A program made the position numbers and the translations under genes. The notes beneath the pieces were generated by a model that was not told where the DNA came from, made no database searches, and saw only the letters and a program-made list of their open reading frames with translations. This document shows positions 1-64,000 of a stretch of 64,000 nucleotides of DNA, piece by piece (within the stretch, counting starts at the first letter, position 1; each line of letters opens with the position of its first letter). Source of the DNA: Sipunculus nudus (lineage: Eukaryota; Annelida; Sipuncula; Golfingiida; Sipunculidae); NCBI GenBank assembly GCA_026874595.1, contig CM049317.1, positions 23,010,901-23,074,900 on the forward strand. Direction: 5' to 3'.

Positions 1-202
1 TTTCTCTGTTTGAACATTTTAGATGTTTGTGGGTTTGCCTATGACGTTACAATAAAAATAAATCTCCTCCCGACACCTGATGGAGGAATTTGGTACTAAG
101 AAAGTCATGTGGTGCTGACGGAGGTATGTGGCCTCTTATTCTCGATTAGTTGTATAAGGTATTTGGTTTATTTGTTTATGTTTTTTTTATAAGTGAACTC
201 AC

Positions 203-451
203 ATTTGTTTTCCCTTCGAAGGGTGCTGTTCGCGGTATAGTCAAAGGAAAATGGATTCTTGATGGAATCGAAATCACATCGGCTAATACTGCCGTGGTCC
301 GGCATGCGAGTCACGTGACGTGCCAGACTGCCCATGTACCTGTTGAAATGGAGGACGTCATTGAGATAGTTGGTGCCTGGTTTCCCATAATACACCACGT
401 CAATAAGGTCTGCGTCAACATCTGCAGTTACTTCCGTATATTCAAAGGACT
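203..451 (-). CDS. LTD-like copy 1, exon 3
   Basis: 249 nt; acceptor ACTTACAG, donor T|GTGAGTTC. It encodes SFEYTEVTADVDADLIDVVY, YGKPGTNYL and GSISRCDFDSIKNPFSFDY..NSTLRRENK, ending in a split Cys codon. The paralogous exon at 18098-18345 ends GSVSRC..NAYSFDF..RTPGKTNQ with the same split Cys. The S[IV]SRC...TPGxxN pattern is typical of invertebrate secreted lamin-tail domains. Confidence 0.75.
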
Positions 452-1998
452 CTGTAAGTAACAAAAAATTAATATAAATATACTAGTAAGACAAGAGAAT
501 GTTTTAAGTGTGCACATAGCAACAATAATAATAATAATAATAATAAATATATTCACATATTTATATTATATATTATATATATATTATATAAATTATATAA
601 TATATATATAATATTGTATTAGTATAACAGGTTAATTGTATCTAAATTCTTCCTTCCTGATTGTATTTACTGAGTTGAATTTAGCACTACTGTACCACTT
701 AGCTATTATTCTTACAGTATATACAGGGCGAATCTCAATTCACAATTATACACACAAGTATATTTAATTTAAAGTTCGAGGTTTTACTGGCTGGTCAACA
801 CTAACAGCAGTGTCTACCATAACAATTATAGGTGTATATTGTTTCAGGATATATTCACAAATAGCCCGGAAAATGATAGATCGCCCTCCCCCCCCACCCC
901 CACCCCCACCCCCCACACACACACAAACAGACACCCCGGGTGGTCCTCAGGAATCTTTTTGCACAGGTTAGCAAGTCTATCCCCTACTGCCTTAATATTA
1001 TAAAATATCTCATACTAGCCAGTTTTAATCTTGTATTACTTGGTCAGACACTCACAGGATGGTATTTACAGCTGTCCATCAACTGCGGTAACCCCTGAGG
1101 TGAGAACAATACACAATGCACCAGCATACACATGTTGGAACCCTCTTTTCTTGTCACGTATCCCTGACCATTTGCGTGATAAAGTTATTGCCCTGATAGA
1201 TACAACCCAATTCTGGCCAGCAAATTAGCATTGTATTTTCAAACTTAAACATAGGCACAAGTCTATGAAAAGGACCATGGAAGAATTCATAATTTTAGAC
1301 TCATATTTAAATGTATGCTTTTCACGCAGCGGATATACACTACATTTATTCCAGATCTCCTCTCGTGTAATCGTTGCTTTGTATACCAAACTTATCTGGG
1401 CTGGGACACTAGGGTGCGCACAGAGCAAAGAAATCTGATCAGACTATCGCGTTGTATCACACTGCGCATCAAGCTCCAACTTTCAAACATGCGACGCCCG
1501 CTCTAGTTGGTCTGATTCTGGGCCCTGTATCGGGGAGGGTTTTATCAGACCAACAAGAGCGGGTGTATGGTATGCAATACAAAAAGTTGAATACACAATG
1601 CTATACCAATCTAATTGATCTGATTACAATTCTTTGCTCTGTGCTCACCCTGGTGTTCAAACCCAGAAAACATTTCAATACAAAGCAGCGGTTACACGAG
1701 ATCTGGGACCGCTAAGGCGTAAAGCCGCTGCGTATGGAGCGTAATATAAATGGGCTACTAAGTGACCATGTACTTTACAATATGACATATGTAATATAAC
1801 TGCTGTACTTGCGGTGGGGGAGCCGTAGTTGTGCTCCCTGTACAAGGCTACAGCAAATCCATCTTCATGGAACTCAAACCTGCCCATCTTCATCAAACCC
1901 CGCAACGACGCATACCTGTCGAGAAGATTATTATTATTATTATTGTCATTTTCTAGCAGTACTGGTAGTAGTATTGTCGTTGTTGCTATATTTATGCT

Positions 1999-2050
<52 letters not shown>

Positions 2051-2073
2051 TAATAATAATATAAATAATAATA

Positions 2074-2124
<51 letters not shown>

Positions 2125-4105
2125 GTTGTTGTTGTCGTTTCTAGAAGTACTAGTAGTATTTTTGTAAGTGTTGTTATTTATTTTTTTACTATTTTTACTT
2201 TAATTTTGATTTTTTTTTGCATACATATAAACCTTTTCACTATTAACAAATTTTAATTTTTTTCCTCGATTGCCACTTAATATAATGTACAATAAATGAC
2301 GCCAATGCGTATAATGGAAACCATTTCATTAACAATTAAAACCATTCTAAAGACTATGTAGTATTTATGTATTCGCAAAGGCTTTATTTATAAACATAAG
2401 GTAGTTACAGATTTAACAGCGCTAACTCTGTTGTTTTATATGTTCCTAATATATTTCAAGGCAAAACATCACATAAAATATATACAGGGCATACTGAGTC
2501 ACACATCAAAAGAGACAGACAAACAGACAGACTGAGGAGTACAAAGATGATATGGATGAAAACATGACATCAGCATTGATTCGTTTTGATATATACTTTT
2601 ATTTGTTAAAATCTTCACTCGTGAGGTAATAAAAGCATCTATTCCAAATCTGTCGGATTAATTAAAATACATCCCATGAACCTTTCTTTAAAATAATCCA
2701 GAAAACGCCGAACCGTCCGCACACAGAAGGTTCGGATTGTATGGTTTATATCTCCATGTTAATCACTTGTTTGGGGGGGCGGGGGGGGGGGGCAAGTAAT
2801 ACAATAATATTCAACAGAGAGCTGGTGGCAGGTTAGAGTAACCAGAGTTTTGTAAAGGTCGTTTTGCAAATGGTGACTTTTGAACTTCTGCTCATATGCA
2901 ACATATCACCTGAGGTTACATGGTTTTTCTGTTTGTCAACTTTTGCGCATGTACCACTTTTCCTATTAGCTTATAGATAACCATGCTCATGCATCCGTCA
3001 CAGAGGTATCATAAAGGTGATTTTCCCATAAGTGCGTAGTGTGTATCCGTAGTCCGCATGCGTAGTCCGCATCCACAAGTTCGTTTTCAATAAGTATGTA
3101 TGCGTAGTTCGTACTCCATGTTGTAGTTGCTCGATTGCTGAAGGTATTCTTTCTTTGTAAACCATTTCACCATATATTTATTGTACATTTCCAAATACTA
3201 GCAACAAACGTTTGTGTGTTAAATTGTTTAAATATTTAGATTATATTTATATCTTCAAAAAGTGTCTTAATTTTTTTTACACACGGATCTGATGTTTACG
3301 GCTCAAACATTTGGAGAAGACTTGTATTTTAAAGAGAGTACAATACAATTCAACCAAATGCCAATATGTTTTATTACGAAAAACTGATATCAGAAATGAT
3401 ATTTTTACCTGTGGAAATAGAGACGGTTCATACAACACGGCACTAAATGGGAAATCTAGGTGTTAAAACTAAAATTGACAAGGTAATTGGTATGCGTATA
3501 GTGCGCAAAAATCGTTCCCGGCAACGTGCGGATACGGACTACGCGTACGGACTACGCATGTGGATGAATGGAAACGGCCCAGTTGAAAAACCTACAAAGT
3601 GATTTTGGCAGACTACGCATACGGACTGCGGATACGGACAACACACTTATGGAAAAGCACCTTATGGTCTTTTATTTACAGGCTTAACCTACAATTCATT
3701 ATCATGTACCCAGAGTAAGCCAGAAATCACATTAATTCTAGAGAAAAGGTAGGCGAATAGCTGGGTGTGTACCGTGAAAAGGAAACCCATTGTCTGTACG
3801 TACCTTCTGGGTCCGATCCTCAGGCCGGCAAGACTTGTGACGTTTTGTTTCATGGTAAATGGTATTCCTGTCACGTGATTTAGTGTCGGTCTAGGGTAGA
3901 ACACGAGATAGTAGCCGTCAAGGCTAACCCTCCTGTAATATCCATTGAATAATTCCACGTCGTCACGGAGATTCTGACTTTTAATTAACTCTGATATGAA
4001 AATCTGCTGAGTCACAGCCTGGTCTTCTAACTTTACTTTTGTGCCATTAGTGCCACTAAAAACCGTAGGTATGCAAACTGTGATGAGGAAAATAGACAAA
4101 CGCAT
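203..4105 (-). CDS. Secreted lamin-tail-domain-like protein, copy 1 (exons 1-3; 3' end beyond window)
   Basis: Three minus-strand exons at 4105-3804, 1915-1809 and 451-203 join in phase (302 + 107 + 249 nt) and the gene continues off the left edge, because exon 3 ends with a donor (T|GTGAGT) inside a Cys codon. The protein starts MRLSIFLITVCIPTVFSG, a signal peptide, so it is secreted. The body has VELFNG, VSLDGYYLVFYPRP, DGFAVALYREHNYG, DLIDVVYYGKPG and GSISRC. These follow the order of an extracellular lamin-tail domain: an E[IL]xN strand, an xLxGY strand, a DAVALY-like strand, a [LV]IDVVxYG strand, then S[IV]xRC. The family name is inferred from this pattern. A damaged paralogue lies at 16466-19829 with the same intron phases. 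Function is unknown; secreted proteins of this type occur widely in invertebrates. Confidence 0.72.
452..1326. other. Intron sequence with microsatellites
   Basis: Inside intron 2 of LTD-like copy 1. Holds (TAA)n at about 522-546, an AT-only tract at 547-612 and a C-rich tract at 886-912. No gene seen. Confidence 0.7.
1327..1713. mobile_element. Fold-back element with long inverted arms (family member 1)
   Basis: The left arm (about 1351-1470: CAGATCTC, GTTGCTTTGTAT, AGGGTGCGCACAGAGCAAAG) is the imperfect reverse complement of the right arm (about 1600-1707: CTTTGCTCTGTGCTCACCCT, ATACAAAGCAGCGG, GAGATCTG). Arms are about 110-120 bp around a roughly 130-bp centre. A second member lies at 50831-51259. 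No coding capacity. Confidence 0.65.
1809..1915 (-). CDS. LTD-like copy 1, exon 2
   Basis: 107 nt; acceptor CTCGACAG, donor A|GTACAG. It encodes YASLRGLMKMGRFEFHEDGF followed by AVALYREHNYG. It aligns with the paralogous exon at 19072-19157 (RLASDTFAVILFKQTGK), with the same entering and leaving phases. The DGFAVALY strand resembles the GDDAVALY strand of lamin-tail domains. Confidence 0.7.
1916..3010. other. Intron sequence, no gene
   Basis: Part of intron 1 of LTD-like copy 1. Apart from the AAT/ATT tract it holds a G run at 2772-2792 and AT-rich sequence; no coding potential recognised. Confidence 0.6.
2001..2132. repeat. (AAT)n directly followed by (ATT)n
   Basis: A run of AAT triplets (2001 to about 2073, with one GAT interruption) turns into ATT triplets (to about 2123), then GTT. 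The two halves are reverse complements, so the tract can fold back on itself. It lies in intron 1 of LTD-like copy 1. Confidence 0.9.
3011..3665. mobile_element. MITE with terminal inverted repeats (CGTAGTCCG family)
   Basis: The left end ATAAAGGTGATTTTCCCATA mirrors the right end, which reads ATAAGGTGCTTTTCCATAAG on the other strand. Inside both ends are repeated GTCCGYATGCGTAGTC motifs. The 655-bp element has no ORF. It sits in intron 1 of LTD-like copy 1. Confidence 0.7.
3804..4105 (-). CDS. LTD-like copy 1, exon 1 (signal peptide)
   Basis: The ATG at 4105 is followed by a hydrophobic leader (LSIFLITVCIPTVF) with likely cleavage near SG-TNG. An upstream in-frame TTG exists but is not needed. 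The exon encodes 100 residues and two bases (AGA AG|GTACGT). Motifs are DDVELFNG and VSLDGYYLVFYPRP, and two N-x-T/S sites (NGT, NVT) fit an extracellular protein. Confidence 0.75.
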
Positions 4106-5837
4106 GGTCAACAAGTGGCGAGAACTCGGAATCAATCAGACGACTTCACTGGCAAAGCAGACGACAATAACGCACCCAGTATTTCGGTTTCGCTCGAGTC
4201 TCTGTAAGTGTATTTGACTGAAATCAAGTCCGTTTACGTTGGTCGCTTACCCACCGTGGTATTTCTATAGACCGGGCAAATGGACTAATTGTCCTAATAA
4301 ATACGAATGAAATATTGACATTTACATGCCATTACTCAACCATGAAACAAATGACTGCCCCCGTCGGTCCCTTGTATGGAGAAATCACTTTGTAGTTTTG
4401 TCACAATAGTTACGCGCCCTTTGAACATCCCTAGATTTACGTCGCTTCTAGTACCCTTCAATCACGTGGGCTGAAACTAGTTTATATCAAGTTACCTTCG
4501 CATTATCTTTGGCTGAAGCATCATACAAATGTATCCTGTTTCTGGATATGCTTTGTCTTTATTTTGTGTCTCCCAAGAGTTAACTGAACCAAGTTAGAAG
4601 TTTGATGCGAAAATAATTTGGATGGTATTATTACATGCTCTATAAGCAAGGCCGAAATACAAGTATGTAAACGTTTATGACAAACAAGATGAACATAAAC
4701 CAACAGAGTATAATGGTTTCATTTTCATGACATACTACTATAACTACTCAAACGATAAAATGCAAATAATTGTTACAAAATATGCAAGATATAAAGTAAC
4801 AATAAAGCATGAGAGAATGTTTCAATCAAAACAGGTCACGGGGCTTTAAGCCTGCTACAATAATTTCGACTGTCTTTTTTCATCTTTTGAGCTAAACGTT
4901 TCTTTTATTTGATAGTCACAAAAACGATAATTGCTTTTGAAAAGAAAATTGTGATATCCCAGGAAAATTTGATTTCATATTGGAATAGAAATCAACTATT
5001 TTTTTATGATTTACAGTGTCTTATGATGCGTTGCAGAGGTATATAACCATACAATTGTGGATGATCAACAAATCTCATACCATATAAAGTTGTATTAAAT
5101 TTACGTAAACATTTACAATAATATGTGCATAATCTCAAGTCTTTAGTTCATAAGGGCTGAATATAAAGGTTTCTCAGCAAAACCAACCCGGCACAAGGAC
5201 GGACGATCTCCATTCCACCTGTTTTATACGTTCTTTTTGTTCTGTGTTAGAGTAAACATTCTGTTTTCCATAAAAATCTTGTGGGAAAATCTACATGAAA
5301 GAAGAAAACAGAAAAAGTACGGGTTGGAAGCTTGAAAATTCTCGATTGTGGCTTTGCGCTTTCAGGTATCATGTGCGCTATGTTTAAATTTGCACCCCTG
5401 GTCGGTCCCCTGCAGCCTTTTCCCCTTATGTACAGAAAAAAGCAAAATTGAAAAAAAATATTGGCAGATAAAATAATATTTTAAGTATGCAACAGAATGT
5501 TCAGCGTATAATTATAATATCCGTTATATGTGAATAGGTCCCTTTAAGTATGAAATAGTGGCACAGCAGGGACATCATCGTATGATAAAAGCAAACGTAA
5601 TGAACTATTTATCATTTTTATAATTGAGGGACTGAAATCAAGGAATTCAATAAACAGACTTTCTTAAGATTTTAAAATGTCAACTCAGTTCAGTTTAGAA
5701 AGTGCCGTATTTCCTGGAGAGCACAGAGTGGTCGGCTTACCGTTCGGGAGCGTTTCAAATTCGCGATATTCGAGAAAAGGGAATAATCGGGAAAATAAAA
5801 AAATCGTAAATTTGACACTACACAGGTAAACATTGGT
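4106..5837. other. Upstream region of LTD-like copy 1
   Basis: The promoter of LTD-like copy 1 should lie just above 4105, but no clear TATA box was identified. The rest, to the MITE at 5838, is AT-rich with no supported gene. Confidence 0.5.
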
Positions 5838-5960
5838 TTCAGGGACGGATCCAGGATTAAGGAAATGGAAGGGTCCACGCCCGAAAATTGGTTTGAAAAT
5901 CTTTTGAAAAAAAGATTGCTCTGACTGAAAAAAAGGAGGGGGGTCCAGATCATCATGCAT
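5838..5960. mobile_element. GGATCCAG-type MITE, copy 1
   Basis: Starts CAGGGACGGATCCAGGATTA and runs through A-rich and G-rich patches (AAAAAGGAGGGGGGTCCAG). It resembles 11243-11440 and, inverted, 24464-24596. The right end is not clear. Confidence 0.55.
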
Positions 5961-6096
5961 CATAATCATCAGTGTTACATTAAGCTTACAGGCCTTCATA
6001 TCAATGATCACAAAAACAAAACACAATATACATGAGTATAAAACCATATGGTCAATTTCCTTGCCTGGCTTTATATTAATTCTTATATTTACAATA

Positions 6097-6669
6097 TCAA
6101 GCAATTGCAATTAGCTGTTCCAATGATTGTCCGTATCTGATCTGTTTAATCCCTCCTCTTAAATCCTTTATGAAAACCTTCCCATCCCAAGTCCATGCCT
6201 CTTTTATTCTTTGGTCTTTTTTTACTCTGTTGTACAGTTCGTGAAGTTCTTTACACAAATCATCCACTATTACTACTCTTGATCCTTTGCATTTTCTCCT
6301 TTCCTTCATCACTATTTCTTTGACCTCTCTTCTCAGAAATTTAACAATAATTGCCCTGGGCCCCTTTCCAGAAGCAGCATTATTTCCAGTATATTTACCA
6401 ACTCTATGGGCAGCATCAATATCTTTTCTTTCAATGTCAACCCCAAGCTTTTCTTTGCAAAACATTTGCACAATTTCTTTGCAATTTTCTACTCCTATTT
6501 CATCTTGATCCCTCTCTCCAATACCAAAAATCCTAATATTTGCTTTTCTAGAGTACTGTTCAAGTTCAACTGACCTTCTCTGAGCCTCTCTAGCTTCTGT
6601 ACAGGACATGCTTGTCACCACTTCTAAATGAGCAACCTGATTTGATAATTTTTTAATATCACTTTTCAA
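6097..6669 (-). pseudogene. LINE ORF1p (L1-type RRM protein), N-terminally truncated, inverted
   Basis: 190 codons of an L1-type ORF1 nucleic-acid chaperone. A short coiled coil (KKLSNQVAHLE) is followed by the family signature LEQYSRKANIRIFGI, then DIDAAHRVGK and PRAIIVKFLRR, and the C-terminal DGKVFIKD. The start at 6669 is not a true initiator: the N-terminal coiled coil is missing and a stop lies just upstream, so the inversion junction is near 6680. The reading frame itself has no internal stop. Confidence 0.82.
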
Positions 6670-9600
6670 GCCTTCTCATATTATAACTACCCTATAGATT
6701 CAAAATGTTTCATTTCAACTAATTATTTTTATGGCAGATAATATTAAATTCCAAGTCCTCTCATTAAATGTCAGGGGAATAAGAAAATATATGAAGAGAA
6801 GACAAATCTTAAATTGGTTCATTAAACACAATAGTTATAATGGTGTAAGTTTTTTACAAGAATGCCACTGTACAAAACACGACGAGAATACATGGTCTAA
6901 TCAGTGGCGAGGAATAATGTATTTTTCACATGGAAATTCAAAGTCTTGTGGTGTATGTACATTAATTGGCAAGAATCTGGAATTCAGAGAAATTAATAAA
7001 TCTATAGATCTTTTTGGGAGGTATATCATTGTGGAATGTGAAATTAATGGTTTGCACTGTTTGCTTGTAAACATATATGCCCCAAACCATGAAACTCAGC
7101 AAGTCGAATTTTATGAAATGATCCTCACTGAACTATCAAAACTGACTATGGAAACAGATGTACAGATCATATGGGGTGGTGACGTTAATGTTCATCTTAC
7201 AGAACTTGACGCAGATGGAGGAAGGACCACTGTTAAATATAACCCTGTCAATAAAATAACATCCATCATGGAAGCTTTTAACCTGTGTGATATATGACGT
7301 CTCAAACATGAAGACAAAAAAAGCCTTTACTTGGCGATCAAATACTCCTTTAATTCAGAGACGTCTAGATTATTTTTTAATAACAAACACTTTGCAGTCT
7401 TTTGTTACAAAATGTGATATAATTCCATCTGTTAGCACAGACCATTCAGCAGTATTAATATATGTAAACTTCAGCAAAGATAACAAAATGGGACCTTCTC
7501 ACTGGTGTATGAACATTGAAATATTAAATGATACTGAATATTTGAAATTGATTAAGGAAAACATCAGTGAATGGAAACAGGAAATGAATACTGAAAAGGC
7601 AAAGACAAAATGGGAATATCTAAAATATAAAATTAGAGAGTTCACGATACAGTATAGTAAATTAAAGGCTAAACGACTCAGAAAAAATAAAGTCTGGTTG
7701 GAAAATAAAGTGGCTAAACTTGAACAAGAATTAAGATGTTCTGATACACCTGAAACGCAGGATTTATACCACACAACAAAGCAAAAGTTACAGGAACATT
7801 ATGACAACATCACACGAGGAGTTATAATCAGGTCAAGGGCTCAGTGGCTGCAACAGGGAGAAAAGGGGTCTAGGTATTTTTTAAACCTTGAGAAAAGAAA
7901 TAAAAATAACTCTGTAATAAGACAATTATATTGTAATGGTGAATATATTAAAGATTCCAAAGATATTATGAGATTTATTAAAAACACATTTGAAGACAAA
8001 TATAGGAAAAAAGTGTCCTGTGATGAAACTGAGTTGAAAGATTTTTTTCTAAGACTCCAAGCGCCAATGAACAAACTTAATGAGATGGAAGCTGAGTCAT
8101 GTGGGGCAAACATCACAAAAAGTGAGGTGTATACATGTTTAAAATCTATGAAAAATAACAAAACTCCAGGAAATGACGGTTTGACAAAAGAATTCTATAT
8201 AGCATTATTTGATGATCTTGGACAGTGTTTAACTGAATGTGTAAATGAAAACTATGATACTGGATCGTTGACATCAACACAAAAACAAGCTCTTGTTAAA
8301 TTAATTCCTAAACCATGAAAGGATTTAAACCATTTGAATGCCTGGAGACCGATCAGCTTGTTGAATGTTGATGTAAAAATTATAAGCAAGGTTTTAGTAA
8401 AGCGCATTGAAAAATATCTGCAGAAAATTATACAGCCTGATCAGTATACATTTATAAAAGGTCGATATATAGGAGAACCTATAAGATTGATTTGGGATAT
8501 AATGTACTATACCGCTGAAGAGAAACTCCCAGGGATTATGTTTGCAGCTGATTTAGAATCTGCTTTTGACAGTGTAGATCATGATTTTATTTTGGCAGCT
8601 TTAAAATACTTTGGTTTCAGTCATTCATTTCTTAGATGGGTAAAAATATTACATTACGATATACAGAGTTCAGTTATGAATAACGGATTCACAACAGGTT
8701 ATTTTCAGTTGGAAAGAGGAACTAGACAGGGTGACCCACTGGCTGCATATTTATTTATAATTGTTATTGAAATATTGGCTATAATGATAAGACAAGATAA
8801 AGATATTCATGGAATACAGATTGGAAATACCACTGTCAAAATGTGTATGTTTGCAGATGACACAACTGTTTTAGTTAAGGATGTTGATTCATTGAGCAAG
8901 GTTCTTGAAGTGCTGCAAATGTTTGAATATTATTCTTCACTTAAAATGAATCGTACAAAGTCAGAGGCAACTTGTATTGGGTCAATAAAAGATAAGGCAT
9001 TGGAGAATTTTAATCTGAAATGGATCAACCTTACAGTGTCAACCATGAAAATACTTGGGATTTATTTTTCATACAATGATGATTTGGTGTACAAAAACAA
9101 TGTCAAGAGGGTTGAACATAACTTAGCAACCACATTAAACATGTGGAAAAGCAGAACACTAACAATATATGGCAGAGCAGAGGTGGTACGCTCATTGGCA
9201 ATTACAAAACTTCTTTATGTAACTAATATGTTAGTACCACCAAATACTACAGTTAAGAATTTAAAAAGACTACTCTGTGACTTTATTTGGAGGGCTAAGA
9301 GGCCTAAAGTAAAATATGCAACAATTATTGGACAGTATGAGAAAGGGGGGATCAATTTAACAGACATTGAATGCAAAATAAAGACACAAAGAATAGTGTG
9401 GATTAAACGCATTTTGTGTTCAGAAGAATCTGCCAGTAGTAAAATTTTGAATTATAGATTAAGGAAGATAGGCGGATTGAACTGTTATAAGAGGAAACTT
9501 TAATATGAATGTGTTACCTAAAGGATTGCCAAGATTTTATTTGAAATGTTTAGAGGAATGGGCTTCATATGTATCAGTTTTGCCTGAATCGACAGAAGAT

Positions 9601-10671
9601 GTCATATATCAAAGCTTGTGGAATAATCAATATATAAAGATTAATAACAGACCTCTATACAACAAACATTATGTAAGTAGCAAATTATATTATATAAAAG
9701 ACCTGGTAAATTATGATGGAAAGTGGAAGCCATGGGAAAAAATACGGGAGAAGAATATATGTATGAATCACATTGATTATATGTTTTGGATGGCATTAAA
9801 ACGGGCTATTCCAAAAACTTGGAGAGACAGGTTTACAGGGTATGAACAAGTACATGATGAAGGAAGTGAAGCTGACAGTGTTGTAACTGTGAATGGTTTA
9901 GAGAAATTGGATACATTAAATGCTAGAGATATATATAAGACTTTGGTGGAGAAAATATGGGAATCTCCTACAGCTGAGAAAGTTTGGGATGACAAAAATC
10001 AAGAAAACAGTATCGAGGTGAAATGGTAACATGTTTATAGTGGAATATATAAAAGTACCTTAGACACTCATCTTAGAGAGTTTCAATATAAAATATTAAA
10101 TAACTACATTCCTCTAAATGATCTGTTGTATAAGTGGAATTTAAAGGAAACCCCTCAATGTTCATTTTGTTTTGAGCAAAGAGAAAAGATACTACATACA
10201 TTTCTTGACTGTATGGTTACTAGGAACTTTTACCTGAAAATAACATCCTGGTTACAGAAGTATAATGTGAATTTTCCACCAATATCACGATCTTTAATCA
10301 TATATGGCATGTTACCGGTTGGTGAAGATAACATGTTAATTAACCAAATTTTGCTGCTGTACAAATATGTCTTGTATAAAGAAAGAGAGGGCTATCATTC
10401 TGCTTTGTTTGCTGTATTTAAAAGTAAATTAATGGATATTGAAAATGTTGAAAGATACATAGCTAATAAAAAAGGAATTCTAAATACGCATTACAAAAAA
10501 TGGGGTGAATTGAAAAATATGAGTAAAAACTGAAAATTATACATGAGAACAGTCATACTATGTATGGTCTGATTATGAGAAACATAACTTGTATCATAAT
10601 GTACCTTGAACTATGTATAAGTATTTGTAATTGATTGTTTGTTTGACATTAAAAAAAATCGCCTATGATGA
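6102..10671 (+). mobile_element. L1/Tx1-like LINE, full-length ORF2, 5' part inverted, inactivated
   Basis: A non-LTR retrotransposon. ORF2 (endonuclease, reverse transcriptase, C-terminal Cys region) runs on the plus strand from 6731 to 10533. ORF1 (6097-6669) is on the minus strand, so the 5' part is inverted next to the start of ORF2, as expected of twin priming. AATATCAAG occurs at both ends (6093-6101 and 10672-10680) and is a candidate target-site duplication. The 3' end has an A8 run at 10651. The left boundary is uncertain because the ORF1 stop overlaps the candidate duplication. Confidence 0.85.
6731..10533 (+). pseudogene. LINE ORF2 (APE endonuclease + reverse transcriptase), five lesions
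   Basis: About 1,267 codons. The APE-type endonuclease has LNVRGI, FLQECH, NIYAP, WGGDVN, RRLDYFLI and STDHSAV. The reverse transcriptase has NNKTPGNDG, WRPISLLN, ADLESAFDSVDHDF, RGTRQGDPLAAYLF and the catalytic MFADDT. The C-terminus has a CSFCFEQREKILHTFLDC zinc-knuckle-like stretch. Lesions are a stop at 7295-7297 (TGA where the family has Trp before RLKH), one extra A in the A7 run at 7316-7322, a stop at 8316-8318 (TGA for Gly in KPGKD), a frameshift near 9480 and a stop at 10027-10029. With few lesions in 3.8 kb the copy is fairly young but cannot move on its own. Confidence 0.9.
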
Positions 10672-10854
10672 AATATCAAGTGAACTTTTAAGTAAAAAAA
10701 AAATTCTGAGGCGAAAAAAAGAAAAAAAAAATGAATAAAACCAAAAATTGATATGATCGATTGAGCGAATTGTACTTTTTATAATAAGAGAAATCATTTT
10801 GTGTACATTTAAGTCTTGTATATGCGTCTCTTTATTTTTACTGGCGCTCCTAAC

Positions 10855-11222
10855 ATGTGTACTAATCACAGGCTGGAGCACGGAGCGCGGAGCGTGGTGG
10901 GGTAATTGTTGTATTGCGGTGTGACCGCAAGTTTGTGGGTTCGCGTCCGTTCTGACCACCGTCTGCGGCAAGATTTCTTGGGGAAAAAAATTACCACAAG
11001 GGTGCGCTCTCTTGACTCAGGAGTGAATAGTTACTGGTCAAGCATGGGTGGCAGGAAAATAAATGTAAAACGAATAACCTTTTAGCACCATTGTTTCTTC
11101 TTGGCTTCGTGCTCTCCAGGGAGCCGAGAAAGCTACAAGAATGAGCAGGACCAACGACCAGGAAGGCAAAGTGTAAAGTCCGATTAGACTGACATCGTCA
11201 GAGTTATCAGATTTAAAAAAAG
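10855..11222 (+). mobile_element. tRNA-related SINE-like element
   Basis: Contains a good pol III B box, GTGGGTTCGCGTCC (10936-10949), and an upstream GGTGGGGTAATTG in A-box position about 50 nt before it. The body continues through CAGGGAGCCGAGAAAGC to an A run at 11214-11221. No second copy in the window, so the boundaries are estimates. Confidence 0.45.
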
Positions 11223-11242
11223 TTGCCACTAGGGTCTGCTAC

Positions 11243-11440
11243 AGGGGCGGATCCAGAATTTAGGAAAAGGAGGGGTTCAACACAAGGACTAATGACAAAC
11301 CTTAAAAAAAGTCCCCGGGTCAGGAAAAGGGGGGTCCATCCCGCAAAAATTGGTCTGAAACCCTTAAAAAGGCTGCGGCAGCTGAAAAAGAGGGGGGGGG
11401 GGGGGGCCGACCCCTTGACCCTCCCCCTGAATCCGCAGTC
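11243..11440. mobile_element. GGATCCAG-type MITE, copy 2
   Basis: Begins CAGGGGCGGATCCAGAATTT and ends near CCCCTGAATCCGCAGTCC, giving short imperfect inverted ends. G-rich runs lie inside (G14 near 11393-11406). It carries a read-through frame but no recognisable protein. Confidence 0.6.
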
Positions 11441-11445
11441 CGTGC

Positions 11446-11931
11446 GACTTTAAATAAGTTGCCTATTACATTTCATAAAAATGTATAATTTTCTAAAAAC
11501 CTGAATCTCCGTTGGGTTTGTTGGTTTGTTTACAATCGCTAAGAAACCAAACGCTTATTAAGGATATATATTTTACCATTTTTACTTGTCAGCGCCATCT
11601 CGCTGCAGACTATAAATAAGTCGCCTATTACATTTGATAAAAATGTATAATTTTCTAAAAACCTGAATCTCCATTGGGTTTGTTGGTTTGTTTACAAACG
11701 CTAAGAAACCAAACGCTTATTTAGGATATATATTTTACCATTTTTACTTGTCAGTGCCATCTCGCTGCAGACTATAAATTAGTCGCCTATTACATTTGAT
11801 AAAAATGTATAATTTTCTAAAAACCTGAATCTCCATTGGGTTTGTTGGTTTGTTTACAATCGCTAAGAAACCAAACGCTTATTTAGGATATATATTTTAC
11901 CATTTTTACTTGTCAGCGCCATCTCACTGCA
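11446..11931. repeat. Tandem repeat, three units of 162 bp
   Basis: Units start at 11446, 11608 and 11770 (GACTWTAAATWAGTYGCC) and each ends GCCATCTCRCTGCAG. Only a few substitutions separate the units. Each contains GGTTTGTTGGTTTG and the partly complementary AAACCAAACGC. Confidence 0.92.
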
Positions 11932-13645
11932 GAGTCAATATGTCATCTGTGTAAACTAGACAGAATATATGTTTATTATCTATTGTGTTATAGAAATAAA
12001 ACGTCGGAGGATGAAGCGTTTGTTGTGACTCTGTCTTTTTGCAGATATGATAAACAATCAATAAATTAAATCATTGTGAAGGTTTTCCGGAGATTCAGGC
12101 TATAGCAGCCCAACATCAATATACACTTTTGCTGCATGTTAATGCAGATAGACATGAAAACAAAAACAAATATGGTTCAACGGCTCGCGGCTCTCATTTA
12201 ACATAATTTATTTATTTTTACAAATGAAGACCAACTCTTTGGTAATGATGGACTAAACTCAGTGATGATCATATACACCATTTCAAGAATTAAAGCAAAT
12301 ATCTGTATTTTCTAATCTTAATTGGAATACTCCACGGACAGTGTCTTACCTAGTAACGAATAAAAGCCCACTCACACCATATTTTTGTTCTCAGAGTCCG
12401 TCGAATATTATTATTTTGTGGCCTTTTCATGTTTTCTGCATTACTCGGTTAAATGCTGGAAATGCCTCTGATGTAAATTTTTATGAATAAAATATTATAC
12501 ATAAGTTCATTTTCTCTTCCATTGATGTTTTTATATTCCCTAGCATTCAAATGTTACAGATGAAAACGATGAGGGAAATATGAGGATGCGAAGGAATAGC
12601 ATGCACGAATGGAACCGGATTTAGGACAACCCGGCCCATGGTTCAGTGAACACCGTGGTCAAGGGTGCGGGTTTTCAGGTCAGAAACGTCACTGAAGACC
12701 TACATAGTGGCCGTGAAGGGTAGTCACGTCTCTAATCTGGGCCGAAATAAAAAAAAATATAATAAAACTTTGATTAATTTTAACCGATATTCTATGATTC
12801 ATTCTGCGTTTAACTGCATATTACATTAAACCCTGATATTTATCATTTTTGGCAATGTGTACCTTACATTTACTTGGCTATCTGGTAGAGCATAGATAAT
12901 ATAGCCGTGAAAATTTGGTATGGCATTTATTTTTTTATCAATAAGGCCTATTTTGAGATGTACCATCAATCATGTAAAAATCTGCACTGCAAGGGTCATC
13001 CATCTTTCAAGTTCGCTGTATTTTAACATTAGGTAAGACCAGTTAGGAATTAACACACAAAAATACATTCGGAAGTAAAAACTAAATTGTAAATTCCATA
13101 TCTATGTTTACCGGAATTATTTCTTGTGCCTCGAACGACTTTACTGTCAATAACATAACCCTTCTGAAAATTCTTGTATGCGATCAATAAAATCAAGACA
13201 CATACTAAGAAATTTACCGATTTTAGTCGCTTTTACCGCCTATATGTGTTCACACATTATATTCAAAGGTTATTCCATCTGAAGATTATTCAAACTCTAA
13301 TCCCCTTTCCTTGGCTCATGGATGACCCCTAAACATATTAATCAAGTATAAACGCTTTAACTTTTTATGTAGAAAGTAAAAAAATAGAGATTAGAAGACA
13401 ATATCCGTGCCGTAATAGTGAAGACTTAAGCAGGGAAGTGTACAGTAAAAGCAATGAAGTAAGTGCGAAAGCAGAATAAATATTAAGAATTATAACAGAA
13501 GCACGTTCGCCTAGTAGTTGACCTCGTTTTCAGTATATATGAACAGAACAAGACATTTGACAATGTGTTAGACCTTGGAAACAAGACAATATAACAAACA
13601 TGATAAAGCCAGGGGAAAACTCCTTTGTGCGGGCTATTTTGACTT
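11932..13645. other. No gene seen
   Basis: AT-rich unique-looking sequence; short open frames only. No repeats of note. Confidence 0.5.
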
Positions 13646-13656
13646 CAGATTATTAT

Positions 13657-13710
<54 letters not shown>
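13657..13710. repeat. (AT)n microsatellite
   Basis: Uninterrupted AT dinucleotides. An open frame across it (Ile-Tyr repeats) is an artefact. Confidence 0.95.
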
Positions 13711-13713
<3 letters not shown>

Positions 13714-16465
13714 TAAATGTTTTTGAGAAGTTTAATTCGATTTTTGGGATAATGTTTTGTGCAAAAAGGAATAACTTATTTGAGTTTGGGGATGATCAGT
13801 TTCGTGGTGACAGAAATTTGATGGAAGTATTTTTTTCTGTGTTGCGGTTTCACTGTTTTGGGCATGGTAGTGAGTTTTCTTACTCAGGAAAGAAGACGGT
13901 GTATTGTAATAACCAAACAGATTTGAACTACATATTTAATGTTTTTTGTAAGCATCCTTTTATTGTATTTGATGAAATATATATCTTCTTGTAAACGAAC
14001 GGATATTTTGTAACACCCAAAAGAATTTGATTGAAGAATAAGGTTGAAATTACTTAACGTTTTAAACAAACAAGTTCTTTTGATGTTATGTAATATAGTT
14101 TTCTCAAACAGATGAAAAAAGAAAGTACTACAAATTTTTACACTCTTAAGCCGTTGCTATATTGAACGCTGAAAGATCAGATGGTAAAATAATATGAATT
14201 GGTGTTTACACTTGCAAATGATATTTAAAAATTAAAATACTATACAATTATGAAACGTCCAGCCTTTCTCCAGATTGTAAAGGTCACTGACTCATTTCAA
14301 TTTGTGTAACCTTCTTTTACGGAAGCTACGAGAAAGTCGCACAGTATTTTCAATTACACCTATTTGCTTGTACATCTGTTTATTTTACGAAATGTCTATT
14401 CACACATTGGATATCAAAATTGCCTTTTTTGGTGAAATGTAAAGGAATTCGCGTACCCTGTATAGGTTGTACGAAGATACATTGATTGAAGGGTTATGTT
14501 ATCCTATTTTAGGATAGCCTTGAATCCACGACTCAGTAGGCATTTATATCGGGCTTGTAAGCCTAACTTGAGCCGTGGAACAAGCCTGCAACATGCACAA
14601 CAAGGCCATCCATCCTGTTTTTTTTTGGTACCGTGGTAAACAGCCGATACTCTTAACATAAGGCTACGAATGATGAATTAACACAAAGGAATACGTGTGC
14701 ACTCACAAACCGAACTGAACATCCATCTTTTATGGAAACGAGTCATTTCCTGTATCGCATACAAGCTAGCTGCCGTCCAGTACCCCAGGGTGGCTATGCT
14801 TGTTCTCATTCTGCCAGAAATTCCGCAGAGGGATTTACCAATATGCTGAATTAAAACCAAATGTTCTCGCACATGGTCAGTATTGTTAGAAGGTAAACTA
14901 AAAAGCTAACGAAAGGTCTGGTTGATGTAAAGTGACAACGTACTTGTAGGTCATGAGGCTTTGTAGAAAATGACAAATATAGTTGCATCCTCGTTGCAAG
15001 ATGTAAATTCACTCTAAAAGTCTCAAATTTCAGAGGATCGCAAGTGGCGCTAATTATAGGATGCATTGCAGTGTTACTGGCGTTCGAGATCGATTGCACC
15101 AACTTAACTTATTTCTCAATCCCTTGACATTTATAAGTCCCTACTGTGGTTTGAATTTTGTTCTCGAGGTTTCAAATTCACGATTTACGCGAAAGAGAAA
15201 TAATGGCAAAAATTGAAACATTTGTGAATAATGAATCTCATTTATAGTAAAACCTCATTGGCATGTTATGTTATCCACGCGGCCATACCTTAAGGTTTAA
15301 AAACTGATTTACAAATAACACCATATATTTTATGTTAACTGTAAATCAAATAAAATCATATAAATAACATCAAATCTTTCATATTATCTGCATATTATCT
15401 GGGTATGTTCAAACTGTGCACCGTTGTTAAATATACAACGTAACTCCCCACTAAAATACCATTATCTTCAAGCTCTAGCGCATGGTTATATTTCAGTACT
15501 TTTTAAAACTTTAATGTTAAGACCTCTGAAGAGGTGCTTCGTCCCATGCCCTCCAAATTAAACATTTGTAAAAGGGTTGTGTGAATGACGAGAGAATTCA
15601 CACGTTTCAAAGGGGATAATTCTTCCATTAATAAAAGTAAAAACACACACAATCTGCAATTTATAAATAATCATTTTATTCGGAACATTATCAGAGTTTG
15701 AAACATAAGATAACTTCTGATATATAAATAATTATGTGTAACACATTTTCTCCATAAAAGAGATCAGTTATGATCTAGTTAAGTATAGAACACTGACTTT
15801 ACAATTGAACACCTGAACACATACACACACATCCTCACACACACACATATATATAACATGTATAAAATCATTACAGAAATGTAACAAAATGTTAATACTC
15901 TCATACAAAAGCCAGTTATGATGTCTTTGGCCTTCATAAGAGTGGTCGATAGTATTCAATTATTTACGCTTTCGAGATAAAATGGTTTGCTGATCGATAT
16001 ATGAGTATTTTAGAGGGGTTTTTCGAAGGCATTTTCAATAGCGTTAAAGTTGGTTAATTTTAACGTTGTTTGAGAGTTATTGTGTCTCCTACGTTGAATT
16101 AATCGGCTCAAAATATGATCTACCGCCATAACGTTATGCATGACGTTGATGACTTCGTCAAGGAAGCGTTGATTGTATAAGCTATATTTGAGCATTTTTG
16201 GTCAAAACATAACAAATATATTGGCTATCAAACTCTTTTATACTTATTTTACATACGTCTGCTACCCGTTCTCTTGTAGCATGATAAAATTATGGAAATA
16301 TTGCGTGAAAAAAGGCTCTAAATTTCACATTTAACTACAGTCTTGGACTAAAAGAAAACTTCAATTTTTAGATAAAATAATTTAATAATTACACCTACAC
16401 ATTAGAATACATCCTGTTAAATCTTTATAGTATATGTTTAATACAGAGTTTACGATGGATAAGAA
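13711..16465. other. Downstream of LTD-like copy 2, no supported gene
   Basis: Holds the presumed 3' UTR of LTD-like copy 2 (an ATTAAA signal on the minus strand at 16381-16386). A 61-codon minus-strand frame at 16010-16195 and two at 14678-15102 have no recognisable similarity. Confidence 0.5.
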
Positions 16466-16658
16466 TTATACATTAATGTCCACATAACAGATGATATTTG
16501 CTGGCTGTCTCCCTGATCCGGGATACCTCGTCCAGATGTACCTGTTGACCTCCTCTCTCTCGTACCTGTCCAGAGTTCCCCTTGTGCCGTACCTGCCGAC
16601 CACCACTGCCTGTCTGAACGGGAACGACGACGCTCTGGCCGGTCTGCATCTCCACGTC
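16466..16658 (-). pseudogene. LTD-like copy 2, exon 5 (intact, terminal)
   Basis: 193 nt from acceptor TTACATAG to TAA. It encodes TWRCRPARASSFPFRQ, VVVGRYGTRG, REEVNRYIWTRYPGSG and ends YVDINV. This frame was chosen over the alternative open frame because the exon 4 donor phase requires it. Confidence 0.65.
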
Positions 16659-17277
16659 CTATGTAAAATAATAAAAATGATCGTCATAAACATCATCATC
16701 ATTATCATAATTAATCATAATATAACCAGTGTTTAACAATATTGAATAATCAGTGTTTAAAAATGTTTAATAATCAGTGTCCAATGCTGATTAATAATCG
16801 GTGTTTAATAATGTTTAATACTCCGTATTTAACGACATTTATTCATTGTTTCGTTCGTGTTACACTGATCGATATGCGAAATATTAGGCATTGGTTTTCT
16901 TAGTGGTTCTTAAGATGCTCTGCTGGCGGGATTTTCTGTGTACTACACGAAAAGTCCCCGTTTATAAAAACAAATCTGATAAGGTGTATTATTATTAATT
17001 TGATAAAATAAACTATCCCTCTTATGCTTGCATCTGATATTATTAGCCTTGTAATTAATGGAAACTATATTTTACATAAATGTACATATCCGGCAGGTTG
17101 CATGGTCTAATGAATGAAGATGTAGATAATTAAATAACAGGGAAGATGCGTGATTATAAAGCTTTCTGTATATCAGTTTTATTACGTACAGGGTCAGAAG
17201 CAGAACATATTTTCCATTTACCATTACATTTGACTTTTGAGCATTAAATATTCTCCTTATATCTGAGTATTACTTAC

Positions 17278-17503
17278 GGGTCTGTTCCAAGGCCGTTGGA
17301 CAGGTAGGCTATGAATCTCGCTCCTTTTCTCTCCAAGATCTCGCTGTCGACATTCCTGATGTGAACGAGCCGTCTCTGCGTGGACCGGGGAACAGTCATC
17401 AGTATCGGAGTCATCGGTTTAGATCTGAACTCCTGGACGGTAGACGCATCAACGTAAACAGTCACGTGACCTGGTGCCCACAGCCGCAGTTCATAAGCTG
17501 TAC
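17278..17503 (-). pseudogene. LTD-like copy 2, exon 4 (intact)
   Basis: 226 nt; acceptor TTAATTAG, donor CC|GTAAGT. It completes the split Cys and encodes TAYELRLWAPGHVTVYVDAS, then TVPRSTQRRLVHIRNV and GARFIAYLSNGLGTDP. It looks like a second beta-rich domain after the lamin-tail domain; I do not recognise the family. Confidence 0.68.
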
Positions 17504-17802
17504 CTAATTAAGACGTAAGTAGATAAATTAAAAAAAAATGACTGACACATACACAAGTTTATATATATATATATATATATGGAAAGTTTTCTTATTTGGC
17601 AATGTGTGCTTCAAACAGGTTGTTTTAATTTTATTTATGTTATTTTAAATTTTAGCATTAATTATGTATGCTATTGTTAGGCGCCCCTGAGCAACACAGA
17701 TTCCTGGAAGGCGGTACGTTTCATGTTAATAAATTATTATTAAATTATGTTATTACGATTAAATCCTTATATATATACATATAAATTTGTATAAATATAC
17801 AT

Positions 17803-17817
<15 letters not shown>

Positions 17818-17866
<49 letters not shown>
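17818..17866. repeat. (AT)n microsatellite
   Basis: AT dinucleotide run inside intron 3 of LTD-like copy 2, preceded by CA repeats (17801-17814). A shorter (AT)n tract is at 17560-17580. Confidence 0.95.
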
Positions 17867-17869
<3 letters not shown>

Positions 17870-18097
17870 ATCGAGTTAACTTATCGTTAATGTATTCTTA
17901 CATACTTTGTTAAAGTCCCCTCTTCTGCATTGAGTATTACGGTCTCAATACTGCCCTACATTAAACATGGTTTGCAATGCAGACTATGTGTTAGTGCAAC
18001 CTGTAGCAAATGTATATACCATTAATATAAAAGTGTCCCCGCCGTGATCATATTCTTCGAACATGTTTTGTACAATTTTTTTTTTCTGATAACTAAC

Positions 18098-18345
18098 ATT
18101 GATTGGTCTTCCCCGGGGTTCTCACGGGCGTAAAATCGAAACTGTAGGCATTCTGGGATGGTTTGCACCGACTGACTGATCCCCAAGTCAGAGGAAGATG
18201 TACCACGTGACGTCGACGTAATCTTGGCACGTGAGAGTTCATGATTTGCATGTCTCTGTAAAGGTCTACACCAGGAATAGCGAAATACACCAAATCAAAA
18301 TCTCAGCGTCCTCTGGAACAATTGGTCCTTCAGCCTGCACCAAAT
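18098..18345 (-). pseudogene. LTD-like copy 2, exon 3 (1-nt deletion)
   Basis: The acceptor is TATTTTAG and the donor T|GTTAGT. The first part reads LVQAEGPIVPEDAEI in one frame; from about 18296 the homology continues one base off (DLVYFAIPGVDLYRDMQ... GSVSRC...TPGKTNQ). The total is 248 nt against 249 in copy 1, and exons 4 and 5 follow the second frame. A cryptic AG near 18300 could restore the frame by dropping the first part. Confidence 0.68.
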
Positions 18346-19071
18346 CTAAAATAAAGATAATGGTTTTAATTCTCTTTACACTCTTATATTTCAAATACAT
18401 CTAGACACACTTTGAGGAGATAGCGGATTATAATCTCGTGAAAATTAAGGCAATTTAAAAGATGAAATGGTAATCAGCGATATGGGACATGCCTGGTTTT
18501 TCAACGTGAACAATGTTACTAAAATATAAATATATCTAACAGGGGTGTCCTCGTTTCCATTTGTAAAGAATAAGTAGCCTGTGTTTGGAATAAAGGAAAG
18601 GTAAATCTTGGGAATTTAGTGACGTCACGCTCATCCGAATTTACACATTACTCACAGAAATATTTGGTCACAATTAAGTCCAGCACCCCAGTCATTACAC
18701 ATCCGCCCTCCACTGACGCGGTCTTTTGATTAAAAATTACGGTAGCCAAACTTCACAATAGCATATTACTTTATTATACCTGTTGGATTCCAGCTTTGTA
18801 CATATGCATGAAGCTAGGAATAATCCAGTAGTCATATAGGTACCTGTCGTTTAGACTTGAAGATGTAACCCGTAGGCTTTTATCCATATTTCAATATGTA
18901 TATTATCAGTGGCGTCATTACTTCTGGGTAGCTTATAAAAATGCCAGATAATTGATTGGTCTCTAAATGGAAACCTTAAAACATTTTTATTTAAAAATGA
19001 ATGGATGTCTTGAAGCAGAGAGAGAAAAACAACATTGGCTACAAGTCTTTACCGGATTTAGTGCCTCTCAC

Positions 19072-19157
19072 CTTTTCCAGTCTGCTTGAATAGAATAACG
19101 GCGAAAGTGTCGCTCGCGAGCCTCCATCGCGCCTCCGCAAAATAAAAGGGTAGAAAA
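19072..19157 (-). pseudogene. LTD-like copy 2, exon 2 (intact)
   Basis: 86 nt; acceptor GTTTCAG, donor G|GTGAGA. It encodes FLPFYFAEARWRLASDTFAV then ILFKQTGK. Phase is 2 in and 1 out, like copy 1 exon 2 (107 nt). Confidence 0.65.
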
Positions 19158-19570
19158 CTGAAACAAAAACACAACATCAATAATGAAATCAGAAAGAATC
19201 ACTTCAAGAATCGCTGAATATTAAAACACTCAAAATTTTAAGGCCAGGTATATCTATTTATTTTCATATATTTAAATTGACAATTTTGGTTGTCACTGAA
19301 AATTAAAATATTTTTGAATATTCATAATGGTATTATAAGATACGTAAACATCATCGTCCTCTCAATCAGTATGGTATTAAATTTAGCATCTTTTCATCTC
19401 CAGTGGATGAGTATTAAGGTCACTAAATGTTTATTGTCAGTAAAAAAATACGTTTCTGTGGCACCGCACGTCATTTTTTACCCTCCCCCTAAAAATATAG
19501 TTATTATATGTGATTGTTTTTGAGAAACATGCCTTTTCAGCCTTGAAAGTTTTTTTTTTATTTAACCTAC

Positions 19571-19829
19571 CTGTTTGCCTTCAATATAATTCCATGTAAA
19601 CTAAGTACACGGGAAGAATCAGTTTATGGAATCCCTCTTGTTGTGATAGGGCGAGGAAACATGGCCAGAACAACATTCTCTAAGGTCTTTTCTTCTCCCG
19701 GATTCCAGAGTTCCACAACACTTTGTCCAAACCGAGGCTCATAAAAAGCCGGTGTTGCCTGGTCGCTGTCGCTAAGACCAGGAACAGGTGGACAAGCCAG
19801 GCTGATATCCGGATGGTGTCAGTGCGCAT
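19571..19829 (-). pseudogene. LTD-like copy 2, exon 1 (nonsense, leader out of frame)
   Basis: It ends AAC AG|GTAGGT, the same phase as copy 1. After the stop at 19624-19626 the reading frame still resembles copy 1 (TDSSRVLSLHG against TMKQNVTSLAG), showing that the stop lies inside a homologous coding exon and not in an intron. The leader reading frame (from 19829) and the body frame differ, so there is either a frameshift or a separate signal-peptide exon upstream. Confidence 0.6.
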
Positions 19830-19944
19830 GATCAGCCGGAAGTTAAAACGGATCTGAATAAATAATGATGTTTTACATGATATTGACTGGAACAGGTCCT
19901 ATTTATTAAAGAGCAGTATGTTTCTCTATATAAAATTGAATTAT

Positions 19945-20194
19945 TTAGCTGTCATCGTCCCATACAATTGACAAATTAACATAAAACGGGGGTGGAATTA
20001 AACTGGCTCCGGGACCTTTTGATATATGGGTTGATTCGGAACCAGATCCCGCTTTGGTCCACATCCGTGTCAATCCTTCGTTACTAGGTAACCTTATAGT
20101 GAAATTACAGTTCCTTCTGGTCACTCTACGTGAACTTAATTCAGTCAGTATGTAGGTCGTGGTCAGCCCGGGGAAACATATATAATGGTTATTA
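19945..20194 (-). CDS. Candidate last exon of an unidentified gene
   Basis: An open minus-strand stretch of about 83 codons starts after a long pyrimidine tract (TTTTTTTTCTCTCTGCAAAG) and ends ..FYVNLSIVWDDDS, with AATAAA at 19902-19907, 37 nt after the stop. It contains NCNFTIRLPSNEGL and TRMWTKAGSG. It lies 116 nt upstream of LTD-like copy 2 in the same direction, so it may end another tandem neighbour, but no further exons were found. Its first 28 or so codons and the acceptor are duplicated exactly at +379. Confidence 0.35.
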
Positions 20195-20869
20195 CTTTGC
20201 AGAGAGAAAAAAAACTGAAGTTTATAAGCTTTAGGTAAACAAAATGAGTTCATTCCAGTTCGCTGGTGAGTGTGTGATAGGGTGTGCGTGTTAAGTGTGT
20301 TTGTTTTCAACACATTGCACGGAATCATGGACGGAATCCCATGATATGTTCAGGGAACCTCGGGAATGGTACAATGAAGAATCGATTAGACGTTTGTATG
20401 GATCATGAACATGATCCGGATCCAGGAAGGACTACCAGAAATATTCACAAATATGCGCTAACATATGCCCAATTGAACACGGCAATATGGTCCTTCTGGT
20501 CACTCTACGTGAACTTAATTCAGTCAGTATGTAGGTCGTGGTCAGCCCGGGGAAACATATATAATGGTTATTACTTTGCAGAGAGAAAAAAAACTGAAGT
20601 TTATAAGCTTTAGGTAAACAAAATGAGTTCATTCCAGTTCGCTGGTGAGTGTGTGATAGGGTGTGCGTGTTAAGTGTGTTTGTTTTCAACACATTGCACG
20701 GAATCATGGACGGAATCCCATGATATGTTCAGGGAACCTCGGGAATGGTACAATGAAGAATCGATTAGACGTTTGTATGGATCATGAACATGATCCGGAT
20801 CCAGGAAGGACTACCAGAAATATTCACAAATATGCGCTAACATATGCCCAATTGAACACGGCAATATGG
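20112..20869. repeat. Exact 379-bp tandem duplication
   Basis: Unit 1 is 20112-20490 and unit 2 is 20491-20869, followed by a third TCC. No mismatch was found on reading both copies. The junction carries 3-nt microhomology (TCC). Each unit includes the start of the candidate exon at 19945-20194 and its acceptor. Part of the unit (around 20320-20450) resembles 26049-26190 at lower identity, so an older dispersed repeat lies inside it. Confidence 0.9.
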
Positions 20870-21921
20870 TCCGAATAAGTGAATGCAAAAATTAAGGAAT
20901 TATGAACCAATGAACCTAGGGATATGGGCTAATAAGTGAATGAAAACACGGGTTGCGAAGTACCCCACATTTAAGACCGCCCACATGACGGAGGCCTGCA
21001 CTTATGAGAATTCGTATTTCTAGTTTTACCACAGTAATGAAGCTGACTGGACACTCATTTTAGTTTTTGGTCATTTGTTTGATTTTTAATCTCAAACATT
21101 ACGAACGGACTTTGAAGACAAAACTGTTTGAGGTTAAGGCTACGCCCAGGGGTAAAAGGGTACGCCCAATGAGTAAAATTAATTGTTCATTAATGGCATA
21201 TAATTTGAGAGACCTGATATATCATAAAAAAAAATCTTTGAACATACATAATCTATCATTATTCACATTGAATATATATCCTTTCGACTTGCCTTCAAAG
21301 ATGGGACGTCTTATTCACGAAGGTTCTATTTTCGCGAAAAGTCCACTTTCGCGAATTTAGCGAATTTGAAAACCTCCCGAATAAAATGGCAATAACAGTA
21401 TTCGCTCGTCTTATTTTTTGTCGGAGTCGATGTTGGTGTCCGGGGCGTGGTTTACTTCTCAAATCACTCATCGTAGAAATTGTGCAATATAAATTTTATT
21501 TCTTCAAAATATTGGCTGATAATATATTAATATTGTTCCGTGATAAGACTTGTAGCTTCAAATGAAATTAAATATTAACAAACTTAATATTTTATCCAGA
21601 GTCGAAATTACGCAGATCTCAAAAACTTCTATTTGTGCTGAATAGTTACGCGATATGTAAACTTTTATATTTTGTGAAATTCTTCGATAAAATGATAATA
21701 TATGTGTGTATGTGTGTAATGTAGTTTTTACAAATGAAATATTGAGTGATTCACGATATATTTTGAGATGGTACCTTCACATTGAGCAAAAACGCGGCTG
21801 AATTCCTTTGAATCACTCAGTATTGAGAAAATGTTTACAGTGAAATAGTTTAATAAGTATAGTTAACCTCTAAAAACATGACCTCCACAGGTAAATAATG
21901 AATATAAGGCCAGAAAAAATT

Positions 21922-22229
21922 AAAGGTATGGTTCTCAGGCACCGCCCGCATCAATTTAAAATCCCCGCATCAAAAATTTTTATTTTGATTTTCAATAAAA
22001 ACTTTCCAATTTTGAGCTGCTGCTGCTCCGACATTTCTTTCAAGAAGATAAAACCATACAATTTCCTTTGTTTTGTAGTGCTGTTACTTATTTAGCAAAA
22101 TAAAACTGTTATTTTCATGCTTTTCCCTTATCATTTGACATTTTTATCGAAACATACCAAAAAATTTAAAATAAAAAAGCGCCCGCCCGCATTGATTTCT
22201 GAAAAAAAGTGCATGAGAACCATACCTTT
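21922..22229. mobile_element. MITE with 16-bp perfect TIRs
   Basis: AAAGGTATGGTTCTCA at 21922-21937 is exactly mirrored by TGAGAACCATACCTTT at 22214-22229. Subterminal GCCCGCATCAATTT / ATTGATTTC continue the symmetry. The 308-bp element has no ORF. Confidence 0.85.
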
Positions 22230-23887
22230 TTTTTATTTTGGCCTTATAGCTTTAAGAAATCATACACAGCGTACAGTTTATTTGACATTTGCTGTGCTTT
22301 ATTTTGAAACGCTGTAGGTATATCTTCACAGTCTTTTCATCTTAAGTGCAGAAAGTTCAACAGGCATATACTAGTAAAGTTGCAGGGGCGGGTAGAGGGC
22401 GCGTAGGTAAACACGCCCCGGTAACAGTCCACAGTAATTACTGACCACGTAACTGGGTTACAATTTGTCTGGGTTATGGGGTGCCTGAACTTTAAAAAGG
22501 ACTGTTTCTTATGATGTTAACCTGAATAAAGACCTCATTTTATCAAAACTCTCGATGTAATTAAGGATGTAACAAACTGTCAAAATGATGAAAGCACAAC
22601 TCTTGAAGACCAGCGCCGAATTCGAAACCTTTGTGCTACGAGTCCTAGGAAGGCCCTAATGTTATAGCATCTTATATTGAAAAAAAAAATTACTTCTTAT
22701 TATATAACAAGTGAACTTGGGGGATTTGACACTGACATGTACCTCGAGGTTTCAATGGAATTGGAAATCCGATGAATAAAAAATAATTATGCACAAAAAT
22801 ATATTTGAAGTAAACATGTATACAATGTGAGGAAGGATATGAGGGATATGTCCCTGTTTGCTGTAAGTCTGCATTATAGCTGATTCTCAAACGCTGACCT
22901 TTGCGTGTGTCATATATGGCAGATGTGGTCCTGATGTTAAGCCTCTCGGGACCTTATATAGAGTGATGATTTTTAAATTCAATATTTGGCTTCCATTGCG
23001 ATCGCTATGCGATTGAGACGTCTTGTTAAGATTTAAATAGTGCTGGCTCAATGTATCTGAAAACTTTATCTAATCGAATTTGAACGCCTTTGATTTTTGT
23101 GTCTTGAAGGAATCAATTCATCATAATAAAATAACGTTAAATCTTATCTGAATTTTTTTCCCCACATACACTTCTTAGTAACAGTTACGGGAAAGCGGTT
23201 CAGTCCCACTATAGATATATAGTTAAAGGGCAAATCCCGTGTCAATCAAACACTTTAAAATCTTGAATGGCTGCAGCTAACAATGTTACCAAGTCCATGC
23301 CCTTGTCCATGCCATGTCCATTTCCCCTTGCATATACATGAAAAGTGTCATGTCATTTAAGGAAACTTAGTATACTGTCACCTCGCGGCAAATTGTGTAA
23401 CTAATGTACGACTCTCTGGCCGACTGCTCCATCCTTGTGACGCCCAATATGCAAATATCAGGGATTCACCATACGGACTTCACAGCTAAGGCTTTAGTGA
23501 CAAGAGCTGGAACCTTGTTACGTCTATCGGTACATGGGTTCACGTTTTATTTTAACGAATTTAAAAATGTTAGAATCTAAAGAATTTTAGTAGTAAACGT
23601 AAATACTAAAGCCCAGGCAGGGCTATTATTGGAGGTACATATAAGAATATATTTATAATCGGTCCTCGTCCGCTTTTTTTTCTTTCCGTGGTCTAGAAGA
23701 TGGCTTTACAACCAGTTCATACCACTTATCAAAATATGTTGGATTAGATGGGTGTCTTGGCAAATTATTTGACATCCGAAAGGAAGCGAGAAATGGTTTT
23801 CCCTTGGTTGGTGTGTTGGTCCGGTTGCCTGCTTGCAAATTTACGCAACCAGCACTGCAAGGGCGCATATAATACACCATCAGTCGT

Positions 23888-24300
23888 ATTTCTTTTGACC
23901 TCTGATCCCAATTAATATGCGTGAATTTTTAGGTCAGGTAGAAACTCTATATATCTATAATGACTTTCATGAATTTTAATTTTTCCGGGAATCAAACTTA
24001 GACTAGATATTAATATTGGTTAATATATCCGTTTAGATAAATCAAAATCCATCATATTCCTTGTCAGTTATCGCGGCGACAACTCAAAATAGCCTGGTGA
24101 CCTCCGCCCTGATTAAATATGCGTGAATTTTGCCTATAACACTCGGGAGAGATATCTATTGGTGAGAAGTCAAAGTTTTGCGGAAGTCCATAAAATCCCT
24201 GGTAAGTTATCGCGGGACACTAAATGTTAACGGTCGGACAGACGGACGGTCCGCGGGTATGACGTAATACGTCCAGTCTATGACGAGCGTATAAAATATT
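23888..24300. repeat. Dispersed repeat with ~130-bp internal period, copy 1
   Basis: Internal units share TGACCTCYGMYCTSATTWAA, ATATGCGTGAATTTT and AAAATCCATMAWRTYCYTGG. The right end has GACGGACGGTCCGCGG and GACGTAATACGTC. The same units recur at 59010-59510 and 62195-62545. Confidence 0.7.
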
Positions 24301-24463
24301 TAAACGAATGCATTTCGATGGTCTTGTGGAGGGTTAGGTTAATACTAAAAGAATAATCCATTCAATTTTATGATAAATCGCTCGTTTAAAATTCGCTGTA
24401 GGGAGTTCTATAGAAAGCTGCACTGCCTAAATGCGGGTGAAGGTGATGTAAAGGCGTTTTCAG

Positions 24464-24596
24464 AAGCAAATCCGGGGGAGGGGAGGGGGTCCGGAACCCC
24501 CTTTTCACCCGAAGCAACTTTTTTTTAGGTTTTATCATAGTCCTCCTGGGTATGACCCCCCCCCCCCCTTTCCTAAATCTTGGATCCGCCCCTGGT
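24464..24596. mobile_element. GGATCCAG-type MITE, copy 3 (opposite orientation)
   Basis: Ends TCTTGGATCCGCCCCTGG (reverse complement of the start of the other copies) after a C14 run; begins GAAGCAAATCCGGGGGAGGG. Confidence 0.6.
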
Positions 24597-27500
24597 TTTG
24601 CTCGGAGTGGGCGTGGCTGCTGCTACTCTCATTGCTCGTTAGCGTCATATTGACCCTCTGGCATTACGACCAGATTACTAGCGCCAGAGTGTCATGACAT
24701 CTACGTCTGAGGATCGCATTATAAGGCCTTATGAAGATGCAAATATTTTCGTCATTTCTGACAACGCTTCATGGGCTACAGGTACACTGTCAATCAACAT
24801 AAACCAGACCATTCGTTAGCATTTTTTGTGTACTTTCTAATAATACCAAATATGAGCGAGAAAAGTTCCTGTTTAACCCAGCACATTGGTAAACCCCTCG
24901 GCATGTCTGTTTAATTTATAATCGCATGAACACAAGCATGGCTCGCATGGGTTACAGGACGCAGGCAATTTGCAGGCGACACAGGAAATGATCGGTGTCC
25001 ATGGAGACGGTGTTTCAGTTTGGGTTGCGAGCTCACATATAACCTATTGTGTTTATTCACCATTCTAATCATAATATTGAGATTAAGGGCCGTTTACCAC
25101 AATATGAATGCAACCAGATGCAAGACCATTGCGATACATTCCTCCATATTACTAGTATCACGACTCGAGTAGGCTTACCAGCCAAATTATCCGATTGCCT
25201 ACTGAGTCGGGTTGTCACGGCTAATTGCTCGACCGACTTTGCTTCTTGTACACGCCGCGTGTTGGTATCACATGGGAAGGCGTCTTGGGTCCTTTTGCGT
25301 TTGGCATGGTGAGGCATTCTCAACGTCTGTCGCTTCTTCATTCTATCGGTATCTTCTACGTTCGCCTTACAAGCCCGTACCAACCATAAGATTCATCCTG
25401 TCCTACTTTGTCTTTGCTGAGGTAGCTGGTGCGGATCCGACTGTGTCGGATTTTTATGCGATCAGCTCGGGCGATGATTTCAATTTTCTGCTGCTGCTGC
25501 ATGGTAAGGCTATCAGGACCACCACGATATTTTTTTTGTTCAAAGGATTATAAACCAGAGTGTTACAAGACGATACTTGTTAAAGGTCCCCAGCCCAGTC
25601 TCATTTACTGGTAATAGAGACCAGCTTTTGTAAAGCAAGTGACCATGTGATACTTATCCGTGACACTAAGAAAAACACAAGCTAGATTATTGGACCCTGG
25701 CGTAGGTATCCAAATAATATCTGCTGTGATATACTCTATATGACATCCTCAAATGATGACATCGGGGTTAAATTATTGCCATATTTGCTTTTTCAGTTCT
25801 TCACGAGCGTTATGTTTTCGCGGTCCTGCCAAAGAGTCATTTACATATAGCATATTCATATTTATTAATAATTCAATTTGCGTGCATTTTTTTTTTAATT
25901 TGAAAAAAAACATAAAATATTATGATAAACCTAAAGAAAGGAAAATCGTTGGTCATTACTGGCAAAGAATACATGATGGTTATGCCTCCGCCATGAAGAT
26001 TCGTTTTCCTCCCCATTCGTGTGTGTGAGGCTTTGTTACCAACATAAATATTTCATTCATGAACGGAATCTTATGATATTTTCAAAGCCTTCGGGAATGG
26101 GCTAGTGAAGAATCGTTTAGATACTGATGTGGAGCTGGTACATGATCAAGTGCCAGGGACGCCATCAAGGAATATTCACAAATATATTGATCCACTTGAA
26201 CCGAACAAATCTAGGAATATAGGCCGAACTAGATGTGGTCGGACAATCATGGTCCTCAGATGGCCCAGCATTTCTGGCATATTACTTTACATATGGGAAA
26301 AGGTTTATAGTTTAAAAATATGGTTTAATTTATAGTTTAAAAATATGACATACAGAAACAGATTTTAATCAATATGCAAGAAGGAACTAAATTATATTTA
26401 AGAAGATATGTTTGAAATAATGTGTCCAATACAAAATCATCGATAGTACTCTTTCGTTCAAATTTGATTCGGACGGGTCCGCAGTTCGATAAGTATGGAG
26501 CCCTCTTACACACCAATCATCCCTGTGTATCTGACAGAGGTCAAAGGTAATCTGTTTGTGGAAATGAATGCAACAGAAAATCTCTGATTGTGGTCAATTT
26601 GTCACAATGTGTGCTACAGAAAATCTCTGATCATCTGGCAGCCATACTGGATTTTGGGCTTGTTCGTAGTTTGACAGGGAGGGATTCCTCCGAGGCATCA
26701 ATCATCCCTGTTAATTTGAGAAAGATCAAGCATGTTCTTGTTGAGATATCGCTTGCGAAAGAAAAACACTGATTGTGCCCTAGCGGCCATATTGGAATTT
26801 CGACAGATCTGGTATTCGATGGGTCTGGAGCCCTCACAGGCATAAATCATCCGTGTAAATGTGAGGGAGATGGACGGACGGAAGGACGGGCAGACTGACA
26901 CGGTGATCAATGCAGGGCACCTCTTTCCAAGACGGGTTGGGGAGCATCCAACACTAGGGAGTGTGGGATTCCTAAGAATGCTGATAATATCAGTCTTTCA
27001 ACGAATATGGATTAAGGCTGTAGGATAAGACTGTTCACCTGTGTTATTGCAGATGGGGCAATAGGTTCACGTGGCTGTTATTTTCGCGAAAGTTTCCCTT
27101 TCGCGAACATCGTAACATTCGAGAACAAAAGGCCAAACAGAGTAAGCAAGTCGGGCACTTTAGCCGTCTTTTACAGTTCAGTTAGATCTGGGAAAAATAA
27201 GAACGACTAAACAAGAACAAGTCATCCAAAAGATATATTCAATTTTTATTACATCTCAGCAACAACGTCACTAAACAGCACCGCCCCCTGGAGGAGCTTT
27301 GAATCAAATCACATCACTGACGAAACTGCTCATAACACGTGAAATATAATTGGCCTATTAAATAAACATTGTTTACAAAACAATACCTTTCATCAATAAT
27401 CTGGCAGGTTTACAGCTCAAATCTTTGAACACGCTAGGGTATATCAACATTCTTATGACGTGACTATAAATTATACCCAGTATCATTTTGTATCGTCATT

Positions 27501-28624
27501 TGTGCTAACAGGAACCAGACCTCTCTTTAAACTTTTACAATACTGGACATGGCTTATAGCAGGAGATCCCTCAAGATCACACTCACATCCAAGCAATATA
27601 TGGATATTACAGATGTCTTTTTACTCTTTGGCTGCATGTTTATAATTTCACAAATGTCAAAGAAATCGCCGCACAATTAAAACATGTTCTGACATGTTTT
27701 CATGGACCATGATATTATTAAAACTGTCTTTTATCTTCTCTCGAGAGGAGTGTCCCAAGTCTATATATTTTATATCAGAATTCATGATTATTCAACGGCA
27801 TACAACACATCAACGCGAAATCTCGACCAAACTTGCAACGCACACCAATCGGTTTTTTTACGGTATATACTTTTCATTTTTAACATTTTATCGAAGGGGC
27901 TCCTGTTTGGGCTTCAGATTTGTATCTGTTTTACTACACCAATTTGACCAGAATTCTGAAAATGATTTCAAAACGAGTACAAAGGTTTGTGTCATGCTGA
28001 GTTTCCCCGATACAAATACGGACACATACATACGGATACATCTGGTCCGGTCCCTTTCGCTCTTTACATCCGACCTTGCTCAGGCGACCACCGCGGAAAT
28101 ACGACCACGATCGAGGTCCGATTGGTGGTCGTAATTCCGAGGTTTCACTTTATATATACAAGGCCTTTTTATTACATCATTGTTGGAATACTAGTACTGA
28201 GCCGTTTATATTGGGCCGGAGGGGAAGCGTACAGGGAGAATTCTGAAATGGCCGTCTGCCGCACCCTTTCCGCACAAGTGGAAACACTCCTTACATTTTA
28301 TCTTATTTTCGTGCCAATTATATACGTATCTATGACTAGACAAGTGGAAACGCACCGGACACTTACCGGACACTTACCAACTCAAATGCAACATGTCTTT
28401 TTTTGACCGTTCACCCACATCGAGGAGATTAATAAACGGGACCGTGCATCCTAGAATGTGTCCTACAGATGTATCAGAAATAGGAAGAGGGTATTATGAT
28501 ACCTATACATTCAGATCAAATAAAGTAGTTGGGTAAACACATCACAAGTCATTGATTTATAAAAAGAAATAACGAAAGTTCTCAAAAAATCTGACAAACA
28601 GCTTTATGTAATGTTAACACATAT

Positions 28625-28630
28625 TTTATT
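28625..28630 (-). terminator. Candidate PHF14 polyadenylation signal AATAAA
   Basis: AATAAA on the minus strand, about 104 nt after the PHF14 stop codon and in a plausible place for 3'-end cleavage near 28600. Single hexamer match; no transcript evidence. Confidence 0.5.
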
Positions 28631-28733
28631 TACCGTTAACTTTTGCATTATTCGACTTCACAGACACTATAAAGACGATACTCATTAGCTAAATTCGAAT
28701 CTCGAAAGGTTTGACGAGTATATTTTCATGACC

Positions 28734-31166
28734 CTAAGGATTTTGATTGGTTCCTGCAGCCTGGGATGGGCAAAGATGTTCACCACTTTCTGCGTCACTG
28801 ATGTCTTCATACTGAGGCATATACTGCTCCCGAAAACGATCAACGTGGGTGAGAGGTTTCAAAACCCCACCTCCACTTTCCAACACCGGTGCGACAGGGG
28901 CATTTCCACCTTCACTGGAATCTTGGACAGAGGCTGAATGTTTTCTGTCTGCCTGATAGTCTCTCGTCTGCTCTACTGGTATTTGAGGTGTCACTTTTGG
29001 AGTCTCTAGCTTTTTATTCTGAGCAAATTTTGTCATTTCAAAATGTGCCTCTGAGTCTGAAATTTCAATTGTTTCTTCCTTTACAATGATGTCCGGCTCC
29101 TGTTTTTTGTTTACTTTGCTAGAAATGATAGCATCAGCTGCGATTATACTTGATTTGGGTTTTCTCACATCACTAAGAGTAGCTCTCTCCAGATGTTTTT
29201 CAGTATCTTGAGTCACAGGTGTCTTATCGGGACTTGGTATATTTTTGGATGAAGTATTTTCAGCTTGACTTATATCTTTAAATGTACTGCCACCTTTTCC
29301 TTCTTGCTTCGCAACTGTTTCTTTTTCAGTTCCTTTGTCCCCAGCAGACTGACAATAAGAAAGCAAAGGTTCCTTCTTTGGCACCTCTTTGGTTTGGTCA
29401 GTTGCTTGGTCTTTCTTCGTCTCCGTCTTAGGTTCTCCTGGCTGCACTTTATTTGACAATTCTGTTGTCCCCTTAGGAGATAGAGGATCTGAATCGCCCT
29501 TGACCTTCTTCACTGGGTTGGCTAGTTTTCTAGAACGGCGTTTGTTGCCTTCTGACGGTTGGACAGCAGGGGGTGATAACTGCTTAGAGTCTAAAGTCGC
29601 TTTTTCTACGACATTTACAGCAGTTTCTACAGCCTTTGCCAACTTGGATAGTTTTCCTTTTTGTAGTGCCGTGGATAACTTGCTAAGGGCATGTCCTGGG
29701 GCACTCTTTGGACATTTAGAAAGGATGGTTTGTTCTTTTTTCTTGACCTTAGCAGGAGTCAAATCCTGCATTAAAGCAGCAGCATTTTTCTCAACAACAC
29801 CCTGTTTTGGATTAAGATTGTCGGGTGATAGTCCTGCTTTTCTCGTTGGACTGCTGTCTTTTACTGGTTTTTTCATAGATACAGCTGCCCTAGGAGACAT
29901 CTTCTTCCCTTCAGCAGCTGGCTTCTTATCGTCAGTTTGTGAATTTCTTGGTTCTGTGCTTGTTTTCTTCAGTTCCGGTTTCGTCTTTTTGGTTTCTGCC
30001 TTCTTCATTACAGGGATAGTCTTTTTACCTTCTGTAGAAGCTGTCTTTTTACTTTCTGCAGCCAACTTTTTCATCTCAGGTCCTATCTTTTGACCTTCAT
30101 CTGTTTGCTTGTTTGACTCTAGTAATGCTTTCTTGTTATCGTTTGTCTTTTCATCCTCTGTGTCAAGCTTCTTCAATTCTACTCCTGATTTTTTATTCTC
30201 TAGTATCATCTTCTTCAACTCAGGTGCTGTTTTTCTACCTTCAGGTAATGACCTTTTTAATGTCTTTTTACTCTCAGGTGCAGAATATTGTTTTTTACAA
30301 TCAGGCACAGTCTTTTTGCTGTCAGGTGCTAACATTTTTAGGTCGGGTACTGATTTCTTGACTTCAGGGACACTCTTTTTCATCTCTGAAACAGTCTTCT
30401 TACCCTCTGGAGCTACCTTTCTTACCTCAGGTAATGTCTTTTTACCTTCAGCGGTTAACTTTTTCACCTCAGATACTGCCTTTTTACTCTCAGATATCAC
30501 CTTCTTCACTTCAGTGGCTGCTTTTTTCATCTCTTGTGATAGCTTTTCAGTAGCTGGTTTCTTAACACTGGGCCCCGTCTTTTTCCCTTCATCTGTGTTA
30601 AACATTTTCCTTTTAGCTGCAGCAGTTATCTTTGCTGGTCTGGCAACAACTTCTGAAGTAGGAGCTGGAAGTTTTCCTTTCCCTTTAACTGGTGCAGCTT
30701 TTTTTGCTTTACCTTTTGATGCTGTTGGCTTTGCTTTAACCAATACCGGTGGTTTGTCCTTTGCGACAGATTGCTTACTACCTACACTTGGCTCATTCTT
30801 GATTTCTTCTAATTTCGGAATTTGTTTTAATTCTCGAGATGTAGCTTTACCCTTTGTCTTCAAAGTCGGACTCAATTCTACCTTAACGTCAGGTATATCC
30901 TCCCCTATATCTTTTGGTTTCTTATCTTGTAGAGTTGTTTTTTTAATTGCTGGTGTCCTTGGAACAGATCCTTCTTTCTTGGTTGCTGATTTTCCAACAT
31001 TCTCTTCGATATTCTCTAATTTACTAGATGTCTTGGAATCAACTGACTTTTTCTTCTTGATTCTTGCTGGTGGTGCCTGAGAATCTTCATCCATAATCTC
31101 TATTGAGTATGGTTCTCCATCTGATCCTGCATTCACCTTTTCGTCTCCCCCAGAAACATCATCGTC
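28734..31166 (-). CDS. PHF14: PHF14 last exon: 810-residue lysine-rich C-terminal tail
   Basis: 2,433 nt, phase 0 from acceptor TTTATATAG at 31167 to the stop at 28734-28736. It opens with DDDVSGGDEK and an acidic, hydrophobic patch (YSIEIMDEDSQ), then becomes a low-complexity Lys/Glu/Ser/Thr/Pro chain. About 29890-30590 encodes a decayed seven-residue repeat of the form KK-x-x-[PASE]-[ED]-x (for example KKTVSEM, KKSVPEV, KKSVPDL). Near the end IVKEE is followed by IEISDSE, and the protein ends EDISDAESGEH...TNQNP. There is no recognisable domain. It is read as coding because the PHD3 exon splices into it in frame and it stays open for 811 codons. Vertebrate PHF14 has only a short tail after PHD3, as I recall. 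The role is unknown; a histone-H1-like or DNA-binding tail is a guess. Confidence 0.88.
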   Translation of the reverse strand, partial: DDDVSGGDEKVNAGSDGEPYSIEIMDEDSQAPPARIKKKKSVDSKTSSKLENIEENVGKSATKKEGSVPRTPAIKKTTLQDKKPKDIGEDIPDVKVELSPTLKTKGKATSRELKQIPKLEEIKNEPSVGSKQSVAKDKPPVLVKAKPTASKGKAKKAAPVKGKGKLPAPTSEVVARPAKITAAAKRKMFNTDEGKKTGPSVKKPATEKLSQEMKKAATEVKKVISESKKAVSEVKKLTAEGKKTLPEVRKVAPEGKKTVSEMKKSVPEVKKSVPDLKMLAPDSKKTVPDCKKQYSAPESKKTLKRSLPEGRKTAPELKKMILENKKSGVELKKLDTEDEKTNDNKKALLESNKQTDEGQKIGPEMKKLAAESKKTASTEGKKTIPVMKKAETKKTKPELKKTSTEPRNSQTDDKKPAAEGKKMSPRAAVSMKKPVKDSSPTRKAGLSPDNLNPKQGVVEKNAAALMQDLTPAKVKKKEQTILSKCPKSAPGHALSKLSTALQKGKLSKLAKAVETAVNVVEKATLDSKQLSPPAVQPSEGNKRRSRKLANPVKKVKGDSDPLSPKGTTELSNKVQPGEPKTETKKDQATDQTKEVPKKEPLLSYCQSAGDKGTEKETVAKQEGKGGSTFKDISQAENTSSKNIPSPDKTPVTQDTEKHLERATLSDVRKPKSSIIAADAIISSKVNKKQEPDIIVKEETIEISDSEAHFEMTKFAQNKKLETPKVTPQIPVEQTRDYQADRKHSASVQDSSEGGNAPVAPVLESGGGVLKPLTHVDRFREQYMPQYEDISDAESGEHLCPSQAAGTNQNP

Positions 31167-34100
31167 CTATATAAAGAAAACAGTGAGTTAGACCTCAAAT
31201 CATAATGGTATGTTTCACAATTATTTTTACCAAAGGCTACTGGGCTATTACATGAGCATTTGTCATACACATTCAATTAAATTTTGTGTCACACTTGTGT
31301 ATTCCGTGTTAATACTGTGACCTAGTGAATATTACAATGGATCAAACAGCATCGCTATTGAAGCTTGCTTTATTGGCAAAGTGGTTGGAACACTGCATGT
31401 ATGCCATAAACATGGGTTTGAACCTAGGAGCTAACCTATGGTATTTTCCCATGTTAAAAAAAGAAATATATATATACACATTTATATATAGTGTTGTTTT
31501 TCTTATACGTGATATATATATATAAATATATATATATAAAATAATGCTCTAAATTCTTAGGTGGACAATGAGATGCTTTTATATGGTCAATGTTTTTTTT
31601 TATCAAAAGATAAAATAAATATATGATAATTATTATTGAGGAGCTACTTGTTTTACACCACTTAAGACTGATTAATTTCTCTTTAATCACTTTTCATTTG
31701 ATGGTACTTACAGAGTTGGTAGGATCACATGCTGTGCAGTGCCATGCATATCCTCGCTGTTTGGGGGACTTCCTCAGTGGTGGATCCAAGCAGTGGAAGT
31801 GATAGCAAAGTAGACATACATCACACCTGAAGAGAACAATGAAGTATAATCATAATACATATACTGAGTGTGTTTTCCTTTCCTTTACCAAAGACATGCA
31901 GGACCTTCATATGTACAGTATTCAAGATGTGTGTTGGAATATTACTGTTGGAGTGATGCAAGACAACAAGTCACACAGGTGACACTGGTATCCAGGTTTT
32001 AACACTTACAGATTTATAAATTTATACTGAGAAAATGCCAGCAGAATAGATACTGGTATGTAAAAATAAACATTGGATAGATTGACTCCAAAAAGTGAAA
32101 TTAATAACCTAAATTTTCAATGTAAGAATGGCAAAATGGCTAAAAGAAGATTATTCAAGCAACCCTAATACAATGCTTACTTTTTCTCTGATCCAGTTTT
32201 TTAAAGATAAATCATATAATTTAGCTAGACACAAATAGAAGGTACTAAAGCTAAGATTCTGTTTGTATGGAATATGGATCCGGCATGCAGGAAAACTGGT
32301 ACTGACTAAATAAATCTGGTGTGATTCCTTATGTGCGGATCTGGCATATGAAACTGGCAAAATGAATCACTGCATGTAGTAAGTTTATTTCTGGTTTCAC
32401 ATAATAAACTGGAGGAAACACAGAAAATTTACATGATGTCATGCTGGTACATATGAAATCATTTAACATGCATTCCAAATGCATAAAGATTCTTTGCTTA
32501 ATTCAGTTGTTCAGGTGGCTATTTCTGCTGAAGCAGACTTGTTTGAACGTGGAAGAAGAATTTGTTACCTGACAAGATTACTATTGGTGCCGGGCTGGTT
32601 ACACACACAACATTCAGTAAGGAGAACTTCTGGTTTCAGTCGGGGGACTTGCAGTGACCGGGCTGGTCTCACACGCTTCTTTGGAGGTGGCGGCTGCAAA
32701 ATAAATCGTTCTTTTAACTGGGTAAACTGCTAGTGTGTTGAAAATTATATGATCAGCTGCAGTTGTATTCCATGATCTGCTAGCATACTGAGGACTGACA
32801 CTGATCACACACAGTACAAAATATATATAGACTTCTGTATATTTTACCCTTGAAATATCAATAAGACATGATCATAAAATGAATATAAATATTATTTTTA
32901 ATTCAATGATATTTATTTATTTATTGCCTCGGCCAGGAGGGTATGTGTTCATCCCCCTTTGTGAGTTCACATTTATTCTTTTGTGTTTCTTCAGAATTCA
33001 AAGCTAAATGTTAAGATTAACAGCAGTTTACTTCAATGCAACAGGACAGATGATTGTTGCAGTACATTCCCCAATATGGCTTGTATCTCGACTCAAGTTA
33101 GTTTGACTTATCAGCCAAATATAAATGCTTACAGAGTTGTGTATTCTGATCATATGATGGAACTGAGGGTGCATCACCGTTTTCTTACATCTCTCTGACT
33201 CTGACTTAACATTGTTATGCAATACTCACTGTTGTTTCTATGGTGACCACTGGTTCTTCGGGTTCTTTTGGAGGCTGTGTCATCGTCTGCTCTTCCTCTT
33301 CCACCAATTTCCTCTTGGCTCCGCTTTTCTTCTTCCTCCCCTTCTTAAACATCCTCTGTTGGTGGATTACAAATAACAATTAGAAAATGTTCATAGAATT
33401 TTTGTTGGTGGAGGTGATCCATTTTTTAATGCTTGCTTAAAAAAATACTATGTACATCAGCAAAATCCCACTGCAGTTTCAGACTATGTGACAGGAGCTT
33501 ACATGAAATAATTCTGGTGTCACCCAGGCTCAGTGTACCACCCCTGTTGGTCTTTGGTGTGTGTCATCCCCATGGCTGGATCAAAACATCAGAGAACCTC
33601 TGAAAGGCGTACTTGTTTGTGAGAGAACGGAACTATTGGGCACAGTTTTCCCTATTAACTTAATAATAAGTCTGCAGATTGCTTACCCTATATGGGGATT
33701 GACCATGAAAAATCTCAACATCTCTGCTAGACCACAGATACAGTGTATTCAGTGGATTTACTGTACCTTGTTATGCAATGGAATTTTAAAACTGACAAAA
33801 GTGCCAAATGAAGAATTCTGAGAAAAATGACAAAATATGCGAAGCATACACCAGAACTTAATTGGGTGTGTAGACAAATCAGATAGACCTGCCTTGTTAA
33901 TTAGAAAAAGGATATAATTAACACTATTTAAGATATTGCTCACAAAAAAAGATGTTTAACACAAAATCTTAAAATTCATTAAAAATTCAAAAAAAAGAAC
34001 CAAATGCGACCTCATCCTACATAATTAAGGCAACCCATGACATATACCTATCATCTTAATCAGACTTGAATATACGAAACAATATCTGACCTTTTTCTCT

Positions 34101-37100
34101 TTGACTGGTGGTGTGAATTTGACTGGTTCCTTTATCTTCTCTCGCAGTTTCATTGGAGCATCAGGATGCGGTCCTTTCTCTGAAGACTCGTCGCTACTCG
34201 AACTCGCACATTCTGAACACTGCCTGGAATCAAAACAAACCATCACAGCTGTAGCTTACAGCTCATGAATACTAACATACAAACAACACAGCTACAAAAC
34301 TCTTCAAAACTGAGAACATGACTGTATATTTTATTATGCTACTAGAAGGAATATGTAACATTGAACTCCACAATTACCGGTATCACCACCTAGGGGACTA
34401 ACCAAAGGGGTCATAATTTTGAGGTGAACGCAAGACTGGGTTCCACTAGATGGCTGTGCTGAAAATCTTTAGAACATTTTTATGAAATTATAACAGTTTA
34501 TTTGTTCTATTAATGTACAATTATTGCTGTAGATTTTGGCATCTTGTAAGTACAGTGGAACTCCACAATTATGACCATCTTGGGTCCAGTTACCTGGATC
34601 ATATATTTGGGGATCATTGGTTGTACTGGTGGAGTAGTCACAATTGTGGGGAGTCCATCTTCAGTTAATTTTTATGATATTATAACAGTTAATTAAATTT
34701 ATTTATGAACAATTATTTCAGAATTTTTTTGCATCTTGATGACATACCATCCCTGCTGTTTGGTTTTCTTTGGCATCCTGGTAAGCGGGGGATCTAGACA
34801 GCCGAGGTGGTAGAATAGTTTACATTTGTCACACTTAGCCAATTGATGCTGATCATTGGTCTTCTTACAAATACCACACCTGAAAAAAGACAGTTGTTAT
34901 ATAACTATCAATGTTGGAATAAAATCCTACAATAGTTAACCAACACATCGCCACACAAAGTCAAATAATGCAACAATTTCATCTGATGTTTCTGTAAAAC
35001 CAGTCTCTCACTGCACAATTTTTTCAGCCAATTCCGTGAGTCAGGCAGTTATATACCAACCTTTGGTACAAAATGGTATTGTGTGAGACCCAAATCCACC
35101 CAATATTTCACTGCCAGCATACTTTAAGAGGCATATCCTAGCATTGTCCAAAAAAAAATTCATCCAGTTTTCTCAGGCCACACGTGAAATTGTATAGTGA
35201 CAAATGGAGCAACAATGGAGAAGTGGATCCTGTGACCTTGACCTTTGACCTTGTGACCTCAAAATAAATATGGTTCTTCCCCTGTTGGTAGGTGAGCTGT
35301 ATGTGAAAGATGTAAGGTATGGGATGAAAGTTTTGGCTAAAAGAATTATTTCTGGGGGGTGCAAACACACCCCATGACTTTGAGAATATAGGTCGCAGTG
35401 ACCTTATTTCAGGTTTGCAAGGAGATCTTTTTAGAACCTCTAAGACTGCATAGGGTTCATGGCCCTAACCCCTACAGTTATGATTTGTGCCCTGCTAATG
35501 GCCGGACGGACAGACGGACGGACAGACGGAAGGACGACGGACAAAGACCAATCGCTATAGCCAAGCATTACTGAAAATCAGCTGAGCTAATAATAAGATA
35601 ATTGTATGATTTTTTAAAATAAAATACAACTGAAATGATTATTAAAATAATACCAAAGAATATATTCATGAATGCATTCATGAATACATTTTGAAAGTAT
35701 TTGCACTGGTATTCATATACTTTCATTTTTACCTGAATTCCCATTCTTATGCAAGAAATTTTATAATGGAGTACATATTCATATTCGTATTCAAATACAT
35801 TTGCAAAGTATTCACACCATGTTTGGTATTTATTCAGTTTTCACCAAACAATGATGTTGAGAATCCAGAATATACAAAATTCAAACATTTAAATATTGAT
35901 CATAAGTACCTGGTTTTATTGCTTTTATTCATATTAAAAAAAATAAATGTAATATATTCATTTTGGACTAATTTCACATCAATGTACACACTAGACACAG
36001 CAGGAATCTAGATTAATATTATCAACTGCATCTTTGTCTATCATTTATTTCCTTCATATGATCCCTAATGATTAGTAATGAATAACATGATTTATTTTTT
36101 TTTTATCATTAAAATTGAACTGAAAAATACCATAGGTGACTGCATGGTGTTATTTGGAATACGTGACATTCTATCCATCGATACAAGATTCTTATACCAT
36201 CAGTAACTGCAAGTTAATTTCCTGTTATTATCAACTAAAAAATTCCTTTTCCATTCTTCTTTTATTTGTTATTAAAAACCAATAAAAATTTATTAATTTA
36301 TTGTTTATTGTTATGTTGTTAGTTAAAACTACTAGATGATTTGGGTTGGACACCTGGATCAACTGTGGCTGGCCATAAGCTGCCTGGCTGCCCCAGTGTA
36401 TGCCTCGCATCAAGCATGCATAATTTGATGAAAGGTCAACAAGATCAACATACAGATGACTCAAGAGGGGCTGGGTTGAGCTAAGGTCTGACATGGTCTC
36501 ATAAAAACATTAATAAAAGCTACAATTTTTGGCCAATTTTTTTTCAGCTTTCTTATGTGTGCTGAAATCCTTATGTGTGCATGATATGAAAATTATATCA
36601 ACAGTGCTCACAGGAAACAAACGTGCCATGGTCAAAGTTTGGCAAAATTTAAGGTACTAATTATATATTTATACTAATAACTTGTAAAATTCGAAAAATT
36701 CAGAACTAATTTTGGGTATTCAATTGAATCTTGATTAAATATTGTTACATCCCTGACATAAAATCTCTAGCTTCAGCAATCCTCTCGATAAGGGAGTAAA
36801 TATATTTCTTGATTTTTTACAAAGTGCATTATGTTTGGGCCGATAACTTAAAACAATTACGCAATACTGACATCATTTCCAGCATGTGCATAGAGAATGT
36901 ATAGAAAAATATGTATATTATATATGATTAAAGTCACATCAGTGGCTTTGATATTAGGCAGTCCTGAAGTGAAACAATGGGTTTTTTAATGGAAAAATTA
37001 AGTTTTTCATTAATATCTCGAAGGTATTAAGTCCTAGTGACCAAATTCTTGGCTTGGTAGGGGATTTTGGAGACATCTAATTGTATGCCAAATTTTAGGA

Positions 37101-40100
37101 ACTGAGAGCTGAAGCTGGGGAGCTGAGCTCTTGCAAACTACATAACACTAGCTTAATGTAAACAATATGTTACATGGTGCTTGAAAACTTGAATAAAATC
37201 TAAAGTTTTTGATCAACTGATGTCAAATTTTTGGTGTTAACAGAAAAAATGCTAACAAAAACATGCTGTGAAAATTAAATCCACAGTACTTACAGGAAAA
37301 AAACGTGCCATGGTCAAAGTTGGGCAAAGTTTAAGGTACCAATTTTTTATTTTTGTTAATATTTAAAAAAATTTAAAAGATTTTGATCTAATTTTGGGTG
37401 TACAATTTCATTTTGATAAATTAAAGTTATATTACTGGAAAAAAGTCCATAGCTTTAACATGTTTTGTGTTAAGTGATCAAAATTCTTCCCGGTTTTTTT
37501 CAAAATGCATTATGTTTGGGTCCATAACTTTTTTAAATTATATAATACAGACATAATTTCTTGCATGTACATAGGAACTATATAGAGGAATATTTATGTT
37601 AAATATGAGGAAAAACAGATAAGTAGTTTTGATATTAGGCAGTCCTGAAGTGTGAAAATAGGTTTTTAATAAACAAGGGACCTATGGGTCACGACGCTCA
37701 GCTGTTATATATGATAAAAAAATATTATTTAGAAATGAGGCACATGCTGGTTTTGTGTTGTAATAAATATAAGCTGTATTATGAGTTGTTGTTGTTTAGC
37801 TTATGTATAATTTTGCTAGTACCTTAGGAGACAGGGAAGAGGTTTGATTTCATTTATTTTATTAACAAATGGAGTACTATTGTCACACAGATTTTGACTT
37901 GGCCGTATAACTTATAAGCAGAATATATAATATAAGGGTTTAACTATTACCGTAAAAGTCGTTGCAGAAGTCGCATCCTTATTACAAGTCGCACCCCGAC
38001 TTTTAGGATCCCCCTCGTGAAAAGCTGTTCAAGTTTGGTTTCAGGAAAAGTCCATAATATAGGTCGCACCCGCACTTCATAGGCGTCCCAACCACCTGAT
38101 ACTCAAGGAATTTAAGTGTCATTCCTTGTGGTGCAAGACCACAACCAACGTCCCCGTAGTACTGTGGTTTAAAAACTAGATAAACCATTTAAACATAAAA
38201 TTAATTGGACAACTTTAATACAATGCTTATTTTCAAGGAATAAAAACAGAATCATTACATATAAAGTCGGGGTTCAATTGTCAGTGAGATTTGTACAGTA
38301 CCAGAGTCAGCTGCGTCGGATAACATTTTGTGCTGTGAAACGATGTCATTATTGCCGTTTATTACTAGGTTAAGTAACATTAGAATGCAAATATCCAGTT
38401 AAATGACTGTATTAATAACTAAAAGAGTCTGGAGCAAAATACTATCACAATCGGGCAACTCTTTAAATCGTTAAAGATCGTCATAAGTATGCTGGATTCA
38501 TTAGACTATGATTGGTTTGCGCATGCGTGACGAGTCCCAATCCGTCGCATTGGACACATTTTGAATTAAAGACAACTGAAGGATGGAAAGAATAATTTAG
38601 ATTGAATTTATTCACCTATTTCAGAAAAGGGCTCTAAAACTGAATTAAGTAACCCTTGAATAAATTGTTACAACTTACCATCAAGGCGCGGCACATGCAC
38701 AGTATTACTGAAATGTCAGTCAGCAAGGGGATAATGAACGCTTTATTAACCGGTCAGTTAAATGTAAAATAAACATGATTGAATTTACGGGTATTATATT
38801 TACTGAGACTAATGATTTTATTCTTTGATAATATCTGGAAAGCCCAATTACCGTCGCTATCAGTTATTATATTCAAATGGCTTAGATGTATGGCAAACTC
38901 AACCGTGTTGAACCAGATCCGTCATGACACCAAACGATGCCTGTTCCCGTGAAATTTAGGTACGTATGTGGCAATTTCAGTAAATCAAATATATATCTGT
39001 ATGGTGTTTGTTATTTCATTTTATTTATTAATGTGTCTTCGTAAAAAAAAAATCACGAATAAGTCAACGTTCGATTGACCGTAATGCATGCGTGCTGCCA
39101 TATTGTTGACCGAGCATAGGATCGTCATGAATGAGAAACGGGTAAAACACGAAAAAAATGTATATTTGCAGCTCACGTGAAACGTTATAATATTGTTATC
39201 CAATACGCTTGAAAACCACGAGACGGTGACAGTGACCTGATGGTTCTTAATATTGGAGTTTATAACTGTGGATATTAGTCACGAAGGCTTAGTTGACCTG
39301 GGGATGTAAAGGTCATTGCACGGGTGACCTGGGGCTTGAACTTCCGCTACACGGCTTCAAAGGTCAGCTGGTACCCCAGCGATCAACCGGACAGGCAATA
39401 GAATTCACGACGTGTCTGTAGTGGATCAAGCTTGAATCTGACGCAACTTGACATGTATAAACGGATATGGAACCTCGAGTTTTTCATAATAACACGCATA
39501 CCCATAAAGATTAAACGGAGAGAAAATGTACATCAAAGAGCGGCAGACTGGCATATGCGTCAAATTGATTCATGATATAACAGTAACGCAGATTAGGAAG
39601 TGTCACTTGAATTGCGACTTGTCAGAACGGGTAGGCCTTAAACTGGGCAAATTTATAATTTGTATTTCATGTTAATAAAATGAGAATTATACCAGTTCAC
39701 AAAATATAAGGAAGGTTTTTATAAGAGATTGTTAAAGGTGTAAAATATTGGGGAGAGACGTTTCACAAAGCAATGGCTTGAAGTATCGCCGATTATCGCT
39801 CAACTGCCGTTGTTCCACATACCGGGAAAGCTGACTGAGACGAGATAAGTACATATTATAAGTCGCACCCTGACTTTGCTAGAAAATTCTTGTTTTTAGA
39901 ATTCCATTTCCCAAGTACAAGTCCCGACTTCTGCAATGACTTTTACGGTAATTAAAAAAAAGTACAAATATTGTCCCAAATATAATTTTTATTAAAAATA
40001 ATAAGAGAATCATATGATTTTTTAAAATGAAATATAACTGATATGATTATTAAAATAATATTAAAGAATATATTCATGAATGCATTCATGAATACATTTT

Positions 40101-43100
40101 GAAAGTATTTGTACTGGTATTCATATACTTTCATTTTTATCTGAATTCCCATTCTTTATGCAAGAAATTTTATAATGGAGTACATAATCATATTTGTATT
40201 TAAATACAATTACAAAGTATTTGCACCATGTCTGGTATTTATTCAGTTTTCACCAAACAATGATCTTGAGAATCAAGAATATACAAGATTCACACATTTA
40301 AATAATGATCATAAGTACCTGGTTTTATGGCTTTTATTTAAATTAAAAAATAACTGTAATAAATTCATTTTGGACTAATTTCACATCAATGTACACACTA
40401 GACACAGTAGGAATCTAGATTAATATTATCAACTGCATCTTTGTCTATCATTAATTACCATCATATGATCCCTAATGATTAGTAATGAATGATATGATTT
40501 ACTTCTTTATCATTAAAATTGAACTGAAAAATACCATAGGTGACTGCATGGTGTTATTTGGAATATGTGACATTCTATCCATCGATACAAGATTCTTATA
40601 TCATCAGTAACTGCAAGTTAATTTCCTGTTATTATAAACTTACAAATTCCTTTTCTATTTTTCTTTAATTCGTTATTTAAAACCAATAAAAATTTATTAA
40701 TTTATTGTTTATTGTTATGTTGTTGGTTAAAACTACTAGATGAGTTGGGTTGGACACCTGGATCATCTGTGGCTGGCCATAAGCTGCCTGGATTCCCGTG
40801 TATGCCTCACCTCAAGCATGCATAATTTGCTGAAAGTTCAACAAGGTCAACATACAGGTGACTCAAGAGGGGCTGGAGAGAGCCAAAGTCTGACAGGGTC
40901 TCATAAAAACATTAATAAAAGCTACAATTTTTGGCCAATTTCTTTCAGCTTTCTAAACTTAAAAGCTGAAACCTTATGTGTGCATGATATGAAAATTATA
41001 TCAACAGTGCTCACAGGAAACAAAAGTGCCATGGTCAAAGTTGGGCAAAGTTTAAGTTACTAATTTTACATTTATACTAATAACTTATAAAATTTGAAAA
41101 ATTCATAACTAATTTTGGGTATTCAATAGAATCTTGATTAAATAATGTTACATCCCTGACAAAAAATCTCTAGCTTCACTATCCCCTTGATAAGGGAGTA
41201 AATATATTTCTTGATTTTTTACAAAGTGCATTATGTTTGGGCCCATAACTTAAAACAATTACGCAATACTGACATCATTCTGGCATGTGCATAGAGAATG
41301 AAAAATATGTATATTATTTATGATTAAAGTCAGATCAGTGGTTTTGATATTAGGCAGTCTTGAAGTGTAACAATGGGTTTTTAATGGAAAAATGAAGTTT
41401 TTCATTAATATCTTGAAGGTATTAAGTCCTAGTGACCAAATTCTTGGCAAGGTAGGGGATTTTGGAGACATCTAGCTGTATGCCGAATTTAAGGAACTAA
41501 GAGCTGAAGCTGGGGAGCTGAGCTCTTGCAAACTGCATAACACTAGCTTGATGTAAACAATATGTTACATGGTGCTTGAAAACTTGAATAAAATCTACAG
41601 TTTTTGATCAACTGGTTTCAAATTTTTGGTGTTAACAGTTGAAAAGGTAACAAAAATATGCTGTGAAAATTAAATCCACAGTACTTACAGGAAAAAAACT
41701 TGCCATGGTCAAAGTTGGGCAAAATTTAAGGTACCAATTTTTTATTTTTATTAATATTTTAACAAGGGACCCATGGGTCACGGCGCTCAGCTGATCCTGA
41801 TTGGACTATAAATGTATCACCATTGTGATACTATATTGAGTAGATAAAGCTTAGAATATCATGGTCATGTTGGGTTTTATAAAGGAATATAATGTAATAT
41901 GTGAGTAAATGATATATGAAATAACCTGACTGATGGATTAATATGGAGTAAAATATAGTGGTTTATTTTTTATTTATTTGGGAGGGGTCGAAAAAAGCAA
42001 TTTATTTGAGCAAATATGAATGCAATGACAGTATGCTAAGCAGTGGTATAATGATGATAAAGGCTATTTGTTGAAGGATCTATAGTGTATGGAAAACTGC
42101 AAGGGTTCAATTTGACAGATAAAAGGTTATGATTAACTATACTGGTGAGGGGATTTATGAATTTGTGACTGTATGACATAATATCTTGACAAGATCGGTC
42201 TTGACAAGGTGCATTATTTTGATGCCCCTCACGTCTACATATTACACAATATTGACATAATTTCTGGCATGTACATAGGTACCTATGGACAAATGGTCAA
42301 CAGTACTGAACCACCTGGAAGGTTAAAATCTTAAAAATATGATGAAATGTAGATAATGTTTGAGAGGAAGAGGTAATCTTGGCTATGGTTGGTTTATATG
42401 ATTGAAGAAAATGTTGCAAATAATATTTGAGACCTGACCATGTCTTTCCATTGGTTACCTTTTTGATAAGCTGTTGACAGTTCAACAGTTTACACATTTG
42501 TCTGATGAGATCCAATTTATTTGGTAAACCTTTTTTATCAATTTTATGATATGTATACAGTTGCCATAACGTCCTCATTCCACAGCTGCAATGACTTGAT
42601 AGGGGGGGGGGGGGGGGGGGGAGGGGTGTTGTGTTATGATCAGAGTTACAATGCCTCTGTCTCTCTGTAGATATTTTCTTTAATTATTAAATTTTATGCT
42701 ATAGCCATAGAACTATTGTTCACAGTGCCAAGGAGCAAAGCCTCAGTGGGATGAAGAAGGGGATGGTGAGAGTTACAACAACCTTGCATATACATACAGG
42801 ATATGAAATTTAATTCAACAGTGCTTATAAAAAAAAAGTTTATTTATGAACATTAAATATTTAAAACAGAAAGAAAGATGGAGAAACAAAGCAAATAATT
42901 TTTTTCCCCATTCTACTGAGCCAAGAAAAAATTAACAATAGTTGCATTTATTCCTTTTTTTCATTACATAATTTTAATCCAAGTTTCCGAATGTTACTAT
43001 AAATTTACAGTATAACATACATTTGATTGTGAATATTTCAGTTGATTCACATTTCTAAATTGCATCAACATTTATAGCTAATGTATCTAGTTTATAGTAC

Positions 43101-43143
43101 CTGTCAACAGAATGGGATGGAGGGAGCAAGGGAGGCAATTAGG

Positions 43144-43179
<36 letters not shown>

Positions 43180-46100
43180 GAAAGATGGAGAAAGAAAGAG
43201 AAAAAGCAGAGGAGAGAAAGAGAGAGAAAGAGAGACCTAGACTGCCAGAGAGAGAGAGAAAGAGAGGCTCTCTGGTAATTACTGCCTGACCCAGCCTGAC
43301 CCAGACACTCACAGTGGCAGTAGGTCAGACCTGAAGGTGTTATGTAACTGCCCAGTACACTGCATTTATACTGATCTGATGCAAACAATGAAGACATGGT
43401 ACCTGGAAACTTGAATAAAATCTACAGTTTTTGATCAATTGGTTTCAAATTTCAGATTTTAACAGATGAAATGTTAATGTGTACATGCTGTGAAAATTAT
43501 ATCCACAGCACTAACAGGAAAAATTTGAATATTTATATTTTTTTAAATGGTATCAGGAAAAAAAGAAAAGTATTCTCAGCTATAAAACTAATTCATGTGT
43601 TAAAATTAATCAAAGGATCAAAACACCCAATATATCATACCAGGAGCAAACTGGAGTTGGGAATGTTTAATTTTATGAACTGAAATAAAGGACCAGCAAT
43701 ATAAATTTTTATTATTTAGCCAGTCTCATGTAACAACTGATACAACCATGAGTTATAAGTCAAACAAATTAAAATCTTTAATGAACACTTGTCTGAGTAA
43801 TATTTTAAATTTTTGACATATTTATTTATTATTTTTATTTTGTAATAAATATAAACCAACAAGTTAAAGACCTGGAAAAGACCTGGAAATTTAGATTAAT
43901 TTAATATAATCAACTGCATCCTTGTCTATCATTATCTTGCTTCATATAATCCCTAATAGTAAACAACAATTTATTTTAATTATTTATTTTTCATTTTTAA
44001 GGTTGAAATGAAAAATACCCAATGGTGACTGCATGGTGTTATTTGAAATACAATTTTGGCCATCCATGGAAGATCCATAAATGATCAGTAATTGCAGTAA
44101 TCTTATCATAAACCAAATATTAAAAAAAAAGTTTATTGTTATGTTTATGGCCTAAACAAATACTAGTGGAGGGGGTTGGACAGTGAGGTCCAGTTGAAGC
44201 CCCCCAAGAGCTGGCTGGCTGCAGAGTGCCTGGCTTCAAGCATGCATAATTGGCCTGAAAGGTCAATGTGGGGACATAAAAGAGGGGCTTCAGTACAGCC
44301 AAGGTGTGATATGGTCTCATAAAAACTTTCATAAAAGCTAGTTTTTGACCAATTCCTTTTATAACTTCAGAATTTAGAAGCTTAAATCCTTACCAGTGCA
44401 AGATATGAAAATTAAATCAACAGTGCTTACAGGGAAAAAACATGCCATGGCCAAAGTTGGGCAAAATTTAATTTTTCAAAATTAAAAGGTTTCAAATTTT
44501 TTGTTTTAACAGTTGAAATGGTAACAAAAACATGCTTTGAAAATTAAATCCACAGCAGTTACAGAAAAAAAACGTGCCATGGTCAAACTTGGGCAAAATT
44601 TAAGGTACCAATTTTATATTTTTGCCAATATTTAAAAAAATTTAACAGATTTTGATATAATTTTTGATATACAATTCAATTTTGATTATTTAAAGTAGTA
44701 TTAGTGAAAAAAATTCCTACCTTTAACACTTTTAGTCTTAAGTGACAAAATATCTGTCCTCATTTTTTTACAAAGTCCATTATATTTGGGCCCATAACTT
44801 TTTTAAATTAAACAATACTGACTTAATTTCTGGCATGTACATAGGAAACATATTGAGGAATATTTATGGTAAAAATGAAGAAAACCAGATGAGTGGTTTT
44901 GATATTAGGCAGTCCTGAAGTGTGAAAATAGATTTCTAATAAAAAATTGAGGTTTTTCCTTAATATCTCTAAGGAACGAAGTCATATTGACCCAATTTTT
45001 GGCATGGTAGGAGATTTTGGGGACATCTAACTGTATGCCGAATTTCAGATTCGTAGGTCGAACGGTGTCGAAACGTGCCAGTCTTACGGACGGACATCCA
45101 GACGGACGGACGGACGGACAGACGGACAGACGGACGGACGACGGTCAATGGACCACGACTATAGCTCAGATGACTTATAGTCAGCTGAGCTAAAAATTTT
45201 AACAGATTTTCATCTAATTTTGGGTATACAATTTAATTTTGATTAATTAAAGTTATATTACTGGAAAAAAAGTCCACAGCTTTAACATGTTTTGTGTTAA
45301 GTGATCAAATATCTTTCCTGATTTTTTAAAAAAAATGCATTATGTTTGGGTCCATAACTTTTTTAAATTATATAATACAGACATAATTTCTTGAATGTAC
45401 ATAGGAACTATATAGAGGAATATTTATGGTAAATATGAGGAAAAACAGATGAGTGGTTTTGATATTAGGCAGTCCTGAAGTGAGAAAATAGGTTTTTAAT
45501 AAAAAATTGAGGTTTTTCCTTAATTTCTCAAAGGAACGAAGTCGAAAAGACCCAGTTTTCGGCTTGGTAGGAGATCTTGGGGACATCTAACATTATGCGG
45601 AATTTTGGATTCCTAGGTCTTACGGTTTCAAAACGTGCCACATCTACGGACGGACGGACAGACAGACGGACGACGGACAATGGACCACGACTATAGCTCA
45701 GATGACTTATAGTCAGCTGAGCTAAAAATTGAGGTTTTTCCTTAATTTCTCAAAGGAACGAAGTCGCAAAGACCCAGTTTTCGGCTTGGTAGGAGATCTT
45801 GGGGACATCTAACATTATGCCAAATTTTGGATTCCTAGGTCTTACGGTTTCAAAACTTGCTATATCTACAGATGGACAGATGGACGGACAACGGACAATG
45901 GACCACGACTATAGCTCAGATGACTTATAGTCAGCTGAGCTAAAAAGGTCAACCTGTTTTAGTCAACCAGCACAAGAGCTAATCCCTGGACTCCTTTTTT
46001 ATGAGATTTATACACTTCAAAATTATCATAATTTTCTTATTTATTTTTATTTTTTAGACTTTAACACAATAAAAGAATTTTAACCATTACTTTTGACACA

Positions 46101-49100
46101 GATTTTCTATACATGATAGATATCTATGATCTGTTATAAATTATTATCTAGGTTGGTATTTGGTCAACTGCCACAAAAGTAAAGGATTATTATGCAGAAA
46201 ATATATTGTTTTGCCGAAAATATGAACAAATATTCACAATAAAATAATGGAGTGGCAAATGGATGTAATACTTTCAGCCAACCAAATATCATGACTCTTC
46301 ATGATTTTTTTAAACATTTTCCAAAAATTCTGTGACTTTTACATGATTTCTTGAACATTATCTAAAAATAAATGAATGTTCAGTACATAAAATTCACATT
46401 TAAAGTGATAACTTTTCCAGAATTTTTAAGCATGTATGACCCCTGTTTAACGGTTTTCTTGAACCTTCTTTAACCTCATTTATCATTACTACACTTAATG
46501 ACTTGAGAGTGATGTTGATACTTATAGTCAGGTGCACAGTTCTTCATTAGGATGCAGACAATACTCACTGGTGAATTACATGTGGGGGTGACTTTGGTGT
46601 GTCTCGCCTACTCGGTGACTTGGGTAGCTTCTGTACACATAAAATCTGTGGTACTTCTATTGGCTGTCAAAACAAAATGATATAAAGAAAAATTATTCAA
46701 ACACTGTTATCCATAAGAGTTTATAATGCAACCTCCCTGGCTAAACCCTTTCATGAAAAATCAATCCAAAAGTCAAATTAAGATTTTTTTCTAATAGTAG
46801 ATGTATTCAATCTATGTGAAGTCTACACACTCCCATTGTACAGCAACTCTCAGGGCCATTATTTTATCTAAAGCTGACTGAACAAGCAAATTTATGGAAT
46901 TTATGTCCTTTGCTTCTGCCTCTTGTTGTCTTTCATGCTTGCTTTATCAATGTGTTTCATTTTTTATGTTGGATGGCAGATGTCTCCACATGTCATACTG
47001 GATCTGTTTTAGTTTTTTTCATGCCCTGAAGATGTCTCCATATATGTCTCATTATTTTGGACGTGAAGTAGGGTCAAAATTTGATCAATATTCTTTGCAG
47101 CTGGTGAGAATAAATTTTCAGAAAGACTCCAAAACCAATCCCAACCAAAGTATACATGAGAGCAATCAGTGACCCAAATTTGAATAATATCAGATAATTT
47201 TTAGGAAAGTTATCACATGAAAACAAAAACCTGACAGATGGACAGATAGACAGACAGACAAAGCTAAATTAATGTCCCCAGTTCCTTTCAAGGAAGCAGG
47301 GGACAATAAGTGCAAATGCAATTGTTTTCTATCAAAACATTACAGAAATTCCCCTGCAAACAAACCTCTTTTATTATTTCTTGATACTCAAATAATCTGA
47401 CAATCCCCCTTAATATTCCCTATTTTGTATTGTATTCCACAATTTCTGCAATAAGGAAACTTTAAGGGGCATTATCTTCCCAAAAGCTTAATGATTAAGT
47501 GTGAATGCCCATGTTATTCTAACAAAACACTACAGGAGCACATAGGCATATATCTCTTTAATGTATTCTAGATCCTCAAGATACTCCTGTAATCCCCTTT
47601 GTACTCCATATTTTAGTATTTACCTTGTCTGCGAGGTCACCAAGGATATCCCAGACTTTCTCTCCTTGTTCCCTCAGTATTTTATTCGTCTGACGTAATG
47701 TCTCCACATCTCTCATCACCTGGTGAAAAATAAAACAAGTGACCCATGGGTCATGACGCTCAGCTGCCAAGCATGACCTGTGACATCATGGACTGAGATT
47801 CACAACTTCCAGTCAAATTTTGAAGAACCAATTTGCCAATTTGTTGAAAATTTTCTATGACAACAGAAATATATATCACCTATGTCTGGTTAAAACACAG
47901 TGAATTGATGGTCTGAGGAAAATGCATGATTGTTAAGCTATCAGGAACTATTCCAACAGCTTGCTTGAAACCTGTCAGTCTCAAAGGAACACCACAAAGG
48001 GAAAATATAAGATCAAAATATATAGCAAAAATCAAGGAAATACATGCAAGAATTATTGAGAAACAGGTGCTTCTGTATGAATTTTTATTCAATACAAGCA
48101 AACTGTACTGCACTTTTATAAATGATGGTAATATTTATTCAGAAATATTTGACCCAATCCTTTACAAGATTACATAAATATACATCCAACTGCATTCACT
48201 TTAACTGTTCTTGAGATAATATGATCAAAAGGAATTAAAAGATGGTTGCCTGGTAGCCATATTGGACTTCTAACAAGTCTGAAATCAGACAACAAACATT
48301 CTCTAAATCGGACCAAACATTAAAGAAAAATTACTGAAACTGCACTGAAGAAAGGATTTCTAAGGTGGCTAACTGGCAGACATTATGGATTTCTGACAAG
48401 TATGACATTTGATATCCCACATTCTCCAATAAGAGACCAAACTTTGGCAAATTACCCAGTTATGAATGCCCAAAATAATTCAAAAGGCATGTCCAGGCCC
48501 TCATATCAGATTTATAGATATGCAATTGTAAAAAGTGTAAGTCCAATATTTTTTATTATCACTCTGCTTTTCAATAGGGTCAGCAGGGTAGGTAAACTGC
48601 CAAACCTGAAAGAAAAGAAATGCAGAAAGCATGACTAAGAGTCTTGAAATAAAACAAAAAGCCATCCTAAATCAAGGTACACATCCACATATTATGAGAA
48701 CAAACACTTGCTTTTATATGTGGTGATATATATTAAAATATTCAGATATCTAGGAAACTAAGTAAGTTTATTGCTAGGATTCCATGAAATAAACTGCAAA
48801 ATGTTCCCATCATCTTATAAATCAGTAGCTATACCTTAATACTATACTCTCATAGTCTTAATGCCTGGCTGAAGCATTCTGACAACAGTGTTTTTGTTAT
48901 GAAGTAACAAGGTACTTATCACTGAGCCTTATCACTTAATAGGCTGATACAAAAGGGAGTCATATGTCACCAGTGTCACTCACAATTACAGCCACACAGG
49001 GAGATGTACCAGCTGGAGTGGGATGGTTATATATACAAGAAAAATAGAGATGGTCTATAAAATAAGTAATTGTGAACATCCCTGACCTATGACCTTGGCC

Positions 49101-52100
49101 TTTTGCCCATATATCAACTGGATTCTTTCTAAATGATGGGTAACTACTAACCACTTAAATCTGGTGTAATTACTTGGCAACCAATGGGTGAATAACTTTG
49201 ACCTGCAACCTTTAACCTGCTGACCAGCTGACCCCAAAATCAATAAGTTATTTATTCAAGCAAAAAGACCCATAAATATGAAGTTTGAGTCAAACTGAGT
49301 GATGCATAGATGTGGCATATGTGAAAGACTGAAGGTTTGGGTTGAACAGTTTCACTTGAAATATGCTCATAAGCATTTAGAACAATTAAATATTGTGACC
49401 TTGACCTTTGACTTTTTGACCTCAACATCAATAGGCTTCTTCCCTTATTGGTAGGTAAGCCATATATGACAGATGGAAGGTACAGATTGAAAAGTTTGCC
49501 TGAAAATGATTCCACACAAGAAGTGGGTGCTGTGAACTTGACCTTTGACCTCAAAATCAACAGGTCTTTTCCTCTGTTGGCAGAGAAGCGATATCAGTGC
49601 TGGAAGGTTTGGAATGAAAAGTCTAGCTTGAAATGTGTCCACAACCTTTTCAAAGAAGTGGATCCTGTGACCCTGACCTTTGACCTTGTGACCTCAAAAT
49701 CTATAGGATTCTTCTCCAACTTAGTAGGTGAGCTATATGTGAAAAATCAAAGAATTGGGATGAAAGGTTTGGCTTAAAATGCATCCACAGGCTTTTCAAA
49801 GAAGAGGCTCCTGTGACCTTGACCTTTGACCTTTTGACCTAAAAAAAATTATGGTTCTTCCCCTGTTGGTAGGTGAGCTGTATGTGAAAGATGGAAGGTT
49901 TGGGATGAAAATTTTGTCTCAATGAGTTATTTCTGGGGGGTGCAAACACACCCCATAACTTCGAGAATATAGGTCGCAGTGACCTAATTTCAGGTTTGCA
50001 AGGAGATCTTTTTATAACCTCTAAGACTGCATAGGGTTCATGGCCCTAGCCCCTATGGTTACGATTTGTGCCCTGCTAATGGACGGACGGATGGCCGGAC
50101 GGACAGACGGAAGGACGCCGGACAAAGACCCATCGCTATAGCCCAGCATGACTGAAAGTCAGCTGAGCTAAAAAACATGAATTTACTCATCGTTAATACC
50201 ACCAGCAGGGGATGCCAATATTCTTGTAGTAAAAGCTGTGTCTTATAACAATACTTTATTCTTTGGAACAGATTTACCCAAAACTTACACACTGTTAACT
50301 ATGGTTTTATATGGACATCAAATGATATTTATTTACAGTCCAGCAGTGTAAGAAAATGAAGAAGATTGAACAGAATATACATTAAAACTTATTAAAGTTC
50401 CTTGATAATTTTTCATTTAAATACATGAGCAATATACCAATAAGTTCTACATACCACCTGTAACATCTGGGTTTTAGTGTGTATGCAAAATGGCAGGCCC
50501 CATGAGCAGTTTTGAGAAAGTTAACCTGTCAGATTTGGACAATGGTGCGCAATTGCGACATGAAAGAACTCCAAGCACAATATTCATGCTAGAATCTATC
50601 TGTGGAGAGGGGGTTTTGTATCAGCAAAGTTTAGAGTGGAATAGCACTATTCTTGGACCACACCCAAAACTTATATCAGATTTTATCAGGTTATTCTCTG
50701 ATAGGATTCACACTAATTTACTGTCTATGTGTCACAGGAGAACATGTGAGAAAGAGTTCTAGCATCATGCACAAATCTAACAATTCACTCTAGAAACGGA
50801 ATGAGTCTGCTGACCGTTTGGCTCCTCAAACAGTGGTTAATCACTGCAGTCATCAATGATCACTTTTCTTGTAACCTCTGCTTTGTATTGCAAGATTCTT
50901 GGGGCACAACCACCAGGGTAGGCACAGGGCAAAGAATTGTAATCAGATCAAAGGCAGTGTGGTATTACATTGTGGATCCAGCTCCAAATGTTAAACATGC
51001 TGTACCCCCTAACCAGTTCTGGCACAGGGCCATGAGTAAGACCAACGAAAGCTAGTGTCCCGGTGTAATCAGACCAGTGAGAACTGTCATATATTTAAAA
51101 TTTGGAGCTGGATGCACAATGCAATACCGCGTTCTAATTGGTTTTAATACACTGTCTGTGCTCTGTGTCCACCTTAGTGGTTGTGCTCTGAGAATATTGT
51201 TAAACAAAGGAGTGCTTTCATAAAAAGATATCTGGGATAACTGCAGTGAATAACCACTGCAAGAGACGAGACAAGGTGACAGAAAGTTAACAACTGATAA
51301 CTTTTTGTTACTGACTGTGCTGCTAGCACTCTGTCAGCTGCTGGTGGTTACCTGGTCATACTTGAGTCTCAGCACTGTCTCCTGTTCCTGTAACTGACTA
51401 GCCTGCTGGTTCAACTCACGAATGTGATTCCTCAGGTTACTGACCTTGGTGTTACGCTCTGAAAATGATCAAATACAGCTATTAACTGACCATAATTTCA
51501 CAATGTTTCATTCAAGGTTCATATAAAAGCCTGTGGGTGATAAAGCTTATAAAGACTTAATATAGTGGTCACACATCAACCTGGCACTCAGTGTATTCAG
51601 AGATGCAACACACCAGTATGAAATCAACAAGCATCATACAGGGGTGACATCACTAGGCTCTGTGACTTACAACCCTGGAATGAAACTGACCATGCACATA
51701 TGAATGTGCTGGCACATGTATGCTTCTGAACTGTTTTATTTAAGAACTGTTTCACTTGAGAACTTAGTCAAAATATTGTGACTGTACATGTTTGGTTGTT
51801 TTGGTAACATGCGTGGCCTTTAAATAAAAATATTATGGTAGCCCTATCATCCTCAGGCTAATATGCCACTCTCAGGTCAAAAAAAGAAGGCAATACGCAA
51901 CAGGCCATTTAATAACATATAAATACGATTCATGATGTCTTTTCAACATAATCAAGATTTCCGCCAAACCAGCTTCCATGGTTTAGGGGTAGAGCACAGC
52001 ACAAGTAGCTTGGAGGTCATGAGTTCAAATCTCAGCCATGGAATGGAAAGATTTTCTCCTTTAACCCCAACCCAGGGTGAGCACTCTGCATGTTTAATGG

Positions 52101-55100
52101 AAGGCTGTGCCCAACGGCTGCGTATCACTCACAAACAAGTGCATCTTTGGAAAGATTCCTTAGTGTTATGACACAACAATGGGAATGATTACACCCCAAG
52201 GCTCTGCAGGTGCAGTAAACAGCAGGCCTGAGTGACACCAGGATGTAAAATAAATGACAGAAAGCGAGTGCTACCACCCTGTCAGACAGTCCCAAACTAA
52301 AATGGGAAGGATTTCCACCAAGGTTAAAAGTGTGTCCACTTTCTTGAGTGTGGGAGAAGGGACTGCTTAATATATACATGGGAGTTCAAAATTATATATT
52401 ACTCCATTCCCTCATTTCTCTGGCAGAATTTTAAATGATAATCACAGCAAAATGAGCCCATTCAGCAGTCTAAATTTTGGAGTCATGGACACTCTTATGG
52501 CATCTATATGTTACAGGTAACATTGAGCAATCTATGTGAAGGTTAATCAACATAACTGGGCTTTCACTTAAAACATGCATTAAGATCCATTAAGGTCCTC
52601 AATTAGGGCCCCACAATTGCCAGTGATTGGTCTGAAATTTATGATAAAAAATTATAAAAAAGTGTCAATTTATCATGACACTATCTAAAAAGTTATTGTG
52701 AAAGGATTTTGACATATTTGTCTGGCAGCCATACTAGATTTAAAAGGAGTCTGAAATACTGTGGTTGGCTTTATATTCGCAAAGCTGAAATTTTGCAATT
52801 TCTTCATTTTGAATGTTTCACGAGGGTTTCATTTTTGCGATTGCACCAGAACTTGTACAATCTAAGTACAGCAGGATCTGTATTGATGTAAAATTTAGAA
52901 AAGAAAATCCTACAAAACCTTACTTATTACTGGTTCGATCATTAAATTATGACTTTAATCACAGTCAATATGTATCACAGCGTGTGAGTTCAGCTGATGC
53001 ATGGGCCAGTTTCGAAAACCGGCACAGATATGGTTGCTGATAAGATTGTTTTCAGAGGTCAATCATAGTTGATAGGGCCTCTTATTCCCGAGGGTTTCAT
53101 ATTCGCGATTATTTCATATTCGTGAATATCTTGAAATTAAAACCTTCGTGAATAAAAAGGCAACCACAGTAAGAAAGTACACATCAGTGATGGGTGTCAA
53201 TATTCTGTTAAATTTTTGCAAAAGAAAATTATTCATTGTGCTCTGGCAGCCATATTGGAATTTGGACAGGTCTGGAGCCCTCATGCACACCAATCATTCC
53301 TATGAATTAGAAAAAGATCAAATGAATTCTGTTTGAGATAATGCCCGCGAAGGAAACACCATGGGGGGCGAGCAAGGCAATCACTTTAGGGCACTGCTTT
53401 TTTTAAAGCTAATGTGTACTACATTTAATGTGAAAGAGACATAGTGTGTTTGTTTGTGAGCAGTTTTCACAGAATGAGACAATTGATTCTCACCAAGATA
53501 ATAACTGATGTATTCCACAGAGAAGGCTGGAGCTACATGTAGTCTCTTTCTCATGTCTTTAGGGTTTGAGTCATTCTGTAATAGAAACTTGTATCAAAAC
53601 AACCTGATCAATGACAAAATGTATGGTATCAGACTGTTTAAAACAAATGTATACAAGTCCTGAAAAAAAAACAGTATAAGTAAAAGTATATCTGAATATT
53701 AGAAAAAATCTCGGTATGATGAAGCAGTACAGTAAAACCTGTGTTACACAGACCAGTTATAACCAGTGTGAATGCATTCAGATCACTCAAGGGTGGTCTT
53801 AATAGACAGGTGACCTTCTTAGACAGATGGTCTTTCAGACAAGTTCTACTGTTCTGTATAACTTAATCTGTAAAATAAAATATATGATAATGCTGAAACA
53901 TACAGAGACTATCTATAAGGACTGCAAATGCTAGACTGATTAATCAAAATTTTCAAAGAGGAGCAACCAGTATGATTTCTGATGGGTCTGACATGGATAA
54001 TTGTGATTATTTGTGTCTCTCACAAATATTAGTGAATATTCACTATTAACATTACTTTCAATAATCAGGCTGCTTTTTTATAATACAGTGGAACCCCACA
54101 ACTATAACCACATTGAGGACTGACTAAAGTAGTCATAAATTTGGGTGGTCATATTTATGATATTCTAAGTTACCTGGATTATATATTCAGGACCATTAAA
54201 AAGTGGTCATTCGTGGGGTGGTCTAATTTGTGGGGTGGTCGCAAGGTGAGGTTCCACTGTAATTCATCACCTAACCCACCCTGATAATCAATATTTAACT
54301 TCTTTCTTGATACACAAACCTTATCTTCTGGCACATTTATCACTGTATATAGTTCAGAGCTGACATAATTCATCTCTTTTAAATGCTACAAATGTCATCC
54401 CTTTTCAGAGAGACAGTTACTCTGTCAAAAAATATTTTATCATCAAAAAAGATACTTCATTTCAGAAATACAATCCTTTGCCTTATATATGCTTTTCTCA
54501 TCGGGTATTCTGTTATCTTTAATACAGACACATGTTAATAAACCGTCACTTATCATGATGATATGTGTTACTCACTGCTGTACTGAGACCAAGAAGTTCA
54601 GCCTTTTTCAGTAACCTCTTTACAGCCGAAGGACTTGACGTCAACAAACGTGGCATTTTCTCTGTAGGAACTAGTAAGATAAAAAAATTTAAGTTAATGA
54701 ATACACAAAATAGCACTGAAAACAAAGAATTCTGCACCAAAGCACACTCACAACATGACCAATTTGAACAAGTGACCCATGGGTCATGACGCTCAGCTGC
54801 CAAGCATGACCTGCAAACATCATGGGCTGCAATTCACAACTTCTAGTAAAATTGTTGCAGAACCTATATGCCAATTTTGTTTAAACTTTCTACATTGCCA
54901 TAAATTCTTATCATATATGTCTGGTTAAAACAAAGTGAATGATGGTCTGAGGCAAAATGTATGGTTGTTGAGCTATCAGGAACTAATCCCACAGCTTGCT
55001 CAATACCTGTCAGTCTCAAAAGGAATACCACACAGGCCACATATAAGATCAAAATATAGCAAAAGATCAAGGAAATCCATGCAAGAATTATTGTGAAACG

Positions 55101-58100
55101 GGTGCTTCCATATTAATTTTTATTCAATACAAGCCCACTGTACTGAGCTTTCATAAATGATGGTCATATTTATTAAGAAATCTTTGACCCAATGCAAGAT
55201 TACATTAATATACATCCCACTGCATTCACTTTAATAGTTCTTGAGATAATATGTTCTAAAGGAATTTAAAGATGGCGTCCTGGTGGCCATATTGGATTTC
55301 TGACAGGTCGGAAATTGAACAACAAACATCCTCTAAAAGGGACCAAACATCTTAAAAAATCACAGAAACTGTCCTGGCAAAAGGATTTCTAAAATGGCTA
55401 CCTGGCAGACATAATGGTTTTCTGACAAGTCACACATCCTCCAATAAGACACTAAACTTGTAGCAATTGCTTCAAAGAATGTAACAGTTATGAATGTCCA
55501 AAACAATTCAAAAGGCATGATCAGGTTGGAGAGCTCTCATATCAGATTTATGAACATGCAAATGTAAAAAGTGCAAGTCCAATTTGTTTTAATTATCAGC
55601 TTGCTATTCAATGGGGTCAGCAGGGTAGGTTAACTGCAAAACCTAAAAGAAAAGAAACGCAGAAAGCATCACTAAGAGTCTTGTAATCAAATAAAGCCAT
55701 CCTAAATCCAGGTAAAGACCCACATATTATCAGAACAAACACTTGCTGGTATATCTGATGATTTGTATAATAATATTCAGATATCTAGAAAAATAAGTTT
55801 ATTGCTATGATTCCATGATATAAACTGCAAAATGTTCCCATCATTTTATAAATCAGTAGCTAAACTTAACACTTAACTCTCATAGTCTTAATGCCTGGCC
55901 AAAGCATTCCGGCAACAGTGTTTTTGTTATGCACTAATGATATATCCTTACACTCCATGAGCTGATACAAAAGGGAGTCATATATCAAAAGTGTCACTGA
56001 CAATTATGGGCACATAGTGAGATGTACCAGTTGTGAGTGCCATATGGTTATATATACAAGAAAACAAGAAAAATAGAGATGGTCTACAAAATAAGTTATT
56101 GTGAACATCCCTGACCTATGACCTTGGCCTTTTGCCCACATATCAACTGGATTCTTTCTAAATGATGGGTAACTACAAACCACTTACATCTGGCCGGGTG
56201 TAATTACTTGGCAACCATTGAGTTAATAACTTAGACCTGCAACCTTTAACCTCCTGACCAGCTGACCTCAAAATCAATTAGTTATTTCTTCATGCAAAAA
56301 GACCCATAAATATGAAGTTTGAATCAAATTCAGTGATGCATAGATGTGGCATATGTGAAAGACTGAAGGTTTGGGTTGAACAGTTTCACTTGAAATATGT
56401 TCACAAGCATTTAGAACAATATTGTGACCTTGACCTTTGATCTTTTGAACTCAACATCAATAGGCTTCTTCTCCTATTGGTAGGTAAGCCATATATGACA
56501 GATGGAAAGTACAGATTGAAAAGTTTGCTGAAAATGACTCCACGCAAGAAATGGGTGCTGTGAACTTGACCTTTGACCTCAAAATCAACAGGTCTTTTCC
56601 CCTGTTGGCAGAGAAGCGATATCAGTGCTGAAAGGTTTGGAATGAAAGGTCTAGCTTGAAATGTGTCCACAACCTTTTCAAAGAAGTGGATCCTGTGACC
56701 CTGACCTTTGACCTTGTGACCTCAACATCTATAGGATTCTTCTCCCACTTAGTAGGTGAGCTATATGTGAAAGATCAAAGAATTGGGATGAAAGGTTTGG
56801 CTTAAAATGCATCCTGAGGCTTTTCAAAGAAGTTGGTTCTGTGACCTTGACCTTTGACCTTGTGACCTCAAAATAATTATGGTTCTTCCCTTGTTGGTAG
56901 GTGAGCTGTAAGTGAAAGATGGAAGGTTTGGGATGAAAATTTTGGCTAAAAGAATTATTTCTGGGGGGTGCAAACACACCCCATAACTTCGAGAATAAAG
57001 GTCGCAGTGACCTAATTTCAGGTTTGCAAGGAGATCTTTTTAGAACCTCTAAGACTGCATAGGGTTCATGGCCCTAGCCCCTATGGTTACGATTTTCACC
57101 CTGCAAACGGCCGGATGGCCGGCCGGACGGACAGACGGAAGGACGCCGGACAAAGACCCATTGCTATAGCCCAGCATGACTGAAAGTAAGCTGAGCTAAA
57201 AACTATAATATGGGTAGTCGACAAGCAACTACCTGTATCCGCCAAAATCAGAGTAGGACGGGTTAAGTGAGGCATAGATTGAGTGGCAAGGGGAAATAGA
57301 GTTACATGTGTTACATATTAGAATGGATGTCTGCCACGTAAACATGACTGCAGGTGGTGCCACCTGTTATTTGAACGAGAAACTATCCAAGATGTATACA
57401 CATGCAAAATTTCCGGTTGAAAAGTCAAACCACTGCAGAGATATGAGTCATTTTATCCCACAGCAGACAAACAGATGGATGCTGTGCAAAAATGGCTGCA
57501 GGTGGCGCCACCATTTTTGTGTATGTTTTATATCTATCCAAGGGCTACATTTGTGTAAAAATTTTTTCCTGATTGGTCAAACGAGTCCGGAGATATAAGC
57601 ATGGATGTCTACAGCGTGAACGTGAATGAAGCTGGCGCCACCTGTCATAAAATCAGGAAAGCTATCCAAGTGGTCAAACCACTGCAGAGATATGAGTGAT
57701 TTTAACCCAAGGCAGACAAACAGATGGAAGCTGTGCAAAAATGGCTGCAGGTGGCACCACCATTTTTGTGTATGTTATAAAGCTATCCAAGTGCGACATT
57801 TGTGTAAAAAATTTTTCCTGATTGATCCAACGGTTCCCGAGATATGAGCTTGGATGTCTGCAGCGTTAACCTGAATGTAGGTGGTGCCACCTTTCATAAA
57901 ATCAAGAAAGCTATCTAGAATGTATACACATGCCGAATTTCTGGTGAATTAGTCAAACCACTGCAGAGATATGAGTGATTTTAACCCAAAGCAGATGAAC
58001 AGATGGACACTGTGCAAAAATGGCTGCAGGTGGCACCACCATTTTTTGTGTATGTTATAAAGCTATCCAAGGGCTACATTTGTACAGAATTTTTTTCCTG

Positions 58101-61100
58101 ATCGGTCAAACGGTTCCCGAGATATGCAGGTTTATGTGTGGAAACAGACGCACAAATGGACGCTGGGCAGAGAGGAAAGGTCAGAGGTCAAGGCCAATTG
58201 GTTAGGCACCAGTTCACATGTGACCTGATAACTGGTGTCAGTTTCGGAAAAATCCATAAGTAGTCTCAGAGGAGTTCTCTGGAAATGAACGCCGCGGCGG
58301 TGGCGGTGGCGGCGGAACTTGGTCAAAAACATAGTATCTGCAAAACTTCATTTTGGCGGATACAATAATTTACCAAACTCATAATATGGCTTCTAAATAC
58401 ATAAATGGCTTAGGTATACATGCAGTGAACAAATAGATGTAGTCCATAAAGATATTTTGGATTAGTATTAGATATAATGTTTTTTCCTTCCACATTTCCT
58501 CGATAAAATGTCATCAAATCCAATCAATACATTTTGAGTAAAGTTTTGAGCAACCAACCAAGGGAAAAACATAATGCATATATAGTATAGTAATATCAAA
58601 AATAGTTATCATATGAAAAACATGTTTAATGAGGATAAGCAGGGGAGCAGTTTCTATTTGCAGTATGGTTGGGATGAGAACTTTAACACATCACCCCCCC
58701 CCCTCCTCCCCCCCCCCCAAAAAACCCTGCACATACACACATAGGCCCTTGCTACAGGGTATACCACATTAAACCAACTTATTTTCTCAATATAGCTAAA
58801 TAAAATTAATAATAATAATAGTTAACTGTGACACACGTTTCTCTGAGCTTCACATATACTGTGATTTCCTTTCTGTTAGTCAGAATTTTCAAATGAGGGA
58901 TATTCACAAAAGGGGCATAAGAGGCTCATCGCTGAAGGACATTTGAACAATCTGAAGGAAAATGAACAATATGATGAACAATAGCACCACAAATGTGCAA
59001 ATATACCTGTCGTGTATCTCGTCACCTCTGACCTCATTTAATATGCATGAGTTTTGATGAGAAGGTAATTCAGGTAAGAAACTCTATTGGTAAATATGTA
59101 TAATGAGTTTCATGAAATTCCATAGGATTTATGGTAAGTCACAAAGGTGCCTCCAAAGTGCGGTGACCTCTGACCTCATTTTATATGCATGGACTTTGCT
59201 GGAAATCAAACTTAGGCCAGATTTTTTTATTGATAATCATTTCTGATGAGTTTTATCAAAATCCTTCATATTCTTCATTAGTTATCACCACAAAGTAGCC
59301 TAGGGACCTGTGACATTATCAATATGGGTTGATGTTGCCCATAATCAAACTCAGGTGAGATAATCTGTTGGTATGAAGTTATGGTGAGTTTTGTGAAAAT
59401 CCATCAAAGCCCTGGTAAGTTATCACGGCAACACTAAAGGTATAATGGGCTGATAGATTGATTGGTTTTTATACCATAATACTTCCGTCATATGACGGCT
59501 GTATAAAAAGTTAAAATAGCGAAATTGTACTCCTGCAAATTTGAAGCCAACCACAATATTACGCATGTATTGCAAAATTTACAGTCAGCAAAAGATAGCA
59601 AAGGTAACCAACTGGCTACTCATAAACCTTGTGGAATTTAGGAATATAAAACTCTCTGTTTTTTGTTGTATTTTTTTTAAATTTGACTTACCCCATGACG
59701 GCTGTCTCTTCAGTTTTGCCGCGGTATATTTCTGTCTGTGTCTATTCAGCTTCCTCTGGAAGCGGAACTGTAGGTAACACACAGTAACATAAACATGATA
59801 AACTTAATCTATACTCAAAGAGAGTACCGTTTTTCTCCAAAGATAATCCATACTTTTTGTTGTCATAAGGGATACAAAAATCCTTGGTGTGTATTATACA
59901 TGAAGTTAAATTCTAAACTATTTTCCTGCTGCACCGAACATCATTTGAAAACATCAGATGATGTTGAGCAATTATAAAAGATAAAGAAGACAAAGGTTGC
60001 TGGTTTAATTTTCAATTAGATAACAAAGTTTGCTTTTTTTATTGCTTTTATTTTCAAATATTTCAAATATACCTTTAATTAAGATTACAACCCCAGAGAA
60101 TTGATGATAGGCAAACTGAAATATGCATGACAGTAAGGCACCATTTTGCTGGCATCATTTGATAGCATTGTTTGTTGGTAGATAGTGCTAGATATAACAC
60201 TGGGGACCAATGTCAAGGCCAGGTGTTTGATCGGTGCTTCTTTCGGGGTATGATTCATGACACATTTATTACTTTCTAAACAAATGGAACCAAGTGTGGA
60301 ATAATGACCTGATTTTTTCCATAGTTTTAATTACCCTCCTGTTGAGAGCATCATGGTCAGATTGATCATTTATGTAATCACAGCCACTGACACAGGGTGC
60401 ATATCATACATGCACTTAAATGGTTTTTCAACAAAAATTGTAGCTGTAAATGGAAGAGGAGATTATCTAATGTAGCAGATTATCTTCGGTGAAAGACCAT
60501 ATACCTACACTTATACCTGAAATCAAGTATGCAGATGTACATACATGAATATTATACAAAGACTTATTTCAAACATACAGGGAAGATTATTTCATAGTTT
60601 GTTAGAGATATGATACCTTGAATTAAACACCTACCCTGGCAAAAAAACTAAAATACTTTTCAGTAGTTAGAAACAGTTATTGCATTTATTTTATAAGTCT
60701 ACTGATGTATATACAAAATGATCATATACACATTTTGAGTAACAACTTAGAGTAACTCTCACTTTTTCCTTCTCATCATCAATGTCTGCATCCTTGTATT
60801 GTTTCAGATGAGACTTGACTGCCAGCCAGTTGCGTCGCTTCGCTCGGACCACTGCTTTATCAGCATGCTGTTTACAGTAGGCAAAGAAAGGGTCCGCAAT
60901 TTCCTGTAAAGTAATTAATTACCAGAATGAATAATTAATACTGATAGAATTTTACCATTTATTTTGCCAATAATTTTTCCATAAGTTTTATGAATTTATT
61001 ATTTGCATGAGAGGCATCCACATTGAGCATTGCAAACAAGAACACTGACAGGCAGGGTTCAACATCAAAGATTACCTGCTTGCCCAAGGCAAGTAAAAGT

Positions 61101-63764
61101 TCCAGAAATTAATGGTAATGCAAACAAATGTTGCATCTTACTGCCCAACTGGGCATGTGGGTCCAACTTTAATCTTTACCAACGTTTGCTAGAATTTTAC
61201 CTAATCTTAGGTTAGCCATTTTCCTTCCTGGAAAAATGATATCATATTGATAAAACCTCTTTATCTAAAACCATCTGTATGTTTAGCAATACAAATACTT
61301 AAACATAAATATGACAAACAAAACATTTGAACATGTTAATTGTCTAAAATGCAATAAAACATACAACACAATGTCACTTTATACACTTTACAAATACACT
61401 CTGTGTTTGTGGCTATCATCACTGAATTTGTAAAGTAAAAGTTTATGTAGGGCTAGTGAAAGCTAGACATTACTTGGCCCACTGGGTAAGTACTTTCAAA
61501 AGTTAATGTCAAGCCCTGACAGGGCAGGAAGAGCCCTCCAGCTTCTGTGGCTCAGGGGTAAAGCACAGGACTCAAAGCCGGGAGGTTGTGAGTTCAAATT
61601 TCAGTTGAGGTGGTGAAATTCTTACACAATCAGCCCCTACTCTGGGTGAGCACTCTGCAGGCTTAATGGAAAAGCTGTGCCCCACAGCCGTGTATCACTG
61701 ACAAATGAGTGCATCTTTGTGGGGTTCATCAATGTATGACCCAGAAAATGGGGATGATTAAACACCCAGGACCTGCAGGTGCAGTAGACACCTGGCCTGG
61801 GTGACACCAAGGTACAAAAATAATCTGATAGGAAGTGAGTACTACCACTCTGTCATGTCATTTCACTCTGAAATATAATTCTGCAGATGTACATACTTAG
61901 ATTAAGAATTGAATAAGAGAACATAACAAAAATGGAGGTGGTCACACCCCCCCCCCCCCCCCCACAATTTTTTTCTTAAATGAAGGATAGAAAGGGCCCT
62001 GCTAACCAAAGCAGTTGGCAGCGATCTACCCTGCATCTGCAGCAGCCTTCAAGCTTGTGCTGAGTGATTGTACAGGAATACAATTGGGGACCTAATTGCA
62101 TGCAGTCACAGATGAACACAATCTTTACAGATTTAATGAAGTCCAACAAATGTTTGTATGACTGACAGTCAGGCATATAAATGATGAACAAGAGTGAATA
62201 ATATGCCCATATGTCTTGTGACCTTTGACCTCATATATATGCGTGAATCTTGCTGAGAATTTAATACAGTTGAGAACCTCTTTTGGTAAATATTTATAAT
62301 GAGTCTCAAGAAAATCCATAAAATTTCATCACAGCACCACCAAAGTCTGGTGCCCTCTGACCTCATTTAACATGCGTGGATTTAGACTAGAATCAAAATC
62401 AGGTGAGAGTACTTATTGGTAAGTAGTTATAGTGAGTTTTGTGGAAATCAATCTATGCCCTTGTAAGTTATTGCAGTGACACTCAATGACAGACATTGGG
62501 AGGGATGGAGGGCATACCATAATACAAAACATGTAATAAAGGCATTTAATAAGTAGAGACGTGTTTTTACTTTAGGCTCAACACTGCTTGTTCATACTGT
62601 CCATCATTGTCGTCTTCATGACAGCTAGGTACAGATTTATGTTATAATATTGTAAATATTCAATATATTTGAAGGGGTCATTGTTGATTGGGGGTATGCA
62701 CTGTAAATTTGGTAATTTGATTCCAAAGTGTGAAATTTTCAGATAATCCTGCAAAATTCCGTCGTGGCCTGTCTAGGTATGTCTGACAGAAAATGCACCG
62801 ACTGACCTCATCAGGTGAAGCCTCTGACAGCAGCCCTTCTCGCTGGGCACTGAAAACAACAATTTATATTTACAAGACATTTCTCTGTATTATAACAAAA
62901 TAAAATTCACATTATCCTTCCATTGCAAATTCTGAACTATCAGTACCTAATATTTCTCACAAACTTTCTCAGAAACAGGGTAAATAATGATCTACCAAAT
63001 TAAATACAATTTCATCCTATTGTGAAAGACATTATTTCATTTAAAGATTTAATGCCTATCATTTATACTGTTATTTATTAATCAACATGCAACGACATGT
63101 TTCCATATTTTTTTTATAAATCTTAACACTATGCTACAAATCTAAAATAATTATTATCAAAAATTGGAGAAATAGTTTCCTGCTGTTACATTATAAATAA
63201 CAAATTACTGAACTAAGCATTCTTGATGTAAAAAGTAATAGTGAAGATAATCTGAATGCCTGGAAAGATACAAAATTTCAAATATAAAGCTGACATCAAT
63301 TTTCTGCCGCAGCTTTGTAGTGTTTAACAGAGATCAGTAGAGAACTTATTTTGTAATAAATAAACCCTTATAAATAAAGAATAGGCTGAATAGCCAGATT
63401 GAGAATGGTCAGACTTATTTAATTCAAATGTGTTACATTAGTGATACTACTGTATTACTGATAAATTTAATTAGATCTGTTTAAAAATATACTGAGGTAG
63501 ATTACATAATATTACACTATACCAAACTCTACCATACTATAACTTATAGTATGGTAGAGTTTGGTATAGTGTAATATTGATGACCTGTAATGTATTACAC
63601 TGAACCATACCATACAGCATTTTTCTTAACTGTATTGAACTATATTACAATATTTATTACTGTACTGACCAGGTGACATGAAAGTAATTCCGGCACATTC
63701 CCGCATCGCAGCCGATACATACGCCTGTCCTGCTGAACCGGGCATCTTCACACAGTGAGCACTC
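28734..63764 (-). CDS. PHF14: PHF14, PHD finger protein 14 (3' 15 coding exons; 5' end beyond window)
   Basis: This is a nuclear chromatin-reader protein. Coding exons, in transcript order, are 63764-63670, 62849-62807, 60903-60763, 59767-59692, 54670-54576, 53575-53494, 51458-51352, 47719-47624, 46663-46569, 34879-34748, 34223-34091, 33355-33230, 32693-32569, 31826-31712 and 31166-28734. All junctions are AG/GT and every phase matches, giving 3,894 nt (1,297 residues plus TGA/TAG/TAA-class stop at 28734-28736). The order of modules is the second half of an extended PHD (CSLCED, CIGCDAGMC, FFAYCKQH), a basic linker, a coiled coil, PHD2 (CGICKKTNDQHQLAKCDKC), PHD3 (CCVCNQPG, RCDVCLLCYHFHC) and a Lys-rich tail. 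This order and many motifs match vertebrate PHF14 as I know it (CISCDAGMC, LTRMPRKTK, IKEPVKF, LDPPL). In the vertebrate family PHF14 binds histone H3 tails and represses transcription; that role is inferred here by homology. Introns are swollen by mobile elements. Confidence 0.95.
31712..31826 (-). CDS. PHF14: PHF14 exon n (PHD3, main part)
   Basis: 115 nt; acceptor CTCTTCAG, donor GTAAGTACC. It encodes RCDVCLLCYHFHCLDPPLRK and SPKQRGYAWHCTACDPTNS, the remaining zinc ligands of PHD3 including His and the W-x-C-x2-C end. It is nearly identical in pattern to vertebrate PHF14 (RCDECRLCYHFGCLDPPLKK). Confidence 0.97.
32569..32693 (-). CDS. PHF14: PHF14 exon m (start of PHD3)
   Basis: 125 nt, starting in phase 0 and ending with two bases of an Arg codon; acceptor TTTGCAG, donor GTAACA. 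It encodes PPPPKKRVRPARSLQVPRLK, then ECCVCNQPGTNSNLV, the first two Cys ligands of PHD3 (vertebrate ECATCKGTGDNENLVR). Confidence 0.94.
33230..33355 (-). CDS. PHF14: PHF14 exon l (basic/acidic linker)
   Basis: 126 nt, 42 codons, phase 0 at both ends; acceptor CCAACAG, donor GTGAGT. It encodes a basic cluster that looks like a nuclear localisation signal (MFKKGRKKKSGAKRK) followed by an acidic run (EEEEQTMTQ) and PPKEPEEPVVTIETT. It replaces the TRTRGRKRSFVPEEEKHEE linker of the vertebrate protein. Confidence 0.9.
34091..34223 (-). CDS. PHF14: PHF14 exon k (end of PHD2 and IKEPVKF linker)
   Basis: 133 nt; acceptor GATTCCAG, donor GTCAGA. It completes the PHD Trp codon and then QCSEC supplies the last two zinc ligands. 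An acidic Ser run (ASSSSDESSEKG) and KLREKIKEPVKFTPP follow; vertebrate PHF14 has RRQIKEPVKFVPQ at the same place. Confidence 0.95.
34551..34656. mobile_element. MITE (TACAGTGGAAC family), copy 1
   Basis: Starts TACAGTGGAACTCCACAATT and ends CACAATTGTGGGGAGTCCA, an imperfect inverted copy. Related to the better preserved element at 54084-54261. Lies in a PHF14 intron. Confidence 0.6.
34748..34879 (-). CDS. PHF14: PHF14 exon j (PHD2, main part)
   Basis: 132 nt; acceptor TTTTTCAG, donor GTATGT. It encodes CGICKKTNDQHQLAKCDKC, LFYHLGCLDPPLTRMPKKTK and QQG, then a Trp codon split with the next exon. It contains six of the eight zinc ligands of a C4HC3 PHD finger. The close match to vertebrate PHF14 PHD2 (CGICKKNHDQH..LDPPLTRMPRKTK) gave the gene identity. 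Confidence 0.97.
35205..35588. mobile_element. Helentron-like element, type 1, 5'-truncated copy
   Basis: The 3' part of the family seen in full at 47734-50169: TGACCTTGACCTTTGACCT (35233-35251), the GGTGCAAACACACCCCATGA block, a GACG/GACA-rich tract (35503-35540) and the terminal AATCAGCTGAGCT. The left boundary is approximate. Confidence 0.7.
37947..39951. mobile_element. TIR DNA transposon (non-autonomous), inserted into D
   Basis: TTACCGTAAAAGTC (from 37947) is mirrored by GACTTTTACGGTAA (to 39951), and the inverted repeat extends over about 28 bp with one mismatch (TTGCAGAAGTCG). Inside both ends AAGTCGCACCCYGACTT motifs recur. 2.0 kb with no transposase frame. A TA target site is possible, which would suggest a Tc1/mariner or pogo relative. 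Confidence 0.75.
41761..45191. mobile_element. Helentron-like element C (type 2), inserted into D
   Basis: Starts AACAAGGGACCCATGGGTCA and ends with a GACGG tract (45090-45140) and the hairpin ending CAGCTGAGCT. Removing it joins TTAATATTTT to AAAAATTTTAACAGATTTT, matching A at 37355-37385. It contains a G20 run (42602-42622), a purine-rich GA tract (43141-43266) and a third copy of the type 2 middle (43830-44980). Confidence 0.78.
43141..43266. repeat. (GA)n purine-rich microsatellite
   Basis: Almost pure purine strand of GA and GAAA units. The Arg-Glu open frame across it is an artefact. Confidence 0.9.
46569..46663 (-). CDS. PHF14: PHF14 exon i (Ser/Pro linker before PHD2)
   Basis: 95 nt, starting in phase 0 and ending with two bases (CA) of a Gln codon; acceptor TTGACAG, donor GTGAGT. 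It encodes PIEVPQILCVQKLPKSPSRR and a second SP-rich run (TPKSPP). The linker is poorly conserved in the family, but its phase and position between coiled coil and PHD2 fit. The following intron is about 11.7 kb and is filled with nested elements. Confidence 0.85.
47624..47719 (-). CDS. PHF14: PHF14 exon h (coiled coil, second part)
   Basis: 96 nt, 32 codons, phase 0 at both ends; acceptor TTCACCAG, donor GTAAATAC. It encodes VMRDVETLRQTNKILREQGE then KVWDILGDLADK, matching LEELQNLNGKLRSEGQGIWA of vertebrate PHF14. A Helentron-like insertion starts 14 nt upstream of the acceptor, so the branch point probably lies inside transposon sequence. Confidence 0.93.
47734..50169. mobile_element. Helentron-like element, type 1, copy H1 (2.44 kb)
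   Basis: The 5' end AACAAGTGACCCATGGGTCA contains the 14-bp palindrome TGACCCATGGGTCA and then GCTCAGCTG. The 3' end has a GACGG/GACAGACGG tract (50080-50120) and GACTGAAAGTCAGCTGAGCT, with CAGCTGAGC mirroring the 5' GCTCAGCTG. It is similar along its whole length to H2. Four TGACCTTTGACCT-type blocks lie at 49396-49832. No Rep-helicase ORF. It begins 14 nt from the acceptor of PHF14 exon h. Confidence 0.82.
50831..51259. mobile_element. Fold-back element with long inverted arms (family member 2)
   Basis: The left end CAGTGGTTAATCACTGCAGT (50831-50850) mirrors the right end ACTGCAGTGAATAACCACTG (51240-51259), and the inner arms share CACAACCACCAGGGTAGGCA with the reverse complement of the right arm. 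The same motifs (AGAGCAAAG, TGTAATCAGATC) occur in member 1. It lies in a PHF14 intron, 93 nt from an exon. Confidence 0.7.
51352..51458 (-). CDS. PHF14: PHF14 exon g (coiled coil, first part)
   Basis: 107 nt; acceptor TTTTCAG, donor GTAACC. It completes a Glu codon and then encodes 35 residues rich in Glu, Gln and Leu (NLRNHIRELNQQASQLQEQE) with hydrophobic residues spaced for a coiled coil. In vertebrate PHF14 the same place holds the KDKLENEQEKLHVEYNKL coiled coil. Confidence 0.91.
51969..52287 (+). mobile_element. tRNA-related SINE, copy 1
   Basis: A-box-like TGGTTTAGGGGTAGAGCAC and B-box-like GAGTTCAAATCTC about 45 nt apart, as in pol III promoters of tRNA-derived SINEs. The body matches the copy at 61538 (GGGTGAGCACTCTGCA, GTGCATCTTTG, CTGCAGGTGCAGTA, GAGTGACACCA). 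Confidence 0.8.
53494..53575 (-). CDS. PHF14: PHF14 exon f
   Basis: 82 nt, starting in phase 0 and ending with one base; acceptor TATTACAG, donor GTGAGAA. It encodes NDSNPKDMRKRLHVAPAF followed by SVEYISYYL, matching the QPALTADFVNYYF stretch that leads into the coiled coil of vertebrate PHF14. Confidence 0.92.
53728..53852. mobile_element. MITE-like element (TACAGTAAAACC)
   Basis: Starts TACAGTAAAACCTGTGTTAC and ends GACAAGTTCTACTGT, an imperfect inverted repeat of about 12 bp. Carries GGTCTTAATAGACAGGTGAC. Confidence 0.45.
54084..54261. mobile_element. MITE (TACAGTGGAAC family), copy 2
   Basis: TACAGTGGAACCCCAC at the left is mirrored by GTGAGGTTCCACTGTA at the right (15 of 16 bases). 178 bp, with GTGGGGTGGTC repeats inside. 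TA ends suggest a Tc1/mariner-type target. Confidence 0.8.
54576..54670 (-). CDS. PHF14: PHF14 exon e (RKAEL helix)
   Basis: 95 nt; acceptor TTACTAG, donor GTGAGT. Two bases complete a Val codon and 31 codons follow, including EKMPRLLTSSPSAVKRLLKK and AELLGLSTA. This is one of the clearest matches to vertebrate PHF14 (REKLPRPLTSSASAIRKLMR). A Helentron-like element begins 96 nt upstream of the acceptor. Confidence 0.95.
54767..57197. mobile_element. Helentron-like element, type 1, copy H2 (2.43 kb)
   Basis: Same ends as H1 (AACAAGTGACCCATGGGTCA; AGTAAGCTGAGCT with one change in the terminal repeat) and collinear with it throughout, at roughly 85-90% identity by eye. TGACCTTTGACCT-type blocks at 56425-56440, 56567-56579, 56702-56714 and 56842-56860. 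Confidence 0.82.
57235..58363. mobile_element. TIR element with internal tandem repeats
   Basis: GTATCCGCCAAAAT (57235-57248) is mirrored perfectly by ATTTTGGCGGATAC (58350-58363). Inside are three units of about 250-280 bp starting near 57323, 57603 and 57851 (GGATGTCT, GCAGGTGGYRCCACC, AACCACTGCAGAGATATGAG). A GGCGGT-rich tract lies at 58290-58316. It inserted 37 bp from the end of H2. Confidence 0.8.
58364..59009. other. Intron sequence, no gene
   Basis: PHF14 intron. Contains a C-rich tract at 58696-58719; otherwise AT-rich. Confidence 0.6.
59010..59510. repeat. Dispersed repeat with ~130-bp internal period, copy 2
   Basis: Three units with GTGACCTCTGACCTCATTT, ATATGCATG and GAAAATCCATCAAAGCCYTGG, ending near CCGTCATATGACGGCTGTAT, a palindrome also seen in altered form at the end of copy 1. 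Confidence 0.72.
59692..59767 (-). CDS. PHF14: PHF14 exon d (basic helical linker)
   Basis: 76 nt, starting in phase 0 and ending with one base; acceptor CCTACAG, donor GTAAGT. It encodes FRFQRKLNRHRQKY...RQPSW, a basic, probably helical linker equivalent to the RLQQYRAKAELARS..QAW region of vertebrate PHF14. Confidence 0.9.
59768..61537. other. PHF14 introns around exon c
   Basis: Apart from the exon at 60763-60903, AT-rich intron sequence with no recognised element. Confidence 0.5.
60763..60903 (-). CDS. PHF14: PHF14 exon c (end of extended PHD, basic helix)
   Basis: 141 nt, 47 codons, phase 0 at both ends; acceptor TTTACAG, donor GTGAGAG. It opens with EIADPFFAYCKQHAD, which gives the last Cys and His zinc ligands of the extended PHD, and continues into a basic stretch (VVRAKRRNWLAVKSHLKQY) corresponding to the RKWKRKNYLALQSYCK region of vertebrate PHF14. 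Confidence 0.94.
61538..61857 (+). mobile_element. tRNA-related SINE, copy 2
   Basis: A box TGGCTCAGGGGTAAAGCAC and B box GAGTTCAAATTTC, followed by the same body as copy 1. About 320 bp, in a PHF14 intron. Confidence 0.82.
61948..61966. repeat. C homopolymer run
   Basis: Poly-C tract in a PHF14 intron; other long C or G runs are at 886-912, 2772-2792, 24558-24571, 42602-42622 and 58696-58719. Confidence 0.9.
62195..62545. repeat. Dispersed repeat with ~130-bp internal period, copy 3
   Basis: Two units (TGTGACCTTTGACCTCATAT; GCCCTCTGACCTCATTTAAC), the same family as 23888-24300 and 59010-59510. Confidence 0.7.
62807..62849 (-). CDS. PHF14: PHF14 exon b (extended PHD linker)
   Basis: A 43-nt micro-exon with acceptor TTTTCAG and donor GTCAGT. 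Its first base completes the split Cys codon (TG|T) and 14 codons follow: AQREGLLSEASPDE. This matches the AQKEGLLSEA stretch of vertebrate PHF14. Confidence 0.93.
63508..63578. repeat. Perfect 35-bp inverted repeat with 1-nt spacer
   Basis: The left arm 63508-63542 begins AATATTACACTATACCAAAC and ends CATACTATAA; the right arm 63544-63578 is its exact reverse complement; the spacer is a single C at 63543. It lies in the PHF14 intron between exons a and b, 91 nt from exon a. Confidence 0.95.
63670..63764 (-). CDS. PHF14: PHF14 exon a (extended PHD, zinc-binding part)
   Basis: 95 nt, starting in phase 0 after a TTTACAG acceptor and ending with two bases of a Cys codon before donor GTCAGT. It encodes 31 residues with ECSLCED, TGVCIGCDAGMC and YFHVT. 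The Cys pairs belong to the C4HC2H half of the extended PHD that follows PHD1 in this family. The upstream exon must lie beyond position 64000. Confidence 0.93.
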
Positions 63765-64000
63765 CTGTAAACATGGTTAACTTTATTACTAACATACAGT
63801 TAAACTTCTGCCCAACTTGGACCAGAATGATTACTAAAAGTAAGTGATGGTGACAGGTAATTGAAAGACAGAGGGATGATTACATTGATATTCCCAGTTG
63901 CTACAAAGAGAGGCGGATATATACCCCCACCCCCCTTGTATTGATGCCCCTGTTGTTGGTATGACATTGTTGCTTTTGACACATCATGAAGACTTTTTGA

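Follow-up and report, generated by a model that had tools for sequence, protein, structure and literature searches.

A PHF14 gene of Sipunculus nudus with an 810-codon last exon and a degenerate heptad array in its predicted tail

The stretch of DNA analysed here, a window of 64,000 nt from Sipunculus nudus, carries on its minus strand a gene that by its sequence can firmly be identified as PHF14. Fifteen exons (e1 to e15) are readable within the window, one of them, e9, with less certainty. Open frame, phase, splice signals and likeness to human PHF14 guided their choice, and the splicing of the model is read from the DNA. The gene runs past the window end at 64000, which leaves the N-terminus and the N-terminal PHD1 outside view. 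The first 80 residues (e1 to e3) align without a gap to 7d86, given in passages of PMC10113255 as the zebrafish PHF14 PZP structure (phmmer, E 1.9e-36), and the next-best other protein for the PZP segment is AF-10 (phmmer, E 3.3e-06). With this 80-residue alignment a PZP/ePHD domain of the PHF14 type is present. Moreover, the spliced protein has one match to Pfam zf-HC5HC2H and two stretches matching Pfam PHD (8.8e-18), the two C-terminal PHD fingers. The original prediction had called the gene PHF14, and the 7d86 match together with the two PHD stretches bears this out.

Concerning the individual exons, e1 (63670..63764, minus strand, as all exons that follow) covers the middle of the PZP/ePHD, e2 (62807..62849) continues it and e3 (60763..60903) holds its end and the following residues; all three were placed by the phmmer alignment to 7d86 and by splice sites. 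Exons e4 (59692..59767), e5 (54576..54661) and e6 (53494..53575) were placed by open frame and splice phase fit. The region between the PZP and the C-terminal PHD fingers is coiled-coil-like by eye, in e7 (51352..51458) and continuing in e8 (47624..47719); both exons were placed by splice fit, and the region gives a sub-threshold Laminin_I match (residues 171-233, E 0.0045). The less certain e9 (46569..46663), a 31-residue linker entered in phase 0 and left in phase 2, is one of seven phase-compatible candidates found by script. PHD2 lies in e10 (34748..34879), which holds the best Pfam PHD stretch (275-323 of the spliced protein), and ends in e11 (34091..34223; splice fit, Pfam), which also encodes a linker; e12 (33230..33355; splice fit) encodes a basic linker. 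The first half of PHD3 is in e13 (32569..32693; splice fit, Pfam) and the second half in e14 (31712..31826), for which phmmer finds PHD fingers among proteins of known structure, UHRF2 2e6s being the best match (E 2.8e-05), and which has the donor TCT/gtaagt. Together, e1 to e14, from 63764 down to 31712, encode 484 residues ahead of the last exon.

Several further features lie in the window. A non-LTR retrotransposon at 6097-10533 gives Pfam matches on the plus strand to RVT_1 (8319-9500, E 1.7e-32) and zf-RVT (10030-10530, E 4.9e-09). A minus-strand frame of 192 residues (6675-6100), ORF1-like by eye and with no Pfam match, stands head-to-head with the plus-strand frame starting at 6698. 5' inversion of non-LTR retrotransposons arises by twin priming, and the head-to-head layout is one that such an inversion would leave. 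Within PHF14 introns, closely similar translated stretches reading GHEPYAVLEV[L/I]KRSPCKPEIRSLRP occur at 57073-56732, 50045-49842 and 35464-35141, and these are probably copies of one interspersed repeat. Two minus-strand frames with no Pfam match, one of 148 aa (4135-3689) with a sequence that is signal-peptide-like by eye (MRLSIFLITVCIPTVFSG) and one of 104 aa (482-168), are possibly exons of a neighbouring gene. A short tandem repeat, ACCGGACACTT, in 2.3 copies, is found just downstream of PHF14 (28354-28378). Rfam gave no match in the 64,000-nt window.

The last coding exon, e15 (28734..31166, minus strand), holds an open frame of 810 codons closed by a TAG stop, and would thereby add a tail of 810 residues. 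The length of this frame is far beyond chance, at a probability of about 7e-24 given the exon's own base composition; across 300 mononucleotide shuffles the longest open frame had 147 codons. The acceptor reads ttatatag/GACGATGAT (ttatatag/GACGAT), the triplet ahead of the frame being the acceptor's own TAG. Since e14 ends in phase 0 at ACCAACTCT/gtaagt (31712) and the frame of e15 opens at its acceptor, the two exons are predicted to join in frame. Hereby the claim that the PHD3 exon splices in frame into an exon of 811 codons agrees with a phase 0 donor at 31712 and the acceptor at 31166, and so does the claim that this exon makes up more than 60% of the visible protein, as the tail accounts for 810 of 1294 visible PHF14 residues (62.6%, with the 31 residues of e9 counted in). 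The long frame has its first Met early, at tail residue 25, and could on this ground be a separate intronless gene next to PHF14 whose acceptor match is due to chance. We regard this as extremely unlikely, because the frame opens exactly at the in-phase acceptor and this acceptor scores highest (5.4; next 4.6) among the 80 AGs examined from 31705 to 30701. Translation of e15 as part of PHF14 is what we infer.

The splice sites were scored with a small matrix made from the other 14 exons, and by this crude score the e14 donor and the e15 acceptor are acceptable, not strong. The acceptor at 31166 ranks tenth of the 15 acceptors of the gene model and lies in the 93rd percentile of 3430 AGs on the strand. 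The donor at 31712 scores 4.1, which makes it the second lowest of 14 donors and puts it in the 87th percentile among 3604 GTs. Within e15, at least six GTs outscore it; the best of these, GAG/GTAAGA at 30426 (minus strand), lies within the heptad array described below and scores 10.1. With such modest scores at 31712 and 31166 and stronger donor-like sites inside, e15 may be spliced otherwise. Moreover, retention of the intron between e14 and e15 leads to an in-frame stop at 31694, 15 nt into the intron (...CDPTNSVSTIK), and an AATAAA lies in the same intron at 31374 (31369..31374, minus strand), so that intron retention or intronic polyadenylation after e14 could yield a tail-less PHF14 isoform. 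In such a case e15 would be one of several 3' ends, next to a short PHF14 or to internally spliced forms, and the full tail would be minor or tissue-specific. We judge this unlikely; the intronic AATAAA stands against 1.3 such hexamers expected there from base composition. For the full-length form, an AATAAA is found about 104 nt past the stop codon (28625..28630, minus strand), one of two observed in the 734-nt stretch that follows it, where 0.43 are expected from base composition.

The tail is rich in lysine (K 18.3%), followed by S (9.1%), E (8.9%), A (8.3%) and P (8.0%). It has 168 basic and 117 acidic residues of 810, a net charge of +51, and is a basic-leaning polyampholyte that is only moderately basic. 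Counted in blocks of 90 residues, the net charge runs -3, +14, +13, +7, +13, +8, +8, -2, -7; the tail is thus a basic middle flanked by slightly acidic ends. With so small a surplus of positive charge over its whole length, and a negative balance (-7) in its last 90 residues, the tail may have only slight affinity for DNA. By charge and hydropathy it lies on the disordered side, with a mean H of 0.387 against a boundary of 0.436, and among its aromatic residues there are no W, 5 F and 6 Y. From this composition the tail is probably disordered.

The original prediction had compared the tail to histone H1. H1 tails as a class are very high in K, have almost no acidic residues and carry S/TPKK motifs; Khadake and Rao are said to have described SPKK octapeptide repeats in the histone H1 C-terminal tail in 1997. 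Both the H1 C-terminal tail and the PHF14 tail are lysine-rich parts of chromatin proteins with a short periodic basic motif, and the most basic stretch of 100 residues (tail 130-229; 30480..30779, minus strand; K26 R2, 8 acidic, P9, A15) comes nearest to H1 in composition. Yet even this stretch has its 8 acidic residues, and for the tail as a whole the likeness is weak. A motif scan of the 810 residues found no S/TPKK, no globular winged-helix domain of linker histones was detected in the tail at Pfam curated cut-offs, and with K at 18.3% and 14% acidic residues the tail is a poor fit to that of H1.

Within the basic middle, tail residues 207-425 (about 219 residues; 29892..30548, minus strand) form an array of heptads of the type KK-x-x-[P/S/T/A]-[E/D]-x, which the original prediction had not noted and which was detected by lag-7 and lag-14 identity, by DNA periods and by the codon test given below. 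Residue identity at lag 7 is 0.327 (z 10.9), with z 10.0 at lag 14 (tail residues 206-420, 500 shuffles). In 70-residue windows covering residues 666-910 of the visible protein, which lie inside the tail, lag-7 identity is 0.21-0.46; elsewhere it is at most 0.13. The heptads are degenerate. Twelve contiguous units at 30548-30297 (tail residues 207-290) form the core and read [K/R/E][K/M]xx[P/S/T/A/Q][E/D]x, starting with KK in nine, RK in one, KM in one and EK in one; position 6 is acidic in all 12 and position 5 is proline in six. Short degenerate K repeats with P and S/T or E are also known from the N-terminal TPxKK repeats of nucleolin, the PEVK repeats of titin and the KSP repeats of neurofilaments, which have units of roughly 6-8 residues. 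The likeness is one of pattern, and the PHF14 array differs from these in its register KK-x-x-P-E-x with an acidic position 6.

The DNA of the array still has periods of 21 and 42 nt, and TRF finds a 42-nt repeat at 74% matches; with these periods retained, the array most likely arose by tandem duplication. Codon agreement at lag 7 over residues 207-290 is 0.64, 0.61 and 0.42 at codon positions 1, 2 and 3, as compared to 0.32, 0.30 and 0.29 for shuffled codons. We permuted synonymous codons among unselected identical residue pairs and ran 12 combinations of this test. At lag 7, identical residues shared the same codon in 15 of 35 pairs over residues 207-290 (15.0 expected) and in 29 of 70 over residues 207-425 (33.2 expected), where pooling of lags 7-28 gave 111 of 241 (111.1 expected). 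Since the 15 of 35 pairs equal expectation, the higher agreement at position 3 can be put down to amino-acid identity. The lowest of the 12 tests was that of the core lysines at pooled lags 7-28, where 35 of 59 pairs shared the codon against 28.4 expected, a value reached by 47 of 1000 permutations; this excess and the 42-nt repeat suggest a possibly younger age for some of the array. An estimate of pS 0.75 and pN 0.39 from 23 heptads picked by regular expression was set aside, because selecting for K and E biases pN downwards and one pair of units overlapped.

As codon sharing is no higher than expected, the array looks old, its protein pattern having outlived synonymous similarity. A protein pattern that is kept while synonymous similarity decays argues for translation and constraint, and in this one genome the decay would be the best evidence here that e15 is translated and old. 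By the same token, decayed synonymous similarity between the heptads argues against a recent gain of the tail.

Homology searches of the tail gave little. No Pfam family was found at curated cut-off (sub-threshold MCPsignal 0.021 and KxDL 0.13), and NCBIfam gave nothing. Against PDB sequences, the whole tail had ten matches at E up to 10, all of them over the array region and probably driven by heptad composition. Most of the matched sequences are designed proteins, with 6egc the best at E 4.1e-04. A heptad coiled coil would call for hydrophobic heptads free of helix breakers, and such matches might point to one, but proline occupies position 5 in six of the 12 core heptads. Tail residues 133-186 had no match to PDB sequences, nor had the last 143 tail residues at E up to 10. 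In viral contigs no relative of the tail was found, and pieces of PHF14 had no true relative in viral and in bacterial and archaeal genome contigs. Two 14-residue matches in viral contigs (L001 and L002) were dismissed as chance, as no PHF14-like sequence lay within about 300 bases on either side.

Two segments stand out in the C-terminal part of the tail. SUMO-acceptor sites and SUMO-interacting motifs (SIMs) are defined by short patterns, for the SIM a hydrophobic core followed by an acidic stretch. A motif scan located IIVKEETIEISDSE (tail residues 693-706; 29049..29090, minus strand), in which a SUMO-acceptor-like VKEE stands beside a SIM-like IEISDSE, the one match to the SIM pattern in the tail. 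The second segment, LTHVDRFREQYMPQYEDISDAESGE (tail residues 772-796; 28779..28853, minus strand), is non-repetitive and may, as a guess, be a docking motif. Both the SIM and the docking readings would follow from motif resemblance.

Long disordered tails are common on chromatin proteins and vary widely. The main rival to a tail with a role in chromatin tethering is therefore that of an ordinary disordered low-complexity extension, an entropic linker or solubility region of little specific function that drifts under weak constraint on charge only. It would accord with the disordered composition, with the lack of a family at curated cut-off and with the lack of a tail relative in viral contigs, the sole collection of contigs searched with the tail. 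The heptad pattern that persists despite decayed codon similarity speaks against it, since more than bulk composition has then been kept, at least in the array, and so does the non-repetitive C-terminal end. We consider an ordinary extension possible, with a chance well short of even.

In vertebrates, PHF14 stops a few tens of residues past PHD3. A passage of PMC10061232 gives a length of approximately 500-900 residues for PHF14, a length that fits such a short vertebrate end, as the part of the Sipunculus protein in view, which lacks the N-terminus, already comes to 1294 residues. The Sipunculus protein resembles vertebrate PHF14 in its gapless PZP and in having two more PHD fingers after the region that by eye looks like a coiled coil, and it differs in carrying 810 residues past PHD3. 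No description of a long PHF14 tail was found in passages of PMC11728296, PMC7048395, PMC10113255, PMC5386714, PMC9687778, PMC3700892, PMC10502114, PMC10061232 and PMC7057672, which are a small part of the PHF14 literature. According to passages of PMC11728296, the PZP of PHF14 binds H3 in its unmodified form and also interacts with MeCP2 and TCF20; in mammals HMG20A likewise binds PHF14. The same passages place mammalian PHF14 in a chromatin complex with MeCP2, TCF20, RAI1 and HMG20A that is tied to neurodevelopmental disorders, and of which PHF14 may act as the bridge.

The reading we favour, with somewhat better than an even chance, is that the PHF14 tail is a disordered polyampholyte chromatin tether with weak multivalent contacts and a C-terminal docking segment. 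The array would have grown by tandem duplication, its amino-acid pattern being kept while synonymous similarity decayed to about background. Translated within PHF14, the tail would stay disordered, and its evenly spaced KK pairs could hold on to DNA or nucleosomes through weak, multivalent contacts. These would lengthen the residence on chromatin of a protein whose PZP and PHD fingers read histone H3. Partner proteins or SUMO might dock at the acidic C-terminus, which carries VKEE/IEISDSE and the VDRFREQYMPQYEDISDAE segment. The tail would thus act like a polyampholyte chromatin tether, unlike a true H1 domain. A far-reaching extension of this tether would be that PHF14 here carries in cis an ancient heptad chromatin-binding arm and a docking end, takes over the work for which vertebrate PHF14 relies on its large partners TCF20 and RAI1, and so stands in, as one protein, for a reader complex of several subunits; we hold this to be very unlikely.

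The PHF14 tail appears to be an unusual protein extension and not a new kind of system, and within it the old heptad array most deserves attention. If an orthologue were to carry a long, constrained basic arm, it would offer a case made by nature in which to study how readers come to stay longer on chromatin. Should the tail turn out to be widespread beyond vertebrates, the short form of vertebrates would be derived, and the original proposal that this lineage gained the tail would be turned around.
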